NCBI GenBank assembly: GCA_905233455.1
Contig: CAJOES010000002.1
Span: 1 to 62,684 of the forward strand
DNA from: an uncultured Synergistales bacterium
GTDB lineage: Bacteria; Synergistota; Synergistia; Synergistales; Aminobacteriaceae
Direction: 5' to 3'
Length of the DNA: 62,684 nucleotides
Shown here: piece by piece, positions 1-62,684 of the stretch
How positions within the stretch are numbered: the stretch's first letter is position 1
How the letters are laid out: the number at the start of each line of letters is the position of its first letter
Notes under the pieces: generated by a model
What the model saw: only the letters and a program-made list of their open reading frames with translations
Told to the model about the DNA's origin: nothing
Database searches by the model: none
Position numbers and translations under genes: made by a program

Positions 1-99
1 GTCATCAATCCTCTTTGCGTCCTCCCTGTATTCAGGCATCTCATCAAGAAGAAAATCAATCATGTATTTTATTGTTTCGTCCATGCGATTAATTCTCCG
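1..99. repeat. Terminal direct repeat (identical to 62586-62684)
   Basis: The first 99 bases match the last 99 bases exactly. They cover the ribosome binding site and first codons of the macrodomain gene. An exact overlap of this kind is what a de Bruijn assembler leaves at the ends of a circular path, and 99 is a commonly used k-mer size. Joined, the macrodomain gene is preceded by the IS-like relic at 100-341 and then by the broken exporter operon. The gene content is chromosomal, so a true plasmid is unlikely. Confidence 0.9.
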
Positions 100-341
100 G
101 TGAACTACCCCCGCTTATAGAAGTGGGAGCTTCCTAATTCTACGAAGACTGCGTTCCAGCTCTGTGGCTGAATACGTCTACACCCTCTCCAAAGGCGTTA
201 CTTCCCGTAGTCCCTACGGTAGACTTTTGCAATCACTTGGTTTTCGTTTTTCGCAAAAGTACTTGCAATTCTAGCAGAAAAAATAAAATAAACTAGCGTA
301 ATTCATCTCGCCGTCTATAGAGGCGGGAGATTTCTTGCGCG
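100..341. mobile_element. Non-autonomous IS200/IS605-like element (relic or MITE)
   Basis: The left side has a hairpin with stem CCCGCTT/AAGTGGG around ATAG at about 109-126. The right side has an imperfect bulged hairpin, ATCTCGCC/GGCG-GG-AGAT, at about 303-331. Subterminal bulged hairpins of this kind are the ends recognised by single-strand Y1 transposases of the IS200/IS605 group. Nothing coding for TnpA or TnpB lies between, so this is either a short non-autonomous derivative or a deletion relic. The interior (150-290) shows no other feature I can support. Exact borders are uncertain. Confidence 0.5.
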
Positions 342-425
342 GTTTGTTAAACTGTTCAGAGTTCCGTTACAGCAAATACATTTATTGTTCATCGACTTCT
401 CCTCCGTAATAATTATGGAAATATT

Positions 426-1015
426 TTATTCTGGTTTAATCTCGTTGTCTAATTCTCCGGCTTTCGGTGCGGCCTCATCAGCAATCAGCTTCCCGTCCCT
501 AAACCGCAAAACACGTTCGCTCCACGTAGCAATATCCGGCTCATGAGTAACCAGAATCACCGTAATTCCCTGATCGTGCAGTTCAGTAAAGATGTTCATT
601 ATCTCTACCGTAGTCTTAGTGTCGAGATTCCCTGTCGGCTCATCAGCAAGAATTACCGGCGCATTTCCTACAATAGCACGTGCAATAGCTACCCTCTGCT
701 GCTGCCCCCGCTCATCTGTGCAGTACGGTGGTGAAGCCTCCCGCCCAATCCGACGCGCTCAAGTGCATTGATGGCGGCCTTGCGTCTTTCTGACCCCTTC
801 ATGCCGCGGTACAGCAACGGCAGTTCAACGTTCTCTACGGCATCACCTCTCGGAAGGAGATTGAACCCTTGAAACGCAAACCCAAGCTCCTTATTCCTTA
901 TGTCTGCAAGTTCGGCTTTGGTCTGGGAACTCACGCTGACCCCGTCAAGCGCACGAAGCTCTATATCTCCAGTCTTGTAGATCTTCACGAGGTCTTTCAC
1001 TTCAATTATGCTCAT
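426..1015 (-). pseudogene. MacB-type ABC ATPase, pseudogene (Walker A lost, frameshift)
   Basis: This reads as the close paralogue of the intact ATPase at 38030-38755. It starts with a normal ATG two bases after the MacA-like gene. Relative to the intact copy about 41 residues are missing between the start of the domain and the ALDGVS segment, which removes the whole Walker A loop. At the C5 run 704-708 one base is missing, so the signature reads MSGG then SSRG and stops. The downstream frame continues through Walker B and the His switch to a TAA at 426-428. Two independent lesions make a functional ATPase very unlikely. The rest of the operon (MacA-like, PHP, TolC-like) is open, so the exporter would need an ATPase from elsewhere, perhaps the second copy. 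An assembly collapse could mimic the deletion, but it would not explain both lesions simply. Confidence 0.8.
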
Positions 1016-1016
1016 G

Positions 1017-2339
1017 CTATCTTGGCCTGCCTCCTCCTCTGGGAGCTCCTAACAGTCCGCCGCTTGCACGTGCTGCCGTAACTCCTGCCTGAGCGTTAAT
1101 GACAAGCTCCGTATTCTCATGAAGTATGCTCCTCTCTCCTGACTGCCTTGACTCCTGCTGTCTAGTCCCGGAAGGCTGTGATGCTCCTGCAGGTCGTGCC
1201 GGTCTTGGTGCAGTTGCTTTCTCTGATACAAGCTCAACCCATCTGTTGTCGGTGATCCCCGTTACTACCTGTACAGGACTCATCAGGTTATTTCCCCTTG
1301 CAGGCCACACTATGCCGGTATTCAGAGTCTTCTTCTGCGTCAGAACGCTCCGGTCAAACGATACCGTGTTCAGCAGCCCTTCAACTGGCGTAAACCTCAA
1401 TGCCGCCACAGGAATCCGGAGAACGTCAGAGGCTTTTGCTGTCTCAATCGAAACATTTGCTGTCATTCCGGGCTTCAGCTTTAGTTCAGGGTTATCGACA
1501 TGAATTATCACCGTATACGTAACGACACTGTCGCTTGTGCTGGGGGCAATCCTGACCTGCACGACCTTTCCGTCAAACGTCTCATCGGGGAACGCATCAA
1601 CACGGAATGTTACGTTCTGGCCTTCTGCAACCGTCCCTATGTCCGCCTCATCTACTTTCGTCTCAATCTGCATACGGGTAAGATCTTCAGCTACCTTGAA
1701 GAGTGTCGGAGTCTGAAGGCTCGCGGCAACCGTCTGCCCCGCGTCGACCTGCCTGTCAATCACAACGCCGTTAACCGGTGAAGTTATGCGCGTATAGTTC
1801 AGGTTAGTTTTTGCCCTCTCAACTGCCGCACGTGCCTGAACAACCCGTGATTGTGCCTCCCTAAGTGCTGCCCTTCTCACTGCAACATCAGTTTCGCTGG
1901 TGTCTACAGTACTGCGGGCTATGAGCTTTCGGTCAAGAAGCTCCTTATTGCGCGCCAACTGCCTCTGTGAGTCTGCTAGCGATGCCTGTGCGCTGGCTAC
2001 ACTGGCCTGATACACTGCAAGGCTGGCTTCACTCTCGCTGAGTGTCAGGCGCAGAACGGAAGGATCAATCAGTGCCAGCAGCTGTCCTGCCTTCACAACT
2101 GAATTGTAGTCTACGTATATCTCCTGCACCGTACCTGATACCTGCGTGCCTATCTCTACGACGTTAAGCGCGTTAAGTTCTCCTGTTGCCGTTACTGTCG
2201 ATACAATATCACCGCGTGTTATTGCGGAAGTCGTAAGGCCATAAGTTACAGGCTCTTCATGAAAGAAGAAGTAATATGCTCCGTACCCTGCACCTGCAAT
2301 CACTGCAAGCAATAACAGTTTCTTTATCCCTGCCCACAT
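1017..2339 (-). CDS. MacA-like periplasmic adaptor (membrane fusion protein), copy 1
   Basis: A 440-residue HlyD/MacA-family adaptor that would bridge an inner-membrane ABC pump and a TolC channel. Residues about 5-25 are a membrane anchor. Then come the first half of the lipoyl domain, a long alpha-helical hairpin (about 100-190, heptad-like Ala/Leu/Gln content), the second lipoyl half with VNGVVIDRQVDAGQTV, and the beta-barrel domain around IAPSTSDSVVTYTVII. It closely resembles the copy at 38768-39937, but it has an extra Pro/Ser/Arg-rich stretch of about 25 residues near the C-terminus and ends in a Gly/Arg-rich tail. It is downstream of tolC-like and PHP genes and upstream of the dead ATPase. 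The matching MacB permease is not present on this side. Confidence 0.88.
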   Translation of the reverse strand: MWAGIKKLLLLAVIAGAGYGAYYFFFHEEPVTYGLTTSAITRGDIVSTVTATGELNALNVVEIGTQVSGTVQEIYVDYNSVVKAGQLLALIDPSVLRLTLSESEASLAVYQASVASAQASLADSQRQLARNKELLDRKLIARSTVDTSETDVAVRRAALREAQSRVVQARAAVERAKTNLNYTRITSPVNGVVIDRQVDAGQTVAASLQTPTLFKVAEDLTRMQIETKVDEADIGTVAEGQNVTFRVDAFPDETFDGKVVQVRIAPSTSDSVVTYTVIIHVDNPELKLKPGMTANVSIETAKASDVLRIPVAALRFTPVEGLLNTVSFDRSVLTQKKTLNTGIVWPARGNNLMSPVQVVTGITDNRWVELVSEKATAPRPARPAGASQPSGTRQQESRQSGERSILHENTELVINAQAGVTAARASGGLLGAPRGGGRPR

Positions 2340-2342
2340 AAT

Positions 2343-3182
2343 TTAGTTCACTCCCCTAATGATAGTTAATCTTTCGTCAGGTATTTTTATATTTTCCGCA
2401 TTAAGTTTCCCCAATGGTATAGATTTATTCGCGCCGTGATAATCGCTTCCGCCTGAAACGTAAAGCCCTTTCCTTTTGGCCGTGTCTTCAAGCCGTTCGC
2501 ATTTTGCGTATTCGTATTTGGAGTACCAGCATTCAAGCCCCTTAAGCCCGTATGATATTAGCTCATTCAGCGTGTCGGTGAATTTGTCCTCCGGCAGTTC
2601 CGGTTCTCTCTCTCCTCCTATGGGGTGCGCCCATACAGATATGCCGCCGGAAATGTTTATTGCGTTTATTGCCTGTTCAGCGTCAATCTTGTCATTGCCC
2701 GTCCTGCACTGGTCTATGTAGCGTTCTATAGCATCAGCCCTGTTATCCGCAAATCCTTTCGCAACAATCATATTCGCTAAATGAGGCTTGCCCACGCTCG
2801 GAATCGTCAGGAGGTGTGCAATCTCTTCATCAGTGAATGTTATGCTGAATCTTTCGCGCAAAATATCTATCCTCCTGAAGAACTTTTCATGCCTCAAATC
2901 CTCGCCTGCTTTAAGTGCGGACATAAAGGCTTCATTCTCCGGGTCATAATTCAGGCCAAGAATATGGCATTTGCGCCTGCTGAGTGTGATGCAGGAGAAC
3001 TCTATACCCCGCACAAACTTTATCCCTTCAGGAATCATTCCGGACATTTTCATTGCTCCGGTTATGGTGTCATGGTCAGTGAGCGCGAAAATATTTATCC
3101 CTGCCTCCTGAACATTCCGCAAAAGCTGTTCCGGTGAGTCCGTGCCGTCTGAAGCGTTGCTGTGCATGTGCATATCTATCAT
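2343..3182 (-). CDS. PHP-domain metal-dependent phosphoesterase
   Basis: A 279-residue PHP-superfamily protein, similar in layout to the YciV/RNase AM 3',5'-nucleoside bisphosphate phosphatases. Metal-binding motifs are all present: DMHMHSNASDGT at the N-terminus, LTDHDT near 37, a Glu in GIEFSC near 61, WAHP near 184 and GGSDYHG near 245. The insertion typical of this family (residues about 90-170) is helical. Its ATG overlaps the stop of the TolC-like gene (ATGA), and the MacA-like gene follows after 3 bases, so it is co-translated with the exporter. A nucleotide or RNA phosphatase inside an efflux operon is unexpected. The substrate is not determined by the sequence. Confidence 0.85.
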   Translation of the reverse strand: MIDMHMHSNASDGTDSPEQLLRNVQEAGINIFALTDHDTITGAMKMSGMIPEGIKFVRGIEFSCITLSRRKCHILGLNYDPENEAFMSALKAGEDLRHEKFFRRIDILRERFSITFTDEEIAHLLTIPSVGKPHLANMIVAKGFADNRADAIERYIDQCRTGNDKIDAEQAINAINISGGISVWAHPIGGEREPELPEDKFTDTLNELISYGLKGLECWYSKYEYAKCERLEDTAKRKGLYVSGGSDYHGANKSIPLGKLNAENIKIPDERLTIIRGVN

Positions 3183-4459
3183 TCTGCGACCTCCTGCGGC
3201 AGATGCCCTAATGCTTCATCGAGATTTGCCCGTGCTGTCTGTGCGTCATAGAGTGCCTGATAGTATGTGTAGCGTGATGATGCCAGTGTAGAGACTGCGT
3301 CGCTGATTTCAAGCGGGTCTCCAACGCCAACCTCATAGCGTCCCTGAGCAAGCTCTAAGTTCTCTTCCGCATATTTCACGCCGGCCTCTGCGGATTTCAC
3401 CCGGTCTGCTGCGTTCGACAGGGATAATGCCGCACTCCTGATACTGTATGTTATCTGCTGTTTCAGGCTCTCGACATCAGCATTAACCTGCTCTAACTGT
3501 GCCCGTGCAGACTCAACAGAAGCCTTCATTGCCCCGCCGTCAAGCACCGGAATATTTATGCTTATCCCTGCGTTGTATTCATTCGTTGCGCTTGAGCCTT
3601 CACGCTTGTTGAGCGAGCTTCCTGCTGATCCTGTTATGCTGGGAGAATTTGACCTTGCCGCGTTCGTGATCGAGAGTTCTCCGGCCTTCACGTCATGAAG
3701 CAGCTTCCTGTAGTCCGGCCTGTCATTCATGGCTGCAGCTATCAGTGCGCTAATGTCGTCTTCAATTTCCGGAAGAATTAGCTGACCCGAAACGGTGATA
3801 TTTCCTGCTGTGTCAGAACCCATTGCTACCCGTAATGCCTCCATAGACACTAAAATATCATTCTCCGCCTTGAGCATAGATACTCTTGCAGTTGCTGCGT
3901 CAGCCTGTGCCTTTGTTACCTCAATGAATGCACTGTTGCCCACCTCGTAGAAACCTTCTGCCGTCTTCAGGTGTGCTTCAAGGTTATTGAGCTTCTCGCG
4001 TTCAACGTCAAGGTTCAGATACTTCAGCACAAGGTCATAATATGCGCGTTTGGCATTTGCGGCTACAGAAACCTGCGTGTTTCGTTCCGTCTCCTGCGAA
4101 CCCTTCAGGCTCTCTTTGCGTATCTCCTGCTGAAGCCTGTTGCGCCCCGTATCGTATAACGTCTTCGACAGCGTAATTGATGCCGTCTCTGAGTTGTAGC
4201 GATCCTCCCAATAATCGAAATCACCGTTGTATCTTGCCGAACCTGTCAGCCCCAATGTTGCGCGGTTTGATGCCCGTATGGATTCAAGCTGTGCGGACAT
4301 ATCACGGACAGAACTTTTTGCGCGTTTCAGTGATGGGTGATTGTTCAGTGCAAGCGTAAGGCATTCTTCAAGAGTCAGGCCTTCAATATCCTGTGCGTAT
4401 AAAATATTTGCTGATAGTGTGATAAATAATAATAGTATAGAGAAAATAAATTTGCGCAT
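3179..4459 (-). CDS. TolC-like outer-membrane efflux protein, copy 1
   Basis: A 426-residue TolC/outer-membrane efflux protein with a signal peptide (KFIFSILLLFITLSANILYA) followed by a GLTLEECLTLALNNHPSL segment typical of the family. Two repeats of alternating helical stretches (Ala/Leu/Glu/Gln rich) and strands follow; the second ends in LELAQGRYEVGVGDPLEISDA. It forms the outer-membrane duct of the tripartite exporter. I chose the ATG at 4459, with AGGAG 11 bases upstream. A longer reading from 4510 would put 17 extra residues before the signal peptide. First gene of the operon tolC-PHP-macA-ATPase, transcribed away from garR. Paralogue of 39940-41238. Confidence 0.88.
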   Translation of the reverse strand: MRKFIFSILLLFITLSANILYAQDIEGLTLEECLTLALNNHPSLKRAKSSVRDMSAQLESIRASNRATLGLTGSARYNGDFDYWEDRYNSETASITLSKTLYDTGRNRLQQEIRKESLKGSQETERNTQVSVAANAKRAYYDLVLKYLNLDVEREKLNNLEAHLKTAEGFYEVGNSAFIEVTKAQADAATARVSMLKAENDILVSMEALRVAMGSDTAGNITVSGQLILPEIEDDISALIAAAMNDRPDYRKLLHDVKAGELSITNAARSNSPSITGSAGSSLNKREGSSATNEYNAGISINIPVLDGGAMKASVESARAQLEQVNADVESLKQQITYSIRSAALSLSNAADRVKSAEAGVKYAEENLELAQGRYEVGVGDPLEISDAVSTLASSRYTYYQALYDAQTARANLDEALGHLPQEVAE

Positions 4460-4480
4460 GACATAAAAAACTCCTGCCTG

Positions 4481-4514
4481 TAAAAATAAAGCCCCGTGAA
4501 TTTGCTTCACGAGG
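4481..4514 (-). terminator. Hairpin with T-rich tail downstream of garR
   Basis: On the minus strand the stem CCTCGTGAA/TTCACGGGG with loop GCAAA (4492-4514) is followed by CTTTATTTTT. It lies between the end of garR (4555) and the start of the TolC-like gene (4459), so it probably ends garR transcription. If a promoter lies near 4520 (TATAAT seen there), it could instead sit in the 5' leader of the exporter mRNA. Confidence 0.65.
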
Positions 4515-4554
4515 TCAATTATATTAGTCCGCTGTGAAAATGTTGTGAAATAGT

Positions 4555-5451
4555 TTAGCCGCGCGTTATCTCCGTATTTGCGAGCTTCTCATACACCAAC
4601 GCCAATGCGCTGTGATCACATGCTCCCTTTCCGTCCCCGTGAAGTATCTTCATCATCTCGAACACCTGAGCAGTAAGAGGCGTAGGAGCATCAACAGATT
4701 TTGCCGCGTCAAATACGTTGTTGAGATCCTTAATGTGAAGGTCAATCCTGAAGCCCGGCTTGAAGTTACGATCCAGAATCATTGGTGCTTTTGCGTCCAT
4801 TACCGTTGAGCCTGCAAGCCCGCCCCTGATTGCCTGATAGATTGCTTCCGGGTCAACTCCTGCCTTCTTGCCGAGCATGAGAGCCTCGCTGAGTGCCGCA
4901 ATGTTTACAGCAACAATGATCTGATTGCAGAGTTTCGTTACGTTACCTGCACCTACATCACCGCAAAGCACTACGCTTGCGCCCATAGCATCGAGTACCG
5001 GCTTGAACTTGTCGAATACTTCCTTTTTGCCGCCGACCATGAAACTTAATGTGCCGTCAATGGCTTTGGGTTCTCCTCCTGAAACGGGAGCGTCAAGCAT
5101 ATCTATCCCGAATTTCGCGAGTGCATCAGCAATTTCACGGCTGGCTATAGGGTTGATTGAGGACATATCGATGAATGCCGCGCCTTTTTCCATATGTTCT
5201 GCAACTTTGTCGTCCTGAAGCATTACGCTCTTCACGTGCGGTGAATTGGGGAGCATCGTAAGGACGAGTTCAGCACCTTTAGCGGCATCGACGGAGTTTG
5301 CAGCAGCTACAGCCTTCCCCTTGCCGAAAGCTACAACGTCATCAACTGCGGCCTGTGCACGGTCAAAGACTTTGAGTTCATGCCCTGCCTTTATGAGGTT
5401 CTTTGCCATAGGCTTTCCCATAATGCCAAGTCCGATAAATCCTATCTTCAT
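4555..5451 (-). CDS. garR: 2-hydroxy-3-oxopropionate (tartronate semialdehyde) reductase family
   Basis: A 298-residue beta-hydroxyacid dehydrogenase, the usual length for GarR/GlxR. The N-terminal Rossmann fold has GFIGLGIMGKPMAKNL. The substrate-binding DAPVSGGEPKAIDGTLSFMVGG lies at about 118-140, and the catalytic Lys sits in GNVTKLCNQ near 170. The C-terminal all-helical domain includes GFRIDLHIKDL. It reduces tartronate semialdehyde or a close 3-hydroxyacid with NAD(P)H. Distinguishing it from 3-hydroxyisobutyrate dehydrogenase needs a tree. It stands alone between a hairpin terminator and the glycosyltransferase. No glyoxylate carboligase or glycerate kinase is in the window. Confidence 0.85.
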   Translation of the reverse strand: MKIGFIGLGIMGKPMAKNLIKAGHELKVFDRAQAAVDDVVAFGKGKAVAAANSVDAAKGAELVLTMLPNSPHVKSVMLQDDKVAEHMEKGAAFIDMSSINPIASREIADALAKFGIDMLDAPVSGGEPKAIDGTLSFMVGGKKEVFDKFKPVLDAMGASVVLCGDVGAGNVTKLCNQIIVAVNIAALSEALMLGKKAGVDPEAIYQAIRGGLAGSTVMDAKAPMILDRNFKPGFRIDLHIKDLNNVFDAAKSVDAPTPLTAQVFEMMKILHGDGKGACDHSALALVYEKLANTEITRG

Positions 5452-5497
5452 TGTTTTTACCTCTCTTGTTGGAATTTGGCGTAATTATACCAGACGC

Positions 5498-5896
5498 TTA
5501 TATTTTCACAGGCGCAATACTGCAAGGCCCGTCATCCCATAAACTTACTGGTTCATCACTTTTGCGCAGGGCATCAGCAAGCACGACGAATCTTTTTGCC
5601 GCCTCCTGAGCATTCCATACGCCGCAAATAGTGTTGTACGCTTCCCGGCCAAGCGTTGAAGTCATCTCCGGGGCTTTCAGCAGTGCAGAAACTTTCTGCG
5701 TGAGGTCATTGATGTCCCTGTCCCGGAATATCAGCCCGTTATGTCCGTCCCGCACAAGATACGGAACGCTCCCGATCTTCTCGCCAGCAACGACAGCACA
5801 CCCGCTGTTCATGGCCTCATTCAGGACGACTCCCCAGCCTTCTCCCTTGTCCGATGTGAGTATGAAGACTTCAGCCTTCTCCATCTCTGTGCGCAA
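5498..5896 (-). CDS. Glycosyltransferase group 1 (GT4), C-terminal part, out of frame with its N-terminal part
   Basis: 132 residues carrying the GT4 donor-binding core: MEKAEVFILTSDKGEGWG, then LNEAMNSGCAVVAGEKIGSVPYLV and the E-containing turn typical of retaining GT-B enzymes. It is the direct continuation of the ORF at 5871-6662. The two are separated by a C12 tract (5910-5921, G12 in the coding sense). With 11 or 14 G the frames join through GSNQELRTEMEKAEVF. No independent ribosome binding site is evident before the apparent ATG, so this is probably not expressed alone. Confidence 0.75.
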   Translation of the reverse strand: MRTEMEKAEVFILTSDKGEGWGVVLNEAMNSGCAVVAGEKIGSVPYLVRDGHNGLIFRDRDINDLTQKVSALLKAPEMTSTLGREAYNTICGVWNAQEAAKRFVVLADALRKSDEPVSLWDDGPCSIAPVKI

Positions 5897-6662
5897 TTCT
5901 TGATTCGATCCCCCCCCCCCCTGTAGTTATTTTTACGTATTTTTCTAGGTTCATTGCCTCTATCATACCGACAAGAGTATCCTGCATTTCACCCGCGCCA
6001 ATAATTTTCAGCTGGAAATCCAGACCCATATCGCGCAGATTCTTCGCGAGCATAACTGCCGTATCGGGGTGCTTCCAGTCCAGAAATCTCCCGGCCCATA
6101 ATATGCTTGCCTTCTTCTTGCGCGAGATAAGCCCGTCAATGTCATCATAATGTTTGACTTCAGGGAAATATCCCCATCTGTAAGCCTTCCCTCTGAACAG
6201 TCCGCACGTGTTGTAGTCCCAAGCTGTGAATGCTCCTGTGCACAGAAGACAGAACTTTGAGTGCAGATTACGGGCTGAAGACCTGCCGCCGGAATAAAGC
6301 GAATACTTAAAGAAACGTACTATATCTTTCAGCATAGGCCCTTTGAAGAATCTCTCGCTGTACATGAACGTGATCTTGCCCTGTTTCAGTCTGCTGCTCA
6401 CAACACTGACTGGAACGCCGCCAACAATAACACATTCTGATTCGTCAATAAGCTTTATTGCTTCCTGCATTGCTTCAGGAGTTTCGTATGCCCTGAGGAC
6501 AAAAAAAGATTGATTTTTATCCTCATAGCCTACTTTAAGCCTTTTCTCGTTAAACGGAGTCGTGGCTATGAATTTATAGCTGTCTCCATACTGATTTATA
6601 AACTCTTTAGACAAGGATTCCTGATAGGGGCTGAGATAATTGGATACTAATACAAGTTTCAT
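5871..6662 (-). CDS. Glycosyltransferase group 1 (GT4), N-terminal part ending after a poly-G tract
   Basis: 263 residues. It begins with LVLVSNYLSPYQESLSKEF, the usual acceptor-side Rossmann start of GT4 enzymes, and contains a fucosyl/glucosyltransferase-like middle (FFKGPMLKDIVRFFKYS) and the linker strand ASILWAGRFLDWKHPD. After KYVKITTGGGG the G12 tract moves the frame and translation stops 13 residues later. The complete gene would be 5498-6662, about 388 residues, a normal GT4 length. A long homopolymer in the coding region is the classic layout of an on/off phase-variable surface-sugar gene, but a read or assembly artefact cannot be excluded. Divergent from the threonine dehydratase gene. 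Confidence 0.78.
   Translation of the reverse strand: MKLVLVSNYLSPYQESLSKEFINQYGDSYKFIATTPFNEKRLKVGYEDKNQSFFVLRAYETPEAMQEAIKLIDESECVIVGGVPVSVVSSRLKQGKITFMYSERFFKGPMLKDIVRFFKYSLYSGGRSSARNLHSKFCLLCTGAFTAWDYNTCGLFRGKAYRWGYFPEVKHYDDIDGLISRKKKASILWAGRFLDWKHPDTAVMLAKNLRDMGLDFQLKIIGAGEMQDTLVGMIEAMNLEKYVKITTGGGGIESRIAHRDGEG
5910..5921. repeat. C12 homopolymer inside a glycosyltransferase gene
   Basis: Twelve consecutive C on the + strand (G12 in the gene). The current length leaves the two halves of the glycosyltransferase out of frame, and 11 would restore one reading frame. A second long tract, C11, is at 46524-46534. Confidence 0.95.
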
Positions 6663-6838
6663 AACTATATCAAATCCTCCTTATGAAAATTTGAGTGTTT
6701 CTAAATGTTATCATGGCAATATTTGAAAACATGCAGACATTTCATCACATTTTCAACATGAAAAAATAAGCTGTTGTGCTGTATACTATTCAAAATTTAC
6801 GGAAAGTGAAATTTATGATAAAGGGAAACAGATTATAG

Positions 6839-8044
6839 ATGCTTACATTAGATAAGGTATATCATGCCGCATACATACTCCGTGAGTGCGCGAGAAAAAC
6901 AGACTTAATCGCCGCACCGAATCTCAGCGAAGACCACAAACTATATCTTAAGACAGAAAATTTGCAGGTAACAGGGAGCTTCAAGCTCAGGGGAGCATAC
7001 TACAAGATTTCACAGCTTCCTGATGAGGAGAAAGCTAAAGGCATTGTTGCATGTTCCGCCGGCAATCACGCACAGGGAGTCGCAATGTCCGCCACACGAA
7101 AGGGCATAACGTCAACTATCTGTATGCCTGACAGCGCACCGGTCATGAAGGTTGACAGCACGAAAAGGCTCGGCGCAAATGTTGAGCTGGTGAAAGGCAC
7201 GTATGATGATGCTCACGACCGGGCTGTTGAGCTTGTGCAGGAGACGGGAGCGGCTTTCATTCACCCGTATGATGATGATTACGTCATTGCAGGACAGGCT
7301 ACTATAGGGCTTGAGATTCTCGACCAGCTTGAAGACGTTGAAGCTGTCATTGTTCCTATCGGTGGGGGCGGTCTCATCTCCGGCGTTGCTTTTGCGGTGA
7401 AGAGCCTGAAGCCTGACGTGAAGATTTACGGTGTTCAGGCAGCAGGAGCACCGAGCATGTATAACTCTTTCCGGAAGCATGAACGTGATGTGCTTGATTC
7501 CGTATCTACATTTGCCGATGGAATAGCCGTCAAGAATCCCGGAGAGATTACTTTCGACATAATCAGCCGTTACGTTGATGATATTGTGTGCGTCTCTGAG
7601 GACGAGATAGCCGCCGCAATTCTGGCACTCATCGAGAAACAGAAACTTATTGCGGAGGGGGCCGGGGCTGTCCCTGTTGCCGCTGCAATGTTCCATAAGC
7701 TGCCGGTTGAAGGCAAAAAGACTGTCTGTGTTGTGTCGGGAGGAAATATAGACGTAAACATTTTGTCCCGCGTAATCACTCGCGGAATGATGATGACCGG
7801 GCGCAACATTAACCTGACGATCGAGCTTGTAGACAAACCAGGACAGCTTCAGCAGGTCAGTGAAATCATTGCAGGGTGCGGGGCTAATGTCGTCTCTGTG
7901 TCGTATGATCACGGTGATACGAACATGGCGATAAATTCATGCTTCCTGAAGATTGCATTAGAGACACTGAATGCAGAACAGATAAATACTATAAGGCAGG
8001 AACTTGGCCGTGCAGGTTTCAGGATAGTAACAGAGAGGGTGTAA
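6839..8044 (+). CDS. ilvA: Threonine ammonia-lyase (threonine dehydratase), PLP-dependent
   Basis: A 401-residue fold-type II PLP enzyme that deaminates threonine to 2-oxobutyrate. The PLP lysine is in LQVTGSFKLRGAYYK (about 46-52), followed by SAGNHAQGVA. The phosphate-binding glycine loop is PIGGGGLISG near 178, and the C-terminal SGGNIDVN closes the active site. Residues about 325-401 form a single ACT domain (NLTIELVDKPGQLQQVSEII), the layout of the ~400-residue biodegradative/IlvA2-type enzymes, which may be allosteric. The ATG at 6839 lies behind a weak AAGGGAA. The M23 peptidase starts 3 bases after the stop. The ilvA versus tdcB naming is not resolved by sequence alone. Confidence 0.9.
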   Translation: MLTLDKVYHAAYILRECARKTDLIAAPNLSEDHKLYLKTENLQVTGSFKLRGAYYKISQLPDEEKAKGIVACSAGNHAQGVAMSATRKGITSTICMPDSAPVMKVDSTKRLGANVELVKGTYDDAHDRAVELVQETGAAFIHPYDDDYVIAGQATIGLEILDQLEDVEAVIVPIGGGGLISGVAFAVKSLKPDVKIYGVQAAGAPSMYNSFRKHERDVLDSVSTFADGIAVKNPGEITFDIISRYVDDIVCVSEDEIAAAILALIEKQKLIAEGAGAVPVAAAMFHKLPVEGKKTVCVVSGGNIDVNILSRVITRGMMMTGRNINLTIELVDKPGQLQQVSEIIAGCGANVVSVSYDHGDTNMAINSCFLKIALETLNAEQINTIRQELGRAGFRIVTERV

Positions 8045-8047
8045 ATA

Positions 8048-9277
8048 ATGAAAAATCTATTGGTGCTCATCTTCATATTTCTTCTGGCTTTAGGATCAGC
8101 AGTTGAAGCGGCTGAATGGCAGACTATGACATTTAATGAGGATATTGCTACAGGACTTGCAGAACTGGATCATTACTGCCTTACGCATGATGTAACTGCT
8201 GCTGATGTCCTTTGGGCAAACCACACAGAAAAGGACTCGCTTGCATCAGGAACTACGATATACCTTCCGAAGAGTCAGACTGATATGCTTGCGATATGGC
8301 AGCACGTGGGAGCATGGAAGCCTCAAGCATTAGTACCGGTAACTTCCGGAGCAGCTGCAAGAAGGCTCATAGCTCCCTCAAAGCAGGAACAGAAACAGGT
8401 ACAGCAGGTTACAGCACCGACACAAGCAACTACACCAGTTCCTGAGACTCCCAAACCTGCACAGCCCGCACCTCCCGCGCCCAAGACTGCCCCGCCCGTC
8501 AGAATCATCAACAACACCAACACCACGAACAGCAAGCCCGACCCCGCAAAGGTCATAGCACAGACGGCCAAGCCCGACAAGATTCTCACCAGCAAGCCCA
8601 GACCGAAGGCAGAAATCCCCGGACTTATGGATCCTATAATCATACTCTCACCCAACGGAGACCCCACTAACGGCCCGATGAGACTCGTTATCTCCGGCGA
8701 CAAAGTTGAAGTGGTGAAACTTCCGCAGAACGCAATCCCCAGAAAGCCGTCAATGTCTGACCTGAATATGACTATGTCGTTCGGAAGACCTGAAGACTAT
8801 CTGCCCAAGTACAATACTCTTGCAAAGCCTATACAGAACAACAACATATTCACCGCTAACCTTAACGGCAAAATGATGTGGCCTGTTGACGGCAAAATAT
8901 CATCGCCTTTCGGGAAGTGGAGAGGCAAGCACAAGCATGAAGGCATAGATATTCCCATGCCTGCAGGCACACCCATAAGGGCGGCAAAGAACGGAGTAGT
9001 TATCCGTACAGGCAACAATTCAACAATAGGCTTCAGGGGCTATGGAAATTTCATCATGCTGGATCACGGCGGAAATGTCCGGACGTTCTATGCACACTGC
9101 TCAAAGGTTGCAGTTGTTCAGGGGCAGAAGATCATGCAGGGTCAGATTATCGGCTATGTAGGCTCAACAGGAAGGTCTACTGCGAATCACCTTCACTTTG
9201 AGGTGAGGATAAATGACACTAAGGTTAACCCTGTGCCGTACCTTGCCGGCAACACACATTTAGCATCAACGAAATAA
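8048..9277 (+). CDS. LysM-like/M23 family murein endopeptidase, exported
   Basis: A 409-residue exported protein. It has a signal peptide (residues 1-21, cut after VEA), then a LysM-like segment (DHYCLTHDVTAADVLWANH...TTIYLPK, about 33-75). A long Pro/Ala/Thr/Lys-rich linker (about 90-190) precedes a C-terminal LytM/M23 metallopeptidase domain (about 275-400). Zinc ligands are visible as HEGID (HxxxD) and HLHFE, with the active-site His in YAHCS. It would cut peptide crosslinks in the cell wall or, as an EnvC/NlpD-like factor, activate amidases. Encoded between ilvA and glyQ with tight spacing. Confidence 0.88.
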   Translation: MKNLLVLIFIFLLALGSAVEAAEWQTMTFNEDIATGLAELDHYCLTHDVTAADVLWANHTEKDSLASGTTIYLPKSQTDMLAIWQHVGAWKPQALVPVTSGAAARRLIAPSKQEQKQVQQVTAPTQATTPVPETPKPAQPAPPAPKTAPPVRIINNTNTTNSKPDPAKVIAQTAKPDKILTSKPRPKAEIPGLMDPIIILSPNGDPTNGPMRLVISGDKVEVVKLPQNAIPRKPSMSDLNMTMSFGRPEDYLPKYNTLAKPIQNNNIFTANLNGKMMWPVDGKISSPFGKWRGKHKHEGIDIPMPAGTPIRAAKNGVVIRTGNNSTIGFRGYGNFIMLDHGGNVRTFYAHCSKVAVVQGQKIMQGQIIGYVGSTGRSTANHLHFEVRINDTKVNPVPYLAGNTHLASTK

Positions 9278-9296
9278 CGAAAGGAGCTAGTTATAC

Positions 9297-10208
9297 TTGA
9301 ACTTTCAGGAAATATATTTCAGGCTGCAAAATTTCTGGAGTCGTCATGACTGCGTAATACAACAGCCGTATGATATTGAGGTGGGAGCAGGGACAATGAA
9401 TCCTGCTACTGCCTTGCGCGTACTTGGCCCGGAGCCGTGGAGGGTAGCATACGTTGAACCTTCGCGCCGTCCTTCTGACGGCAGATACGGGCAGAATCCC
9501 AACAGGCTGCAGCATTACTATCAGTATCAGGTCATCATAAAGCCAGCACCGGCAAATATTCAGGAACTCTACATAGAGAGCCTTGCATCACTGGGCATTG
9601 ATCCCAATGATCATGATATACGCTTTGTTGAAGATGACTGGGAGAACCCGTCAACAGGAGCATGGGGCTTAGGCTGGGAAGTATGGCTTGACGGCATGGA
9701 AATTACGCAGTTCACGTACTTTCAGCAGCTGGGCGGACTCGATATGGAGAGCGTGCCTGCGGAGATCACATACGGGCTTGAACGCATAGCTATGTACGTG
9801 CAGAAAGTTGACAGCGTATACAGCCTTAACTGGGCAGGAAACGTAAGCTACGGTGATGTTCACCTTCAGGGGGAAATTGAGCACTCGCACTATAACTTTG
9901 AGATAGCTGATACGGATATGCTGTTTCAGCTGTTCGCAATGTATGAGGCGGAAGCAGGAAGGATACTCGACAAGGGATTTGTCCTGCCGGCATATGATTA
10001 CGTGCTGAAGAGTTCTCACACGTTCAACCTTCTTGACGCAAGAAATGCAATCAGCGTAACAGAACGTACGGGTTATATTTCACGCGTAAGGGCTTTGGCC
10101 TGCAGGTGTGCGGCGGCTTACCGCAAACAGCGCGAGGATATGAACTTCCCGCTGAAGGGCAAGTTTGCTGAAGATACGGGAAATTATTTCGACGCTGACA
10201 GGAGGTAA
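9297..10208 (+). CDS. glyQ: Glycyl-tRNA synthetase alpha subunit
   Basis: 303 residues, the usual size of the alpha chain of the heterotetrameric bacterial glycyl-tRNA synthetase. It is the class II aminoacylation core, reading [54 protein letters not shown] (split here from the family consensus) and the downstream [22 protein letters not shown]. Start chosen at TTG 9297 because the family begins MNFQEI at exactly this point and AAAGGAG lies about 11 bases upstream. glyS begins 4 bases after its stop. Confidence 0.95.
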
Positions 10209-10212
10209 TATC

Positions 10213-12291
10213 ATGGCGATAAAGAATGTTTTGCTTGAGATAGGAACTGAAGAAATACCGTCAAGATTTATCCCCGATGCCCTGTCGTCATTGAAGGCAA
10301 ATGCTGAACAGTCGCTTAATGCCAGCAGGCTGGAGTTCCGTGACGTTAAGGCTTATGCCACGCCAAGAAGGCTTGTGCTGATGATTTCGGGAGTCAGTGA
10401 TGCGCAGAGCGAGCTTGTAGAGATGCTGAAAGGCCCTCCGCTGAAGACATCATACGACAATAACGGAGAACCTACGCGTGCGGCAATAGGTTTCGCTAAA
10501 GGCAAGAATGTTGACGTGAAAGACCTCAAAGAGATAGAGGTTAACGGCGTGAAATACATTGCGGCAGAGATACGGCAGGAGAGCAGGACGGCATTAGAGG
10601 TTCTTCCGGAACTCCTGAAGGGACTCATTACCGGCCTGACTTTCCCTAAGTCTATGTATTGGGACAATTCAGGCGTGAGGTTTGCACGTCCGGTGAGATG
10701 GATTGCTGCGCTCGCTGATGATAAGGTTATCCCGTTTGAGTTCGGCGGAGTCCAGAGCGGCAGGACTACTTCAGGCCACAGGTTTATGGGACGCAAGGCA
10801 ATAGAGATTCCGAACGCATCAGAGTATCTTGACCTGCTTTATGACAATAATGTTATTCTCGACCAGGAAAAACGCCTTCAGAAGATGAAAAGCTCAATCG
10901 CAAATTTGCAGAAGGATTTTGACGGAAATTATGAGGTTGAGATGGATGCAAAGATACTTGAGGAAAATTTATACCTTGTTGAATACCCTGTGCCTTTCAT
11001 AGGAAGTTTCGACAAAAAATATCTTGAGATTCCCGAAGAAGTATTAACCACTTCAATGAAGAAGAATCAAAAATATCTTGCAGTCAGGAACAAGGACAAG
11101 AAGGGAAGACTCGCAAATTACTTTGTCGGCGTGAGCAATAACCGCGTATCCAACATGAATGTGATTCGCGAGGGCAATGAACGCGTGTTGCGTGCACGTC
11201 TTGAGGATGCTGCGTTTTTCTGGGAGGAAGACCGGAAAATCCCGCTTGCGTCATACGTGGACAGGCTTAAAGCTGTAACGTATCAGGAGAAGCTCGGAAG
11301 CGTCTACGATAAGGTTATGCTTACCCGTGAGCTTGCGTTATGGCTGTGCAGTCAGTACGGCTTTGACGACATTGCATCACTGGTTGACCGTGCGGCGTAC
11401 CTGTCGAAGGCGGATCTGGTTACGTCTATGGTGTTTGAGTTCCCGGACCTGCAGGGGGTCATGGGGCGTGAGTACGCTAAGAGTTCAGGCGAGAATCCCC
11501 GCGTGTCCCTTGCACTGCATGAACAGTATCTGCCCCAGACAGCAACAGACCGTACACCGACGGACGATGTTGGAGCAATTCTCGGCATAGCGGAACGCAT
11601 ACACATAATCACTGCCTGCCACAAAGTTGGGCTTGAACCTACAGGATCACAGGATCCCTACGCACTGCGGAGGGCGGCAAGGTGCATCAACGAGATACTT
11701 TTTGCGCGCAAATACAGCTTCAACGTTGCAGAGGCGGTGAAGAAGTCATGCGGTATTAACGGCGTTGATGACGAGACATATTCACGCATAGCTGACTTCA
11801 TGAGGCAGAGGCTGCTGGTTCAGCTGAAGGAGCGCGGGGTCAGTCATGAGCTTGCATCACTCGGAATCAGTGCGGCAGGCAACGTCCCCTATCAGGCATT
11901 GCGGCTGATCGACACGTTAGAGAGCGTGAAAGGCGAAGAATGGTTCGGTGCATTGGCCGGGTCTGCTGTGAGGGTGCGGAATATCCTCCAGAAGAATGCA
12001 GGAGAGATTCAGGACGTTGAACCGGACGAATCTCTGATGACGGCTGAGGCAGAGAAGGCTCTTTATGCTGAGGTTAAGAGGCTTGAAGTTCCTGTGCGCG
12101 AGGCCGTGAGCGTATATGACTGGTCGAATCTGGCGAAAATGCTTGCGGAATTGTCGCCGGTTATCGCGAAGTTCTTTGATGACGTTATGGTCATGGATAA
12201 GGACGAAAAGGTCAGGGCTAACAGGCTTGCGTTATTGTCGGAATGCAATGCTTTGATGAAGGAAGCCGGAGACTTGAGCGTACTGGCATAA
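10213..12291 (+). CDS. glyS: Glycyl-tRNA synthetase beta subunit
   Basis: 692 residues, the full family length. The N-terminal LLEIGTEEIPSRF motif and the MKKNQKYLAV segment identify GlyS. The C-terminal part carries the helical anticodon-binding DALR-like region. It pairs with glyQ to charge tRNA-Gly. Start set at ATG 10213 because an AGGAGGT precedes it by about 6 bases. The longer reading from 10165 overlaps glyQ and lacks that site. A hairpin terminator follows at 12303. Confidence 0.95.
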   Translation: MAIKNVLLEIGTEEIPSRFIPDALSSLKANAEQSLNASRLEFRDVKAYATPRRLVLMISGVSDAQSELVEMLKGPPLKTSYDNNGEPTRAAIGFAKGKNVDVKDLKEIEVNGVKYIAAEIRQESRTALEVLPELLKGLITGLTFPKSMYWDNSGVRFARPVRWIAALADDKVIPFEFGGVQSGRTTSGHRFMGRKAIEIPNASEYLDLLYDNNVILDQEKRLQKMKSSIANLQKDFDGNYEVEMDAKILEENLYLVEYPVPFIGSFDKKYLEIPEEVLTTSMKKNQKYLAVRNKDKKGRLANYFVGVSNNRVSNMNVIREGNERVLRARLEDAAFFWEEDRKIPLASYVDRLKAVTYQEKLGSVYDKVMLTRELALWLCSQYGFDDIASLVDRAAYLSKADLVTSMVFEFPDLQGVMGREYAKSSGENPRVSLALHEQYLPQTATDRTPTDDVGAILGIAERIHIITACHKVGLEPTGSQDPYALRRAARCINEILFARKYSFNVAEAVKKSCGINGVDDETYSRIADFMRQRLLVQLKERGVSHELASLGISAAGNVPYQALRLIDTLESVKGEEWFGALAGSAVRVRNILQKNAGEIQDVEPDESLMTAEAEKALYAEVKRLEVPVREAVSVYDWSNLAKMLAELSPVIAKFFDDVMVMDKDEKVRANRLALLSECNALMKEAGDLSVLA

Positions 12292-12302
12292 AGGAATAAT
12301 GA

Positions 12303-12333
12303 AAGCTCCTCTGAAATATGGGGAGCATTTTTA
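12303..12333 (+). terminator. Rho-independent terminator after glyS
   Basis: Stem GCTCCTC/GGGGAGC (12305-12311 with 12320-12326) followed by ATTTTTAT. It lies between the convergent glyS and LysR-regulator genes. Confidence 0.85.
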
Positions 12334-13182
12334 TGCTTTCGTTACCGTCTGAATGAATGCCTTGACCTGCGGAAGTTCTGATGCAAGGTGCGAATACAGC
12401 AGCCATGTCGGACGCGTAAAAGCAGTGCCGTCCGCAAAGAATAATTCCTGCCTTATCCCGTCAAATCCCTGAAGGCATATCTCCGGCACAACTGCCCAGC
12501 CCAATCCGCGTTTCACCATCTCTACGCAGGTCTCTATACTGTCGAAATTCAGCCCGCTTTGTGTGTCATTGATGCTGTTCTCCCTGAGCCACTGCGCAAG
12601 CTCAAGCTCAAATGCACTGTCGGTTTTGTGGTTGATGTAGGGAATCCCAGCCAGCGGTTTATCCCTGTCCTGAATGCTTTTGACCGCACACACGCTTTCA
12701 CGCCCAAGCAGGATTTTCCCTTCCTTCCATGAATAGTCGCCGCGAACTATTGCCGTATTGATCTCACCGTTCATGAGCTTCATGAATATTCCCCTGCTCT
12801 GTCCCGTCGTGATATGCAGGGTAACAGCGGGGTAATCCCTCCTGAATGACACTAAGACATCAGGCAGTGTGTACCTTGCGTAATTCACCGACACGCCTGT
12901 ATTGAGAGTCCCTGAAACATACGGTTTGGACTGCTCTAATTCCTCCCGCATATCCCGGAGTTCTTCCGAAGCCCTCGTTATGTGCCGCAGTACCGTCTCG
13001 CCTTCAGGCGTGAACTGTATGCCCGTCCTTGAGCGCAGCATTAATCTTACGCCGAGTTCATTCTCGATCATGATGATTCGCTTCGATAATGCCGACTGCG
13101 TAGTGAAAAGCAGTTCTGCCGCACGGGTCATGTTGTTTGTTCTGCTTAATGCCGAAAGTATCTCAAAGTCTTTTTCGTCCAC
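12331..13182 (-). CDS. LysR-family transcriptional regulator of the citrate lyase operon
   Basis: 283 residues. The winged helix-turn-helix spans residues about 3-60 (NNMTRAAELLFTTQSALSKRI), followed by the linker helix and a LysR substrate-binding domain (about 88-280) built like a type II periplasmic-binding fold. It is divergent from citD, with the palindrome TTACG-N6-CGTAA and a sigma-70-like promoter in the gap. This is the usual arrangement of a LysR activator with its target. The co-inducer is presumably citrate or a related tricarboxylate, which is inferred from the neighbours only. Confidence 0.88.
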   Translation of the reverse strand: MDEKDFEILSALSRTNNMTRAAELLFTTQSALSKRIIMIENELGVRLMLRSRTGIQFTPEGETVLRHITRASEELRDMREELEQSKPYVSGTLNTGVSVNYARYTLPDVLVSFRRDYPAVTLHITTGQSRGIFMKLMNGEINTAIVRGDYSWKEGKILLGRESVCAVKSIQDRDKPLAGIPYINHKTDSAFELELAQWLRENSINDTQSGLNFDSIETCVEMVKRGLGWAVVPEICLQGFDGIRQELFFADGTAFTRPTWLLYSHLASELPQVKAFIQTVTKA

Positions 13183-13212
13183 CGTTCAATCATTCCTTTT
13201 GAGAATGGAATT

Positions 13213-13228
13213 TTACGAAATACCGTAA
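13213..13228. promoter_or_regulatory. Probable LysR operator, TTACG-N6-CGTAA
   Basis: A perfect 5-bp inverted repeat around ATTTTACGAAATACCGTAAT in the LysR-citD intergenic region. It ends one base before the -35 box of the cit promoter, which is where LysR activators usually bind. Confidence 0.6.
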
Positions 13229-13229
13229 T

Positions 13230-13258
13230 TTTACAACATAAAGCATGAATGATTTAAT
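13230..13258 (+). promoter_or_regulatory. Sigma-70-type promoter of the citrate lyase operon
   Basis: TTTACA (13230-13235), 17-base spacer, TTTAAT (13253-13258). It lies directly downstream of the LysR-type palindrome and about 50 bases upstream of citD. Confidence 0.6.
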
Positions 13259-13311
13259 TGCGCTATCCAACGAACACACAGAAAAATATACTGAAGGGAA
13301 GGTTTGAGACC

Positions 13312-13593
13312 GTGAATATTAACGCAGAAGCAGTGGCGGGAACTCTTGAATCAAGTGATGCTCAGGTAACCGTCAGGCCTTCGGACAGGGGATTATTTGT
13401 GCACATAGAGAGCAGTGTAATGAACCAGTACGGCAGGCAGATAAAAGCTACAGTGATTGAGACGCTTAAAGGGCTTGGCGTAAGGTTCGGAAATGTTGAA
13501 GTTGTCGACAAGGGAGCACTTGACTGCACCATTAAGGCCCGCGTTGAGTGCGCAGTAATGAGGAGCAATGACGCTTCAGAGTCCGGAGTGTAA
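13312..13593 (+). CDS. citD: Citrate lyase acyl carrier protein (gamma subunit)
   Basis: 93 residues. It carries the family signature AGTLESSDAQVTV near the N-terminus, with the Ser that receives the phosphoribosyl-dephospho-CoA prosthetic group, and VVDKGALDCTIKARVE near the C-terminus. Start set at GTG 13312 because the family begins just before the AGTLESSD block and GGGAAGG lies upstream. The longer reading from TTG 13258 would run through the promoter. The genes needed to make and attach the prosthetic group (citX, citG) and to acetylate it (citC) are not in this window. Confidence 0.9.
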   Translation: MNINAEAVAGTLESSDAQVTVRPSDRGLFVHIESSVMNQYGRQIKATVIETLKGLGVRFGNVEVVDKGALDCTIKARVECAVMRSNDASESGV

Positions 13594-13659
13594 TGGGATT
13601 ACGAGAAATCCCCGAAAGTCTCCAGACCCAAGCCGGAGAAGGTCAGACTCCGCCGCACT

Positions 13660-14526
13660 ATGATGTTCATGAACGCACAGAGGCCGGGACTCATCAAGGA
13701 CGCATACATATACGGTTCTGACAGCATAATACTTGACCTTGAAGACGCTGTTGCAGAGAACCAGAAGGATGCCGCAAGATTTTCGCTGTACCACGCGCTG
13801 AAGAATATAGATTACGGTAAAACAGAAGTCATCGTGCGCATTAACGGCCTTGACACTCCTCACTGGAAGGAAGATATACGCTGTGTAGTTGCAGGAGGGG
13901 CTGACGGCATCAGGATCGCAAAGTGTGAGAGTGCCGAAGATGTCCGCAAGGTTGAAGCTGAAGTGCTGAAGGCTGAACGCGAATTCGGCATAGAGGAAGG
14001 AAGAACGCTCCTTATGGCGGCACTTGAGAGTCCGAAAGGGATCATGAACGCATACGAGATCCTTATGGCCTCGCCGAGAATGTTCGGGTGCGCAATATCA
14101 GGCGGGGACTTCCGGAAATCCATGCACGTGCAGATTGAGCGCGACGGAATAGAAATGATGGCGGCCCGCGGAAATATGCTCATGGCGGCAAGGGCGGCAG
14201 GGCTTCAGTGTTTCGACACTATGTGGCCTAACATTGATGACATTGAAGGCTTCCAGGCAGAGGTCAGGCAGAACAGAAAGATGGGGTTTGACGGAAAAAG
14301 CGTAGTCAGCCCGAAACAGATTCAGTACGTTCATGACACGTTTGCACCAACGCCCAAAGAAATAGCCTATGCGGAGAAATTATGCCGGTCATTCAACGAA
14401 CAGGCTGATGCGGGAGTGGGAGTCTACACGGTTGATGGAAAGATGGTAGATATTCCGTTTTTCGAGGACGCAAGAAGGGTAATAGAACTTGCGAAGGCGT
14501 GCGGAGTCTATCACGGTGATCTGTAA
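13660..14526 (+). CDS. citE: Citrate lyase beta subunit (citryl-ACP lyase)
   Basis: 288 residues from the first in-frame ATG. It is a HpcH/HpaI-type TIM barrel that cleaves citryl-ACP to oxaloacetate and acetyl-ACP, with metal and substrate motifs SIILDLEDAV, VRINGLDT, MAALESPKG and KSVVSPKQI. The N-terminus is odd. Family members normally have LRRTM before the first strand, and those codons (CTC CGC CGC ACT ATG) are present just upstream in frame but have no start codon. The upstream ATG at 13593, overlapping the citD stop as TAATG with GGAG in front, is in another frame by one base. Either a one-base frameshift lies in 13596-13655 or translation starts late at 13660. Confidence 0.88.
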   Translation: MMFMNAQRPGLIKDAYIYGSDSIILDLEDAVAENQKDAARFSLYHALKNIDYGKTEVIVRINGLDTPHWKEDIRCVVAGGADGIRIAKCESAEDVRKVEAEVLKAEREFGIEEGRTLLMAALESPKGIMNAYEILMASPRMFGCAISGGDFRKSMHVQIERDGIEMMAARGNMLMAARAAGLQCFDTMWPNIDDIEGFQAEVRQNRKMGFDGKSVVSPKQIQYVHDTFAPTPKEIAYAEKLCRSFNEQADAGVGVYTVDGKMVDIPFFEDARRVIELAKACGVYHGDL

Positions 14527-14547
14527 ACGGGAGGAGGAGAATCAATC

Positions 14548-16131
14548 ATGAAAAATGCAGTCGGGCGCGAAATACCTGATGAAATACTGAAGAACGGTCG
14601 CGAAGTCTATCAGGGCAAGAACTACAAGGACGGCAAATACATAAAGAAGGCATCACCGAAATCAAGAATGTTCGTGAAGCCCCAGGAAAGCAAATTAGTC
14701 GCAACACTAAAGGAAGCCTGCATACAGTGCGGTGCTCATGACGGCATGACGTTTTCGTTTCACACGGAGCTTAGGAACGGTGATTACGTTGGTGCAATGG
14801 CGGCAAGGGTGCTGGTTGAGGAACTCGGCCTGAAGAATATTACCGTTGCAGCTACATCACTGGGAGCGGCTCAGGACGTTATCGCGGACTACATAGAGCA
14901 GGGCAGAATTACAGGTGTCCAGACTTCCGGAGTCCGCGGGAGAATAGGCGAGGTAATATCCGCAGGGAAACTTGATGCACCGGCTGTAATCCGTTCACAC
15001 GGAGGCAGACCGAGGGCAGTAGAAGCAGATGAAGTTCATATAGACATTGCATTTTTGGCGGCGGCAAGTTCTGACTGCTGCGGGAATTCGAGCGGTGTCG
15101 GCGGCAAAAATAATTTCGGTTCTATGGGGTTCGGCACTCATGACGCGCATTACGCCGATCACACAATAATAGTAACTGATACTTTAGTGGATTTCCCCAA
15201 CCTGCCTTCATCTGTGTCCGCTATTGACGTTGATGCAGTTGTAGTTGTTGATGACATAGGGGACGCTGGAAAGATCGCCACGAAAGAAGCCAGAATGACC
15301 GACAATCCCAGAGAGCTTATGATGGCAAAAAATGCGGCGGCTGTTATCGCGGCGACTCCATACTTCAAGGACGGTTTCAGCTTCCAGACTGGAGTCGGAG
15401 GTCCGTCTCTTGCAGTAAACCGCTTCCTTGAGGAACATATGCGCGAAAAGAATATCAGGATGAGTTTTGCTCTGGGCGGAACCTCAAAGGCAATATGTGA
15501 TCTCATGGACAAAGGATTTGTGCGGCATATTCTGGACACTCAGGACTTCGACACAGGAGCGGCCGCGCATATCTTCAGGACTCCGGGGCATCATGAAATC
15601 TCCTTGAGCGAGTACGCAAATGCAGGGAACAAGGGCGCATACGTCAACAAGCTGGATTATGTTGTGCTTGCTGCACTGGAGATAGATACTAACTTCAACG
15701 TGAACGTAATCACCGGTTCTGACGGCATACTCAGGGGAGCACCGGGCGGGCATCCTGACACTGCGGCAGGGTCAAAATGCTGCATCATCGTTACGCCTCT
15801 GACACGCGGCAGAATGGCTACAGTATGTGATGAAGTAGTTACGGTTACGACACCGGGCGACTGTGTTGACGTTCTCGTTACGGATTACGGGATTGCGGTT
15901 AACCCGTTAAGGCAGGATCTGATAGAGTGCCTCGACAAGGCCGGAATTGAACACGTTACGATTGAACAGCTCAGGGATAAAGCCTACAGCCTTGTTGGGA
16001 CTCCCGACAAACTTGAATGGGAAGATAAAGTTGTAGCAATCGTTGAAGCAAGAGACGGTACGGTGTTGGACGTTGTGAGGAAGATTAAGCCCCTTGACGT
16101 TAATGCTGAAGGCGAGGAAGTAAAGTTTTGA
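14548..16131 (+). CDS. citF: Citrate lyase alpha subunit (citrate:acetyl-ACP transferase)
   Basis: 527 residues, normal for CitF, which swaps acetate for citrate on the acyl carrier. The N-terminal region NAVGREIPDEI and the CoA-transferase-like core are present, along with SHGGRPRAVEADEVHIDIAF, SVSAIDVDAVVVVDDIGD and the C-terminal TDYGIAVNP block. A strong GGGAGGAGGAG lies before the ATG. Operon order citD-citE-citF-carrier-lactonase. Oxaloacetate decarboxylase is not encoded nearby. Confidence 0.95.
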   Translation: MKNAVGREIPDEILKNGREVYQGKNYKDGKYIKKASPKSRMFVKPQESKLVATLKEACIQCGAHDGMTFSFHTELRNGDYVGAMAARVLVEELGLKNITVAATSLGAAQDVIADYIEQGRITGVQTSGVRGRIGEVISAGKLDAPAVIRSHGGRPRAVEADEVHIDIAFLAAASSDCCGNSSGVGGKNNFGSMGFGTHDAHYADHTIIVTDTLVDFPNLPSSVSAIDVDAVVVVDDIGDAGKIATKEARMTDNPRELMMAKNAAAVIAATPYFKDGFSFQTGVGGPSLAVNRFLEEHMREKNIRMSFALGGTSKAICDLMDKGFVRHILDTQDFDTGAAAHIFRTPGHHEISLSEYANAGNKGAYVNKLDYVVLAALEIDTNFNVNVITGSDGILRGAPGGHPDTAAGSKCCIIVTPLTRGRMATVCDEVVTVTTPGDCVDVLVTDYGIAVNPLRQDLIECLDKAGIEHVTIEQLRDKAYSLVGTPDKLEWEDKVVAIVEARDGTVLDVVRKIKPLDVNAEGEEVKF

Positions 16132-16137
16132 TTTTGT

Positions 16138-16192
16138 TACCCCTCTGTCATTATATGACATCCCCCCTAAGCTAGGGGGGCAATGAGGGTAT
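16138..16192. repeat. Cloverleaf-like palindromic intergenic element
   Basis: Between citF and the carrier gene. The outer arms TACCCCTC/GAGGGTA enclose two perfect hairpins, TGTCA-TTATA-TGACA and CCCCCC-TAAGCTA-GGGGGG. The nested three-arm layout resembles small dispersed palindromic repeats found between genes in many bacteria. In this operon it could mark an mRNA processing or partial termination point. No second copy was seen in the window. Confidence 0.6.
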
Positions 16193-16212
16193 ACCATGAG
16201 AGGAGAATTAAA

Positions 16213-17469
16213 ATGAATCTTGCTGTTGTTGCGCTGGTGTTCTTAATCGTAGCTATAGTTCTCGGCTTCGTCAAAAAAATGAATGTCGGGTTAGTGTGTC
16301 TTGGTCTTTCCTTCATTTTAGGGCAGATAGGGAATGTTCCGACACGTACAATTTTAGGAGGATTCCCAAGCTCATTATTCCTCACGCTTCTTGGCACAAT
16401 GTTTTTCTTCAGTCTCTTGCAGGAAAATAATACCCTTGAACTGCTCTCTAAGAAAATGGTATCTCTTGTAGGGTCAAAAACATTCCTGATTCCCGTAATA
16501 ATTTATGCCGTCTCATTTATCCTCTCAGCGGCAGGACCTGGAGCTATCTCCGTTCAGGCGGTAATGATAATCTTTGCGGTATCCCTCGCAATCCAGATGA
16601 ACGCAAGCCCGATCCTAATGGGAGGCATGGCCATACTTGGAGCAGTTGGAGGAACAGCCAGCCCCATAGCACTTACGGGAATACTTGTGCGGGATCTCAC
16701 TGCCGGGACGAGCATTGGCGGACTTGCTGTGCCCGTATTCGCCGGTGTGAGCGTGGTGAACTTCATATGCGCTGTTGTGCTCTATATCGTGTACGGAGGG
16801 TTCAGACTGAAATCAGACGCAAAAATTTCTGCAGGTGAGCTTCCTCCGATGAACGGTGCACAGAAACTCTGCACGCTTGCACTAATCGCAATGATTGTCC
16901 TTGTTGTAGGGTTTCAGTATGATGTCGGCCTGATCTGCTTCATGTTAGCGTTGATCCTCATGCTTGCAGGTGTCGTCAATGAAAAGGCAGCAATGAAGCT
17001 GGTACCTTGGAGCGTGTTGATCCTCATTTGCGGCGTGAATGTCCTCATGACCATAACAAAAGCACTCGGAGGAATTGACCTTCTCGCCAGCATACTTGCC
17101 TCTATGATGAATGACGTAACTGCAACACCTGTAATCGGCCTCACTGCGGGGATAATGTCATGGTTCAGTTCCGCAAACGGCGTAGTGTTCCCGACGCTTA
17201 TACCTACAGTGCCGGATATTGTTGCGAACGTAGGCGGAAATGTTACGGCACTTCAGATGATCATAGCCATAGTAGCCAGTGCATGTGTTGCAGGTTTAAG
17301 CCCTCTTTCAACCGGCGGAAGTCTTGTGCTTGCCTCATACACGCAGGGCACTAACGCATCAGACAAGGAGCAGGCTTCAATCTTCGCAAAACTCTTCGGA
17401 ACTTCCTTTATGGTTGTGATGGTTGTAGTTATATTTGCATTAGTCGGCGGGTTTAAGCTGTTCAGCTAG
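16213..17469 (+). CDS. MatC/DcuC-like dicarboxylate or citrate carrier
   Basis: 418 residues with about 11-12 hydrophobic segments and the N-terminal block of MatC-type carriers (FVKKMNVGLVCLGLSFILG). It also has a Gly/Ala-rich re-entrant-type segment (ILGAVGGTASPIALTGIL) and a second related half (WFSSANGVVFPTLIPTVP). Start set at ATG 16213, which has AGGAG 7 bases upstream. The reading from 16183 adds ten residues from the palindromic element. Its place directly behind citF makes it the probable uptake or exchange carrier for citrate or its products. Substrate is inferred from context. Confidence 0.8.
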   Translation: MNLAVVALVFLIVAIVLGFVKKMNVGLVCLGLSFILGQIGNVPTRTILGGFPSSLFLTLLGTMFFFSLLQENNTLELLSKKMVSLVGSKTFLIPVIIYAVSFILSAAGPGAISVQAVMIIFAVSLAIQMNASPILMGGMAILGAVGGTASPIALTGILVRDLTAGTSIGGLAVPVFAGVSVVNFICAVVLYIVYGGFRLKSDAKISAGELPPMNGAQKLCTLALIAMIVLVVGFQYDVGLICFMLALILMLAGVVNEKAAMKLVPWSVLILICGVNVLMTITKALGGIDLLASILASMMNDVTATPVIGLTAGIMSWFSSANGVVFPTLIPTVPDIVANVGGNVTALQMIIAIVASACVAGLSPLSTGGSLVLASYTQGTNASDKEQASIFAKLFGTSFMVVMVVVIFALVGGFKLFS

Positions 17470-17482
17470 GGAGGTGCTGAGA

Positions 17483-18514
17483 ATGAAGAGATTTGCATAT
17501 GTAGGATGCCGTACCACGAAAGAACGCAATGCACGCGGAAAAGGAATCAAAGTTTTTGATGCTGTGAGCTGGGAGCTTGTACAGACAGTTGAAGGCTTAG
17601 TGAATCCGTCGTATATGTGTTTTGACCGTACCGGCGAATTTCTCTACACTGTTCACGGGGACTTCAGCGAGATAAGCAGCTTCAAGGCGGAGCGTGATAC
17701 CGGCAAACTGTCATTCCTCAACACGGCATCAACTGGTGGAACTAACCCCGTACATCTCTCGGCGGACAGGTCTAACCGCTGGATATTCGCCGCGAACCTG
17801 CAGACAGGAACAATAGCAGTAATCCCCCGCAATCCCGATGGCACGCTGTCGCCGCTGAAGGAACTCTATACCATTGAGGGACGTGAAGAAGGCACGGTGT
17901 CTCATCCTCACCAGGTCATGCAGGACAGGACGGGAGAATTTCTGATTGTGTCGTGCCAAGGACGCAAACAGGGATTCGGTCAGGTTGACGTGTTCAGGAT
18001 TGACAGCACTAACGGGACTCTCACTCGAACCGATATAGTGAGATCCAGGGAGATTGCAGAGCCGAGGCATGTAGCATTCCACAGCAATAACCGTTTCTGC
18101 TACGGTGTCAACGAAAAGGACTATTCCGTTACGTTCTATGAGTTCAGTGCAGATGAAGGCAAACTTGCGCCCAAGCAGATACTTCCGACGCTTCCGGATA
18201 CATACACCGGAGACGGCTGGGCAAGCGGAATAATCATGAGCAGTGATGACCGTCATGTTATCGTCTCCAACAGAAAGCACGACAGCATAACCAGCTTCAG
18301 CGTGAATCCTGATACGGGAATGCTGAAATTTTCGGACTGCATAAAGACAGGAGGAGGTCAGCCGAGATTCATTGCGCTTGACGGAGACAACATACTTGCA
18401 GTAAATGAAACTACCGACACAATAACTTTCTTTGCCATAGATGACGCTGGGAAATTCTCACGCCTCAGCCTGACAGTTGAGACGGAAAGCCCGGTGTGCG
18501 TAATCTTCAGCTAG
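17483..18514 (+). CDS. Lactonase-family seven-bladed beta-propeller (6-phosphogluconolactonase-like)
   Basis: 343 residues with repeating propeller blades: CFDRTGEFLYTVHG, HLSADRSNRWIFAANL, VMQDRTGEFLIVSCQG, HVAFHSNNRFCYGVNE and IIMSSDDRHVIVSNR. This is the pattern of the YbhE/Pgl lactonase family. No signal peptide. Start set at ATG 17483, 8 bases after GGGAGG. It is the last gene of the cit operon before a bidirectional terminator. The family hydrolyses sugar lactones, but here it may act on another lactone or simply be a propeller protein of unknown role. Confidence 0.82.
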   Translation: MKRFAYVGCRTTKERNARGKGIKVFDAVSWELVQTVEGLVNPSYMCFDRTGEFLYTVHGDFSEISSFKAERDTGKLSFLNTASTGGTNPVHLSADRSNRWIFAANLQTGTIAVIPRNPDGTLSPLKELYTIEGREEGTVSHPHQVMQDRTGEFLIVSCQGRKQGFGQVDVFRIDSTNGTLTRTDIVRSREIAEPRHVAFHSNNRFCYGVNEKDYSVTFYEFSADEGKLAPKQILPTLPDTYTGDGWASGIIMSSDDRHVIVSNRKHDSITSFSVNPDTGMLKFSDCIKTGGGQPRFIALDGDNILAVNETTDTITFFAIDDAGKFSRLSLTVETESPVCVIFS

Positions 18515-18527
18515 AAGACACAAAAAT

Positions 18528-18564
18528 AACTCCCCCTTTGCCTTAAAGGAGGAGTTTTGCTTTT
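18528..18564. terminator. Bidirectional terminator between the cit operon and the M13 peptidase gene
   Basis: Stem AACTCCCCCTTT/AAAGGAGGAGTT with one mismatch (18528-18539 with 18545-18556), followed by TTTTGCTTTT on the + strand and by ATTTTTG on the - strand. It serves both convergent transcripts. Confidence 0.85.
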
Positions 18565-20570
18565 CACCACACTGCAACCTGTTCTTCAGGAGCCAGATAC
18601 ATCCTGTCGCCTTTCTTTATGCCGTAAGTGTCGAAAAACTTTTTGTACTGCTGAACTATCGCATTAACCCGTATATATGCCAGCGCATGAACGTCAATTT
18701 TCACTAGCATATCATTGCGTTCGGGAGTGTGTATGTTCTTCCAGATTCTTGCGTATGACCTGAAGAATTTATCGTAATCGAATCTTGTCCGGCCTTCAGC
18801 GATTCCGAGCATAGCCTTAATCCCCGCCATGTCCGCAATAGATTCTGTCTGCACAAGCTCGCCGTTATAGTTCTTTTCGGAATCATCAACCTTCATGGTG
18901 CTGAAATACTTTATGAGCCTGTCCGCACGTGCCTTGAACTTTGCGTAATCATCTTCAGTCCACCAGTTGAGCATATTTCCCTTTGCGTCAAACTGTGCGC
19001 CGTTAGTGTCGAATGCGTGTGAGATCTCATGCCCGATAACCATTCCGATTCCGCCGAGTTTCTCCTCATACGTCATATCATCGTTGTAGAAGTCCCCGCC
19101 CAAAATGCCTGCAATAATGTTGATTGAGTTCTCGCTTGGCCTGTAATACGAGTTCACTACAACAACATCATCAATCCATAAATCATGATTCACGTTCTGA
19201 TTCAGCCTGCCGTAAAAGTACAGCTGTGTCTTGTAGCGTCTCATGGCCTTTACTGCATCCATGAATGTGCAGTCCTTCGGGAAGTTCAGCCCCGAAAAGT
19301 CCCGCCATTTGTCCGGGTACGCAACGTTGAGCCGCATAGCATTGAGCTTCTCCACTGCTTTCTGCCGCGTGGCTTCCGACAGCCAGTCCTCACCTGCAAG
19401 CATTTCACGGTAATAGCTTACGGTATCACTGATGATGCTTTTGACCTCCTGACGTGCCTTACCGGAGACGTAACGCGAAACATACAGCCTCGATACGGGG
19501 ACGGGCAGACTTCCATGAACGAAATCTACAGCGAGTTCATCGTCCGGCTTGCTCTCTGTGATTCCGTAGCGTTCACGGGCCAGCTTCTGGTATTCCCTGT
19601 ATGCTGGCTCATCGGTGATCGTGATGTAGCTCCCGGCCAAGTTGCACAATAGATATGACTTTATGCGCTCAAGGTTATCCGGCGTGTAGAGTTCATTTAG
19701 CTTCTTGAGCCATTCGGGCTGCTCAAGGCAGATATAGCGTGAATTGATTTTGTGCGCAGAGAGAATATCAGCATAGGGATATACAGGAGACTGCATACGA
19801 AGTGCCGTCATTGTGATAGGATTGTAGAGCTTCTCTATTGCTTCAGGCGAATTCATTTCGTCATGAGTCATCATGCTGCCCGCTATGGCCTTCTCGAATT
19901 CATACGCCTCTTCAAGGAATCTTTTTGCGTCAGCCTCAGCATATCCCAGACGGCGAAGCATATACATGACTATTCCGTCGTGCATTTTCTTTGTGCGTTC
20001 CCCGTTGAGAGTAAGCTCCCTGTATTCCGCTGAATCTCCAAGTGAAAGCCCCGTAGCAAGAAGCTCAAGGTTATACGCCTCTGAATTTTTGTTGTCGATA
20101 CCAATAACGTAATCAGCTATTGACGTTCCCAGATAAAAGCTGTCTTCTGTCTTGAAGTATTCGGTTAGCTCCCTAAGAGTCTTAATGCCGGTTATTCTTG
20201 ACGCATGTTCCTTCAGGTCTGAAATTCCCTCATCGTTGCGTGCCTGCCAGTCAAGCCACAAAGCATACAGCCTCTTCACCAGTTCCGCATCATGCCCGGA
20301 AACGTCCGGAGAAGTCATTATGTCCTTGAGCCTTGCGTCGATAATGTCCTGCAATTCATTGAACGCGCTCATGGTTGAATATCCCGGTTTGAGTTTTGCT
20401 GTGGTCAGCCATTCGCGGTTAACGTTCAGGTAAAAGTCATCTTTCAGTGATGGCTTGTAGTTCGGCTTTATTGCTCCGGTAATGTTGGAGTTAAGCCACG
20501 GGGTTTGTGCCGCATATGACGGCGTGATGAACAGCAGAATCAAAGCTGCAGATACAATAAATTTTGTCAT
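18564..20570 (-). CDS. M13 family (neprilysin/PepO-like) metalloendopeptidase, exported
   Basis: 668 residues: a signal peptide (about 1-20), a large helical M13 N-terminal domain starting at LKDDFYLNVNREWL, and the catalytic domain. The zinc motif is HEISHAFD near 510, with NGAQFDAKGNMLNWW right after it. The third zinc ligand is the Glu of ESIADMAG, where most relatives have ENIAD. The family-typical NIIAGILGGDFY precedes the HExxH. The extreme C-terminus ends in VW as usual, without the cysteine seen in eukaryotic members. Periplasmic oligopeptide degradation is the likely role. It is followed upstream by the beta-propeller gene, 19 bases away and in the same direction. Confidence 0.92.
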   Translation of the reverse strand: MTKFIVSAALILLFITPSYAAQTPWLNSNITGAIKPNYKPSLKDDFYLNVNREWLTTAKLKPGYSTMSAFNELQDIIDARLKDIMTSPDVSGHDAELVKRLYALWLDWQARNDEGISDLKEHASRITGIKTLRELTEYFKTEDSFYLGTSIADYVIGIDNKNSEAYNLELLATGLSLGDSAEYRELTLNGERTKKMHDGIVMYMLRRLGYAEADAKRFLEEAYEFEKAIAGSMMTHDEMNSPEAIEKLYNPITMTALRMQSPVYPYADILSAHKINSRYICLEQPEWLKKLNELYTPDNLERIKSYLLCNLAGSYITITDEPAYREYQKLARERYGITESKPDDELAVDFVHGSLPVPVSRLYVSRYVSGKARQEVKSIISDTVSYYREMLAGEDWLSEATRQKAVEKLNAMRLNVAYPDKWRDFSGLNFPKDCTFMDAVKAMRRYKTQLYFYGRLNQNVNHDLWIDDVVVVNSYYRPSENSINIIAGILGGDFYNDDMTYEEKLGGIGMVIGHEISHAFDTNGAQFDAKGNMLNWWTEDDYAKFKARADRLIKYFSTMKVDDSEKNYNGELVQTESIADMAGIKAMLGIAEGRTRFDYDKFFRSYARIWKNIHTPERNDMLVKIDVHALAYIRVNAIVQQYKKFFDTYGIKKGDRMYLAPEEQVAVW

Positions 20571-20588
20571 GAAAAATAAATCTCCTCT

Positions 20589-21626
20589 CTATTGAAGTGC
20601 GTAAATTATTCCCCGGTTTCCGCCGAAGTATAATACTCCGTCAGAATATGCCGGATTAGTCTCTATTCCCTGTTTCGTAGTGAACCTGTGAAGCTCCTTC
20701 CCTGTCCCAGCGTCAAGCATGTGCATAACGCCATCACCGCCGCCAGCAAAAACCAGCCCGTCAGCAACAACGGGAAGTGCCGTTATGCTTCCGCCTTTAG
20801 TGTCATACTGCCATAAGGTCTTACCGTCAGGTTCATTCAGCGCAAAGACATAGCCCCGTGCAGTCCCTACAGCAATAATGTTTCCGCCTAATGCCGGGGA
20901 TGTCGTTACGGGGTCTTTTACATTGATGCTCCATAGCGGTATAACGTCCTGTATCTGCACGGACTGAACCGAGCCGTCTGCCGCCGAAAAGTATACTTTG
21001 CCGTCCCTCACTGCAGGAGTATTCACCGCACCTCCCGCGCCTCCGCCGTTGATCCTCTCGCCGGTCTTAGCGTCAATGATGCTGAAGAGTCCGTCATATT
21101 CGCCCTGAAACACGAATCCCTCGCCGTATGCCGGAGCAGTGCGCAATCCCTGCCGAGCCTGATACGTCCATACGTCTTCGCATGTGAAAGCATCAATCGC
21201 GAATATCTCGCCGTCAGTCTTTGCCGCGAACACTAAGCCTCCGCCGCAGGATATGCCGTCATTGAAGCTGCCGCCGGAATCGCTTACAGGGAGGGACTGC
21301 CATATCAGCGAGCCGTCAGAAATATCAACGCAGGAGATTTCGCCGCCTTCATGTGCAAATATCACCTCATTGCTGATTATTGCGGGAGTGCCGAGAATCA
21401 TGCTGCTGCCGGTATATGTCCAGATTTCTGCGCCCGTGTCCCTGCTGAGTGCATGAAGTGTCCCGGACTTGTCGCCGAGTATGAGAATGTTTCCGTGAAC
21501 GGTTATTCCGCTGGTCAGCGGTGCGTCAATATCCGCGCTCCATTTGATTTGTTCATCGAAAGCCGATGAATGAACTGCTGAAAGTAATACTAATGCAAAC
21601 GAAAAAAATAAAATTCTGCGAGTCAT
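20589..21626 (-). CDS. BamB/PQQ-type beta-propeller repeat protein, exported
   Basis: 345 residues with a signal peptide and seven or eight PQQ-like repeats of the form TGAEIWTY, DGSLIWQS, CEDVWTYQA, DGKTLWQYDT, GTGKELHRF. The repeats hold no obvious enzymatic residues. Start set at ATG 21626, preceded by GAGGTG 9 bases upstream; the longer form from 21662 adds 12 residues before the signal peptide. It may work as a periplasmic scaffold like BamB. No other Bam gene is nearby and no lipobox is clear, so the assembly-factor role is only a possibility. Confidence 0.82.
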   Translation of the reverse strand: MTRRILFFSFALVLLSAVHSSAFDEQIKWSADIDAPLTSGITVHGNILILGDKSGTLHALSRDTGAEIWTYTGSSMILGTPAIISNEVIFAHEGGEISCVDISDGSLIWQSLPVSDSGGSFNDGISCGGGLVFAAKTDGEIFAIDAFTCEDVWTYQARQGLRTAPAYGEGFVFQGEYDGLFSIIDAKTGERINGGGAGGAVNTPAVRDGKVYFSAADGSVQSVQIQDVIPLWSINVKDPVTTSPALGGNIIAVGTARGYVFALNEPDGKTLWQYDTKGGSITALPVVADGLVFAGGGDGVMHMLDAGTGKELHRFTTKQGIETNPAYSDGVLYFGGNRGIIYALQ

Positions 21627-21663
21627 GAAATTTATCACCTCTTGCAGAATTATAGAATACAAC

Positions 21664-21699
21664 CCAATAAAAACCTCTCCTGCGCGAGTGAAAGAGAGG
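21664..21699 (-). terminator. Terminator after the 65-residue protein gene
   Basis: On the minus strand the stem CCTCTC/GAGAGG with a 14-base loop (21674-21699) is followed by TTTTTATT. It separates the small gene from the beta-propeller gene. Confidence 0.75.
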
Positions 21700-21707
21700 A
21701 ATGAATA

Positions 21708-21905
21708 TTACACGTACTGCTCTACCTGATCATGAACTACTACAAGATTGTTGAAGTCCTCGATCTGCGGACGCTCAACCATTATAGGTTCACGGACGTG
21801 CATATACTGCGTGTCTGTACGGCGTATGACCTGACCGCGCTCCAAACGGCTGACATGTCCGGCAGTGTTTACGATATTGCTGTTCTGAACGATCCTTACC
21901 GACAT
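21708..21905 (-). CDS. Small protein of unknown function, 65 residues
   Basis: I do not recognise this protein. It begins MSVRIVQNSNIVNTAGHV and is hydrophilic, with no membrane segment or signal peptide. The short stretch MHVREPIMVERPQIEDF gives it an extended, strand-like look. Support for a real gene is the excellent AAGGAGGG 7 bases before the ATG and its own terminator downstream. It lies between the membrane protein (21959) and the beta-propeller, all on the minus strand. Confidence 0.6.
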   Translation of the reverse strand: MSVRIVQNSNIVNTAGHVSRLERGQVIRRTDTQYMHVREPIMVERPQIEDFNNLVVVHDQVEQYV

Positions 21906-21958
21906 TGCAATCCCTCCTTGAATTGTGGCGCAACGAAGTAATTTTACACTAAAATATT

Positions 21959-22417
21959 CTAGTCTGCCTCATCATTAGAATTGTCCTGCATTGCCGCGTA
22001 TTCTTCAGCTTCATGTATAACCTTTTTCGTTGCATTGTAGGTTATGATAATTCCAACCAGTCCGGAAAATGCGTTTGCTCCTTCTTTCATGTAAAGAGCC
22101 ACAATTACTCCTATCACGAACCAGATTATTATTGCAGTCATTGCCGCTTTCTTTTTCGAGGCTGCCAGCCATATATACAGGCCAATCATAACAACAGGCA
22201 TAGCAAGTGCCATTATAACTATGGCGGGCATGTTGAAAAGCATACGGGGCAATAATTTTGCAACCACGCTAAATGATGTAGGAATATTCATCGCGTTAAG
22301 TCCCTGGGCTATTCCTTCCCACAAGTGCGATAGAAGCCAAACAAAACTGCCAGCGTTAGCCAGTATAACAATACCGAACCATACTTTTGTACCTGTTCCC
22401 CATTTCGGTTTTTCCAC
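21959..22417 (-). CDS. Four-helix membrane protein of unknown function
   Basis: 152 residues. Four hydrophobic segments are visible at about 12-32, 60-85, 92-112 and 115-128, ending in an acidic, hydrophilic tail (HEAEEYAAMQDNSNDEAD). GGAGAG precedes the ATG. Divergent from the MATE pump gene. Not assigned to a family. Confidence 0.65.
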   Translation of the reverse strand: MEKPKWGTGTKVWFGIVILANAGSFVWLLSHLWEGIAQGLNAMNIPTSFSVVAKLLPRMLFNMPAIVIMALAMPVVMIGLYIWLAASKKKAAMTAIIIWFVIGVIVALYMKEGANAFSGLVGIIITYNATKKVIHEAEEYAAMQDNSNDEAD

Positions 22418-22511
22418 GACAATAACTCTCCTTCATTTTTATTTTACTGGATTGAATTATTGTACACTAAAATCATAAAACATTTGAAGAAAATTACATG
22501 TCCGGTGCGGG

Positions 22512-22520
22512 TGTTATAAT
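22512..22520 (+). promoter_or_regulatory. Extended -10 promoter of the MATE gene
   Basis: TGT directly followed by TATAAT (22515-22520), a perfect extended -10 element. The -35 region is weak (TTACAT at 22494-22499, 15-base spacing). It gives a leader of about 85 bases before the TTG start. Confidence 0.6.
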
Positions 22521-22543
22521 AAATTCAAGCTGTGCAGCAGATT

Positions 22544-22586
22544 AATGCGTAAGTCCGGGCAAAACGGATTGAGCGCATTTTTTTTT
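22544..22586 (+). promoter_or_regulatory. Terminator-like hairpin in the leader of the MATE gene (probable attenuator)
   Basis: AATGCG/CGCATT forms the outer stem and TCCG/CGGA the inner stem, and nine T follow (22578-22586). It lies between the promoter and the start of the MATE gene, so by itself it would stop transcription early. A smaller hairpin GCTG-TG-CAGC sits just upstream. I could not match it to a named riboswitch. Confidence 0.6.
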
Positions 22587-22613
22587 GCATAAATTTAATG
22601 AGGTGTATTAATT

Positions 22614-24002
22614 TTGGAATCAAATATTTTTCTTGAGCGCGAGCCAGTCGGAAAATTAATGGTGAAATATTCCGTTCCGCTGATTGTATCGCTCTTGGTT
22701 GCCGCACTGTATAACATAGTAGATCAGATATTCATAGCAAATGCCGATTATCTCGGCTCAAACGGGAATGCCGCAAACAATGTAGTATTTCCCCTGACAG
22801 TAATAGCACTTGCCTTCACGTTAATGACCGGCGACGGAGTATGCGCTTTCGTCAGCATGAGTCTCGGTGCGCGTGAGACGAAACAGGCCGGGGACAGCGT
22901 AGGGAGTGCCGCGCTTCTGTCATCAACTGCAGGAATAATTATTGCTGTCATATACTGGATATTCAGGGACGAATTACTGACATTCTTCGGCGGTCGTGTG
23001 AACGATGAGACATTCAGGCTGTCGCGGGAATATCTCACATACATCATTCCCGGCATACCGTTTTACGTCTTCGGACAGGCAATGAATCCGGTAATTTCTG
23101 CCGACGGAAGCCCGAACTACGTAATGTTCTCCACGCTTATGGGAGCAGGCATAAATATAGTGCTTGACCCGCTGTTCATATTCGGCTTTCACTGGGGAAT
23201 GATGGGAGCTGCAGCTGCTACGATAATGGGACAGATATTCACGGCGTTTATGTCTTTCTGGTACATTTCGCAGAAGATGAAGGCTGTAGACTTTTCCCGC
23301 AAAAATTTGCACTACAACACAAAACTGATGAAACGTTACCTGCCTTTAGGGCTGTGCAGTTTCCTTTCTCAGGTCTCATTAGTGATAAGTGTTGCTGCTG
23401 TGAATCTTATGATAAAGAAATACGGTGCGCTTGATCCAATATTCTCCCAACAGGAATATTCGCAGATTCCCCTTGCAGTAATCGGTATCGTGATGAAATT
23501 CTTTCAGATAGTTATTGCGGTTGTAGTCGGCCTGTCTGCAAGCTGTACCCCCATAACCGGCTACAACATAGGAGCAGGGCGCAATGACCGCGTGAAGAGC
23601 CTGTTCTCGCTCCTGCTGGTGTGTGAGGCAGTGATAGGCGTTGTTGCGTTCGTGATCGTTGAGTTCTTCCCGGCAGAAATCGCAGAGCTTTTCGGGGCAT
23701 CAAGTGAGAGCGAATACTATCTTGCGTTTACGGTGAAATGCTTCCGTACGTACTTGTGCCTGATAGTGCTTGCGTGCATCAACAAGGCGGCGTTCATCTT
23801 CATTCAGGCTATGGGCAGGGCGTGGACTTCTGCGGGGCTGTCCATGACACGCGAGATCATTTTCGGCGCAGGACTGACAGTGATTATGCCGGTGTATATG
23901 GGGCTTGACGGCGTATTGTGGTCGATGCCTGCAAGTGATGCGCTGACGTTCATTGTGTCAGTGATAGTGATTGTGATGATTTACCGGGAACTGAACAGAT
24001 AA
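22614..24002 (+). CDS. MATE family multidrug/Na+ antiporter
   Basis: 462 residues with 12 membrane segments in two related halves. The N-terminus FLEREPVGKLMVKYSVP and the LYNIVDQIFIA motif are typical of the MepA-type branch of MATE pumps. It expels cationic drugs or metabolites in exchange for Na+ or H+. The start is TTG 22614, with GAGGTG 9 bases upstream; this fits the family N-terminus. The promoter and terminator-like hairpin upstream suggest induction by transcription read-through. Confidence 0.92.
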   Translation: MESNIFLEREPVGKLMVKYSVPLIVSLLVAALYNIVDQIFIANADYLGSNGNAANNVVFPLTVIALAFTLMTGDGVCAFVSMSLGARETKQAGDSVGSAALLSSTAGIIIAVIYWIFRDELLTFFGGRVNDETFRLSREYLTYIIPGIPFYVFGQAMNPVISADGSPNYVMFSTLMGAGINIVLDPLFIFGFHWGMMGAAAATIMGQIFTAFMSFWYISQKMKAVDFSRKNLHYNTKLMKRYLPLGLCSFLSQVSLVISVAAVNLMIKKYGALDPIFSQQEYSQIPLAVIGIVMKFFQIVIAVVVGLSASCTPITGYNIGAGRNDRVKSLFSLLLVCEAVIGVVAFVIVEFFPAEIAELFGASSESEYYLAFTVKCFRTYLCLIVLACINKAAFIFIQAMGRAWTSAGLSMTREIIFGAGLTVIMPVYMGLDGVLWSMPASDALTFIVSVIVIVMIYRELNR

Positions 24003-24023
24003 TATTCCACTGCTCTTTTGCTG

Positions 24024-24056
24024 CCCGGTCTTCAAGAAAGGCCGGGTATTTTTATA
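24024..24056 (+). terminator. Rho-independent terminator after the MATE gene
   Basis: Stem CCCGGTCTT/AAGGCCGGG (24024-24032 with 24038-24046, one G-T pair), loop CAAGA, then TATTTTTAT. Confidence 0.85.
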
Positions 24057-24130
24057 TCTTGACACGTCTGCTAATATATTAATTAGTTTTTCATATCAAA
24101 CTAAATCATACACTCAAGGAAAAAATATTA

Positions 24131-24718
24131 ATGGCGGACATAATGCGGTCTTTCATGGAACACACGAAAACTTTAGACACAGCAAACTACATCAGGAGCA
24201 TGTTGTTATGTTTCGCAGCACCAACAATAAAAAGCATAAAATCAGCCTGCCTGATCAACTTCAGACGGCATAAAGATGAAGATATGCGCTCGTCATGGAA
24301 GGCACATGCTGATGAATGGCTCTCCCCTCTCGGCCTTGAATGGCTGTTGCTCAACGAACACGGAAACTTCATGAATGCTCTTGTGCTCGTATACAGGCGT
24401 GAGCTTCTGACCCGTGCGTTATGCTGCGATAAGGCGTGCGACATTCTCGCTGAACACGGCTACCCGCTTCATGACGTTGATGCGTGCCTTGAGTGTCTGC
24501 GCAGGAAGTTCTGTTACGGCTGTCCTCATGAAGTTGGCTTGTTCTTGGGCTATCCTCCTGATGATGTCAGGGGCTTCATTGAGGGAAGGGAAGCGAAGAG
24601 CCTTGCATGTCCGTATTACTGGAAGGTTTACGGAGACGAGGAGAAAGCCGGAAGGACTTTCATGCGGTATAAGCAAGCAGAGTACGATGCTGCACGTGAG
24701 ATTCTTGCGGGCAGATAA
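24131..24718 (+). CDS. DUF3793 family protein
   Basis: 195 residues resembling DUF3793 proteins, which commonly sit next to flavodoxin genes as here. The hallmarks are the early CFAAPTIKSIKSACLINF block and a later cluster LECLRRKFCYGCPHEVGLFLGYPPDDVRGF, ending in an FMRYKQAEYDAA helix. There are several cysteines (CLECLRRKFCYGC) but no clear catalytic motif. The function of the family is unknown. A redox or heme-related role has been suggested only by its company. Confidence 0.8.
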   Translation: MADIMRSFMEHTKTLDTANYIRSMLLCFAAPTIKSIKSACLINFRRHKDEDMRSSWKAHADEWLSPLGLEWLLLNEHGNFMNALVLVYRRELLTRALCCDKACDILAEHGYPLHDVDACLECLRRKFCYGCPHEVGLFLGYPPDDVRGFIEGREAKSLACPYYWKVYGDEEKAGRTFMRYKQAEYDAAREILAGR

Positions 24719-24747
24719 GTAAATAAATTTCGGAGGTAAAACACGAA

Positions 24748-25167
24748 ATGGCAAAAGTAATAATAGTGTACTGGACAGGCGGCGGCAACACGGAGAAGAT
24801 GGCAGAAGCTATCGCAGAAGGCGCAAAGGGTGCAGGTGCGGACGTAACATGCAAGAACGTATCTGATGCTTCAGTGGCAGAACTTGCAGGATATGACGTT
24901 GTAGCTTTCGGGTCTCCTGCAATGGGGTCTGAAGTCATCGAGGAGAGCGAAATGGAACCGTTCTTCAGCGAGGCTATTGGGACGCTCGGCGGAAAGAAAG
25001 TTGCTGTGTTCGGGTCATATGACTGGGGCGACGGCGAATGGCTCAGGACATGGGAAGACCGCGTGAAGGACGGCGGGGCTGATTGCGTCGGCAGTGTCAA
25101 GGCTCATCTTGAACCTGATGATGACGCTGTTGCAGAATGCAAGGCTTTCGGCGCAAAACTGGCATAA
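24748..25167 (+). CDS. Flavodoxin
   Basis: 139 residues, the size of a short-chain flavodoxin. The FMN phosphate loop is WTGGGNTEKMAEAI at residues 8-21, and the isoalloxazine loops are FGSPAMGSEVIEE and FGSYDWGDGEWLRTW. It carries electrons at low potential in place of ferredoxin. CGGAGG lies upstream. Probably co-transcribed with the DUF3793 gene (29-base gap). Confidence 0.95.
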   Translation: MAKVIIVYWTGGGNTEKMAEAIAEGAKGAGADVTCKNVSDASVAELAGYDVVAFGSPAMGSEVIEESEMEPFFSEAIGTLGGKKVAVFGSYDWGDGEWLRTWEDRVKDGGADCVGSVKAHLEPDDDAVAECKAFGAKLA

Positions 25168-25179
25168 GAATATAATACG

Positions 25180-25212
25180 GCCTCCCGTTTGAGTTATGGC
25201 GGGAGGCTTTTT
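25180..25212 (+). terminator. Rho-independent terminator after flavodoxin
   Basis: Perfect 8-bp stem GCCTCCCG/CGGGAGGC (25180-25187 with 25200-25207) followed by TTTTT. Confidence 0.9.
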
Positions 25213-25223
25213 CATGCTTTCTG

Positions 25224-26003
25224 TTACTGCTTGGGCTCAGGATAAGCAATGATCCATGGCTGTTCCCTCTGATCTTCCGGAAGCATGGAATGATCAAACC
25301 ACATTGAATAAAACTTTTCCCCGTTGTTCACCGCGTAGCCGTCCTGCTTGTGATCGCAAGTGTCGTAAGGATCAGCCATAATCAGCACGTCATCAAGAGT
25401 AGACTCCGTTCCCATAGTGTCATAGCCGATAATCACGCGCCAGTGTCCGCCCCATTCAACGTTCTCGACCATAATGGGAATACCCCGCTTCAAGTTCTCC
25501 CACGCAAAAGCCTGAAACTCCTCATATGTGTCAAAATGCTTATGCGTAAGGCTGCTATCAGTTTTCCAGCCTAAACGCTCAAAGAATGCAAGCATGTCTT
25601 TCGGGTTCGTGCCAATAGGGTAAGGCCGGGTTTTCATCTCCTTTGCGAGTCTGGCCTCATCGTAGCCGGTCTCTCCGTAATAGTAGAGAAGCGTTAATCC
25701 TGCCGCAGGGCCGCAAGTATTTTCCCTTGTCTGTTGGTATGTCGGGTAATGCCTGAGTATGATGCGGTTATCGTTCGGCGATATGCCATCAAAGTAATCC
25801 GACGTTGTGTCGAAATAGATTGATGTCTTGTGATTGATGTCTGCTGGAGCAGATGAAGCACCTTCCGTTGTAGTGTCCGTCCCGTCAGGATAGGGAATTA
25901 CACGCACCGCATTACTGCCTTCTGCAGCATTGCCATATCCCATAAGAAGTATAACCATCAACGACACGCACAGCAGCTTTGCCGCAAAAAGATTTCTGTA
26001 CAT
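25224..26003 (-). CDS. C39-like papain-fold peptidase, exported
   Basis: 259 residues with an N-terminal membrane/signal segment (about 5-26). A C39_2-type domain has the nucleophile Cys in NTCGPAAGLTLLYYYG, His in GGHWRVIIGYD and Asp in MADPYD, so the triad is complete. The family includes peptidases that cut exported peptides and others with bacterial or cell-wall targets. It is the last gene of the STAS/SpoIIE/binding-protein operon, 12 bases after the ABC ATPase fusion. A periplasmic role processing the ligand of that system is inferred. Confidence 0.82.
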   Translation of the reverse strand: MYRNLFAAKLLCVSLMVILLMGYGNAAEGSNAVRVIPYPDGTDTTTEGASSAPADINHKTSIYFDTTSDYFDGISPNDNRIILRHYPTYQQTRENTCGPAAGLTLLYYYGETGYDEARLAKEMKTRPYPIGTNPKDMLAFFERLGWKTDSSLTHKHFDTYEEFQAFAWENLKRGIPIMVENVEWGGHWRVIIGYDTMGTESTLDDVLIMADPYDTCDHKQDGYAVNNGEKFYSMWFDHSMLPEDQREQPWIIAYPEPKQ

Positions 26004-26015
26004 TATGTTTGCCTC

Positions 26016-27128
26016 CTATATCTTGATTTCTATTCTGTTCAGCCCGTCAGAAAAATCATAGCGTATATTTTCTCCGGCTATCTTCCTCAGAATCATTACG
26101 CCCAAATGCACATCATCATCTGTTTCTTCTGCAATGCCGAACGGGTTGAATTTCCTTCCGCCGCTTGTCATTGTGATTGTTGTTGAGGAGTCCGCTTCAG
26201 AGTATGATATTTCGGCCGCAATATTTACCGCCTCACCACTGCCGTAACAGCCCGAAAGCATCTCATATACGAGTTCCTCACAGCAAAGCTCCAGCCTGTA
26301 CGCGAGCCTTGAGCTTATGCCGTATTTCTCCGTGAAACCGTGAATGCCTCCCTGCATCTCCATCAAGTCAAAATACCTGCTGGTTATCTCATAGCTGAAA
26401 TATTTCAGCTTCCTGATGAATGCTATAGTCTTCTCTTTCTGCGGTGAGTCAAAGATCTCTTCCGGCGTGCCCTCCTCATATATCCCGCCGTCAGCAAAGA
26501 ACAGTACACGGTTAGCTACTTCACGGGCAAAATTCATCTCGTGCGTAACGATAATCATAGTCATATCATGCTTGGCCAGCATTCGAATCATCGCAAGAAC
26601 TTCACCGACCATCGTTGGATCAAGCGCGCTGGTAGGCTCATCGAACAGAAGTACTTTCGGCTTCATCATCAGCGAACGGCATATAGCTATTCTCTGCTGC
26701 TGTCCTCCCGATAACTTTTCCGGCATTGCATGAGCTTTCGAGGTCAGACCGACTTTCGACAGCCAGTCCATAGCGTTGGATTCTGCCTGTGCACGGGGCA
26801 TTCCCAGAAGTTTTACGGGAGCAAGGCATAAGTTGTCTATGACGTTCATGTGTGAGAACAGATAGAATTTCTGATACACCATTCCCATTTTGAGACGTAT
26901 CCTGTTGATGTCCGCACGTCTTGCTGTAATCTCTTGCCCGTCTATGAATATCTTTCCGCTGTCAGGGACTTCAAGCAGTTCAAGCGAGCGGAGGAACACG
27001 CTTTTTCCGCACCCTGACCCGCCGATTATCGCTATGCGTTCACCCTCCTCAACATTAAGGCTGAGATTCCGAAGGACATGAAGACTCCCGAATGACTTGC
27101 ACAGATCTTTTACTTCTATAAGGCTCAT
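26016..27128 (-). CDS. Amino-acid-type ABC transporter ATPase fused to a degenerate RsbW-like domain
   Basis: 370 residues. Residues 1-240 are a complete GlnQ/HisP-type ATPase with Walker A GGSGCGKSVF, signature LSGGQQQR, Walker B LLFDEPTSALDP and the switch His in VTHEM. Residues about 245-370 are an HATPase_c_2/RsbW-like domain not usually attached to such ATPases (YRLELCCEELVYEML, then SGGRKFNPFG, then LGVMILRKIAG, ending in LNRIEIKI). In that domain the N-box Asn reads Glu and the nucleotide-binding Asp before the SGG loop reads Ser, so kinase activity is doubtful; STAS binding could persist. It overlaps the permease by ATGA. Confidence 0.85.
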   Translation of the reverse strand: MSLIEVKDLCKSFGSLHVLRNLSLNVEEGERIAIIGGSGCGKSVFLRSLELLEVPDSGKIFIDGQEITARRADINRIRLKMGMVYQKFYLFSHMNVIDNLCLAPVKLLGMPRAQAESNAMDWLSKVGLTSKAHAMPEKLSGGQQQRIAICRSLMMKPKVLLFDEPTSALDPTMVGEVLAMIRMLAKHDMTMIIVTHEMNFAREVANRVLFFADGGIYEEGTPEEIFDSPQKEKTIAFIRKLKYFSYEITSRYFDLMEMQGGIHGFTEKYGISSRLAYRLELCCEELVYEMLSGCYGSGEAVNIAAEISYSEADSSTTITMTSGGRKFNPFGIAEETDDDVHLGVMILRKIAGENIRYDFSDGLNRIEIKI

Positions 27129-27802
27129 GATATGGCTTCCTTTCTATGCCGGAGATAATCCGAAAACGAAAACAGGCCGTGAACTATATACGCCATTGCA
27201 AGATATATCAGCATTCCGATAATTATCGTTGCCATAGGCTGCATTGTCCGGGAAGCTATGTTGTTGATTACGCGGGTTAAGTCCGTGATTGATACGTAGC
27301 CTACAACACTCGTCCACTGAATCAGGTTCACTATTGCGGACTGGTATACGGGCTTTGCTATCCTCACAACCTGCGGAAGGGTTACGAGCCGGAATGCCTG
27401 AAACGCCGAAAACCCTAACGTTCTTGCTGCCTCAACCTGTCCGTGATCCGTAGCACTGATTGACGCTCTCAGAATCTCTGCTACATGCGCGGCAACATTC
27501 AGCGAGAAAGTTACTACGGCTATAGTTTCTGCGTCGAGACTGCTCCGGGCAAATATCCCGTAATACATCAGCATCAACAGCATCAATACCGGAGAACCTC
27601 TCAGAATCACGATATAGATTGTTGCGAGTGTCCGCAGAATCCTGAAGCCCGACATCCTAAGCGCACATATCACAGCACCGAGAACCGTACCGAATATCAT
27701 TGACAGTACCGAAATTCTTAGTGTCGCGTTAAAGCCCTTCAGTATAGTCCAGTAAGAGCCGCCCTGAATCAGCACCCTGTATAGTATCTGGTTAAGGCTC
27801 AT
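27125..27802 (-). CDS. Amino-acid ABC transporter permease
   Basis: 225 residues of the HisM/GlnP family with five membrane segments. The EAA loop is visible as AARTLGFSAFQAFRLVTLPQVVRIAKP, and the N-terminal ILKGFNATLRISVLSMIFG is typical of polar amino-acid permeases. It would form a homodimer in the inner membrane served by the fused ATPase. Encoded between three binding proteins and the ATPase, with 3-base and overlapping junctions. Confidence 0.92.
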   Translation of the reverse strand: MSLNQILYRVLIQGGSYWTILKGFNATLRISVLSMIFGTVLGAVICALRMSGFRILRTLATIYIVILRGSPVLMLLMLMYYGIFARSSLDAETIAVVTFSLNVAAHVAEILRASISATDHGQVEAARTLGFSAFQAFRLVTLPQVVRIAKPVYQSAIVNLIQWTSVVGYVSITDLTRVINNIASRTMQPMATIIIGMLIYLAMAYIVHGLFSFSDYLRHRKEAIS

Positions 27803-27805
27803 AGT

Positions 27806-28669
27806 TTAATCCTCGTCTTTTCTTATGTGCATAAACGTATTCCATGACAGATACGGTTCTGATAGAAGCACGCTGTCGGCAACATCAGGCTGAAATTCAA
27901 GAGACCTGTTGACCTCATACCAGAAGACAGCATCAGCCCTGCCAGACACTAACGCCGCTGTTCTCGCCCCCGCACTGACATTCACTACGTCTATGTTGAC
28001 GTGCAAACGCCGCCCGATCTCTGCAAGCACTGCCATGCTGTAACCTGCAGGAAGGCCGTTATCGTCCGTGAAATCCACCGGCGGAAGGTCTCCAGTTACT
28101 GCAACCCTTACCGTAGGAGCATTGCTGAAACGTTCAAACCTTATCGTGTCATTCTTTTTTCTGCCCGTTCCGTAAATGTAGCCGTATGTGTTGTCTTCAG
28201 GAAAATTCTTTATGTATTTCTGCTCAAGTCCTGCAAGCGTGTAATCATTGCGCATTGAGATTAATGCAGTGTTCCATTTTTCGAGAAGCTCTCTGTTGTC
28301 CTCCATGAAGCCGAAGCAAAGACTCATAGTCCCGGAATTAGCGATACATGAAGGTGTGTAATCCTTGTTGACCTTCAGAAGATATTCAGCGACAAAATCA
28401 GGAAGTATCATTTCTTCGATTTCGTCCCTGTTCAAAGCCATCTGCATCAGCATCAAGGAATCATAAAATTTCGCCGTCCCTGTTGAATGATCCCCGCCGA
28501 GAATCTGCCAGCCTCTTGTTGACCATGAATTTTTCAGTATCCTGTAGAAATCTTCCGGAGTAGTTTCAAGCCTCGTGAGAAACCCAACATCTAAATCATC
28601 ATCTGCAAGCACAGGACATACCAGCAAAGCCGAAATCATCAAAGCAATAACAAAAGTTTTTATCTTCAT
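27806..28669 (-). CDS. Substrate-binding protein with permuted lobe order, paralogue 3
   Basis: 287 residues with a signal peptide cut near VLA-DDD. The first half (DVGFLTRLETTPEDF, KFYDSLMLMQMALNRDEIEEM, DNRELLEKWNTALISMRNDYTLAGLEQKYI) matches what is normally the C-terminal half of an amino-acid binding protein. The second half (VRVAVTGDLPPVDF, LPAGYSMAVLAEIG, LVSGRADAVFW, LLSEPYLSW) matches the normal N-terminal lobe. The whole type II fold is therefore present in permuted order. Start chosen at ATG 28669 behind GGAGGTAGCA. A linker with YGYIYGTG joins the ancestral termini. Ligand unknown. Confidence 0.8.
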   Translation of the reverse strand: MKIKTFVIALMISALLVCPVLADDDLDVGFLTRLETTPEDFYRILKNSWSTRGWQILGGDHSTGTAKFYDSLMLMQMALNRDEIEEMILPDFVAEYLLKVNKDYTPSCIANSGTMSLCFGFMEDNRELLEKWNTALISMRNDYTLAGLEQKYIKNFPEDNTYGYIYGTGRKKNDTIRFERFSNAPTVRVAVTGDLPPVDFTDDNGLPAGYSMAVLAEIGRRLHVNIDVVNVSAGARTAALVSGRADAVFWYEVNRSLEFQPDVADSVLLSEPYLSWNTFMHIRKDED

Positions 28670-28671
28670 TG

Positions 28672-29547
28672 CTACCTCCAATACAGATTAAAGATATTAT
28701 TCTTGAAGTCCCACCAGTCCCAAGAACCTTTACGCTTGTCCGTCTTGCGCAGGTGTATGAACTTCTGCCACTCATAGTACGGCTCAGAGAGTATTACCCC
28801 CTGCGGCACGTCAGGCTGAATCCCTTTCCCCGACATATCCACCTCATACCAGAAGACGACATCAGCCCTTCCGGAAGCAAGCGAGGCTGTCCTTGCTCCT
28901 GCGTCCACATTCAGCAGCTCAACATTCATGTGAAGTATATTTGCTATCTCTGCTAGTACTGCCGTGTTGAATCCTGCCGGGCTTCCGTCTGATGCAATGA
29001 AATCTATCGGGGGCAGGTCTCCGGTTACTGCCGCTTTGATTGCAGGTGCACCATCAAAGTGAAAGAACTTCACAGGTTCAGGAGCATTCATGCCGGGAGA
29101 AGCTATATATTTCCCTTCAAGTGCCGCCAGCGTCCAGTTGTCCCGAAGAGTCTTCAGAGCCTCATTGAACTTGTCCCGCAATTCTCCGCCGTCCTCACGG
29201 AAACCGAACGCAAGCCCGCTTCCCTTTGAGCGCAGGACGAGGAATGATTCATAGTCGTCATTCTGATTCATGAGGTATTCAGCCGCAAAGTCCGGTAATA
29301 CCATCTCGCGAATCTCTCCGGCATTCAAGGCCATCTGCATTGAAGTCAATGTGTCGTAAAACTTTACCGTTATATCCAGTGCTTCATCGTTGGGAGCAAA
29401 ATTTTTCCGCCATATTTCACTGAACTCTTCTTCCGTTGAATTGAGCTTGGAGAGGAGGCCAAGACGCAAAATTTTCTTCTCTACAGCAGCACGTGATATT
29501 CCTGCAGCAAGCATCAGGAATAAGACTGCGTAACAAACTTTCTTCAT
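28672..29547 (-). CDS. Substrate-binding protein with permuted lobe order, paralogue 2
   Basis: 291 residues with a signal peptide ending near SRA-AVE. The order is again lobe 2 (LRLGLLSKLNSTEEEF, VKFYDTLTSMQMALNAGEIREM), then the closing helices (LRDKFNEALKTLRDNWTLAALEGKYI), then lobe 1 (IKAAVTGDLPPIDF, SPAGFNTAVLAEIA, LASGRADVVFW, ILSEPYYEW). It starts one base after the stop of paralogue 1. Differences from paralogue 3 lie mostly in the first lobe, which suggests different ligands or partners. Confidence 0.8.
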   Translation of the reverse strand: MKKVCYAVLFLMLAAGISRAAVEKKILRLGLLSKLNSTEEEFSEIWRKNFAPNDEALDITVKFYDTLTSMQMALNAGEIREMVLPDFAAEYLMNQNDDYESFLVLRSKGSGLAFGFREDGGELRDKFNEALKTLRDNWTLAALEGKYIASPGMNAPEPVKFFHFDGAPAIKAAVTGDLPPIDFIASDGSPAGFNTAVLAEIANILHMNVELLNVDAGARTASLASGRADVVFWYEVDMSGKGIQPDVPQGVILSEPYYEWQKFIHLRKTDKRKGSWDWWDFKNNIFNLYWR

Positions 29548-30462
29548 TTATTGCGCCCTTCCTATGATCAGATCAGTATCCCATTCGTAATAAGGATCAG
29601 ACAAAATCACTCCGTCAAGAGAATCCTTCATTACGCCTTTAAGGTTTCTGCCCTTCACTTTTGCGGGAGTCTTCAGCCCTTCCGTGCTCCTGTACCAAAA
29701 CACGACATCTGCCCGTTCTGATGCCAGAGCCGCAGAACGTCCGCCAGCGTCCACGCTGATTAGCCGTATATTGCGCTGAAGCCTTCTGCCTATCTGGGCA
29801 AGCAGTGCAGTGTTATAGCCTGTCGGTGTTCCGTCTGAAGCAATGTAGTCGATCGGAGGCAGATCCCCCGTAACTGCAACACGTATAGTCCTTGCGCCCT
29901 TGTACTCCTGAAACTTTACCGGCATGGGGTCATTCATGCTCATATCACGAATGTATATCCTCTCCAGATTCGCTAGAGTCCCGTCTTCCTTCATTGATGC
30001 TATTGCACGGTTGAACGCCTGCTGAAGCCCGGTATTGCCGCGCTTGAAGCCGAATGATATTGTTGACGGCATCATATTGAGGGAAAACAGAATATCGTAG
30101 TTCGGATTGTTCGCGATGAGGTACATTCCTGCTGCTTCAGGAAGTGCAATTTCATCTATCTTCTTTGACCTCAAAGCCATTTGCATTGCGAGAAGTGAAT
30201 CATAGAAATGCACAACCCTGCGTGTTTTCGCAAGCGAGCCTATGAAGCCTTCAAGCCTGTCTTCCTCTGCCCATTCGCTTTCATCTTCCGGAATCAGCGG
30301 TGCTAATGCCTTGCGCAGGTCATCAAGCCCGCCCTGAAACTCTGCCTCAGTCGTGCCGAGATATGTCAATACGCCGGAATCAACGACTTCTTCACGGGAT
30401 GAAGCAAAACATGATGTACACAGCATAACAGCAAAAATTACTGCAGCTACAATTTTTCTCAC
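29548..30462 (-). CDS. Substrate-binding protein with permuted lobe order, paralogue 1
   Basis: 304 residues with a signal peptide ending near CFA-SSR; the Cys at TSC could make it a lipoprotein, though no clean lipobox is seen. The order is the same as in the two following genes: GVLTYLGTTEAEF, HFYDSLLAMQMALRSKKIDEI, LQQAFNRAIASMKEDGTLANLERIYI, then IRVAVTGDLPPIDYI, TPTGYNTALLAQIG, LASERADVVFW, ILSDPYYEW. An acidic insert of about 25 residues (EDESEWAEEDRLEG) in the first lobe is unique to this copy. It lies 16 bases after the SpoIIE-type sensor gene. Confidence 0.8.
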   Translation of the reverse strand: MRKIVAAVIFAVMLCTSCFASSREEVVDSGVLTYLGTTEAEFQGGLDDLRKALAPLIPEDESEWAEEDRLEGFIGSLAKTRRVVHFYDSLLAMQMALRSKKIDEIALPEAAGMYLIANNPNYDILFSLNMMPSTISFGFKRGNTGLQQAFNRAIASMKEDGTLANLERIYIRDMSMNDPMPVKFQEYKGARTIRVAVTGDLPPIDYIASDGTPTGYNTALLAQIGRRLQRNIRLISVDAGGRSAALASERADVVFWYRSTEGLKTPAKVKGRNLKGVMKDSLDGVILSDPYYEWDTDLIIGRAQ

Positions 30463-30478
30463 AGTAACAAAATCTCCC

Positions 30479-32521
30479 TTACTCTAAAATTTTTCTGACG
30501 GTTAAAATATTTTTCCCGTCCTTATGCTTGTAGGATACGTTATCCATATTCTTTTTCACAAGATATATTCCCAAGCCTCCTACATTCCTTTCATCAGCAG
30601 ACAGCGTAACGTCAGGGTCAGGATTCATCAGGGGATCGTAAGGCGTTCCGGAATCAGTGAAGGTTATCACTGCCGACAAAGGATTTTCATGAATCTCTAC
30701 CCTTACTGACGCATTGCCGGTCTCGGGTGCATAAGCATAATGCGCTATGTTCACGAAAATTTCTTCTGCGGCCAAGTCTATCTGCATTTGTGTTTTGGGC
30801 GGGCAGTCTGCGGCTTCTAGCTTTTCATCAATAAAGCTAATGACCTGCTCAAGGTTATTCACGTCAGCTTCTAGGGTGATTTCATTGCTCCCGAAATATC
30901 TCACGCATAACATAGTCATATCATCGAATTGCGGTGCATCTCCCGTGAAATCATCTACGGACTTCTTCATTGACGCTAAAATTTCTTCCGCCGTGCCGTC
31001 AAGCGTGGTGTTGAGTGCTTCAAGCATTCTGTCAGTTCCGTAAAGCTCATCATCAGAGTTTGTTGCTTCTGCTACACCGTCAGTGTACAGATACAGATTA
31101 TCGCCGGGATTAAGCGTAAATTCATTCTCCCTGAATTTCATTCCCTCCATTGTTGCGACCGCAGGACTGTTCCTGCCCTTCAGTAGCTCATACTTTCCGC
31201 CAGCCCTGAATACGGCAGGATACTCATGACCGGCATTTGAGGCAGTAACCTTGCCTGAAGAGATCTCCAGAATCCCAAGCCACACAGTAACGAACAGATC
31301 CGCTTCATTGCCCTCGCATAACTGCCTGTTCACGTCCGCAAGAATCTCTGCCGGACTCTTAGCCCCTCCGGTCTGCGCAAGGTTCTTGATGAGCGTCTTG
31401 GCCGTCATCATGAACAGTGCCGCAGGGACTCCCTTTCCGGAAACGTCCGCCATAACAAGCCCCAAATGATCATCATCAATCATGAAGAAATCGTAGAAAT
31501 CTCCCCCGACTTCTTTTGCCGGTGTCATCGTAGCGTATATCTCGAATTCTTTTCGTTCCGGGAAATCACGCGGAAGAATATCGGCCTGAATCTGCGCTGC
31601 TATGTTCAGTTCGGCTTTTGTCTGTTCCTGCTCACGGGTTATGCGCGTCAGGTCCTCAACATACCGCAAAATATCAGCTTCCATAACGTCAATAGTTTTT
31701 GCGAGCTGGCCAATCTCGTTGCTGACAGTGATATTTTCGCCTAACGGGAGTTCAGGCCGGGTGTTCTCGTGTGCAAAACGCATTGTTTCATCCGCAATTA
31801 TCTGAATCGGCCTGATGAGATTCCTGCTCAGGTACAGCCCGTAACACACAAGCACCAGCAATAACAGCACTCCCGCAGCACTAAGCACGCTGTGAATGTA
31901 TCTATAGCGTATATTGTCCAGTTCCTCCATGCGCCGCTCAACACCCAATACCGCAATGATTTCGCCGTTCTCATCCCTGAAAGGCTGAAGGACTGCAACA
32001 TGATTCCCGGATTCTTCAACTTCATTGCCCTCCGGACGGTAAATAGATATTTCGACTCCTTCTTCATGCTCATCATAGATTCTCCTGAAGGCCGACAAAT
32101 ATCTTCTGTCCGTCTGCGTAAACCTGAATCCGCTCGTGTATTCGTGGTCTTGGGGGTATATGTCGGTATTGATTGAGTCTATGATGAATTCTGCGTCCTC
32201 GTATTCCTTCCCTGACGACACAAACGCATAGATATATGTAGCTCTCTGCGTCCTGACGAGAGTACGCCATATTCCCCTGATCCTGCGGTTCTCGTCCTGC
32301 CATTCTTCTGAGGCATAATCCCTGTGCTTCACAAAGTCCGGTGGAAGATACGCCGCCGCAGTCCTGGCAGTGTTGAATGCACTTTCTGCGTACTGCCTCT
32401 CTATTGCCCCGGTGAACTGGTAATACCCTATGTTGCTTGTTATTAGCGTGAGGAGTGCAAGAACAAGAAAAACCCCTGCAAGTATCTGTACTGCTATATT
32501 ATGTTTTATCTTACTTAACAT
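30479..32521 (-). CDS. Membrane sensor with HAMP, SpoIIE-type PP2C phosphatase and RsbW-type kinase domains
   Basis: 680 residues. A membrane helix (about 10-32) is followed by a Cache-like extracytoplasmic domain (to about 215), a second helix, and a HAMP and coiled linker (about 240-305). The SpoIIE phosphatase domain comes next (AAQIQADILPRDFP, EVGGDFYDFF, MADVSGKGVPAALFM, SNAGHEYP, LYTDGVAEATN, FDDMTMLCVRYF). The C-terminal HATPase_c_2 domain is intact (AAEEIFVNIAHYAY, TFTDSGTPYDP, GGLGIYLVKK). It therefore joins the two opposing enzymes of a partner switch, phosphatase and kinase for a STAS protein, under one external sensor. The STAS gene is four genes upstream. Confidence 0.92.
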   Translation of the reverse strand: MLSKIKHNIAVQILAGVFLVLALLTLITSNIGYYQFTGAIERQYAESAFNTARTAAAYLPPDFVKHRDYASEEWQDENRRIRGIWRTLVRTQRATYIYAFVSSGKEYEDAEFIIDSINTDIYPQDHEYTSGFRFTQTDRRYLSAFRRIYDEHEEGVEISIYRPEGNEVEESGNHVAVLQPFRDENGEIIAVLGVERRMEELDNIRYRYIHSVLSAAGVLLLLVLVCYGLYLSRNLIRPIQIIADETMRFAHENTRPELPLGENITVSNEIGQLAKTIDVMEADILRYVEDLTRITREQEQTKAELNIAAQIQADILPRDFPERKEFEIYATMTPAKEVGGDFYDFFMIDDDHLGLVMADVSGKGVPAALFMMTAKTLIKNLAQTGGAKSPAEILADVNRQLCEGNEADLFVTVWLGILEISSGKVTASNAGHEYPAVFRAGGKYELLKGRNSPAVATMEGMKFRENEFTLNPGDNLYLYTDGVAEATNSDDELYGTDRMLEALNTTLDGTAEEILASMKKSVDDFTGDAPQFDDMTMLCVRYFGSNEITLEADVNNLEQVISFIDEKLEAADCPPKTQMQIDLAAEEIFVNIAHYAYAPETGNASVRVEIHENPLSAVITFTDSGTPYDPLMNPDPDVTLSADERNVGGLGIYLVKKNMDNVSYKHKDGKNILTVRKILE

Positions 32522-32524
32522 GAT

Positions 32525-33541
32525 TCATATATTAACATGATTCATATAGTTTTCTATTCTGGTTTTTACGTTCTCCTGCAGATTCCTGAAAAAGAACAGG
32601 TAATCATATACATGATATGCCCCTTCAGGAAGAAGAGATACAACAGCAGGATATTCATGCGCGTCTATGTCCGGGATTTTCATGATCCCCCGTTCCGTGT
32701 CAAGATACCCGCCGCAGAACTCTGAAACCTCACGCGTAATTTTCCCGCTGTAATCCGTGAAACATGCTCCCCGGTTCAGGCTTTTGTCCGCATATGTGTC
32801 ATCTGTTCTCCAGTTGAGCGGATTCACGGCAAATGCTTTGCGCCCGGCAGGGTAAAACGCCGTAGCAGTTATTCCGGGAGCTTCACACTCAAAGCTGATT
32901 ATGACTCCCGTATCACGTTCAGACTGTGCAGGCTTCATGTGAGGGTATTTCTCCGCCGTATCCGGAGTGAAAGCCCAGCCTATAGCGTACACAGCCACGA
33001 GCCGTTCATGCAGTGCCTTATCCCCAAAATACTCCTGCATCAGACGGTAACACATATCTGCTCCCTGTGAGAATCCTGCAAGAATTATGGGCCGTCCGTT
33101 ATTCTCGTGCTCAAGGTAATACGAGAATGCCGCTGAAACATCCTCATACGCAACAGCAAAGAATTTTTCACGTTCCGATTCAGGGAGTTCATACACCTTC
33201 ATTGCCGCCTGCCTGTAATACGGTGCATACATCCTTGTATATGCCTCGTAAATCCCGCGCTCCATGTTAAGCGCACCAGCAAAATTTTTCTTCGTCTTGT
33301 CATCAGACAGAGACATATTATGTTCGTCCTTCATGTCAACTGTAGGGCATAACAAAAAGAGGTCAGCAGGTTTTTCTCTGCCGCCCTCCTGAAAATATAC
33401 CCAGTTCTCCGCTGAGGAATAAATGTTTGCGTCCGGTTCATCATGCCCGACGTAAACAGGGAAGAATAATAATACTGAAAGCGCGGTAACAGCAGAGCAC
33501 AATAGAAACAGATTTTTTCTGCTTACTGCTGTCCTGTTCAT
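32525..33541 (-). CDS. DUF3089-like alpha/beta-hydrolase, membrane anchored
   Basis: 338 residues with an N-terminal hydrophobic anchor (about 11-28). The nucleophile elbow is GFSQGAD near 160, and the block DLFLLCPTVDM is typical of DUF3089-type hydrolases. A His near the C-terminus (HVYDYLFFFRNL) could complete the triad. It probably acts in the periplasm as an esterase or peptidase-like hydrolase. Substrate unknown. It sits in the middle of the STAS/SpoIIE operon, 3 bases before the sensor gene. Confidence 0.72.
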   Translation of the reverse strand: MNRTAVSRKNLFLLCSAVTALSVLLFFPVYVGHDEPDANIYSSAENWVYFQEGGREKPADLFLLCPTVDMKDEHNMSLSDDKTKKNFAGALNMERGIYEAYTRMYAPYYRQAAMKVYELPESEREKFFAVAYEDVSAAFSYYLEHENNGRPIILAGFSQGADMCYRLMQEYFGDKALHERLVAVYAIGWAFTPDTAEKYPHMKPAQSERDTGVIISFECEAPGITATAFYPAGRKAFAVNPLNWRTDDTYADKSLNRGACFTDYSGKITREVSEFCGGYLDTERGIMKIPDIDAHEYPAVVSLLPEGAYHVYDYLFFFRNLQENVKTRIENYMNHVNI

Positions 33542-33554
33542 GTCATCAGCCCTG

Positions 33555-34232
33555 TTACTTTACGGGGAAATCAAAATATGTGTCCGGGTATGGCTCATCA
33601 TTCAGCGTGAAGTGCCACCATTCCGTAGCTAACGGCCTGAATCCGTGCTTGGTCATTGCCTCACGCAGAATCATTCTGTTGCTGTACTGTTCTTCGGTGA
33701 TATTCTTGTAGTCCGGGTGAGATTCCTCGCCGAAATAGTCGAACGTCCCGCCCATGTCCGCTTCTTTCTCCGTGTTCATATCAAACAGCGTCAGATCAAC
33801 AGTGCTTCCCCTGCTGTGTCCGGACTTGTAGTCAATATATCCCTGATCGAACAAAACTGACTTATCGAGGTTGGGATAAAAATACTGCTTCATGCGGGTA
33901 TCTTCAACGTTCTCCGCCCATTGCGCAAAATGAGTTACTGCCCTCTGCGGTCTGTATGCGTCATATATCTTCAGCCTGTAACCCTTCGTGATGAGTTCGT
34001 CGCTGACATCCTTTAGTGCTTTGGCCGCCTCTTTGGTCAGCATTGCTACAGGGGTTTCATAGCCGTTGATCCTGTCGCCCACAAAGTTATACGTTGAATA
34101 GTAGCGTATCTCCAGTATTGCATCAGGCACTGCTTCAGACAGCAGAACGAAATCCGAATTATCATAGGGATCTGCACCGAACGCAGAACCTGCCATCAAA
34201 AAAATAATAACTGCAAGCAAAAATTTTCTCAT
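33555..34232 (-). CDS. D-alanyl-D-alanine dipeptidase (VanX/DdpX family), exported
   Basis: 225 residues with a signal peptide (cut near FGA-DPY). Zinc and catalytic motifs are complete: SGHSRGSTVDLTL (SxHxxGxxxD) near 138, EWWHF near 205 and the substrate-contact Arg in YDAYRPQRAV. It cleaves D-Ala-D-Ala. Because it has a signal peptide, it more likely recycles or scavenges wall-derived dipeptide, like DdpX, than confers vancomycin resistance. It lies between the acyltransferase and hydrolase genes of the operon. Confidence 0.92.
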   Translation of the reverse strand: MRKFLLAVIIFLMAGSAFGADPYDNSDFVLLSEAVPDAILEIRYYSTYNFVGDRINGYETPVAMLTKEAAKALKDVSDELITKGYRLKIYDAYRPQRAVTHFAQWAENVEDTRMKQYFYPNLDKSVLFDQGYIDYKSGHSRGSTVDLTLFDMNTEKEADMGGTFDYFGEESHPDYKNITEEQYSNRMILREAMTKHGFRPLATEWWHFTLNDEPYPDTYFDFPVK

Positions 34233-34233
34233 C

Positions 34234-35313
34234 TTAATATTTACCTCCTTTAAGGATTTCCCGGCGTTCCTGCACCATGCAGAAGACAGTACAGCAGATC
34301 ACCGAGAATACCCAAACCATAACGGATTTGGCGAAAACTTCAGGCGTTACGCTCTCAACATACCAGCGATCCGGACTCAGCTTGATATACGTGTGCAGAA
34401 GGTCAGAAGCAATCATAGCGAATATGCCGTGCAGCAGCAGGAATCTGAATGAATTTCTGCCGACAAAAGCTAAAATCTTCGTGATATGTTCCGGACATAA
34501 CTTGCAGAACACATACACCGCATATCCTCCCGTGAATGTCTGCACGAAAAACGGTATCACGCTCCATCTTCCGACAGTTCCGAGCTGGCTCGCAAACGCG
34601 TAATCATTGCCGCAGAAATGGTACATCACTGCATGAAGCACCACAGCCGCAGCCGCAACCGGCACGCTTGGCCTGATACTGCCGGAATGCCGGGAGAGCC
34701 ATGCACCGCACAGCATTATCGCCGCATATACGGGCGTTGCAGTGAGACTCCATGATACATGACTGCCGAGACCGTACAGCAATATTCCCGCCGATAACAG
34801 CACAACGCATGACACGCACAAACACGCAGTATCCTTCAGGGCATAACCTGAAACAGGATAGAACACCATATACGAAAGCACCATAGTCCAGACGAACCAC
34901 ACTGGAGAAATGCACTCAAACAGTATTCCGCCGACTCCCCATTCAGGAAGCAGGGCAGAAGCAAATTCCGGCCTCAAGTACGTATGTATTGCATCACGCA
35001 ACCAGTCCTGCGCAGTGCAGCCGTGAAACGCCATGCAGTATATTCCGCCGAACAGCAACAACAGCATCGTATATTTCAGCGCGGGGAGAAACAGAACCTT
35101 AAGCCTGTGCATCACATTCTCCCTTAATGTGCGCTCATCACGGAAATTCCAGCCGGACAGCACAAAGAAAAACGGAACAAACAGCCATATCAATTCGCAC
35201 AAAATTATGTCTGCCGTGCCGTTTTCGGGCCTGTACACAAGATGATAGATACTCACTAAAATTATTCCGAGACCTTTAGCCGTATCTATATCTGCTTTGC
35301 GGCTGGTGTTCAT
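34234..35313 (-). CDS. Acyltransferase 3 family membrane protein
   Basis: 359 residues with about 10 membrane helices. The N-terminal motif RKADIDTAKGLGIILVSIYH and the FVPFFFVLSGWNF segment (normally FFxxSG) mark the OafA/WecH-type acyltransferase 3 family, which moves acyl groups onto sugars or wall polymers. The catalytic His would be the one in SIYHLVYRP. Its start shares a base with the stop of the STAS gene, so the two are translationally linked. Acceptor unknown. Confidence 0.85.
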   Translation of the reverse strand: MNTSRKADIDTAKGLGIILVSIYHLVYRPENGTADIILCELIWLFVPFFFVLSGWNFRDERTLRENVMHRLKVLFLPALKYTMLLLLFGGIYCMAFHGCTAQDWLRDAIHTYLRPEFASALLPEWGVGGILFECISPVWFVWTMVLSYMVFYPVSGYALKDTACLCVSCVVLLSAGILLYGLGSHVSWSLTATPVYAAIMLCGAWLSRHSGSIRPSVPVAAAAVVLHAVMYHFCGNDYAFASQLGTVGRWSVIPFFVQTFTGGYAVYVFCKLCPEHITKILAFVGRNSFRFLLLHGIFAMIASDLLHTYIKLSPDRWYVESVTPEVFAKSVMVWVFSVICCTVFCMVQERREILKGGKY

Positions 35314-35612
35314 TATTGCTCTATGTTCAGAATCTCGCTGAAGCCAGTTACCTCGAATATGTCCATGATCTCCTGACTGACATTCTTCACCGTCATTCCG
35401 CCTTGCTTGTTCATCACCTTCTGTGCCTTGAGCAGTACCCTCAAGCCCGCCGACGAAATATACACAAGGTTTGCCATGTCGATGATCAGAGTCTTCACGC
35501 CTTCAAGAGCGTTCTTCAGTTCCGCTTCAAGCTGGGGTGCTGTTGACGTGTCGAGACGGCCGTCAAGTGATATTACGAGTTCTGTTGCTTTCAGTTCTTT
35601 GCTGATTAACAT
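35313..35612 (-). CDS. STAS-domain anti-anti-sigma factor-like protein
   Basis: 99 residues forming a complete SpoIIAA/RsbV-type STAS domain: LVISLDGRLDTSTAPQLE, then LIIDMANLVYISSAGLRVLL with the phosphorylatable Ser, then FEVTGFSEIL. In partner switching its phosphorylation by an RsbW-like kinase and dephosphorylation by a PP2C decide its binding. Both activities are encoded downstream in a single protein. It is the first gene of an 11-gene operon. No sigma factor gene is nearby, so the output may be an enzyme or transporter rather than transcription. Confidence 0.92.
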   Translation of the reverse strand: MLISKELKATELVISLDGRLDTSTAPQLEAELKNALEGVKTLIIDMANLVYISSAGLRVLLKAQKVMNKQGGMTVKNVSQEIMDIFEVTGFSEILNIEQ

Positions 35613-35717
35613 TGTTTATATGCCTCCGTTGCGTTAAGTTTGAATCCCCGCTTTTGTTCAGCCATGCAGGGAATTTCAAAAAGTTTAACATACTTTGCGC
35701 AAATAGCACCTGAAGCC

Positions 35718-37139
35718 CTAAAGCAGAGAAGAATCTTTCACGGGACATACAGCAGAAGGCCGTACTACCTTCATCATATCTACAATTTTCTTGATCCACC
35801 CGCCGTAGAATATCTCACACACTATCGAAGCCGTACCCATAATGTTATTTTCATCATCCATCAATGCAACACCCCTGCACCCGCCGTAACAGTGCTTCGT
35901 GAACCTGCAATTCCTGCACCTGTCATTGACCTTCAGGAAGTCGCTGGCTCTCATGTCTATCAGCTTCATGTATTCCGGAGTCGATATGCAGTCCGCAAAA
36001 TTCATCTCCGACAGTTTCGGGTAATCCTCCTGCATCTTCATACCTGCAAGAAGCCCGCACATCAATGCGCGCCCGTCCGGAGATATGTACGAACTTGACC
36101 TAGCATGACCGCATAACAGCGTTTCATCAGGATCGTATGATTCGTTATAGCCCACTATCCTATATTCATCCGGCCTTTGTGGCGAGGCCGCGAAGAATGA
36201 CGTAAACATTATTTCCGCAGGCATACCGTCCTCATAGTAATGCGGAATGTAATCAAGATACGCTTGAAACAGCTCCTTCAAGGCTATATTCTTATTCTCG
36301 CTGTGAGTCTTCCATTCGCCGATATTGCCCGCATATGCCGTCTTAATGAGTCTTACTCCCAGCGAAGCAAGATGATTTATGCTGTCCCTTAACGTGTGCA
36401 TGTTGCCCTTATGAATCGTCATGTTTGCACCTGTACGGAAGCCCATATCACGGCACAGTTCGAATGCCCGGTCAATCAGCTTCTCCGCACCGGGCACGCC
36501 CCGAAGCCAGTCATGCCAGCCTTCAGTCCCGTCATAGCTCATCAGGAATGAAGGGTGAACATTGCGCTTGTCCAGTTCCGACAGAAATTTTTTGTTCACC
36601 AGTGCACCGTTTGAATATATCTGGGTTATTACGATATTGCGTTCGGTCAGGGCATCAACGATTTCGAGAAAGTCATCACGGATCAGCGGTTCTCCTCCGG
36701 TAAGAGATACGGACATTACCCCGTTTTCTGCCAGCTGGTTCACTATGTCCATTGCGGATTTATGCGGAAGTTCACTTGCTGTAACTTCAGGTGCGGACAT
36801 ATAGCAGTGCTTGCACCTGTAATTACACTTCCCTGTTACTGACCACTGAACATGACCGATATAGCGCGAAGGATATTTTTTGTAGAGCTGTTCTGCCTTG
36901 AGTCCTTCACCGGGCCGACACTTCTCGATTATCCCGCTTTTCTCTTTATCGGCTATTATCTGCTTCAGGTCGTCCGCAATGAAGGATTCCGAAACGTCAA
37001 CAGAACCATCGCATAATTCAACGGCCTGCATCTGACGCGGCATGAGGAATTCAGCATTGCCGGTGGTGCTGTCAACGATTGCGTAAGGGAGCTTTTCCCA
37101 CCCGCGAAGAAAATATTTATCTTTAAGCCTGTAATACAT
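35718..37139 (-). CDS. Radical SAM/SPASM peptide maturase
   Basis: 473 residues. The N-terminal about 90 residues look like a PqqD-type peptide-recognition domain (YRLKDKYFLRGW, ALVD-like strand, AVELCDG). The radical SAM cluster motif is CNYRCKHC (Cys 105, 109, 112), followed by SLTGGEPLIRDDF. The C-terminal SPASM region has Cys in LLCGH, ALMCGL and FADC and the cluster DRCRNCRFTKHCYGGC, plus a later Cys, enough for two auxiliary iron-sulfur clusters. Enzymes of this build install thioether, C-C or epimerised residues in ribosomal peptides. It lies just downstream of two Nif11-type precursor genes and is the obvious modifying enzyme. The kind of modification is not predictable here. Confidence 0.9.
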   Translation of the reverse strand: MYYRLKDKYFLRGWEKLPYAIVDSTTGNAEFLMPRQMQAVELCDGSVDVSESFIADDLKQIIADKEKSGIIEKCRPGEGLKAEQLYKKYPSRYIGHVQWSVTGKCNYRCKHCYMSAPEVTASELPHKSAMDIVNQLAENGVMSVSLTGGEPLIRDDFLEIVDALTERNIVITQIYSNGALVNKKFLSELDKRNVHPSFLMSYDGTEGWHDWLRGVPGAEKLIDRAFELCRDMGFRTGANMTIHKGNMHTLRDSINHLASLGVRLIKTAYAGNIGEWKTHSENKNIALKELFQAYLDYIPHYYEDGMPAEIMFTSFFAASPQRPDEYRIVGYNESYDPDETLLCGHARSSSYISPDGRALMCGLLAGMKMQEDYPKLSEMNFADCISTPEYMKLIDMRASDFLKVNDRCRNCRFTKHCYGGCRGVALMDDENNIMGTASIVCEIFYGGWIKKIVDMMKVVRPSAVCPVKDSSLL

Positions 37140-37149
37140 TTACTCGCCT

Positions 37150-37182
37150 CAAAAAGCCATTGCCCCCGAAAGAGCAACAGCC
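37150..37182 (-). terminator. Hairpin with T tail downstream of the dead precursor copy
   Basis: On the minus strand the stem GCTGTTGC/GCAATGGC with loop TCTTTCGGGG is followed by TTTTT. It is a near copy of the element at 37520-37553 and lies just before the radical SAM gene. Being only moderately stable, it would let part of the transcripts through. Confidence 0.7.
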
Positions 37183-37205
37183 TGAAATAATTTACCGGTA
37201 ATCTG

Positions 37206-37498
37206 CTAGAACGCCACGGCTGCCTCGCATACGCATTCCATGATCATTCCGCATTTATCCTTAAACACACCGCCAGCAACTGCCTTGAGTTCATCCTCGT
37301 TTACTTCGTCCATGCTGATGTTGAAGCCGTGAGCCTTTGCTACCTTTCCTGCAGCCTCCTCAAGTGCCTTCTGTGCCTCTGCCTAAAGCCCTTTTGCCGC
37401 TAACAGTGCCTTCAATGCCTCAAATGATGCCTTCTCAAGCTCTGCCTTTACTGCCGCGTCCTTTGATGCCAACTCGAAAAATTTTTGCTGTCTGACAT
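37206..37498 (-). pseudogene. Nif11-type RiPP precursor, pseudogene
   Basis: A tandem copy of the intact precursor at 37580-37864, about 80 percent identical by eye. One base is missing after codon 5 (AAAAAT against AAAAAGT), shifting the frame. A CAG to TAG change at 37383-37385 adds an in-frame stop to the ancestral frame. Past the lesions the leader end reads MDEVNEDELKAVAGG and the core VFKDKCGMIMECVCEAAVAF. That core has three cysteines, against two in the intact core, so the two copies once encoded different products. Confidence 0.85.
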
Positions 37499-37519
37499 GA
37501 TTTATTATCTTCCTTTCGT

Positions 37520-37553
37520 AAAAAAAGCCGCTGCCCCCGAAAGAGCAACAGCC
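37520..37553 (-). terminator. Hairpin with T7 tail downstream of the intact precursor
   Basis: On the minus strand GCTGTTGC/GCCGCTGC-type pairing (37527-37534 with 37545-37552) is followed by seven T. It probably terminates most precursor transcripts, keeping peptide in excess over the maturase. Confidence 0.8.
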
Positions 37554-37579
37554 CGAAAATATTTTAACCTAAAAGAGGT

Positions 37580-37864
37580 TTACCAAGTTACGTTGTCGCA
37601 AGTCCACTTCATGATAACTCCGGTGCAGCTATAACCGCCAGCAACTGCCTGGAGTTCATCCTCGCTTACTTCGTCCATGCTGAGGTCGAAGCCGTGAGCC
37701 TTTGCTACCTTTCCTGCAGCCTCCTCAAGTGCCTTCTGTGCCTCTGCCTGAAGCCCTTTTGCCGCTAACAGTGCCTTCAATGCCTCAAATGATGCCTTCT
37801 CAAGCTCTGCCTTTACTGCCGCGTCCTTTGATGCTAACTCGAAAAACTTTTTGCTGTCTGACAT
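37580..37864 (-). CDS. Nif11-type leader RiPP precursor peptide
   Basis: 94 residues. The helical Nif11-like leader (SDSKKFFELASKDAAVKAEL, then the Ala/Lys-rich middle and FDLSMDEVSEDELQ) ends in AVAGG at residues 73-77, a double-glycine cleavage site. The predicted core is YSCTGVIMKWTCDNVTW, 17 residues with two cysteines and several aromatics. The maturase gene lies downstream and the exporter genes upstream, all on one strand. The ATG is preceded by AAGGAAG. Modification and activity of the product are unknown; bacteriocin or signal are both possible. Confidence 0.9.
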   Translation of the reverse strand: MSDSKKFFELASKDAAVKAELEKASFEALKALLAAKGLQAEAQKALEEAAGKVAKAHGFDLSMDEVSEDELQAVAGGYSCTGVIMKWTCDNVTW

Positions 37865-38029
37865 TGTTTAATGTCTTCCTTGTGTATTAACCTTACGATG
37901 TTTCGTTAAGGCTTAAATTTTTATGACGCTGAATATTGTATCAAGAGACATATTACAAATCACAAACAATATAAAAATATTTTCATAAGTATTATGCTGT
38001 AAAAATGCTGTCTGCCTTGTGCACATAAA
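37865..38029 (-). promoter_or_regulatory. AT-rich leader and probable promoter of the precursor genes
   Basis: 165 bases between the exporter ATPase and the precursor. It is much richer in A+T than its neighbours. A possible -10 TACAAT (37935-37940) is seen, with only a weak -35 TTGTGA. A hairpin CCTTAACG/CGTAAGG lies just upstream of the ribosome binding site and could control translation. No protein-coding content is apparent. Confidence 0.45.
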
Positions 38030-38755
38030 TCAAAGGTTTCCCGGCTTTACCTCATTCTCTCCCGATACATCCTTCGGTGCTTCTTCGTCCGCAACCAGCT
38101 TTCCGTCCCTGAAGCGCAATACCCTCTGACTCCATGTCGCTATATCCGGCTCATGAGTAACGAGAATTATTGTTGTGCCCTCCTCATGCAGTGCCGTGAA
38201 TATCTGCATGATCTCAACAGTAGTTTTAGTGTCAAGTGCTCCTGTAGGTTCATCTGCCATCAGTATTGGAGCTTTCCCCACTATTGCACGGGCTATAGCA
38301 ACTCTCTGCTGCTGGCCTCCGCTCATCTGAAGCGGTCTCTTGTGTATCTGATCTCCAAGTCCGACGCTCTCCAGTGCCTCCTTAGCCATCTTGCGCCGTA
38401 CTGATGACGGGACTCCGCGATACATTAACGGCATCTCTACATTCTCAAGCGCATCAGCTTTCTGCAGCAGGTTGTAGCCCTGAAACACAAAGCCTATCTT
38501 ATGGTTGCGTATGTCTGCAAGTGCCGCACGGCTCTGACCCTTCACGCTTATTCCGTCCAGAATGTATTTGCCGGAAGTCAGCACGTCAAGACAGCCGAGA
38601 ATGTTCATCATCGTTGATTTTCCTGACCCTGAAGGCCCCATAATGCACACAAATTCTCCCTTGTTGATTGAGCACGTTACGTCATTTAGGGCTTTAAGCT
38701 CTATATCTCCGGTCTTGTAGATCTTCACGAGGTTTTCTACCTGAATTATTGCCAT
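38030..38755 (-). CDS. MacB/LolD-type ABC exporter ATPase
   Basis: 241 residues with all ABC motifs: Walker A GPSGSGKSTM, Q-loop FQGYNLL, signature MSGGQQQR, Walker B ILMADEPTGALD and the switch His in VTHEPDIA. It drives the MacB-type permease at 41241-42464, with which it forms a split MacB. Start taken at ATG 38755 behind AGGTGCAGGA rather than the GTG nine bases earlier. The last gene of the exporter operon. Its broken paralogue is at 426-1015. Confidence 0.93.
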   Translation of the reverse strand: MAIIQVENLVKIYKTGDIELKALNDVTCSINKGEFVCIMGPSGSGKSTMMNILGCLDVLTSGKYILDGISVKGQSRAALADIRNHKIGFVFQGYNLLQKADALENVEMPLMYRGVPSSVRRKMAKEALESVGLGDQIHKRPLQMSGGQQQRVAIARAIVGKAPILMADEPTGALDTKTTVEIMQIFTALHEEGTTIILVTHEPDIATWSQRVLRFRDGKLVADEEAPKDVSGENEVKPGNL

Positions 38756-38767
38756 TTCCTGCACCTT

Positions 38768-39937
38768 CTATTTCACTGCCTGAGCATTTATGACGAGCTT
38801 TTCACCTTCAGCAAGACTGCCCTTAACCAGCTGAGTCCATCTGTTGTCGGAAATTCCCGTAACTATATCTATTGCATGTTTCAGCTTTCCGTTTTCTTCT
38901 GTCCATACAGTAGCTTCATTGAGGGCTTTCTGCTCCTCAAGCAGCCCGGTATCATACGATATTGACTTCAGCAGTTCTTCCGGCGGCGTGAATCTCAATG
39001 ACGCTATAGGCAGGCGCAGTACGTTCCTGCATGTTTCCGTCTCAATCGAAACATTTGCGGTCATGCCCGGCTTCAGCTTCAGGTCTTTGTTGTCCACGTT
39101 GATTATGACAGTGTATGTTACAACGCTGTCTGAAGTCTCCGGAGCTATGCGTACCTGAACGACTTTTCCGTTAAAGTTCTCCTCCGGGAATGCGTCAATC
39201 CTGAACGTTACGTTTTGCCCGGCCTCAATGTGCCCTATGTCCGCCTCGTCTACTTTCGTCTTGATCTGCATCTGCGTGAGATCTTTCGCGATCTTGAACA
39301 GCGTCGGAGTCTGGAATCCTGCCGCCACAGTCTGCCCCGAATCCACCTGCCGGTCAATCACAACGCCCGTTATAGGCGAGGTTATGCGCGTATAGTTCAG
39401 GTCAGTGCGTTTGCGCTCAACCTGCGTCCTGTACTGCTCAACCCGCGATAATGCTTCCTCCAATGCGGCCTGTTTCATCTCAACGTCAGCTTCAGCAGTG
39501 TCAACCTCACTCTGTGCTATCAGCTTTTTGCTCAGAAGTTCTTTCCCCCGCGTGTATTTTCTCTGGGCATCCTTCAGGGCGGCACGCGCGCTTTTCACCG
39601 AAGCAAGAGCCACAGCAAGACTCGATTCTGCCTCTTTCAGCTCAAGTTTTGCTACGGAAGGATCAATCAGTGCTATCAGCTGTCCGGCCTGTACAACGGA
39701 ATTGAAATCAGCGTATATATCCTCAATCCTGCCTGATACCTGCGTTCCGACTTCAACGACATCAACCGCGCTGAGTTCGCCTGTTGCAGTTACTGTTGAC
39801 GTAATATCACCGCGTGTAATTTCTGCCGTAGTGAATGAGTACTTTACTGACCTGTCCCGGGTTGCGAACTTCCATACGCCGAAACCTGCACCAACAATAA
39901 GCAGCAGCAAAAAAAGTTTCTTTATTCCAGCAATCAT
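38768..39937 (-). CDS. MacA-like periplasmic adaptor, copy 2
   Basis: 389 residues: membrane anchor (about 5-22), split lipoyl domain, helical hairpin (about 95-185, AEADVEMKQAALEEALSRVEQ region), and beta-barrel with VRIAPETSDSVVTYTVII. It ends compactly in GEKLVINAQAVK, without the Gly/Arg-rich tail of copy 1. Bridges MacB and TolC. The next gene in each direction is spaced by 2-12 bases, so the four exporter genes are one transcript. Confidence 0.9.
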   Translation of the reverse strand: MIAGIKKLFLLLLIVGAGFGVWKFATRDRSVKYSFTTAEITRGDITSTVTATGELSAVDVVEVGTQVSGRIEDIYADFNSVVQAGQLIALIDPSVAKLELKEAESSLAVALASVKSARAALKDAQRKYTRGKELLSKKLIAQSEVDTAEADVEMKQAALEEALSRVEQYRTQVERKRTDLNYTRITSPITGVVIDRQVDSGQTVAAGFQTPTLFKIAKDLTQMQIKTKVDEADIGHIEAGQNVTFRIDAFPEENFNGKVVQVRIAPETSDSVVTYTVIINVDNKDLKLKPGMTANVSIETETCRNVLRLPIASLRFTPPEELLKSISYDTGLLEEQKALNEATVWTEENGKLKHAIDIVTGISDNRWTQLVKGSLAEGEKLVINAQAVK

Positions 39938-39939
39938 AA

Positions 39940-41238
39940 TTACATGTTCCCTTCAATATTAATTTCCGGCGGCAAATGACCCATAGCTTCATCAAGTTCC
40001 GTCCGTGCGATCTGGGCATCATAGAGAGCCTGATACAGTGCATACCGCGAACCTGCAAGGGTAGATACCGCATCACTGACTTCAAGCGGATTCCCCACGC
40101 CAACCTCATAGCGTCCCCGTGCAAGCTCAAGATTCTCCTCTGCATACTTCACGCTGACTTCAGATGACTTTGCACGGTCTATGGCACTCGAAAGGGACAA
40201 TGCCGCACTCCTGACATCACGCGCAATAGTCTGGCGCAGACTCTCTTCCTCCGCGTTATCCTGCTCAAGCATGGCACGGGCTGATTCAACTTTTGCCTTT
40301 ACCTGCCCGCCGTCAATGACAGGAATATTAACGTTTATCCCGGCATTGTAGCTGTTAGCTGAGTGTGATGCTTCACGTTTCGATAAGTCCGTACCTACAG
40401 AACCCGTAATTGTCGGGGAATTATCCCTTGCAGCTGCCTTAACTTCAAGTTCGCGCTTCCGCACCGAATGAATTGCCCTGCTGTAGTCCGCACGATCCTC
40501 CATTGCCATGCTCAACAGATGTTCAGCGTCTCCGGCAGGCTGAGGCAGTAACAGTTCCGCAGATACCATGAGGCTGAATGAGTCGTAATCAGGAACTCCC
40601 ATTGCTACTTTGAGGGCTTCCTGAGAGACTAAAATATCATTCTCGGCCTTCAGGAGCGATACACGTGCGGCGGCAAGGTCTGCTTCTGCTTTCGTTACTT
40701 CGACAAAAGGACTGTTACCGACTTCGTATATGCCTCTTGCAGTCTTCAGGTGTTCTTCAAGGTTGGCTGTTTTCTCGCGTTCAACTTCACGGTTCAATAT
40801 CTTCAGCACCAAATCATAATATGCCTTCTTTGCGCCGGAAGCCACACTAACCTGCGTCTCCCTTTCAGCCTCAAGTGATGAGCTGATGTCCTCTGCATTG
40901 ATCTCACGGTTGAGCCTGTTCACGCCGGTATCATAGAGAGTCTTTGCTGCGCTGAGTCCTAAACTTCCCTCGCTGTAGCCGTCATCCCAGTAATCATAAT
41001 CGCCGTTGTAGTTCGTCCTTCCTGTAAGACTCACTTTCCACCTGTTTGATGCTTTAGTCTGCTCAAGCTGTGCAGATGAAACCCTTGAAGCACCTTTTGA
41101 CTTCCTCAATGACGGGTGATTCTCCAACGCAATTCTCAGGCATGATTCAAGCGTAAGCCCGGACACTGAATCACTGTCCAGAGCAAAAGACGGAGAACAA
41201 AAACATAATCCCAGCAGAAATACAATAATTTTCTTCAT
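39940..41238 (-). CDS. TolC-like outer-membrane efflux protein, copy 2
   Basis: 432 residues with a signal peptide (cut near SFA-LDS) and the repeated helical barrel pattern of TolC (GLTLESCLRIALENHPSL at the start, LELARGRYEVGVGNPLEVSDA in the second repeat). Strongly similar along its length to the copy at 3179-4459. It would provide the outer-membrane exit for the peptide exporter. Starts 2 bases after the MacB-type permease. Confidence 0.9.
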   Translation of the reverse strand: MKKIIVFLLGLCFCSPSFALDSDSVSGLTLESCLRIALENHPSLRKSKGASRVSSAQLEQTKASNRWKVSLTGRTNYNGDYDYWDDGYSEGSLGLSAAKTLYDTGVNRLNREINAEDISSSLEAERETQVSVASGAKKAYYDLVLKILNREVEREKTANLEEHLKTARGIYEVGNSPFVEVTKAEADLAAARVSLLKAENDILVSQEALKVAMGVPDYDSFSLMVSAELLLPQPAGDAEHLLSMAMEDRADYSRAIHSVRKRELEVKAAARDNSPTITGSVGTDLSKREASHSANSYNAGINVNIPVIDGGQVKAKVESARAMLEQDNAEEESLRQTIARDVRSAALSLSSAIDRAKSSEVSVKYAEENLELARGRYEVGVGNPLEVSDAVSTLAGSRYALYQALYDAQIARTELDEAMGHLPPEINIEGNM

Positions 41239-41240
41239 AG

Positions 41241-42464
41241 TTATTCCGACCTCAATGCTACGATAGGATCAAGATTTGAAGCCTTCCATGCCGGCCAGAA
41301 ACCGAAGAAGACTCCAACGCCCGCAGAAAAACCTACAGCTATAAGCACGGAGTTCACAGAGATTAACGCCTTAAAGGGGAGCACTATTGAGGCAGCTGCT
41401 GATATACCCGCACCGAGCATTATCCCTATTGCCCCGCCCAATAAGGACAGCACTATTGCTTCAGTCAGGAACTGCATACGGACATTCGACGGACGAGCAC
41501 CTATAGCCATTCGTATACCGATCTCGCGTGTTCTCTCACTTACGGACACAAGCATAATGTTCATGATTCCTATACCGCCGACAACGAGAGATATTGAGGC
41601 TATTGCACCTAACAGAAGGCTCATGATAGTAGCCATGCTTGCCGCGCTCTCCATGCTCTGCGTAATATCGCGGATATCAAAATCATCATTTGCATCTTTA
41701 GGCAGATGATGACGCTGGCGGAGTATTGCTTTCGTCTCATTCGTGGCAGTCTCAAGAAGCTCTCTGTTCTTGGCCTGCACGTTAATGCGGTTCACCGTGT
41801 CAACGCGAGTCCCGAAACGGAACAAACGCCTTTGCGCCGTAGTTACCGGGACAAGTATGAAGTCATCCATATCCATCCCGAATGAATTTGCGCCTTTGGA
41901 CTTCATCACGCCCGTAACCCTGAAGGGAATATTGCGGATTCTAATAGTGCTGTCTACAGGGTTAGTGTAGCCGAAAAGCTCTTTTGCTACCGTATGGCCG
42001 ATAACGCAGACTTTAGCCCCGCTCCTGACATCAGAGTCGGTGAAGCAAACGCCCTTGTCGAGTTCCCATGTCCTTACGGGGAGCATATCGGGAGTCCCGC
42101 CGGTTATACTCGTGCTCCAGTTGCTGTTACGGTACACTGCCTGAGCTGTTCCGCTGACTTCCGGGACTGAACGGAGAACAGCAAACCCTTCTGACGCTAT
42201 AGCTTCTGCATCTGCAAGCGTGAGGTTTGCCCCGCTTCCTGCCGCACCTCTTGCTCCTGTTGTGTTGGGCGGTGCGGGCATAACGATAATCAGGTTTGAC
42301 CCGAAACTCTCTATAAGGCTCTGCATTGATTCCGATGCTCCGTTTCCGATTGATACCATCGTGATTACTGCACCTACGCCGATAATTATTCCAAGCATGG
42401 TGAGAATTGAACGCGTCCTGTTGCTGAGAAGCGAACGCAATGCTGTCCTGAAGATTTCCATCAC
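41241..42464 (-). CDS. MacB-type ABC permease (FtsX-like)
   Basis: 407 residues with one N-terminal membrane helix (ILTMLGIIIGVGAVITM), a large periplasmic domain (about 45-265) and three C-terminal helices with the FtsX signature SVSERTREIGIRMAIGARPSNV. This is the permease half of a split MacB; the ATPase is encoded three genes downstream. The start overlaps the end of the NHLM exporter gene by ATGA. Together with the MacA and TolC copies it forms a complete, intact tripartite pump in the RiPP locus. Confidence 0.93.
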   Translation of the reverse strand: MMEIFRTALRSLLSNRTRSILTMLGIIIGVGAVITMVSIGNGASESMQSLIESFGSNLIIVMPAPPNTTGARGAAGSGANLTLADAEAIASEGFAVLRSVPEVSGTAQAVYRNSNWSTSITGGTPDMLPVRTWELDKGVCFTDSDVRSGAKVCVIGHTVAKELFGYTNPVDSTIRIRNIPFRVTGVMKSKGANSFGMDMDDFILVPVTTAQRRLFRFGTRVDTVNRINVQAKNRELLETATNETKAILRQRHHLPKDANDDFDIRDITQSMESAASMATIMSLLLGAIASISLVVGGIGIMNIMLVSVSERTREIGIRMAIGARPSNVRMQFLTEAIVLSLLGGAIGIMLGAGISAAASIVLPFKALISVNSVLIAVGFSAGVGVFFGFWPAWKASNLDPIVALRSE

Positions 42465-44182
42465 AGCACCTCGCCTAACTTCTGACGCTCGACAAGTGCG
42501 GCAAAAAGCCCTTTCCTTGCGATAAGTTCATCATATGTGCCTTCTTCCGCTATGTGCCCGCCGTCAAGAACCAGAATCCTTCCGCAGTGCCTGACAGTAG
42601 AAAGCCTGTGTGCAATTACTATCCTCGTGCATTTCAGCCGGTCCAGAGAATCAGATACTATCTTCTGCGTTATGTTGTCGAGTGCGCTCGTTGCCTCATC
42701 GAACAGCAGTATTTTCGGTTTGGGCGCAACTGCACGGGCAATAATTATGCGCTGTCTCTGCCCGCCTGAAATAGTCCCGGCCCCCTCGCTAATCATCGTG
42801 TTCATACCCATAGGCATTTTGCGTATGTCGTCCGCAATCCCGGCCATCTCTGCCGCCTCCCACACTTCTTCCTCTGTTATCTGGGGAGCTGATATTGTGA
42901 TGTTGGAGTAGATACTGCCGGGGAACAATCCGCTGTTCTGCATGACACACCCTACACGGCTTCGGAGGTAACGCAGGTCAAGAGTCTTTATGTCGATCCC
43001 GTCATAATAGACCACGCCGCTTGAAGGAGTCTCGAACCCAAGCAGAAGCCTCATCAGCGTGCTTTTTCCGCAACCGCTCTTCCCCACGATTGCGACATAT
43101 TCGCCGGGACGAATCTTCAGCGAAAGATTGTCGAGAATGAACGGTGTCTTGCTGCTGTACCTGAAACTGACTCTGTTCAGTTCAACGCCTCCCCTGACAG
43201 CAGATAGGATTCTTCCGTGCGATATTTCCGGAACTGCTTCAAGCACGGGACGTATCATGCTCATCATCGGGCCGATCATTGCCGCGGTCAGGGTTACCTC
43301 ACAGAAAGCGATGAATGCCCCCGATAACAGGCTGTATGATGCCATGAACGCCATATAGTCTTCAGGCGCGGTGCCGGCATTGTAGGCTTCAAGGTACAGC
43401 ACGAACGTCCCGACAAGCGTTATTGCCGGCTGTATTACCGGAGTCAGCTTCAGGAACAACGGCGGATCATATTCGAGCTTTGCTTCATGCTTGTAGTGTG
43501 AGGCCCATTTAGCGAATGCCCTGCGTTCTGCTCCTGCAAGTTTGATCTTCTGAATGCCGGTGATGAAAGCATAAATCAGCCCGTATTCCTCCGCACTGAG
43601 TTTCATTCTTTGCTTCAGTATCCATGAATGGCCGTGTATGAGGAGCAGTGATGATACGAACAATGCCGCCATTATCCATAGTGCCGGCATGACTAACACG
43701 GGAGCAAATGAGAATATCTGACGCAGGTATATCAAGCTGATAAACGCCGTAAGCCCTACGGAAAAAACTACGTTCACTATTGAAGTGCAAAGCATTGTTA
43801 CGCTGGCAGCCCTCTGGGAAAGCTCGCCTGATGAAAAACTCTTGAAGAATAATGCCGGAAGCGTGAGCATTCTCATCATTACCCCTGCGCTGACAGATAC
43901 GTTTGCTTTTATCTCGATACGTGAAATCACGAGTGCCCTTGCTATCTGCAGCAATGCAGCAGAAATTCCGGAAAGCACGATAAAGACAAATATTGCTGTC
44001 AGGGACGACATATCATGAGAGTATATGACCTGAGAATATATAATGCGTGTCATGAATGGAGCTGCCATAGAGAACAGCGCGATAAACAAAGTTATCATTG
44101 CTATGTATGCAATGTCCGAAAATGAAAGGCTCTTTGCGGCAAATTTCATGAGATCCATAATACTCAGCCTGCGTGCTGGCAT
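42461..44182 (-). CDS. NHLM-type bacteriocin ABC exporter, main part (split from its N-terminus)
   Basis: 573 residues. Six membrane helices (about 25-300) are followed by an ATPase with Walker A GKSGCGKSTL, signature ISGGQRQR, Walker B ILLFDEATSALD and the switch His in IAHRLS. The helical-to-linker start ARRLSIMDLMKFAAKSLS matches the middle of NHLM second-ABC proteins, which have an extra N-terminal cytoplasmic region. That region is the separate ORF at 44187-44660. Removing one A from AGCAATATGC joins them as GSICFYNPMPARRL. No ribosome binding site precedes the ATG, so the split is probably a disabling frameshift. Confidence 0.85.
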   Translation of the reverse strand: MPARRLSIMDLMKFAAKSLSFSDIAYIAMITLFIALFSMAAPFMTRIIYSQVIYSHDMSSLTAIFVFIVLSGISAALLQIARALVISRIEIKANVSVSAGVMMRMLTLPALFFKSFSSGELSQRAASVTMLCTSIVNVVFSVGLTAFISLIYLRQIFSFAPVLVMPALWIMAALFVSSLLLIHGHSWILKQRMKLSAEEYGLIYAFITGIQKIKLAGAERRAFAKWASHYKHEAKLEYDPPLFLKLTPVIQPAITLVGTFVLYLEAYNAGTAPEDYMAFMASYSLLSGAFIAFCEVTLTAAMIGPMMSMIRPVLEAVPEISHGRILSAVRGGVELNRVSFRYSSKTPFILDNLSLKIRPGEYVAIVGKSGCGKSTLMRLLLGFETPSSGVVYYDGIDIKTLDLRYLRSRVGCVMQNSGLFPGSIYSNITISAPQITEEEVWEAAEMAGIADDIRKMPMGMNTMISEGAGTISGGQRQRIIIARAVAPKPKILLFDEATSALDNITQKIVSDSLDRLKCTRIVIAHRLSTVRHCGRILVLDGGHIAEEGTYDELIARKGLFAALVERQKLGEVL

Positions 44183-44186
44183 GGGG

Positions 44187-44660
44187 TTATAGAAGCATAT
44201 TGCTTCCGGTGTTCAGGGTATCCTTCGTAGATGAATTTATGCGCACACGTTTTCCCGTTGAATGATCCTTGTAGTAATAGCCCCGTCCTGAAGGCATTAG
44301 TGCCACATAACGGCCGTCCTTAGCCGTACCGAGATATACGCCGGAAGCATCTTTGTACCAGTCCCCTTTAAGCTCGACATACCTGCGCATTACCCCATGA
44401 GGCCCGAAAATATTTTCCAGCCTGTCCGAAAGGGTATCATCTTCCCTCACTTCAATTTTTCTCAGGAAATCTTCAGGAATGTCATAGAACCGTGCAATTT
44501 CCTCAATGGCATTTGCGGCATTGGCTATTTCATTCTCCTTTAATTCCTCGTTGATTCTTTCGCCTGAAACTGCTTCAGTAATGTCGCTGAAGGCATTTGA
44601 AAACGCTTCTTCATCGGCATGTATCCTTGCTCTTAACTGTTCTTCAAACCAAGCTGCCAT
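44187..44660 (-). CDS. NHLM-type bacteriocin ABC exporter, N-terminal cytoplasmic part
   Basis: 157 residues starting MAAWFEEQLRARIHADEEAF, which is the N-terminus expected of NHLM second-ABC exporters. It contains RRYVELKGDWYKDASGVYLG and ALMPSGRGYYYKDHSTGKRV from the same region. It stops with TAA just before the downstream membrane domain, whose ATG is four bases later in another frame. It may be produced as an isolated domain, but a one-base insertion breaking a single ~735-residue gene is more likely. Follows the peptidase-exporter gene after 18 bases. Confidence 0.82.
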   Translation of the reverse strand: MAAWFEEQLRARIHADEEAFSNAFSDITEAVSGERINEELKENEIANAANAIEEIARFYDIPEDFLRKIEVREDDTLSDRLENIFGPHGVMRRYVELKGDWYKDASGVYLGTAKDGRYVALMPSGRGYYYKDHSTGKRVRINSSTKDTLNTGSNMLL

Positions 44661-44678
44661 TTTATATTTTTTCCTGCC

Positions 44679-46520
44679 TTATTCATTCGTTATCAGTTCC
44701 GCGTAATATTCACAGCGTCCCATTAATTCTTTGTGCGTTCCCCTGTCGAGGATATGACCTTCCTTCATTACGATAATTTCATCGCAATCACGAATAATCG
44801 ACAGCCTGTGAGATATGATTATGCGTGTTATCCTTCTGAGTTTTATATGCTCCATGAGGTCATATTCAGTCTTTGCGTCAAGCGCGCTTGTAGCCTCGTC
44901 CATAATGATTATCGTAGGTTCCTGCGCCAAGACTCCGGCAATCTCTATCCTCTGACGCTGGCCTCCGGAGAAATTCCGCCCGCCTTCCTGGACATCTGCG
45001 GAATAGTCGCCTTCTCTCTGCACAATGTCATCATGAACTGCCGCATCACGTGCCGCAAGGATAACCTCAAAATTCTCTATGGACTTGTCCCACATGCGTA
45101 TATTGTTCGCGACGGTGTCCTCAAACAGCGTAATATCCTGATTCACGCTGGCAACGGAACTCGTGAATATATTGCGGTTGATCTCGTCCCTGCGTTTGCC
45201 GTCAAACAGTATTTCCCCGCTCCACACCGGATACAGTCCCGTAATCAGTTTCGCGACCGTAGATTTTCCGCACCCGGAAGCACCGACTATAGCTACGCTG
45301 TTTCCTGCCTCAACCGTCATGGAGAAATCTTCAAGTATGGGCTTCTCCAGCTTGTTGTAGCCGAACGTTACGTTTTTGACTTCAACGCGTCCCTTCAGCT
45401 TGTTGATCTCTTCCGGAAGTTCTCCGGTGTCCGAATAATCCACGTCAACAGGATATTTGAACACGTCCTGTACTCGTTCCATTCTCGTGCGCATTTCCTG
45501 TATCTTCTGTCCTGCCTGTATCAGTGATGCCGCCGGGGCAGAAAATGCGGTCAGGTAGCCGTTGAATGCAGAAATCAAACCTATAGTCCATTCACCGTTC
45601 ATGATGAGCCTGACTCCCAGGAACAGAATTATGTTTGACGTTATGAGCGACAACAATGCCGGAAGCTGTCCCAATGTCTGATCCAGTTTCGCATATTTGG
45701 CCGTCTGTGCGAACGCGTTAGCCTGAAACCCTGCCCACCTCGCAAAAAATCCGTTCTCCGCACCGGCTGACTTTATCGTCTCTATCATGTTGATTCCAAG
45801 AAGCGTAGTGCCCTGAAGGTTAGCCATATCCCGCATCTGAACACGGGTAATATCAACTCGCTTTGCGGAGATTACGTTAGCCAGAAAAATATTCACCAGA
45901 ACTGTAGCGATTCCTATCAGTGCAAGAATGGGGCTGTAATTTATCATGATTACGAGGTTAAGCACCATTGCCCCGAAATCCAGAATCAACGGCGTGAACG
46001 TATTGATTAATGTGTTGGTGATGTCCTTGTTTGACTGCTGACGCTGTACTATGTCCCCTGCCATCCTCTGCTCGAAAAATTCAACGGGAAGCCGCAGGAT
46101 ATGCCACAAAAATGACGTGTTCGCAACAGCAGACATTTTCCCCTGAAGCCTGAGCAGGTACACAGTCTTGATCCATAATGATGCAATCTGTGAGGCAGCG
46201 GTCAGGCCAAGAAGCACAAAGAATCCTGAAGACCACTGCACAGCATTGCGCGTCAGAAGGCGGTCAACAAAGAAACGCGAGAAGGCCGGCATTAAGACTC
46301 CTGCAAGAGATGCTATTAGTGTGGTTAATATGATAAGAAGGAACATTTGAAACGTCCCTTTGAGTCTCTCTGATGCAAATTTTAGGATTGAGGCCGGTTT
46401 GCCTGACGGGGTAAAATCTTCTTCTGGTTCAAACAGCATACATATTCCTGAATATGATTCCTCGAATTCCTGAAGGGAAACTTTGACTCTTCCTCTTGCA
46501 GGGTCATTCAGAGAAACCAC
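44679..46520 (-). CDS. NHLM-type peptidase/ABC exporter, membrane and ATPase part
   Basis: 613 residues in frame. They start within the peptidase domain at SLNDPARGRVKVSLQEFEESYSG, then pass through six membrane helices and an ATPase (Walker A GASGCGKSTV, signature FSGGQRQR, Walker B IIMDEATSALD, switch His in ISHRLS). This is the C-terminal bulk of a PCAT-type exporter that removes GG leaders and exports the core peptide. Its N-terminal peptidase half is the ORF at 46504-46827. A C11 tract at 46524-46534 (G11 in the gene) and missing coding sequence separate them. The apparent ATG here lies inside the old peptidase domain, so an intact product is not expected. Confidence 0.85.
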   Translation of the reverse strand: MVSLNDPARGRVKVSLQEFEESYSGICMLFEPEEDFTPSGKPASILKFASERLKGTFQMFLLIILTTLIASLAGVLMPAFSRFFVDRLLTRNAVQWSSGFFVLLGLTAASQIASLWIKTVYLLRLQGKMSAVANTSFLWHILRLPVEFFEQRMAGDIVQRQQSNKDITNTLINTFTPLILDFGAMVLNLVIMINYSPILALIGIATVLVNIFLANVISAKRVDITRVQMRDMANLQGTTLLGINMIETIKSAGAENGFFARWAGFQANAFAQTAKYAKLDQTLGQLPALLSLITSNIILFLGVRLIMNGEWTIGLISAFNGYLTAFSAPAASLIQAGQKIQEMRTRMERVQDVFKYPVDVDYSDTGELPEEINKLKGRVEVKNVTFGYNKLEKPILEDFSMTVEAGNSVAIVGASGCGKSTVAKLITGLYPVWSGEILFDGKRRDEINRNIFTSSVASVNQDITLFEDTVANNIRMWDKSIENFEVILAARDAAVHDDIVQREGDYSADVQEGGRNFSGGQRQRIEIAGVLAQEPTIIIMDEATSALDAKTEYDLMEHIKLRRITRIIISHRLSIIRDCDEIIVMKEGHILDRGTHKELMGRCEYYAELITNE

Positions 46521-46827
46521 CCACCCCCCCCCCCTCCCAGAAAGCTATAGCCGGGAATGTTCCGTTCTCGCTGAGTGTCTTTGCGTTGCACCTAAATGCA
46601 CGGGGTTTGAGTTTGTACTTCTTCGCAACATTGTACATGCTTTTCATGTTTGAGCCGTCCCTTGAGACTCCGCACTCCTTGCGCAGTTCCTCAAGGGGAA
46701 TCCAAAGCCCGTAATACGCAAGCACCATAGCGAGAGATGCCGCACCGCATTCAAGGGCTTCCATTTGCATTATTACGGGAACTTTAGCCGTACCTTTTGT
46801 AATGGGCTGTGTGATTTTTTTTGCCAT
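46504..46827 (-). CDS. NHLM-type peptidase/ABC exporter, N-terminal C39 peptidase part
   Basis: 107 residues beginning MAKKITQPITKGTAKVPVIMQ. The nucleophile Cys is in MEALECGAASLAMVLAYYG, and the C39 fold continues to GTFPAIAFWE. At that point family members normally continue through the catalytic His block (NHFVV) before reaching NDPA. Here a G11 tract replaces it, and the frame ends 11 residues later. With the other frame one gets WVVSLNDPARGRV directly, so about 15 residues including the His are absent even if the frame is corrected. RBS GGAACAATC region is weak. The downstream ORF continues the protein. Confidence 0.8.
   Translation of the reverse strand: MAKKITQPITKGTAKVPVIMQMEALECGAASLAMVLAYYGLWIPLEELRKECGVSRDGSNMKSMYNVAKKYKLKPRAFRCNAKTLSENGTFPAIAFWEGGGVGGFSE
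46524..46534. repeat. C11 homopolymer in the peptidase domain of the RiPP exporter
   Basis: Eleven consecutive C (G11 in the gene), bordered by ACCACCCA on one side and TCCCAG on the other. It sits where the catalytic His segment of the C39 domain is expected. Confidence 0.93.
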
Positions 46828-46840
46828 GAAGATTGTTCCT

Positions 46841-47308
46841 TTACTTCAGAAGAAATGAGACGGGTTTTACTGTGTCAACAACATAAACTGCATGAGAAAC
46901 TTTTTCGGGCGCGTTCTGAATGTTCACAGCCACCTGAATCAGTTTGTCCCCGTCATGTATTCCCATATTCAGCGCGTTTGTCTCCCCGATAAGCTCAATG
47001 ATCCTGCTGTAGGGTGTCGTTGTGCCTGCTACCTGCGCAACAGTTCCGTGAAGTTCGGAGTCAGGTATGCGCACAGTCATTCCTTCTTTGAGTCTGGAAG
47101 CATTGTCGGGAGGAATGAAGGCTAATGATGTCCTGCCTTCGGTGTATATATAGGACGAGAATGACACTTCAAGGCTTCCGGCAAGTATCCAGAATAGGAA
47201 TCCTGCCAGAAATACAATGATGGACGATAAGATGATCCATGCCCCCGGAGCTGTTATATGTATGTATTCATTCAGCTGCTACGGTGAATTGATTCTTGGT
47301 GAGGGCAT
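46841..47308 (-). pseudogene. NHLM-type secretion protein (short HlyD family), amber-interrupted
   Basis: Starts at ATG 47308 behind AAAGGAG. The reading is MPSPRINSP, then TAG at 47279-47281, then QLNEYIHITAPGAW and a membrane helix (SSIIVFLAGFLFWILAG), and a lipoyl/beta-barrel part to 46841. Relatives have SPEQL at this place, so a GAG or GAA to TAG change is the simple explanation. TAG ends many neighbouring genes, so recoding is unlikely. About 155 residues if read through. Reinitiation at 47167 would lose the membrane anchor. First gene of the exporter operon. Confidence 0.8.
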
Positions 47309-47340
47309 TTATACTGCTCCTTTCATGAAAGATGGTGAAT

Positions 47341-47370
47341 ATTATAGCTAGCTTGCTTCTCTTGCTTCAA
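47341..47370 (-). promoter_or_regulatory. Probable promoter of the NHLM exporter operon
   Basis: On the minus strand TTGAAG (47365-47370), 18-base spacer, TATAAT (47341-47346), inside the 3' end of the response-regulator gene and 33 bases upstream of the HlyD-like start. Confidence 0.55.
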
Positions 47371-48154
47371 ACTCTCCTGCTGAGAATTCCGACCAGCTGT
47401 AACAGCTCAGGTAATCCCCCCGATACTGCCTTGCCGCTGAAGGATCACCCTTAAGGTAACGGTAAGCATCACAGTCGAAACTGTCAGGATTGACGGCGAT
47501 ATGATTTTTGGTTCGCACGAGAATATTTCTCATTCCTGCGTCTTCAAGCGTGCGTGTCAGGGAGTTCACGAGAACATGATAGTAGCCGTTCACCGTCTCG
47601 TTGTATGGTTTGTCCCCGAACAAAGACGCACATGCTTCACGGGCAGTAACGGGTGCTCCCCTGCGGTCAACAAGAAGCGCAAGAAGCTCTTTTGCCCTGC
47701 TTCTTGGGAAGTTCAGTATCTTTCCGTCAATGAACACGCTGAATCCCCCGAAAGTCTGAACGTAAACTTTTCCGCTTGTCCTCAGCGGTGCAGGGTAATA
47801 GTACGAAAGGTAATTCAGTTCCCTGATTATGTCTTCCTCAGATACTTTCTTAAGGAGGTAAGCATCAGCATGGACTGCAAAAGCCTGCTGAAAATATTTC
47901 TTTGATTTTGTTGTGAAGATTATGTGTGTATCCTTGTGAATGGCTTTAAGACGTGAAGCAAGCTCAAGGCCGTTCATTTTTCCCGGTTCAAGCTCGATCT
48001 CAATGAAAGCGGCATCAAAGCTCAATGATGACATGTTTAACGCTTCTTCTGCTGACGGTATGCTGAAAACGCGGACTTCAGGTTTTGCCTTGTGCAGTAT
48101 TTCGGTAAGGGAATCAAGATCAAGCCGGTGATTATCCACAATTAAAAAGCTCAT
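47348..48154 (-). CDS. Response-regulator-like transcription factor with SARP-type DNA-binding domain
   Basis: 268 residues. The N-terminal receiver-like domain (1-120) begins MSFLIVDNHRL. The C-terminal winged-helix/SARP-like domain (about 135-235) reads VQTFGGFSVFIDGKILNFPRSRAKELLALLVDRRG. The site that holds the phosphorylated Asp in receivers reads FIEIEL, so the residue is Glu, and the acidic pair at the N-terminus is DN, not DD. It probably works without phosphorylation. Start chosen at ATG 48154 behind AAGGAAGG; 48181 would add nine residues. Placed just upstream of the exporter operon, it is the likely regulator of the RiPP locus. No histidine kinase is nearby. Confidence 0.82.
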   Translation of the reverse strand: MSFLIVDNHRLDLDSLTEILHKAKPEVRVFSIPSAEEALNMSSLSFDAAFIEIELEPGKMNGLELASRLKAIHKDTHIIFTTKSKKYFQQAFAVHADAYLLKKVSEEDIIRELNYLSYYYPAPLRTSGKVYVQTFGGFSVFIDGKILNFPRSRAKELLALLVDRRGAPVTAREACASLFGDKPYNETVNGYYHVLVNSLTRTLEDAGMRNILVRTKNHIAVNPDSFDCDAYRYLKGDPSAARQYRGDYLSCYSWSEFSAGEFEAREAS

Positions 48155-48358
48155 TCGACACCTTCCTTTCATTACTGACATGCTGTAATTTTACAACACA
48201 CAAAGAAAATGTGAAATCAGCAATAAATTTCAATCCTGTTTTCTGCTGCCGTTCCTGAAACTGTATTGCGCAGGTCTTTTGTGTTATATGAAAAAACGAT
48301 AATCGTATAATGATAATGCACTTCAAATGTACGGAAATACTATACAGGAGGCTTTATT

Positions 48359-49180
48359 ATGTTAAATGACATTGAAAAATCTGAACTGGAAAATTACTTT
48401 GCTAACCGTTTCATTAAACAGCATAACCTTGAAGATTCTAATGATGACTTTCTTGCGCAGTGGCAGGAATGGATAAACATTATTCCTCTTCGGAGTGCAG
48501 GAGAGATCCTGAATGAAAATATCTGCAGGAAACGTCCGGTTCAGTTCAAGAGTCCAGAAAGCATTACTATAGAAATCTACAATTCTGTTGCTGGAAAAGT
48601 CCCGGTTATCGTCTTCGGCAGTTCTGCAGACTTCGAGAATTTCATCGTGAACCTGATCCATAAGGGAGAAAGGCCGGACAATATTTCGCAGACCGGAGCA
48701 TCATTCATATACGGGAAGACTCAGCGTTTCCTTGTGCTGTCGAAGAAGTATTACAGCAACACCGAACCTGATTTTGTCGGGCTGTCCTCTGAGGAATGGC
48801 GGGAAAAGTCCATGATCTTACGGCGTGAGCATGAATGCACGCACTACTACACCAAGAGGTTTTACGGCTCTGCATCGAACAGCCTGCATGATGAACTTAT
48901 TGCGGACTTCTGCGGAATGTATGAGGCATTCGGACGCTATGAGGCGGGATTGTTCCGGCACTTCATGGGGATTGACGGGACTCGCGGGGGCAGATTGTCG
49001 GTGTACACTGCCGGGCTGTCTGAAGGCGTGAGGGAGGTTGTTGCGGAGACTGCCTGCCGGTGTGCTGATGCTCTGGAAGCATGGTCGGAGTCTGAGAGCT
49101 TCAGGAACATGGACAAAGCGTCGAGGATAAACCATCTGTGCGAAACGGACATTAAGGAAATGAGCAATAATAAGATATAA
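48359..49180 (+). CDS. Uncharacterised protein with HExxH motif
   Basis: 273 residues. I do not recognise the family. No signal peptide or membrane segment. Residues about 160-190 read RREHECTHYYTKRFYG, then SLHDELIADFCGMYEAF. The HECTH fits the zincin HExxH pattern, and the Glu of DELIADF about 22 residues later could be the third zinc ligand, as in gluzincins. A GGAGG site precedes the ATG and TATAAT is seen at 48306-48311. Divergent from the RiPP regulator, so co-regulation with the RiPP locus is possible. Peptidase function is an inference from the motif only. Confidence 0.7.
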   Translation: MLNDIEKSELENYFANRFIKQHNLEDSNDDFLAQWQEWINIIPLRSAGEILNENICRKRPVQFKSPESITIEIYNSVAGKVPVIVFGSSADFENFIVNLIHKGERPDNISQTGASFIYGKTQRFLVLSKKYYSNTEPDFVGLSSEEWREKSMILRREHECTHYYTKRFYGSASNSLHDELIADFCGMYEAFGRYEAGLFRHFMGIDGTRGGRLSVYTAGLSEGVREVVAETACRCADALEAWSESESFRNMDKASRINHLCETDIKEMSNNKI

Positions 49181-49219
49181 TCACAAAATTAATTTTAGTT
49201 CAGATGAGGGATTATCGTA

Positions 49220-49426
49220 ATGGCCGGACGTAAAAAGAAGAATCAAGACTGCGGCGAACTATTAAACGAGCATATACTGAAAAATTATTCGGGCGGTGTA
49301 GGCGCGGGGTTAAATGACTTGACGCGCCTGAAGGTCAAATGCCCTGTTGCAAGCTGTTCATTTGAGTGCAATACTTTCGGTGAAATGAATATACATATCA
49401 GGAGCACACACCCTGAGCTGTGCTGA
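49220..49426 (+). CDS. Mini-protein with a C2H2 zinc finger
   Basis: 68 residues with a basic start (AGRKKKNQDCGELL) and one zinc-finger candidate near the C-terminus, CPVASC-x12-HIRSTH, that is C-x4-C-x12-H-x4-H. This spacing matches the classical C2H2 finger rather than the shorter Ros-type finger of proteobacteria. GATGAGGGATT lies upstream of the ATG. It sits between the HExxH gene and malic enzyme on the same strand. DNA or RNA binding is possible; function unknown. Confidence 0.6.
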   Translation: MAGRKKKNQDCGELLNEHILKNYSGGVGAGLNDLTRLKVKCPVASCSFECNTFGEMNIHIRSTHPELC

Positions 49427-49455
49427 AAATTTATTGATTGGGGATAGCAATACTT

Positions 49456-50631
49456 ATGGACTACGCAAAAGAATCATTAAGGCTTCATGAGCAGTGGAAG
49501 GGAAAAATTGAAGTCATATCAACAGTTCCCGTATCAACGAAAGATGATTTGTCGCTGGCATACACGCCTGGAGTTGCCCAGCCGTGCTTGGAGATACAGA
49601 AGGACATCAGCAAGAGCTATACGCTTACACGTCGTCATAACCTGTGCCTTGTAGTTACGGACGGAAGCGCGGTGCTCGGACTCGGCGACATAGGCCCGGA
49701 AGCAGGAATGCCCGTAATGGAGGGAAAATGCGTGCTGTTCAAATCGTTCGGCGGGGTTGATGCGTTCCCTCTGTGCGTGAAGACGAAAGATGTTGATGCG
49801 TTTGTTGAGACGGTCTACAACATTTCCGGCTCATTCGGCGGGATAAATCTTGAGGACATTTCAGCTCCCAGGTGCTTTGAGATTGAACGCAAACTGAAGG
49901 AACGGTGCGACATTCCCATATTCCATGATGACCAGCACGGGACGGCAGTAATAACGCTTGCAGGACTCACCAACGCGCTGAAGGTTGTAGGAAAGAAGCT
50001 GAATGAAATCAAAATTGCTGTCAGCGGTGCAGGTGCTGCGGCTATAGCTATCACTAAGCTGTTGCTGTCGGCAGGAGTGAAGGACATAACTTTATGCGAC
50101 AGAACCGGCGCAATCTACAAGGGACGCGAAAAGGGCATGAACTGGATCAAGCGTGAAATGTCGGAAGTAACGAATCCTGACGGCATAAGGGGTACACTTG
50201 CGGACGCTATGAGGGGTGCTGACGTGTTCATCGGTGTATCTGCGCCGAAATCGGTTAATGGCGGTATGGTGCGCTCAATGGCACGAGACCCGATAATATT
50301 CGCGTGTGCAAATCCTACGCCTGAAATATTCCCTGACGAGGCGAAAGAGGCAGGAGCAAAAATCATCTCTACAGGCAGAAGTGATTACCCGAACCAGATA
50401 AATAACGTGCTTGCATTTCCGGGCATATTCAGGGGAGCTTTTGACGTTAGAGCCAGCGACATCAATGAGGCGATGAAGATAGCTGCATCAAAGGCACTTG
50501 CGGGGCTTGTGAGTGATTCGGAACTCAGCGAGGAGTACATTATTCCTGCGGCATTCGACAAGCGAGTCGGTCCTGCTGTTGCGGAGGCTGTAGCCATGGC
50601 GGCAAGGGATTCAGGCGTTGCGAGGCTGTGA
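49456..50631 (+). CDS. NAD(P)-dependent malic enzyme
   Basis: 391 residues, the short bacterial type without a phosphotransacetylase domain. It has the N-terminal KIEVISTVPV and LSLAYTPGVAQPC blocks, the active-site Tyr/Lys region, the metal site in IFHDDQHGTAVI, the nucleotide loop AVSGAGAAAIAI and the late SDYPNQINNVLAFPGIFRGA. It oxidatively decarboxylates malate to pyruvate. Start taken at ATG 49456 because the family begins MDYAKESLRLHE; TTG 49438 is less likely. Forms a transcription unit with the AEC carrier. Confidence 0.93.
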   Translation: MDYAKESLRLHEQWKGKIEVISTVPVSTKDDLSLAYTPGVAQPCLEIQKDISKSYTLTRRHNLCLVVTDGSAVLGLGDIGPEAGMPVMEGKCVLFKSFGGVDAFPLCVKTKDVDAFVETVYNISGSFGGINLEDISAPRCFEIERKLKERCDIPIFHDDQHGTAVITLAGLTNALKVVGKKLNEIKIAVSGAGAAAIAITKLLLSAGVKDITLCDRTGAIYKGREKGMNWIKREMSEVTNPDGIRGTLADAMRGADVFIGVSAPKSVNGGMVRSMARDPIIFACANPTPEIFPDEAKEAGAKIISTGRSDYPNQINNVLAFPGIFRGAFDVRASDINEAMKIAASKALAGLVSDSELSEEYIIPAAFDKRVGPAVAEAVAMAARDSGVARL

Positions 50632-50634
50632 GGC

Positions 50635-51576
50635 ATGTACGATAGTTTTTCGGCAGCTCTGAGAGTTGTTGTGCCTATGGTGATTCTTATGGCTGCCGGG
50701 TATCTCGTCCGTGTCGGCGGGACTATAACCCGTAAGGCGATGAGGGATTACGACAAGGTGATATTCCGGCTGTTCATGCCCGTAATGCTATTCAAGAATA
50801 TCTACGAAATAGATTTGTCGCAGGGGATTGCATGGCGGGATATGATTTTTGCTTCCGTGTGCCTGCTTGTGATATTTGCTTTTGCACTGAAGATTCCGAG
50901 AATGCTCACGAATGACGGCAAGAAATATTCTGTTATCGGTCAGGCAGTCCTGCGGTGCAACTATATACTGTTCGGCGTGGCTGTGTCTGAAGCACTTTAC
51001 GGCGAGGGGAATTCCGGTGCTGTAGTTATGCTGGGAGTTCTGGTTATCCCCGCGATAAATATTCTGTCGCCTGTAATCATTGAGGCTGGGACTTCCGGGC
51101 ATTCAAGCGCGGGAAAGCTATTCGCTGCAGTACTGAAGAACCCGATGATAATCGGCGCGCTGTTAGGGCTTGCGTTTAAGGCGTTGGGTGTGAATATTCC
51201 TCCGCTGATATGGCAGGTCATCAGGAGCATATCGAATTCAACTACAACAATCAGCTTCATATCTTTGGGCGTAGGTCTTGACATGGCGAGCGCGGTATCG
51301 GACAGAAAATTACTGCTCTGGGGAATATTCCTGCGAATGTGCATTATCCCGCTGGTGTTTATGCCGCTGTCAGTTCTTGCCGGTTTCAGGGGCGGAAGTC
51401 TCTGCGCAATGATGGTAGTGTTTGCCGCGCCGACTGCCGTAGCGTCATATCCTATGGCTGTAGCTATGGGGGCTGACGGGGACTTGGCCGGGCAGCTTGT
51501 GTGCATGACTACTTTGCTTTCAGTGATAACTATATTTCTGTGGACGTTCGTGCTAAGGAGCATGGGTTTGCTGTAA
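50635..51576 (+). CDS. AEC family carrier (auxin efflux carrier/malate permease type)
   Basis: 313 residues with about 10 membrane segments. The N-terminal PMVILMAAGYLVRVGGTITRKAMRDYDK and MLFKNI regions and the second-half GVGLDMASAVSD are typical of AEC carriers. In fermentative bacteria the gene is often next to malic enzyme and moves malate. It starts 3 bases after the malic enzyme stop, which supports a dicarboxylate substrate. Confidence 0.85.
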   Translation: MYDSFSAALRVVVPMVILMAAGYLVRVGGTITRKAMRDYDKVIFRLFMPVMLFKNIYEIDLSQGIAWRDMIFASVCLLVIFAFALKIPRMLTNDGKKYSVIGQAVLRCNYILFGVAVSEALYGEGNSGAVVMLGVLVIPAINILSPVIIEAGTSGHSSAGKLFAAVLKNPMIIGALLGLAFKALGVNIPPLIWQVIRSISNSTTTISFISLGVGLDMASAVSDRKLLLWGIFLRMCIIPLVFMPLSVLAGFRGGSLCAMMVVFAAPTAVASYPMAVAMGADGDLAGQLVCMTTLLSVITIFLWTFVLRSMGLL

Positions 51577-51577
51577 A

Positions 51578-51616
51578 AAATCTCCCCGCTGAACATACCA
51601 ACGGGGATTTAGTATT
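51578..51616. terminator. Bidirectional terminator between the AEC carrier and DtxR genes
   Basis: Arms AAATCTCCCCG and CGGGGATTT (51578-51588 with 51601-51609) with a two-base bulge. The minus strand continues as AGATTTTTTAC; the plus strand has a weaker T-rich tail. Confidence 0.75.
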
Positions 51617-52288
51617 TTATGATCTTGAAGGCTGCTGTATCCATATTGTAGCGGCTTCGTTCAATGGCAGTTCGTGAATATTCTTTCCGGCTCTGCATGT
51701 GTATATATTTTCTTCGGAACGTTCCAGCAGTGCAACTTCAGCACCGGCAACGAGTCCCATATCGGCAATCTTCTTCCGCAGCGGCTCATCGGCAGTAATG
51801 CGCAGTATCACGCCCTCAGATCCTGCAGCGCACAGTGTCAGGGGCACAGGCACAAGCAGTATGGGCTTCTCTATAGCGAGGAATGCCTCATCAACCCACG
51901 GCTGATGCTCGGCTCTGGCCTTCCGGAAAAATTCAAGCAGTGCATAAAGCCTTTCCTCTGTAAGTTCGTCCACGTAATGCTCCATTGAACACGCCATATC
52001 CGACGAGTGATCCCGGTCAAGCCCTAAAAGCTCATGGAAGAATGCCCTGAATCCCTCGTGCCTGCGGAAGACGGTCATACCCTTCTGCCGTCCTGCGTCA
52101 GTAAGATGCAGAGTACCGTAGCGTTCATGTTTGACCTGCTCAAGCTCTACCAGTTTCTGAATTGTTGCCGTAACTGTGCCTTTAGTTATCTTCAGGCGGT
52201 CGGCCAAGTCCGTAACGGTAACTTCGCGTCCGGTGCTCTCAAGCAGGAATAATTCTTCAAGATAGTCTTCAATTCTTGGGGTAAGCAT
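51617..52288 (-). CDS. DtxR/MntR family metal-dependent regulator with FeoA domain
   Basis: 223 residues. The N-terminal winged helix (MLTPRIEDYLEELFLLE, TVTDLADRLKITKGTVTATIQKL) is followed by the metal-binding dimerisation domain (HEGFRAFFHELLGLD, SMEHYVDELTEERL) and a C-terminal SH3-like FeoA domain (about 150-220, KIADMGLVAGAEVALLE). It senses Fe2+ or Mn2+ and represses uptake genes. Start ATG 52288 lies 9 bases after GAGGTG; the GTG at 52300 overlaps that site. An iron uptake operon lies about 1 kb upstream on the same strand and is the natural target. Confidence 0.9.
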   Translation of the reverse strand: MLTPRIEDYLEELFLLESTGREVTVTDLADRLKITKGTVTATIQKLVELEQVKHERYGTLHLTDAGRQKGMTVFRRHEGFRAFFHELLGLDRDHSSDMACSMEHYVDELTEERLYALLEFFRKARAEHQPWVDEAFLAIEKPILLVPVPLTLCAAGSEGVILRITADEPLRKKIADMGLVAGAEVALLERSEENIYTCRAGKNIHELPLNEAATIWIQQPSRS

Positions 52289-52335
52289 AAAATCAATCAC
52301 CTCAATAATAATATACCAGTATTGCGGCGGTGCGG

Positions 52336-52593
52336 CTAGTCAGCATATGGATCGTAGTATTCAAGCTCGCTGTAGACCTCGTCAGGCTCTCTTGGGATGA
52401 GCTTTGCCGGTTTCATCTTGCTGAACTTGAATCGGAATCCCTGTTTTGCGAGTTCCCGAATGCTATTGTGGAAGTATTCCGTAACCTCTTCATCGCTCAT
52501 GCCCTGTAATTTTTCGTCAATTCTACGGCGAATTTCATGAACCTCAGCCTCGATCGGATCCATCTCCTGCATCTCCAGTTCTGAGTCTGTCAT
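52336..52593 (-). CDS. Small acidic/basic protein flanking a PIN gene, paralogue B
   Basis: 85 residues, starting MTDSELEMQEMDPIEAEVHEIRRRI, with AAGGAGGTG 9 bases before the ATG at 52593. It shares MDPIEAEVxxIRxxI and an F/IKxSKxxPxK segment with the 67-residue protein at 53081-53284. It overlaps the PIN-domain gene by about 50 bases. Its place next to a PIN protein suggests an antitoxin or partner role, but no DNA-binding fold is recognisable. Confidence 0.65.
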   Translation of the reverse strand: MTDSELEMQEMDPIEAEVHEIRRRIDEKLQGMSDEEVTEYFHNSIRELAKQGFRFKFSKMKPAKLIPREPDEVYSELEYYDPYAD

Positions 52594-53062
52594 ACTCAAA
52601 CACCTCCTTTGCTGTCCAGAAATTTATACCGGGTAAATTCTGTGTATCGTTTACCAGAGGTATAAGTTTCTTGGTCTTGTCCCTGTTGATATGATGAAAA
52701 TTATACGACACAATAGCATTAAGTTTATACAGTGAAGCAACTGCAATATGTCTGCTGTCCATAACTTGAGAATGCGGAATTATTCCTATCTCTCTGTATT
52801 TTCTTGCAAGAGACTCTGCAGCCTTATTTCCGTTAAGCACGATAATGCTATTAGCAGTGATGAGGTTCAGCATGTTAGTTCGTTTTGGTTCTGGCGCATC
52901 TTCTATTTCTTCAGTAACGTAGTCTGAAGTATATCCCGCGAACTGACCTGCCTTTAGTGCCTCAAAGAGACGTACAACGTCATCATGTCCTTTGCGGTCA
53001 TCATAATAATAGTTGAATGTTGTAGTCTCCAAATACAGCCTTAACCTGAAATCTTCCAGCAT
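52544..53062 (-). CDS. PIN-domain protein (VapC-like nuclease family)
   Basis: 172 residues. The N-terminus RLRLYLETTTFNYYYDDR is the YLET variant of the PIN start, with Glu at the position usually held by Asp. Further acidic positions are in YVTEEIEDA and VMDSRHIAVAS, and VSYNFHHIN holds the place of the last motif. PIN proteins cut RNA and are common toxins. The gene lies between two small related genes and overlaps the downstream one, in the manner of a toxin-antitoxin unit. Confidence 0.75.
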   Translation of the reverse strand: MLEDFRLRLYLETTTFNYYYDDRKGHDDVVRLFEALKAGQFAGYTSDYVTEEIEDAPEPKRTNMLNLITANSIIVLNGNKAAESLARKYREIGIIPHSQVMDSRHIAVASLYKLNAIVSYNFHHINRDKTKKLIPLVNDTQNLPGINFWTAKEVFEYDRLRTGDAGDGSDRG

Positions 53063-53080
53063 AATTTTTACCCTCCATAA

Positions 53081-53284
53081 CTAATACTGCTCCTGCTCCG
53101 GCGGACGCTTATGGGGCTTTACGGGCTGAAGTTTGCTTATCTTGATGTTGTACTGCTTGATGATAGGGGCAGTACGGCGTATCAGATAGTCCCTGCGCTC
53201 TTCACGGGTCATGTCCTTAGTCTCCTGCCATATCTGCTGGCGTATTGCGTCTACCTCAGCTTCAATCGGATCCATATCAATCAA
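53081..53284 (-). CDS. Small protein flanking a PIN gene, paralogue A
   Basis: 67 residues, MIDMDPIEAEVDAIRQQI, then a helical middle and a C-terminal tail HKRPPEQEQY. AAGGAGG stands 10 bases before the TTG start; an ATG nine bases later is a possible alternative. It is related to the protein at 52336-52593, so two paralogues bracket the PIN gene. A likely antitoxin of the module, judged by order (antitoxin first) and size. Confidence 0.6.
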   Translation of the reverse strand: MIDMDPIEAEVDAIRQQIWQETKDMTREERRDYLIRRTAPIIKQYNIKISKLQPVKPHKRPPEQEQY

Positions 53285-53330
53285 CCTTTATCATCCTCCT
53301 TACTTTTCTTTGAATTCTGATAGTATGTTC

Positions 53331-53399
53331 CTATTGTTCCGGGTATTCCTCGTAAAGTTTAAGATAATCCTGCGGTTTCAGGATAACTTCAGATTTCAT
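53331..53399 (-). CDS. Tiny ORF, 22 residues
   Basis: Reads MKSEVILKPQDYLKLYEEYP and two further residues before TAG. It starts 5 bases after the iron ABC ATPase stop, with AAAGGAG suitably upstream. It could be a short peptide or the remnant of another small gene from the PIN module. Unrecognised. Confidence 0.35.
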   Translation of the reverse strand: MKSEVILKPQDYLKLYEEYPEQ

Positions 53400-53403
53400 T
53401 TTG

Positions 53404-54114
53404 TCATTCTCCTTTGCCTTTCAGCTTCAGTGCCTCCCCGAAAGTAGCCGACTGGTCAATATCACCTACAACCTTTCCGTGCTCCAAGATAATCTTTCTC
53501 TGCGCAACGTCCCCGACTTCAGGATCATGCGTAACTATGATTATCGTAACTCCCTCGTCATGAAGCCTCCGGAAAATATCAACTACGATTCCTTCATTTT
53601 CCTCATCGAGGTTACCTGTAGGTTCATCGCCTAAAAGTATCTGCGGTGAATTGATGAGCGCGCGCGCAATACACACCCTCTGCTGTTCCCCGCCGGAAAG
53701 CTGCGCCGGAAGATGCCGTGCCCTGTCAGCAAGCCCGACTTTAGCTAGTGCCTCCATAGCTTCTTCCTCGTCCGGCATACTGTGATAGTACTGCGCAACC
53801 ATAACATTCTCGACTGCGGTCAAATAGCTGATGAGGTGAAACTGCTGAAAGATCAACCCAATCTTGTCGCGCCTGATTCGTGTCAGACTCCCGGCATTCT
53901 CCCTGCTGATGTCAACACCGTCAAGAATCACGCTTCCTGTTGACGGAGTGTCCATACAGCCAATAATATTTATCATTGTCGTTTTGCCCGAACCTGACGG
54001 ACCCATGATTGACAGCCAGTCTCCAGCATTGACGCTGAGGTTTATATCAGCAAGCGCCTTCAAGTTTCCGTAAATCTTTGATACGTTCTTTAGCTCCAAA
54101 ATTTTTGATGACAT
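53404..54114 (-). CDS. ABC transporter ATPase of the iron operon
   Basis: 236 residues with Walker A GPSGSGKTTM, Q-loop FQQFHLI, signature LSGGEQQR, Walker [12 protein letters not shown] and the switch His in VTHDPEVGD. MacB/LolD type. It serves the two FtsX-like permeases just upstream, as is usual in operons with FTR1 and P19. Iron handling is inferred from the cluster. Confidence 0.9.
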   Translation of the reverse strand: MSSKILELKNVSKIYGNLKALADINLSVNAGDWLSIMGPSGSGKTTMINIIGCMDTPSTGSVILDGVDISRENAGSLTRIRRDKIGLIFQQFHLISYLTAVENVMVAQYYHSMPDEEEAMEALAKVGLADRARHLPAQLSGGEQQRVCIARALINSPQILLGDEPTGNLDEENEGIVVDIFRRLHDEGVTIIIVTHDPEVGDVAQRKIILEHGKVVGDIDQSATFGEALKLKGKGE

Positions 54115-54117
54115 TCT

Positions 54118-55341
54118 TTACTCTCCCTTCAGGACTATCGCAGGGTGTATATCCATTACCTTGCGCACTGGTATTATTGATGCTAGTACTGTTATTGTGA
54201 TGAATACGGCTATGGTTACGGGGATTAATGCCCACTGGAAGTTTATCGCCCTCCCGAATACATTAAGGCTGACCCTTTGCGCGAACTCAAAGCCCAAGAA
54301 CACTCCCAAAGCCCCGCCGATGAATCCCAGCAGCACGCCTTCGCCGAGCAGCTCTCCCATCACTAATTTGCTCTCCGCTCCAAGTGCCTTCTTGAGTGCT
54401 ATCTCCCTGCGTCTTTCTGCAACCATAGCCATCATTGTCGTGTATACCGAAATCATAGTTATGATGAGCACAACCACAGTAACCAGCAAGACCAACGCCT
54501 GAAGTTTGCCCAGCACTATATCCTGAGACTGCGTGAGCCTCCTCACTGCACGCGGCTGCAAGGCCGGTATGTCCCGTTCAATCCTTGAGGACAGCGCGGA
54601 AAGTTCTGCGGCATCTGCTACAACACTGCATTCAACAACGTCTGCCCTGAAAGTGTCCCCGATAAGATCATCAAGCATATCTATATCAGCAAATATGAAT
54701 CCTTCCTCCGCTCCCCCGGTCGTAACGATTCCCTTCACTGAAAGTTTCATGCTGAAATTCTGTGCGCCTAAATCGCGTTTCTGGTTCTCCTCTGCCGATA
54801 AGTCCTGCCGTGATGCTTCTGCCATCTGTCCGTACCTGACTCCCTGAACCGTGAATGTGTCGCCTATATTGATATTCAGAGTCTGGGCTATCTCATGCCC
54901 TACCATTACGCTTGATGTGTCCTCAGCATTTCCCCAGCTTCCTTCAATGTACCAAAACGGGCTGTTCTTCTCTGCCTGTGCTAAGTCAGTGCCGGCAATA
55001 ATATACGGCTGTTCATTGATTTTAACTGTCTGGTATCTGTAAGGAGCCATGCCCACAATCTTTTCTGTTCCGATAAGCCCGCGCAGATCGTCAAGAACTT
55101 CACGCGTAATCTTTGCGTCCCCTCTCGGCAGTACTATAAGGTTTGCACCGTAAGACCTGAATTCACGCCCTAACTGTGCAGGAATGTCATAATATATCGT
55201 AACCAGCCCTGATAGTATCGTTGCACCGATCGCTATAGCCAGAACCGCAATAATCAGGCGCGAGGCTCTCCGGATCAGCGAGCTTGATACCATCTTCAGA
55301 TACATGCGCCGTCTGCTGCCGTTTCGTGTTCTATTTTCCAT
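54118..55341 (-). CDS. FtsX-like ABC permease of the iron operon, second
   Basis: 407 residues with one N-terminal helix, a periplasmic MacB-type core domain (about 60-270) and three C-terminal helices with MMAMVAERRREIALKKALGAES. It pairs with the permease at 55331-56599, whose stop overlaps its start. Found with FTR1/P19 systems, where the pair may move an iron-linked substrate or thiol. Confidence 0.88.
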   Translation of the reverse strand: MENRTRNGSRRRMYLKMVSSSLIRRASRLIIAVLAIAIGATILSGLVTIYYDIPAQLGREFRSYGANLIVLPRGDAKITREVLDDLRGLIGTEKIVGMAPYRYQTVKINEQPYIIAGTDLAQAEKNSPFWYIEGSWGNAEDTSSVMVGHEIAQTLNINIGDTFTVQGVRYGQMAEASRQDLSAEENQKRDLGAQNFSMKLSVKGIVTTGGAEEGFIFADIDMLDDLIGDTFRADVVECSVVADAAELSALSSRIERDIPALQPRAVRRLTQSQDIVLGKLQALVLLVTVVVLIITMISVYTTMMAMVAERRREIALKKALGAESKLVMGELLGEGVLLGFIGGALGVFLGFEFAQRVSLNVFGRAINFQWALIPVTIAVFITITVLASIIPVRKVMDIHPAIVLKGE

Positions 55342-56599
55342 GAAGCACCTCCGTAGGTTTCAGTGCCATCAAGTAGCGTATTGCAGGAATGCTCCCCGCC
55401 AAAGTAACGAGGAACAGAATCACAGCAACAATCAGTATCACCATCCGCGCAATCTCGATATATGAGCCGAATACTGTCTGCCCGATGATCTGTGCGAAGC
55501 CTATACCCAGGAAATAGCCGAGTATCCCGCCGATAAGCCCCGTCATCATCACTTCAACGAGAACTAAAGCCGCTATCTGCCAGTTATACGCTCCAAGTGC
55601 CTTGAGCAGTCCAAGTTCCTGACTCCTTTCTATAACGCTTGCAGTTATCAGGTTGGAGATTGCAAGGGCAGAACCGATTGAACTTAGTATCGTAATCAGA
55701 ATCATTAGCAGTGTCGTTTTGTTGAGTATCGTACCTTCGGATTCTGCAACCTGCCGTACAGGCTTGGCCACTCCGTCCCGTATAACTTCCTGAATCTGAT
55801 GACATATCGCGCTGACATATGCTGTGCAGTACCATGTTTCATACTCGTCCGGCGAGAGGCTTCTAGGGTCTTGGGCAGCCTTCCGTGCAAGGTCATTATC
55901 CGGTGTCGTGAGTGCAGATACTTCTATGCTTGAGACTTTGCCGGGAAGATTCGTCAATTCCTGGACTGCCGGTAACGTCATCAGGATTTTTCCGTCTGCC
56001 TGCCCACCGTCGTTGTAGATGCCCTTAACCCTGAAAGTTTTTCCGTTGAGCACAATATCATCACCGGCATGAATATTATTCTGCGATGCCAGCAAATGCC
56101 CTATCATCACGGCGTTATTGTCGTCCTCCGTAAGCCATTCGCCGGAAATCTCCCACCATGTGCGCAGGGACTTCAAGCCCGTGTGCAGGTCTTCACCCGT
56201 AGAGAGCACAGCATGTTTCTCCGGCCAGGTTCCGACAACAGAAACATCACCGACACCTTCAAGCCTTGCAGTGCCGTCAAGCATGGGTGCAAAGTCCAGA
56301 ATGTTGAAGCCCCAGAATATGCTCTTGAGCTTCAGTATGTCTTCCTCATGCAGGAACTTGTCATTCACTCCCTGCCCTTCAGTCAGGCCGTAAAGATCTC
56401 CCATCAGTGCCGCGTCCTTGTGCCTTACGGTGATATTTGCGCCGTAAACTTTCAGCTCGCGGTTGACCTTGTCGCCAACACCTAACATTACGTTCATCAT
56501 TGCAGTAGAAAGAGATACGCCTAATATTACGGTGAAGGCAATCATAAACATCTTGCCTTTCTGGCGTATCAGAGTCTTTGTTATCATGCGCCAAAACAT
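55331..56599 (-). CDS. FtsX-like ABC permease of the iron operon, first
   Basis: 422 residues with an N-terminal helix (MFMIAFTVILGVSLSTAMM), a periplasmic domain with a YCTAYVSAICHQ Cys-containing segment, and C-terminal helices with ASVIERSQELGLLKALGAYNW. It overlaps the second permease by 11 bases and follows the DUF2318 gene after 5 bases. Confidence 0.88.
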   Translation of the reverse strand: MFWRMITKTLIRQKGKMFMIAFTVILGVSLSTAMMNVMLGVGDKVNRELKVYGANITVRHKDAALMGDLYGLTEGQGVNDKFLHEEDILKLKSIFWGFNILDFAPMLDGTARLEGVGDVSVVGTWPEKHAVLSTGEDLHTGLKSLRTWWEISGEWLTEDDNNAVMIGHLLASQNNIHAGDDIVLNGKTFRVKGIYNDGGQADGKILMTLPAVQELTNLPGKVSSIEVSALTTPDNDLARKAAQDPRSLSPDEYETWYCTAYVSAICHQIQEVIRDGVAKPVRQVAESEGTILNKTTLLMILITILSSIGSALAISNLITASVIERSQELGLLKALGAYNWQIAALVLVEVMMTGLIGGILGYFLGIGFAQIIGQTVFGSYIEIARMVILIVAVILFLVTLAGSIPAIRYLMALKPTEVLHGK

Positions 56600-56604
56600 T
56601 TTTT

Positions 56605-57864
56605 CTATTTGAACCTCTTTTCGTGCTGTTCCAGTTCTTTAACGTCTATATATATCTTTCCGCCGTGAATCTCATACGCAAACGGCACAGGATTGCACCC
56701 GCCCTTGAAGCCTATAGTATTTTTGTTCATGACGACATCACACCGCCTGCATACGACTTCATCGTCCCCGCGTTCATAGTAGCCGGCAATCCCGCATATA
56801 TCGCAAGCGTCAAGGCCGACTCCGTATGCTGAACCTGCAGGTTTCTTCACGATGAGGAATCTGACATCATATTTGCCGGGAGTAACATACGAGAATTTAT
56901 GCAGGTGTCCGTCCGAAACTTTATCGAGCGCAATAGAAATTATGCCGTCGTTCATGTCGTAAGGTTCGGGCTGAATCTCTGCGGGGGGTTTAGTGTCGTA
57001 ATAGTGCAGAACTATCACGATGAATACCGCCATTGCTCCCCATACAGCAAGACTCCATGACCAGCGTCGGCAGTCCCGCAGTCTTGCCTTCTCCTTGCGC
57101 AGTAATGCCCTGTTGGGGAACGTGCCTTCGGGGTGTCTGTGAGTGAATATGACGAATGCCAGCATACACAGGCCAAGACCCAGCTGTCCGAACGTAAAAG
57201 CATTGGGGTTAGCTCCGCGCCAGATCATCACGTCAAATACGGTTATCCCGAACAGTGCATCACGCGTGGCTATGACCCGGAGTCTTTGCAGTGCCGCAAC
57301 AGCTCCTGCAAGGTACTCAAGCGCAAATATCCCTGCAGACAGGAACAGGAATATATATTTCTCGCGTTCCGACCTCAAAGCCCCGTGAACCTCATACGCG
57401 CTCAATGCCAGCAGTAAGCACACAATCAGGCCAAGCGTGAACCCTAAAGCCCGGAGCAGTGCATTAGTGCTTATCCCTGCCTCACCGAAATATACGAACT
57501 CCCGCGTGTACTGTATGACAGGCGGAACGAGGTACATCAATGAGGCGACAATAAGAGCACACAGAACGAGAATATTCACGGTGCGCGCAAAGTTATTCCG
57601 GATCAAGGCAGAAAGGATTATGCACAGCAATGAAGCTGCTGCAATGCACGCAATAGTTACGACCAGCTTTCGGTTGAAGGCCATCAATAACAGGTTCATT
57701 CCTTTCGGGTCATACATGCGGACACCGAAGACGCTGAAACCTGCAATAATCCCTATGAGCGTAAAAATCATGGTGAACTTTCTGCGGGAAAAACTGAAGA
57801 TTATTCCCAGCATTAATGAGAACGCCGCTAAATGATCAGTAACAGCAACCAGATATTTAAGAAT
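56605..57864 (-). CDS. DUF2318 membrane protein of the iron operon (probable ATT start)
   Basis: About 419 residues. Membrane helices cover roughly the first 290 residues. The C-terminal periplasmic domain holds the paired-cysteine motifs CDICGIAGYYERGDDEVVCRRCDVV and KGGCNPVPF of DUF2318, which are thought to bind metal or heme. The first ATG (57813) has no ribosome binding site. The same frame stays open upstream as KYLVAVTDHLAAFSL to an ATT at 57864, which has GGAGGG 7 bases in front. I therefore take ATT as start; a base change in an ATG is the alternative. Typical partner of FTR1 and P19. Confidence 0.82.
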   Translation of the reverse strand: MLKYLVAVTDHLAAFSLMLGIIFSFSRRKFTMIFTLIGIIAGFSVFGVRMYDPKGMNLLLMAFNRKLVVTIACIAAASLLCIILSALIRNNFARTVNILVLCALIVASLMYLVPPVIQYTREFVYFGEAGISTNALLRALGFTLGLIVCLLLALSAYEVHGALRSEREKYIFLFLSAGIFALEYLAGAVAALQRLRVIATRDALFGITVFDVMIWRGANPNAFTFGQLGLGLCMLAFVIFTHRHPEGTFPNRALLRKEKARLRDCRRWSWSLAVWGAMAVFIVIVLHYYDTKPPAEIQPEPYDMNDGIISIALDKVSDGHLHKFSYVTPGKYDVRFLIVKKPAGSAYGVGLDACDICGIAGYYERGDDEVVCRRCDVVMNKNTIGFKGGCNPVPFAYEIHGGKIYIDVKELEQHEKRFK

Positions 57865-57881
57865 TTTCTATCCCTCCAATA

Positions 57882-57922
57882 CAAAAACGGAAGACTCGCA
57901 TTAAAGCAAAGCCTCCCGTAAA
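57882..57922 (-). terminator. Imperfect hairpin with T5 after the P19 gene
   Basis: On the minus strand CGGGAGGCTTTGC and GCGAGTCTTCCG can pair with mismatches, followed by TTTTTG. It probably gives partial termination, with higher P19 than membrane-protein expression. Confidence 0.45.
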
Positions 57923-57948
57923 AATTTTTCCGTTTATCCGGGCGTGTA

Positions 57949-58542
57949 TTAATCGCTTAACTGCTCCGCCGTGTAATCCCAGTTGAACTCTACAGTGTGA
58001 GTCTTGAAGAACTCTTTTGCACCTTCCTTAGCGGGCACGCCGGTCTCGTCGTCGATATGAAGCAGGTAATCAGTCGGAGGCTCAATGATGAAGCGCAGTT
58101 TGTACTTTCCCACAGGAAGCCCCTTCGCGATGTTTGCTCCGTAGTGAGGGCCGTCATCAGCATTCATGGGCATGAATGATCCGTCCATTACTACTGTCTT
58201 TCCGTCCATCTTGAGTATCTCGTACTTCACTGTGAGATATGCCGGCCAGATGTCGTCGCCGTTGCCGAAGCCGTATGCGATTGCGTACATGGGCTGAAGG
58301 TGAATGTCTGCCTCAAGGTGCATGTCGGAATCTTCCTTTGAGGGGTTCTTGCCTGCCGGGTACATGTCGACTGCCTGGAAGTATACTGCCGCAACATTGT
58401 ACGGGCCTACCTGCTGTTCCTCGCCGATGGGGATCTCCTCAAATCCTGCCTCGCCGGGCTTCATTGACGTGGGCGCGGGGACTGCAAACGCCATGCCTGC
58501 CGCTAATGCGAGTATCATTACTGCTAATAACAACTTCTTCAT
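57949..58542 (-). CDS. P19/Tp34-type periplasmic iron-binding protein
   Basis: 197 residues with a signal peptide (cut near AFA-VPA). The fold is the beta-sandwich of Campylobacter P19 and E. coli FetP. Metal-binding positions are visible in VYFQAVDM, HLEADIHLQP and DDGPHYGANI. It delivers iron to FTR1. AGGAGG lies before the ATG. It is set off from FTR1 by a perfect palindromic hairpin and followed by a weak terminator. Confidence 0.92.
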   Translation of the reverse strand: MKKLLLAVMILALAAGMAFAVPAPTSMKPGEAGFEEIPIGEEQQVGPYNVAAVYFQAVDMYPAGKNPSKEDSDMHLEADIHLQPMYAIAYGFGNGDDIWPAYLTVKYEILKMDGKTVVMDGSFMPMNADDGPHYGANIAKGLPVGKYKLRFIIEPPTDYLLHIDDETGVPAKEGAKEFFKTHTVEFNWDYTAEQLSD

Positions 58543-58586
58543 GATAAAACCTCCTGAAAATTAATTTTGCAATTCTTCTATAAACT

Positions 58587-58605
58587 CCTCATGAATATCA
58601 TGAGG
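58587..58605. promoter_or_regulatory. Perfect hairpin between FTR1 and P19 genes
   Basis: CCTCATGA-ATA-TCATGAGG, 8-bp stem with 3-base loop and no T tail. It may stabilise or mark processing of the P19 mRNA, or be an operator. Confidence 0.5.
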
Positions 58606-58613
58606 CATTTACA

Positions 58614-60020
58614 CTATTTCGCCGCTTCCTGTTTCTTTTTCCTGAAAAGGTGAGGAAGCATAATCCATACTGCCGCAATCACCAACATTATCTGCGGTAT
58701 CAGTGTCTCCGCACGGTCATATATGCTCAGTATCTCTATGCTGAATCCGTTCATTGCCGGGATAACCGTCCTGCCCGTGATAACGTCTGCTTCAGTCAGC
58801 TCAACAACGCCCTTGCCCATGAACGATATGCACATCAGGAACAGCAGAATGCTCGTGAACATGAAGAATGCACGCAACGGAAGTTTAACGCTGAAGTAAC
58901 GGAACGCGATCCATACAGCAACAAGGACGAGAATTCCCGCGCCTATGCCGTAAGCTATGTATGCCGGGTCGCTCATGCCTCCGGTGAATGCCGCAGAATA
59001 GAACAGTATCAGTTCCGCGCCTTCCCTCATGACTGCGATGAATGCCGCAAATATCAATGTCCACTGTGATTTACTGTCAATAGACTGCTGAACTTTTCCG
59101 CTGATGTAATTTTCCCATGCTATATTGTCTGCTTTCGACAGCATCCAGTTGCTTACGTAGAACAGCACTGCCACCGCCAAAAACATTGTCCAGCCTTCAA
59201 GGAGTTCACGTGCAACACCGCTCTGTTCACCGAGCATAGCCTCAAGTGCCCAAGCAAGAATCACGCTAGCGATTATTGCCGCGAATGAACCGAGATATAC
59301 GCCTTTAAGCATGTGCTTGTTGCCGGTCTTGATGAGGTACGCCACTATTGCAACGATAACGAGTATTGCCTCTAATCCCTCGCGTACCAGAAGCCCGAAT
59401 GCCGTAACGAACGTAAGCCAGTCCCTGCTCACCGGTGCATTTGCTGCGGCCGGTGCGGATGGTGTTTCCGCAGGAGTCTCGCTGACTGCCGGAGCGGGCT
59501 GTGATGGCGTTGACGCTAATGCAGGTCTGGGTATCTGCGTATCAGTGTATATTGCCTCGCCTGTGCTGTCAGGATCGGAAACTTCTGCTTTGCCGTCAAG
59601 AACCATTGAATCCTTGTAGACTTTGATTTTTAGGTCTTCAATCTGCTGTATCAGTTCATCTTTGGGCTTCTGCTGGCTTCCCAGCAAAACATACTTTATG
59701 TCCCTGAACTGTCCTTCTATATGATTCACACGAGCGGCTGAAATTGCATACATTACCGTGCGTTCAACGCCCTGAACCTCATAATACTTAAAGTAAGCAT
59801 CATTTACGTGCTTGTATGCGTCCTTGTACTTGTCGTTATTCACGTCATCTATTGCGGCATTGAATTCCAGTGCCATATCAGCAGCAACAGCGCGCCAGTC
59901 GTCATAATGTTTCTTTTTCTTTGCGGCTTCAGAGTTGTTTGCAGAACCAAGAACCAGAACACACAAAATAAAAACGAGCAATGAATAATATACAAAGCTC
60001 TTTCTATAATTCGATAACAT
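58614..60020 (-). CDS. FTR1 family iron permease
   Basis: 468 residues. After a signal/anchor segment comes a helical periplasmic domain (about 35-150) and a Pro/Ala-rich linker (about 170-200). The FTR1 membrane part has the two iron-conducting motifs REGLEAILV and REGAELILF on helices 1 and 4. It takes up ferric iron with the P19 protein. The N-terminal extension corresponds to the fused periplasmic region of FetM-like proteins. First gene of the six-gene iron operon, with its own promoter upstream. Confidence 0.92.
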   Translation of the reverse strand: MLSNYRKSFVYYSLLVFILCVLVLGSANNSEAAKKKKHYDDWRAVAADMALEFNAAIDDVNNDKYKDAYKHVNDAYFKYYEVQGVERTVMYAISAARVNHIEGQFRDIKYVLLGSQQKPKDELIQQIEDLKIKVYKDSMVLDGKAEVSDPDSTGEAIYTDTQIPRPALASTPSQPAPAVSETPAETPSAPAAANAPVSRDWLTFVTAFGLLVREGLEAILVIVAIVAYLIKTGNKHMLKGVYLGSFAAIIASVILAWALEAMLGEQSGVARELLEGWTMFLAVAVLFYVSNWMLSKADNIAWENYISGKVQQSIDSKSQWTLIFAAFIAVMREGAELILFYSAAFTGGMSDPAYIAYGIGAGILVLVAVWIAFRYFSVKLPLRAFFMFTSILLFLMCISFMGKGVVELTEADVITGRTVIPAMNGFSIEILSIYDRAETLIPQIMLVIAAVWIMLPHLFRKKKQEAAK

Positions 60021-60083
60021 TTCAATCTCCTTAGCTCATGAAATTATATCAGTCAAACTTATTGTGATTTATTGCCGCTGTGC

Positions 60084-60112
60084 ATTCTACCAGTTGTTAT
60101 TTTTGAGGTCAA
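60084..60112 (-). promoter_or_regulatory. Sigma-70 promoter of the iron operon
   Basis: On the minus strand TTGACC (60107-60112), 17-base spacer, TAGAAT (60084-60089). A second, extended -10 (TGATATAAT, 60043-60051) lies closer to the FTR1 start. The overlapping AT-rich stretch could hold the DtxR-type operator, though I see no perfect palindrome. Confidence 0.65.
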
Positions 60113-60136
60113 GGTATTTGTTACTGTGCGCAAACT

Positions 60137-61090
60137 TTACAGCATTACGGCTTCAGGCATTCCTTCAAGTGCAACTGCCGTGCTTGTCCGGAAATTCAGC
60201 ATGTCCTGTTTGAGCGTTACTGCTCCGGTGTGAGCGTGAATTATTCCTGCAAGGTCAAACATTCTCTTCAGTCTGTTATTGCGTATGTCTCTGCGTACTA
60301 AGCCGGGATTGTCGATTATTGCTGTTGGAGGGCCTGAAGTTATCGTTATGTTTATGTTCGTGTCCGTGCTGTAGTCCGAATGAAGAAGGGCATTGATGAC
60401 AGCTTCCCGAAATACCGCCGTGCATTCACCTGAAAGTTTCCGCGTGAGTCTCGGCAGAAGGCAGGTGTACGCGCTCCAGATACTGTGCGCCGAAGCCTGA
60501 ACAGTACGTCCATTGTGATGCAGAACCGTCCGGACGTTCATGCAGTCCCCGAACATCAATGCACCCGCAAAGGTGAGATATTTCCCCGAATATATGCCTG
60601 TCCTGCGGAGGAACTCATCACGCGTGAAGTATCTGTACGAATCATCACGGGCAGTAACGGCATTGCGGAAAGCATTAACCTGCCCGGAGTCCAGCGCGCA
60701 TGTTACGGGATAATCATCGCGGGAAAAATCCCTGTCCGCCATCAATGACCGCGCCCAAGCCCCGGAGATGATATTTTCGCCTTCAACGCGCCTGTACACT
60801 TGGCCGTTGTGCGTTACGGGCTTTCTGTACCAGTTCAGAGGCTCAACACGGACAGCAAAGACTCCCATACCCAGATCATGAATATCACAGCCGACTATAA
60901 GCGGAAGGGAGTCAATGCCGGTTACGGTTATGGTGTCATCGTCATTGCGTCTTGCACCGAGTACAGCCCAGCCGCCGAGACTGTTTGACATTGCGCATAA
61001 AGTTTCGGGGAGTTTGTACAGTTCATCGCTCCCTAAAAATTGTTTGTCATCATCAGAAGTAAGGTCAAGGAATTCTGCAAGGGGATTCAA
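60137..61090 (-). CDS. AlbA_2/HATPase_c_4-type regulator-like protein
   Basis: 317 residues. The N-terminal AlbA_2-like part (about 20-110) contains LPETLCAMSNSLGGWAVLGARRND, the family's AFAN-GG motif in altered form. The C-terminal region (about 215-300) has the ATP-binding-like FREAVINALLHSDY and IIDNPGL motifs of HATPase_c_4. Proteins of this build are common, and most are annotated as putative transcription factors. The start overlaps the SirTM gene by ATGA, so it belongs to the macrodomain-SirTM operon. Confidence 0.78.
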   Translation of the reverse strand: MNPLAEFLDLTSDDDKQFLGSDELYKLPETLCAMSNSLGGWAVLGARRNDDDTITVTGIDSLPLIVGCDIHDLGMGVFAVRVEPLNWYRKPVTHNGQVYRRVEGENIISGAWARSLMADRDFSRDDYPVTCALDSGQVNAFRNAVTARDDSYRYFTRDEFLRRTGIYSGKYLTFAGALMFGDCMNVRTVLHHNGRTVQASAHSIWSAYTCLLPRLTRKLSGECTAVFREAVINALLHSDYSTDTNINITITSGPPTAIIDNPGLVRRDIRNNRLKRMFDLAGIIHAHTGAVTLKQDMLNFRTSTAVALEGMPEAVML

Positions 61091-61911
61091 AGCAGCTTCT
61101 TCAATGCGTCTCCGATGTCCCCGTCTATGCAGATTGAGCGCGGTGAAATCTCTTCAGGACATACAGCCTCGCCGAGATTGATACAGGCATACGCTGCGTC
61201 AGGGCGTTCATATGTCATTCTCCAGAAAGGATACTTGATGATAACGGGAGTATTCATGCCCACGCCCAGCTCAAGGAACAGCACCCGCATATCCCGCGAA
61301 TCCTCAAGGAATTTCGCGTAACGTTCCGCCGCATTATGCCAGCCGTCGTCCTCAACGAAAGAATCATCACTGCGCAGGTTAGTCGTCATTGGCCTTCCGC
61401 ATACGGGGCAATACGGGATCAGTTCTGACGGTATGCGCATATTCTTCTGCCGCTCAAGCATTGCCGTTATGGTCTTCTCGTTATCGTAAGTCTTATTGTG
61501 GCACGGAAGCGGGCACTGAAACAGGCCGTAATCCCCCTGCGTGTAGAATAGTCTTGACTTGTCGAAGCCGGACTTCTGGAAGCAGTGGTCTACGTTTGTT
61601 GTTATGACGAAATAGTTTCTGCCGTCTAATATCTTCAGCAGGTCAGAATATACTGGTTTGGGTATATCGCAGTAACGGTTCACGAAAATATTTCTGCTCC
61701 AGAATGCCCAAAATTCTTCGTGAGAGTCATACGGGTAGAAGCCTCCGGAATACATGTCGTGAAAGTGGTATTTTTCCTCAAAGTCCGCAAAATATTTCCT
61801 GAAGCGTTCGCCATCATAAGTGAATCCTGCCGAGGTTGAGAGTCCCGCACCTGCACCGACAATTATTGCTTCTGCGTCATCTATTGCCTTTCTGAGTCTT
61901 TCTGTCATCAT
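61087..61911 (-). CDS. SirTM-type sirtuin (protein ADP-ribosyltransferase class)
   Basis: 274 residues. The NAD-binding start is AIIVGAGAGLSTSAGF, and TTNVDHCFQKSGF is the TQNID-equivalent. In the place of the catalytic His is Gln (FYTQGDYG), the mark of class M sirtuins, which transfer ADP-ribose rather than deacetylate. Zinc cysteines are in FQCPLPC and YCPVCG. Directly behind the zinc-macrodomain gene with ATGA overlap, as in the staphylococcal and streptococcal SirTM operons. The lipoylated target GcvH-L and LplA2, usual partners, are absent. Confidence 0.88.
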   Translation of the reverse strand: MMTERLRKAIDDAEAIIVGAGAGLSTSAGFTYDGERFRKYFADFEEKYHFHDMYSGGFYPYDSHEEFWAFWSRNIFVNRYCDIPKPVYSDLLKILDGRNYFVITTNVDHCFQKSGFDKSRLFYTQGDYGLFQCPLPCHNKTYDNEKTITAMLERQKNMRIPSELIPYCPVCGRPMTTNLRSDDSFVEDDGWHNAAERYAKFLEDSRDMRVLFLELGVGMNTPVIIKYPFWRMTYERPDAAYACINLGEAVCPEEISPRSICIDGDIGDALKKLL

Positions 61912-62669
61912 GCAAGCTCCTTAGCGTATATGTTCATGTCCGTATCCTTGAAGACGTTGAATATTACGTGATTGATGTTTTTGCTGTGAGTCAGAAAGTC
62001 CCGGACTGTCCGGACAGCTATTTTTGCGGCCTCGTCATTAGGGAAGTGAAATTCTCCCGTAGATATACAGCAGAACGCAATACTATTCAGAGCGTATTTT
62101 TCTGCAAGCTCAAGGCATGAACGGTAACAGCTCTCTAATTCCTTTCTGTGTCTTTGCGTCAGCTCCCCCATCACTACCGGCCCTAGAGTATGAATCACGT
62201 AACGGCACGGAAGGCTGTATGCTCCCGTGATTTTTGCGCGTCCAGTCGGCTCGTCGTGCCCCTGCGCAGTCATAAGCCTGCTGCACTCATCCCGGAGCTG
62301 AAGACCTGCGGCAGAATGAATCGCGTTATCGATGCACCTGTGGCACGGAATGAAACACCCTAACAGCTTGGAGTTTGCGGCGTTCACGATCGCATCAGAG
62401 TTCAGGCGCGTGATGTCTCCCTGCCATAATGATATATGCGGCTGAACTTCCGGCAGCGCATTAACGTCAACAACTCCCTTAGAGTCCCGGACATGCGACA
62501 AATATTCATCCTGTGCTTTCAGGAAGCCGGGATTCAGTTTCATGGGAGGCCGTACATTCATCAGGGAGCGCAGTAATATTTCCGGGTCATCAATCCTCTT
62601 TGCGTCCTCCCTGTATTCAGGCATCTCATCAAGAAGAAAATCAATCATGTATTTTATTGTTTCGTCCAT
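61908..62669 (-). CDS. Zinc-containing macrodomain protein (protein ADP-ribosylhydrolase)
   Basis: 253 residues. An N-terminal helical extension (1-80) precedes the macrodomain. The domain has LWQGDITRLNSDAIVNAANS, then the zinc/catalytic loop GCFIPCHRCIDNAIHSAAG, the TGAYSLPCRYVIHTLGPVV strand and CCISTGEFHFP. This matches the SirTM-linked macrodomain hydrolases that remove ADP-ribose from protein. It is the first gene of the macro-SirTM-AlbA operon. Its 5' end lies in the 99-base terminal repeat, and its ribosome binding site is GGAG 11 bases upstream. Confidence 0.92.
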   Translation of the reverse strand: MDETIKYMIDFLLDEMPEYREDAKRIDDPEILLRSLMNVRPPMKLNPGFLKAQDEYLSHVRDSKGVVDVNALPEVQPHISLWQGDITRLNSDAIVNAANSKLLGCFIPCHRCIDNAIHSAAGLQLRDECSRLMTAQGHDEPTGRAKITGAYSLPCRYVIHTLGPVVMGELTQRHRKELESCYRSCLELAEKYALNSIAFCCISTGEFHFPNDEAAKIAVRTVRDFLTHSKNINHVIFNVFKDTDMNIYAKELA

Positions 62670-62684
62670 GCGATTAATTCTCCG

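Follow-up and report, generated by a model that had tools for sequence, protein, structure and literature searches.

The classical targets of RsbW-type kinases are sigma factors with region 3. What, then, does such a kinase do in an operon that encodes an ABC importer? The question is raised by a gene cluster from a rumen Synergistaceae genome, located in the window, that is, the whole stretch of 62,684 nucleotides analyzed here. The evidence discussed below suggests that a switch that usually controls transcription here controls an importer directly.

Organization of the operon

Eleven tightly packed ORFs, all confirmed, run on the minus strand from 35612 down to 25224. Pfam confirms their domains: STAS, acyltransferase 3, M15 (VanX family), DUF3089, SpoIIE with HATPase_c_2, three SBP_bac_3, BPD permease, ABC ATPase, and C39_2 peptidase. 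The head-to-tail arrangement of eleven genes described in a first-pass annotation is thus borne out. Intergenic gaps range from -10 to +16. The -10 value results from the listed TTG start at 28681 of the third binding protein, and an ATG four codons inside, at about 28669, would give a gap of about +2.

Between 25000 and 38200 there are eight terminator-like sites against 10.2 expected from shuffles, and the two strongest both lie outside the cluster. One is a hairpin of 11 pairs at 25179–25208, scored on the plus strand only, just beyond the operon end and before a convergent flavodoxin gene. The other, at 37554–37525 on the minus strand, lies between a Nif11-like gene and a radical SAM gene. 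Inside the cluster the minus-strand sites are weak (5–6 pairs) and fall within coding sequence, and promoter-like sites are about as frequent as chance predicts (22 versus 18.5 ± 4.4 expected). Over the 105 bases that separate the radical SAM gene from the STAS gene, no terminator-like site is reported; therefore, the transcript could begin further upstream.

The partner-switching module

The first gene (35313–35612, minus strand) encodes an RsbV/SpoIIAA-like STAS switch protein (PF01740, 60.1 bits; TIGR00377, 71.1 bits, over its cut-off) with the phospho-site motif YISSAGL. At related loci all 18 small STAS proteins contain the motif Y[VIL]SSAGL, and all seven STAS-kinase fusions contain YISSAGL. 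The second component (30479–32521, minus strand) joins a membrane sensor, a HAMP-like region, a PP2C (SpoIIE) phosphatase and an RsbW serine kinase domain in one chain; PF07228 scores 164 bits (cut-off 25), PF13581 78.8 bits, and HAMP 21.3 bits, which does not reach its cut-off of 25. Among RsbW domains fused or linked to SpoIIE, the N-box Asn, the G1 Asp, and GGLG are intact in all 12 aligned, the operon's own included. Judged by its STAS phospho-Ser motif, PP2C phosphatase, and intact RsbW kinase domain, the operon qualifies as an Rsb/SpoIIA-type partner-switching module. In the plasmid collection 349 records match the SpoIIE protein, and none covers more than 80% of it. A protein of about 205 residues often precedes the operon in relatives; hhalign probabilities of 5.7 and 20.7 do not establish it as a further RsbW relative.

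Pfam finds no sigma factor gene among the ORFs of the operon. A search of 37 genomes of the genus with sigma-70 region 3 gives exactly one match in 35, none in one, and two (one of them partial) in one; by its ORF length, the single match is presumably the housekeeping sigma factor. As this region-3 search finds no sigma-B/F-type factor in the 37 genomes, the switch probably has another output. The operon's own genome also encodes two sigma factors with region 2 and without region 3. The module is best classed as partner switching with a probably non-sigma output and not as a sigma-B system. The earlier proposal of a switch that lacks a sigma factor and is tied to a transporter is supported by these counts and by the retention of the core genes in many relatives.

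The importer and its binding proteins

The ATPase, the BPD permease (27125–27802, minus strand; PF00528, 52.3 bits), and the family-3 binding proteins are encoded together, as in polar amino acid ABC importers. The ATPase (26016–27128, minus strand; PF00005, 120.5 bits) is GlnQ/TcyN-like over residues 1–241 and carries a C-terminal tail. In NCBIfam its top matches are ATPases of ectoine and amino-acid importers, and the 25 listed of 189 matches are all under their cut-offs. The binding proteins, all on the minus strand with Pfam SBP_bac_3 matches, are SBP1 (29548–30462), SBP2 (28672–29547), and SBP3 (27806–28681, its start probably the ATG near 28669).

Going by swapped-order sequence matches, the three binding proteins are circularly permuted: profile positions 172–275 match AncQR 10–104, and positions 54–151 match AncQR 133–230. 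In structure searches, SBP1 and two-lobed binding proteins align in the order of their sequences. The two lobes of binding proteins resemble each other, so these searches cannot prove a permutation. The idea that the permutation marks out the tail system is rejected, as 27 of 27 binding proteins with domain hits are swapped in 22 loci around tail-less ATPases (20 controls together with L068 and L069, most of their binding proteins belonging to another, tail-less importer type). Therefore, it appears to be a lineage trait, common to tail-less importers of the genus. A single binding protein in normal order is found at locus L119, beside a tail-less importer. Locus L050 has seven binding-protein genes where the window operon has three, and fusions of binding protein and permease occur among the importer paralogues.

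The RsbW-fold tail of the ATPase

The tail comprises 134 residues (26019–26420, minus strand), and HATPase_c_2 is detected in 38 of 46 such tails at E up to 1. A sequence search of the PDB gives no credible match for the tail; fold comparison alone succeeded. In structure comparisons, Foldseek among them, the AlphaFold model of the tail (pLDDT 89.3, pTM 0.82) matches UsfX (Z 14.3, rmsd 2.4, 119 aligned), SpoIIAB (Z 14.1, rmsd 2.6, 127 aligned), and RsbW (Z 13.3, rmsd 2.3, 112 aligned), which are anti-sigma kinases with structures solved alongside a STAS partner or a sigma factor. SiaB (Z 13.3, rmsd 3.7, 133 aligned) and the RsbW part of Rv1364c (PDB 3ke6; Z 13.2, rmsd 3.3, 115 aligned) match similarly, whereas ordinary histidine kinases reach Z 8.7 or less, with only LvrC (11.9) intermediate. 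The tail is thus predicted to have the GHKL fold of SpoIIAB and RsbW, at Z 13–14. When profiles are compared, the tail and the active RsbW domains from these operons match at E 8.5e-13; for four unrelated families the values are 0.17 to 0.63.

The N-box Asn and the G1 Asp are both lost in 46 of 46 aligned tails, none of which keeps either residue, and the tail therefore looks like a pseudokinase. The RsbW-like tail of the first-pass annotation is in this sense real as a predicted fold, with two key nucleotide-binding residues gone. A second tail-bearing protein, an EamA-like membrane protein, occurs in STAS/SpoIIE loci; its tail is homologous to that of the ATPase (E 1.8e-17), and the Asn and Asp are missing in seven of seven.

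Conservation and gene linkage

The recurring core consists of STAS, SpoIIE with RsbW, binding proteins, permease, and the tailed ATPase; the eleven-gene composition is not conserved. Many relatives keep the core genes together, with RsbW as a separate gene in several of them, and the core is also found in Clostridia. Carriers of tail-bearing importers include Butyrivibrio sp. VCD2006 and Selenomonas ruminantium S137. Among loci with at least 8 kb of upstream sequence, 16 of 32 tail ATPases have STAS or SpoIIE within 10 kb, whereas none of the 16 tail-less sister ATPases does (Fisher p 3.0e-4). For Synergistota alone the figures are 13/24 and 0/16 (p 3.1e-4). With the 8 kb filter removed from the controls, these become 0/20, four having less than 8 kb upstream (p 9.7e-5). 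The counts and the Fisher test ignore the relatedness of the genomes, so the counts are not independent. At one tail-less control, L148, a STAS-kinase-like fusion lies 19 bases away and is not counted as STAS.

Outside Synergistota the linkage recurs at L119 and L125–L127, and at L110 with SpoIIE only. In the ATPase tree L110 and L125–L127 fall in branches other than that of the window ATPase, and the tree does not include the tail remnant of L119. The other 16 of the 32 tail ATPases have neither gene nearby (11 of 24 in Synergistota; L112, L113, L116, L120, and L121 among the eight others), and in L054 and L060–L067 the tail adjoins or is fused with SBP-permeases. Thus, the tail may have an earlier role that does not involve STAS. 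Measured against the annotation's refuting condition, relatives with these genes scattered, the outcome is mixed, half of the tail loci having STAS or SpoIIE nearby and half having neither. Somewhere in the genome, SpoIIE is encoded in 36 of the 37 genus genomes and STAS likewise in 36; the exceptions are G030 (86% complete), which has the tail and no SpoIIE match, and G006 (97% complete), which has no STAS match. Outside Synergistota (23 loci), all 16 carriers examined likewise encode SpoIIE-family phosphatases somewhere.

A model for direct control of the importer

The operon encodes a polar-amino-acid-type ABC importer, and we see roughly even chances that this importer is set post-translationally by a partner-switching phosphorelay, with STAS docking on the ATPase tail. 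The membrane protein SpoIIE-RsbW would detect something outside the cell, its RsbW domain phosphorylating STAS and its PP2C domain dephosphorylating it. Unphosphorylated STAS would dock on the RsbW-fold tail, as SpoIIAA does on SpoIIAB, and change the assembly or turnover of the ATPase, and phospho-STAS would release the tail. The tail would have no more need of ATP, its sole role being that of a landing pad. The docking and the sign of the control it exerts are what we infer, as are both signal and ligand; computed support comes from gene linkage, predicted tail fold, residue loss in the tail, intact kinase residues, an intact STAS phospho-site, and a genus in which no sigma-B/F-type factor is found. 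More tentatively, an RsbW kinase copy may have lost its catalytic residues and been fused to transporter subunits (ABC ATPases and the EamA-like membrane protein) as a STAS receiver, so that an outside-sensing phosphatase/kinase could turn uptake on and off directly, without transcription; one STAS pool could then serve several tail-bearing transporters.

Other readings of the locus can be weighed against this model. The tail may be an old regulatory domain for dimerization or ligand binding, as are other domains at the C-terminus of ABC ATPases, that makes no contact with STAS, the switch genes being co-transcribed and acting elsewhere. Tail ATPases that lack nearby STAS or SpoIIE, in Selenomonadaceae and among most SBP-permease-linked paralogues, would fit such a domain, but the linkage contrast (16/32 versus 0/16), its repetition in Clostridia, and the STAS-binding kinases as top fold matches speak against it, and we consider it rather unlikely. 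Information could also flow in reverse, with the importer as the sensor: occupied binding proteins would alter the ATPase, the tail would take up or release STAS, and STAS or SpoIIE would report nutrient status to others, such as the tailed EamA-like protein. This is unlikely in our judgment, since the SpoIIE protein comes with a membrane part and a HAMP-like region of its own, although the high number of binding proteins for one permease (three in this operon, seven genes in L050) and the further tail-bearing membrane proteins in the genus are in its favor.

SpoIIAB and RsbW are dimeric, and the tail is homologous to the RsbW domain, so the tail might dock the active RsbW domain in place of STAS, a mixed dimer anchoring the SpoIIE protein to the transporter. 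Several relatives, however, encode RsbW as a separate gene, and we hold this reading to be very improbable. It is scarcely credible that the switch acts on transcription by way of some unusual target, for example an ECF sigma factor, the operon then being ordinary nutrient-locus regulation. The two sigma factors with region 2 and without region 3 could supply such a target, but the operon has no sigma gene, the genus genomes searched have no second full region-3 sigma factor, and the classical targets of RsbW-type kinases contain region 3.

Relation to known systems

The proposed docking of STAS on the ATPase tail has its closest precedent in MlaFEDB/MlaFB, in which the STAS protein MlaB binds the ABC ATPase MlaF and their interface contains a Thr that can be phosphorylated; the systems share a single-domain STAS protein with an ABC transporter, a phosphorylatable interface residue, and the involvement of the C-terminal end of the ATPase (PMC7367683). 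The MlaF tail has about 25 residues, and the question of MlaB phosphorylation is left open there (PMC7367683). The ATPase described here differs in bearing a 134-residue RsbW-like fold as its tail, with a kinase and a phosphatase encoded in the same operon. It also differs from the Mla (MCE) lipid transporter: a Pfam scan of ten of the operon's proteins finds no MCE domain, and the permease is BPD_transp_1, not MlaE-type. GlnPQ-type polar amino acid importers, with binding proteins fused to the permease, have the same ATPase, permease, and SBP_bac_3 families, but in the operon the binding-protein halves are swapped and the ATPase bears a pseudokinase tail.

Rsb/SpoIIA-type switches likewise combine a STAS protein bearing a phospho-Ser motif with a PP2C phosphatase and a GHKL serine kinase; the operon departs from them in having a pseudokinase copy fused to a transporter ATPase, in a genus where no sigma-B/F-type target is found. 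Rv1364c of M. tuberculosis, an RsbU-RsbW fusion, also holds phosphatase and kinase domains in one chain, and we know of no link between it and a transporter. SiaA-SiaD is a non-canonical partner switch in which STAS is not known to act on a sigma factor, and SiaA appears as a weak NCBIfam match. SypA/SypE, BtrU/V/W, RbaV, and HmpU/V/W are further non-canonical switches: their STAS output either is no sigma factor or has not been demonstrated to be one, and, unlike the window operon, none is said in the source's section on these switches to end on an ABC importer (PMC8256260). Among the matches listed from the open PMC literature (titles and abstract openings; subscription journals are outside this scope) there is no ABC importer with an RsbW-like tail, no such importer under STAS/PP2C control, and no naturally occurring circular permutant among family-3 binding proteins.

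The MlaFB study leaves open whether, and in what way, an ABC transporter is regulated through phosphorylation of a STAS protein (PMC7367683). Since sensor, phosphatase, kinase, STAS, docking-type domain, and transporter apparently lie in one operon here, this question could be addressed with a few purified proteins. If the model is true, a dead kinase has become a receiver, outside signals are linked directly to the uptake of amino-acid-type nutrients in rumen bacteria, and transporters are subject to a new regulatory principle.

Envelope enzymes as apparent variable cargo

Four further genes on the minus strand complete the operon. An acyltransferase 3 membrane protein (34234–35313; PF01757), a VanX-family D-Ala-D-Ala dipeptidase of M15 (33555–34232; PF01427, 135 bits; NCBIfam VanX 218.7 bits versus a cut-off of 320), and a DUF3089 alpha/beta-hydrolase-like protein (32525–33541; PF11288, 174 bits) are encoded between STAS and SpoIIE, and a C39-like peptidase (25224–26003; PF13529, 34.5 bits) at the operon end. 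The dipeptidase and the peptidase have signal-peptide-like starts by eye. On the same strand within 12 kb at 22 loci of the genus, VanX occurs in one, DUF3089 and C39 in none, and acyltransferase 3 in five; these are lower bounds, as the ORF caller drops genes that overlap an over-extended ORF (the permease of genome G011 is seen in L010 and missed in L036). Being missing from most of these loci, the four genes look like variable cargo. A strict eleven-gene system is thereby ruled out, and the suggestion that the envelope enzymes are part of the mechanism finds no support; nor, so far, does the annotation's idea of a wall-derived ligand. In two relatives, L037 and L097, VanX does stand in line with the importer, and DUF3089 adjoins SpoIIE in one (L124).

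Organization and conservation of the operon

The window (62,684 bases) is the entire contig C2 of a 2.49 Mb draft genome, whose named close relatives are Synergistaceae from the rumen and other gut sites, some carrying the label Fretibacterium. Eleven minus-strand ORFs span 35612 to 25224, spaced by -10 to +16 bases, which bears out the head-to-tail cluster described in the first-pass annotation. In order they encode STAS, acyltransferase 3, VanX-family dipeptidase, DUF3089, sensor-HAMP-SpoIIE-RsbW, three family-3 binding proteins (SBP1–SBP3), permease, long-tailed ABC ATPase, and C39-like peptidase. The terminator scan found no strong terminator-like site within the cluster; directly beyond its end, plus-strand scoring gives an 11-pair hairpin. 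Promoter predictions across the region are at chance level.

Upstream, at 35718–37864 (-), a Nif11-like leader peptide gene lies 440 bases before a radical SAM/SPASM-like maturase gene, which directly precedes STAS; a 13-pair terminator-like hairpin lies between the leader and maturase genes. The leader has a GG motif and a Cys-containing core, both recognized by eye, and no match in Pfam or NCBIfam. The pair is probably a RiPP locus. Efflux/export ABC genes lie further upstream at 38030–46520.

The link between the partner-switching module and an ABC importer whose ATPase carries a pseudokinase-like domain is real and recurs across loci. Many loci of the genus around the tail-bearing ATPase contain STAS (often doubled), SpoIIE, RsbW (fused or separate), binding proteins, permease, and ATPase, and some contain a STAS-phosphotransferase fusion. 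Of the named tail loci, 32 have at least 8 kb of upstream sequence, and in 16 of these STAS or SpoIIE lies within 10 kb (13/24 in Synergistota and 3/8 elsewhere, namely L110, L126, and L127). For tail-less sister ATPases from the genus, filtered by the same upstream length, the count is 0/16 (Fisher p 3.0e-4, relatedness ignored); unfiltered, it is 0/20. The window itself is outside both counts. In one control locus, L148, the adjacent STAS-kinase-like fusion was not scored as STAS, and two loci outside the 32, L125 (upstream too short) and L119, are nevertheless linked to STAS/SpoIIE. L126 and L127 show the order STAS, SpoIIE, RsbW, binding protein, permease, ATPase, that is, the order of the window minus its cargo; in L110, SpoIIE immediately follows the ATPase, with no STAS match nearby. 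The eleven-gene set as a whole is not conserved: STAS, SpoIIE/RsbW, binding proteins, permease, and tail ATPase recur together, whereas VanX, DUF3089, C39, and acyltransferase appear to be variable.

Several variants accompany these loci. In L119 (Clostridiales, 9747–10387), permease and ATPase seem to have one internal deletion in common, which leaves most of the tail as a separate ORF, either a remnant or an assembly join; this ORF and a following permuted SBP are set between STAS and SpoIIE/RsbW genes. STAS is fused to an APH-like phosphotransferase domain in L042 (7458–8648) and relatives, and many genus genomes have several copies of ORFs of about 400 residues with STAS matches. A conserved protein of about 205 residues, found at the operon head or before SBP1 in L042 (515–1132) and 13 more genus loci, matches no Pfam family above cut-off; a relation to RsbW is only weakly suggested.

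The RsbW-like tail of the ATPase

Residues 1–241 of the ATPase are an ordinary GlnQ/TcyN-like ATPase by NCBIfam comparison. The last 134 residues, the tail (26019–26420, minus strand), match HATPase_c_2 weakly (E 0.035); across the 46 tails aligned, 38 match this family with E values of up to 1, the best being 4.5e-8. An AlphaFold model of the tail built from the 46 tails (pLDDT 89.3) has its best solved-structure matches in UsfX, SpoIIAB, RsbW, SiaB, and the RsbW part of Rv1364c (Z 12.7–14.3), followed by LvrC (Z 11.9) and ordinary histidine kinases (Z 8.7 or less). Profile comparison with the SpoIIE-associated, active RsbW domains of these operons gives E 8.5e-13, against 0.17 to 0.63 for four unrelated control families.

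All 46 tails have replaced the N-box Asn (by E, T, D, Q, G, or A) and the G1 Asp (by S, C, A, G, Y, or F), whereas the SpoIIE-linked RsbW domains retain Asn, Asp, and GGLG in 12/12. The operon therefore encodes one kinase that is predicted to work and one RsbW fold that is predicted not to bind ATP. Two adjacent Glu residues in the N-box helix of the tails are invariant (46/46).

Proposed role of the tail

In the best-supported reading, SpoIIE-RsbW would set the phosphorylation state of STAS, and STAS docking on the ATPase tail would control the importer; docking and its sign are inferred, as are signal and ligand. MlaB on MlaF (PMC7367683) provides a precedent for STAS on an ABC ATPase. That the tail is a receiver is suggested most strongly by a second STAS/SpoIIE locus of the same genome (L053, contig C14). 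It encodes an LPG-synthase-C-like protein together with a pair of EamA-like membrane proteins, the second of which ends in a homologue of the ATPase tail. A profile of seven EamA-like tails matches the ATPase tail at E 1.8e-17 and active RsbW at 7.4e-7, and by motif position Arg replaces the N-box Asn and Tyr the G1 Asp in all seven. Two unrelated proteins from STAS/SpoIIE loci, a transporter ATPase and a membrane protein, therefore share an apparently dead RsbW fold at their ends.

Against this reading, half of the tail loci have no nearby STAS/SpoIIE, nor do the SBP-permease-linked paralogues in the fetched loci (L054, L060–L067). An exception is L126, in which an SBP-permease/ATPase paralogue pair lies directly before STAS; in genome G008, a paralogous tail-bearing ATPase has a SpoIIE match 1.6 kb away.

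The proposal that the switch lacks a sigma factor agrees with the genus genomes, in which no sigma target was found: sigma-70 region 3 has exactly one match in 35/37 of them, no match in G008, which is 74% complete, and two matches in G023, of which one is partial. The window's own genome has two additional, ECF-like sigma factors with region 2 only. SpoIIE and STAS each occur in 36/37 genus genomes (with no match in G030 and G006, respectively), and SpoIIE-family phosphatases are encoded in 16/16 non-Synergistota tail-carrier genomes tested (of 23 tail loci).

Variable cargo and permuted binding proteins

On the same strand within 12 kb, the 22 genus loci contain SpoIIE in at least 11, STAS in at least 9, a STAS fusion in at least 5, acyltransferase in at least 5, an LPG-synthase-C-like protein in at least 5, a tail-bearing EamA-like protein in at least 6, VanX in at least 1, and DUF3089 and C39 in none, all lower bounds because of the ORF caller. 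On these counts, the STAS-SpoIIE interval appears to be a place for cargo genes. Two loci, L037 and L097, have VanX in line with the importer, and in a Quinella genome (L116) VanX lies upstream of the binding-protein genes, about 4 kb away; DUF3089 precedes SpoIIE in L124. The wall-derived ligand suggested earlier gains no support from conservation; VanX, as a lead and no more, points to D-alanine or dipeptides as substrate.

SBP1–SBP3 are all SBP_bac_3 proteins with halves swapped. A profile of 50 permuted SBPs aligns with the ancestral Gln/Arg binding protein AncQR, second half at 10–104 and first half at 133–230; the SBP1 model has pLDDT 89.7 and pTM 0.83. Among 208 ORFs of the fetched loci with half-domain matches, 178 (126 distinct sequences) are swapped, one has normal order, 23 are matched by one half only, and six, mostly long permease fusions, have several matches. 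Tail-less importer loci share the swapped order (27/27 SBPs with matches), so the permutation is a trait of the SBP lineage. Naturally permuted family-3 amino-acid SBPs of the genus, such as that at L069 7943–8740, include some that keep GITVTDER, a usual-looking motif with a role in ligand binding.

Beside paralogous tail-bearing ATPases, L061 (5166–11924) and L062–L065 encode permeases of 1,260–2,252 residues with three to seven tandem SBP modules, the largest (L061) carrying seven in one 2,252-residue chain. Tandem SBP duplication in permeases is a plausible source of the permutation.

Distribution of tail-bearing ATPases

A search of the 36 other genus genomes gave a full-length ATPase relative (71–81% identity) in 34; in G007 and G036, all tail-bearing copies are more distant. 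The tail profile (E up to 1e-5) matches 59 of 185 phylum genomes, 43 of them from the genus, a count that takes in EamA-like tails and some SpoIIE-linked RsbW domains; no genus member is among the 20 listed of the 126 genomes without a match. The 62 tail loci from the genome-contig scan belong to Synergistota, Selenomonadaceae and Quinella, Lachnospiraceae (Butyrivibrio sp. VCD2006), and other Clostridia. In the ATPase tree, the window's type of tail from Synergistota falls in a single supported branch (15 rows, 99/98), Clostridia L125–L128 and Lachnospiraceae-like L109, L110, and L121 form separate branches, and the SBP-permease-linked paralogues a further one. In L067 (7994–10693; genome G039, another family of the order), SBP, permease, and ATPase with its RsbW-like tail are joined in one 899-residue chain.

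Follow-up and report, generated by a model that had tools for sequence, protein, structure and literature searches.

Family-3 substrate-binding proteins with the C-terminal half ahead of the N-terminal half, encoded with an ABC permease and ATPase in a Synergistales bacterium

Permuted binding proteins in the window

Three adjacent genes in the window (the whole stretch of 62,684 nucleotides that was analysed, from a gut bacterium) were confirmed to encode family-3 (PF00497) binding proteins in which the C-terminal half stands ahead of the N-terminal half. It is highly probable that these proteins, SBP1, SBP2 and SBP3, are circularly permuted periplasmic receptors of one ABC importer, which would consist of three receptors, one permease and one ATPase.

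All three ORFs are located on the minus strand, at the positions given by an earlier sequence-only reading of the same DNA. SBP1 (29548-30462, 304 aa) has a signal peptide at approximately residues 1-21. Its C-type half (29959-30381), i.e. the second lobe with the C-terminal helices, corresponds to the second half of SBP_bac_3 and comes first in the chain, with positions 156-248 of TIGR01096 on residues 84-169. A linker of about 20 residues (29896-29958), which joins the ancestral C- and N-termini, leads to the N-type half, or first lobe (29551-29895), where positions 1-62 of PF00497 match residues 193-254. SBP2 (28672-29547, 291 aa), the protein modelled with AlphaFold, likewise comprises a C-type half (29101-29484, model residues 1-128), a linker (29044-29100, model residues 129-147) and an N-type half (28738-29043, model residues 148-249). 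In SBP3 (27806-28666, 286 aa), the C-type half (28202-28594) is followed by a linker made longer than usual by an insertion (28115-28201) and by the N-type half (27809-28114), in which positions 1-94 of PF00497 fall on residues 186-285. The ATG at 28666 was preferred as the start of SBP3 over the TTG at 28681, since GGAGG lies just upstream of the ATG. A start codon, a signal peptide and a stop codon are present in each gene, so the permuted order is no gene-boundary artefact.

The motifs on which the sequence-only reading relied were recovered with small deviations. The first half contains FYDSL/FYDTL...MQMAL...EI/EM...LP and then TLAxLExxYI, and the second half, about 20 residues on, contains (V/A)AVTGDLPP(I/V)D(F/Y)...G(Y/F)(N/S)...A(V/L)LA(E/Q)I...(S/E)RAD(V/A)VFW...LS(E/D)PYxxW.

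Crossed order in family profiles

Each window protein gave two PF00497 matches in crossed order (E 8e-16 to 2e-14), with the start of the profile at the end of the protein, and scores of 53.9-58.4 bits against a gathering cut-off of 26.4. Based on Pfam and NCBIfam models, the order was crossed in all three proteins and the N half preceded the C half in none, which makes them a permuted variant of SBP_bac_3 and not ordinary members. The same crossed order was found in full-length SBP1 orthologues (64-71% identity) from 21 genomes of the genus. The half-profiles do not confuse the lobes: on an ordinary binding protein, the N model gave 85 bits for the N half against 1.5 for the C half, and the C model scored 52 and 1.

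Each protein was also un-permuted in silico, and the native sequence and its hand-rotated copy were scored against family models. For L001, a canonical permuted relative from the same genome, the TIGR01096 score rose from 124.7 bits in two crossed stretches to 132.7 in one, covering positions 25-250 of 250; the scores against HisJ and ArgT rose from 71.8 to 80.2 and from 63.3 to 71.1, respectively. For SBP2, two stretches with 53.7 bits became a single one with 58.8 (positions 26-250 of 250) on un-permutation. The NCBIfam score of SBP1, which is more divergent, was not raised by this treatment.

A profile of 27 relatives (A1) was searched against PDB sequences. On AncQR (4zv1) it aligned in crossed order, with profile positions 147-250 on chain residues 10-104 and positions 26-126 on residues 129-230. 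On the GlnP tandem (6h30) it aligned in one piece, running from the second lobe of domain 1 into the first lobe of domain 2, as expected of a chain built as a second half plus the next first half.

Predicted structure

AlphaFold was run on the A1 alignment with SBP2 as the query. The predicted model is one compact fold (pLDDT 86.5, pTM 0.83) in which the linker region appears ordered, judging from a pLDDT of 85-97 across this block. This model agrees with a single closed two-lobed type II fold. The chain would pass from the second lobe through the C-terminal helices and the conserved, ordered linker of about 20 residues to the ancestral N-terminal strand. It would end at the strand that was formerly the first hinge, which would reduce the covalent hinge strands from two to one. 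Ligand closure may take place within one chain, as in an ordinary venus-flytrap receptor, and the ligand would then be handed to the permease encoded alongside.

When compared in sequence order, no solved protein fitted the SBP2 model well in Foldseek (TM about 0.5 or less, LysR regulators at the top). VIA-align in sequence order gave a Z of at most 11.5, with OpuAC first among matches tied to within 1 Z unit. The control was one model of a divergent ordinary-order family-3 domain, that of the sensor kinase L003 from the same genome (pLDDT 82.8, pTM 0.75). It reached a TM of up to 0.85 and a Z of 20.6-22.5, with family-3 proteins at the top. Against the same target, GlnBP (1wdn), the Z was 10.1 for the window protein versus 20.6 for the control.

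Because the type II fold has pseudo-symmetric lobes, the SBP2 model should retain a Z of about 10. The same pseudo-symmetry, with a sequence-order Z that still reaches about 10-11 over 170-215 residues, could be taken to mean that no permutation exists, i.e. that two unrelated half-domains were fused or that an ordinary protein was misread through the resemblance of its lobes. We regard this as extremely improbable: the half-profiles are specific, both halves belong to family 3 and jointly span TIGR01096 in SBP2 and L001, and the ordinary control reaches twice the Z. The earlier proposal, namely circular permutants whose old ends are joined by about 20 residues, is thus supported by the crossed profiles, the gain of L001 and SBP2 on un-permutation and the comparison of the model with the control.

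Distribution of the permuted order

In the genome of origin, PF00497 detected eight permuted proteins and one domain of ordinary order. Among the family-3 proteins of this genome (L001-L012), all are permuted save the domain of the sensor kinase L003. In transport, the ordinary form looks as though it had been displaced by the permuted one.

Relatives were present in 24 of the 24 other genomes sampled from the genus, and 21 of these encode a full-length SBP1 orthologue. A search of the phylum (188 genomes) returned strong full-length matches to L001 in this genus and four further genera of its family. The architecture was checked on the matching protein itself in three of the four (L168-L170) and on the receptor-permease fusions L163 and L166 in the fourth (g24). 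A permuted receptor-permease fusion also occurs in another family (G027, L172), and ordinary-order proteins are present in the remaining genomes. Those relatives that are named come from metagenome genomes of Synergistaceae and Fretibacterium, mostly of ruminant origin where the source is stated.

The profile search for homologues proposed along with the permutation showed the order to be near-universal among such relatives in the genus. The order was initially called rare, which does not hold: the collected ORFs include 239 single C-N proteins against 34 N-C proteins, plus arrays, and the permuted proteins form a large family across a genus of rumen Synergistaceae and some of its relatives. 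Nor was the protein triplicated here, as had been supposed. SBP1, SBP2 and SBP3 each have their own orthologues in other species, which makes the triplication old, and a recent triplication was rejected.

The distribution outside Synergistota was read from a plasmid collection. Plasmid pSRC1 of Selenomonas ruminantium (Negativicutes) carries one full relative together with a permease and an ATPase; the annotation of this relative reads simply substrate-binding protein. This copy is a case of cross-phylum spread in the rumen. The pSRC1 system (L207, 3270-5953 of NC_017078.1) is of the window type, and its receptor is a lipoprotein. No relatives were found in a scan of viral contigs. A Burkholderia match with 96% coverage (H3) was excluded as a permuted relative, being a protein of ordinary order.

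Binding pocket

The canonical permuted class and the window class were compared at Arg77 and Asp161 (HisJ numbering), the alpha-amino-acid clamp of HisJ. The canonical class keeps Arg77 in 7/7 sequences and Asp161 in 6/7 and, judging from these residues, probably imports polar amino acids. Among the 96 sequences of the window class, Val, Ile and Ala predominate at the Arg77 position, with no Arg among the residues found; Pro occupies the Asp161 position in 90 of them, and Arg the Leu52 position in 95. Since the amino-acid-binding Arg and Asp are lost, the ligand of the window class is probably no ordinary amino acid; a different, likely anionic ligand is suggested by the sequences.

Operon and neighbouring genes

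The permease and ATPase genes lie next to SBP3 on the same strand. The cognate permease (BPD_transp_1, 27125-27802) is kept beside the binding proteins, and the ABC ATPase (26016-27128) has about 130 extra aa at its C-terminus, a domain similar to HATPase_c_2. Directly upstream of SBP1 is a membrane protein with HAMP, SpoIIE phosphatase and HATPase domains (30479-32521, minus strand), which is conserved in the operon. The order SpoIIE-SBP1-SBP2-SBP3-permease-ATPase recurs in many rumen genomes, where each paralogue is represented by its own orthologue. The ATPase tail (26019-26410, minus strand) matched the operon's own HATPase domain in hhalign (E 6e-5, probability 64%), and the catalytic Asn motif was not read in it. 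Degenerate HATPase_c_2 (anti-sigma kinase-like) tails of about 130 aa also occur in the ATPases of L159, L162, L163, L165, L166, L172 and L207. The ATPase of a canonical permuted system (L218) is without such a tail.

The conserved HAMP-SpoIIE-HATPase protein suggests a partner-switching signal tied to the importer. It could even be proposed that the window-class proteins are not transport receptors and instead act as sensors or co-ligands feeding the SpoIIE-type phosphatase and the HATPase-like tail of the ATPase. The loss of the amino-acid pocket residues, the phosphatase gene immediately upstream and the degenerate tail would agree with such a role. However, the adjacency to permease and ATPase genes is conserved, an ordinary type I ABC importer requires a receptor, and the Selenomonas plasmid copy keeps the SBP-permease-ATPase set while lacking a SpoIIE gene within the 8 kb that were read. 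Such a role in place of transport is therefore rather unlikely, and we retain the assignment of SBP1-3 as receptors of the importer.

A secreted C39-like cysteine peptidase is encoded directly downstream of the ATPase as part of the operon (25224-26003, minus strand), and upstream genes (32525-35313, minus strand) encode a DUF3089 alpha/beta hydrolase, a VanY/VanX-like dipeptidase and an acyltransferase-like membrane protein. L051 and L067 also have C39-type genes close to permuted receptors, and VanY-like genes recur in the vicinity of window-class receptors (L054, L062, L080).

Arrays fused to the permease

The GlnP-type covalent fusion of receptor and permease is absent in the window, where these are separate ORFs, and was found in L002, L159-L166, L172 and L216. 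In some genomes, array proteins of 764-2261 aa combine a signal peptide with two to eight permuted units and the permease. Such fusions were located in L159 (3641-10423), L160 (5161-11922), L161 (3984-9536), L162 (3066-8429), L163-L166 and L216, and in most of them an ABC ATPase gene comes next. A single C-N unit is fused to one permease in L002 and L172.

The arrays always start with a C half and end with an N half where a contig end does not cut them. Their C-to-N linkers measure 20 residues (sd 0.8, n=42) and their N-to-C linkers 23 residues (sd 4.5, range 15-35, n=33); the N-to-C hinge crossing of ordinary proteins has a median of 14. Because the C-to-N linker is constant and the N-to-C linker is variable, the permuted C-N pair is the unit. 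In single proteins, the median C-to-N length is 21 in the canonical class and 20 in the window class, and this equality favours one origin.

These linkers also bear on the nature of the native particle. With a permuted chain, the second lobe of one molecule could pair with the first lobe of another, for instance between SBP1 and SBP2, giving domain-swapped mixed assemblies. Three permuted receptors are co-encoded in one operon, the tandem arrays are ordered C-N-C-N, and swapped elements have been shown in permuted constructs of the ribose-binding protein (PMC10601554), all of which would suit such pairing. On the other hand, the predicted monomer is compact and confident with an apparently ordered linker, the constant C-to-N and variable N-to-C lengths mark C-N as an intrachain unit, and a lone C-N unit exists with one permease. 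Domain swapping is thus quite improbable, and closure within a single chain remains our preferred reading.

Origin of the permuted order

We propose that the permuted form may have arisen from a GlnP-type tandem pair by loss of the outer halves, namely the first half of copy 1 and the second half of copy 2. A GlnP-like N-C-N-C-permease without its first N and last C would be C-N-permease, the arrangement of L002 and L172, and the former inter-domain linker would become the new internal linker. No N-C-N-C intermediate was seen among the proteins of the phylum, where permeases fused to one ordinary N-C unit do exist.

In the trees, the window class has a support of 0.976, and the split between permuted and ordinary proteins is weak: 0.338 in the concatenated tree, and 0.917 in the C-half tree with one long-branch exception. 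A single origin of the permuted proteins is weakly supported by these trees, and separate origins of the canonical and window classes are possible. We lean slightly towards a single permutation having founded a clade that came to handle nearly all family-3 uptake in the rumen Synergistaceae genus, acquired new ligands, was strung into permease-fused chains of up to eight receptors and crossed phyla on a plasmid. If so, up to eight receptors per chain would amount to sixteen per importer, provided that the permease is homodimeric like GlnP.

Comparison with known systems

The window proteins resemble the family-3 binding proteins (PF00497; HisJ, GlnH, LAO; cluster F) in that both halves are homologous over the full length, a signal peptide is present and permease and ATPase genes adjoin. 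They differ in the reversed halves and in a predicted single covalent hinge strand where the ordinary proteins have two, and the Arg and Asp clamp of the amino acid is missing from the window class.

Among ABC-importer receptors, a naturally occurring circular permutant is TpMglB-2 (Tp0684) of Treponema pallidum ('Cluster Bc'), a type I fold that binds glucose and changes conformation (PMC4990184). There, however, the ligand is a sugar and the cut lies inside the sheet of one lobe and not at the lobe boundary. A type I fold with a permuted N-lobe sheet of this kind was not found in the window sequences, which are family 3 and type II. Within the type II fold, the glycine betaine receptors OpuAC and ProX are natural mutual permutants (PMC2395249). 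OpuAC gives the top VIA-align match to the SBP2 model, among near ties, but these receptors belong to another sequence family, and no PF04069 (OpuAC-like) match was found in the window proteins at E up to 1. GlnPQ, in which two tandem receptors of ordinary order are fused to the permease with an inter-domain linker of at least 14 aa (PMC8025302), shares with the arrays the tandem permease-fused binding domains, and the window profile runs contiguously across the GlnP domain junction. Unlike GlnPQ, the relatives of the window proteins have up to eight permuted units, and the window receptors are separate proteins.

No report of permuted family-3 proteins or permuted arrays was found in open-licence full texts. 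As far as we found, this would be the first permuted branch known in the best-studied family of amino-acid receptors, with a radiation visible from single soluble receptors to fusions of eight. Annotation that is blind to order labels such proteins as ordinary binding proteins. A canonical permuted protein and an ordinary homologue score 125 and 122 bits, respectively, against TIGR01096, and such similarity-matched homologues make the effect of the hinge-strand cut on closing, affinity and delivery directly measurable.
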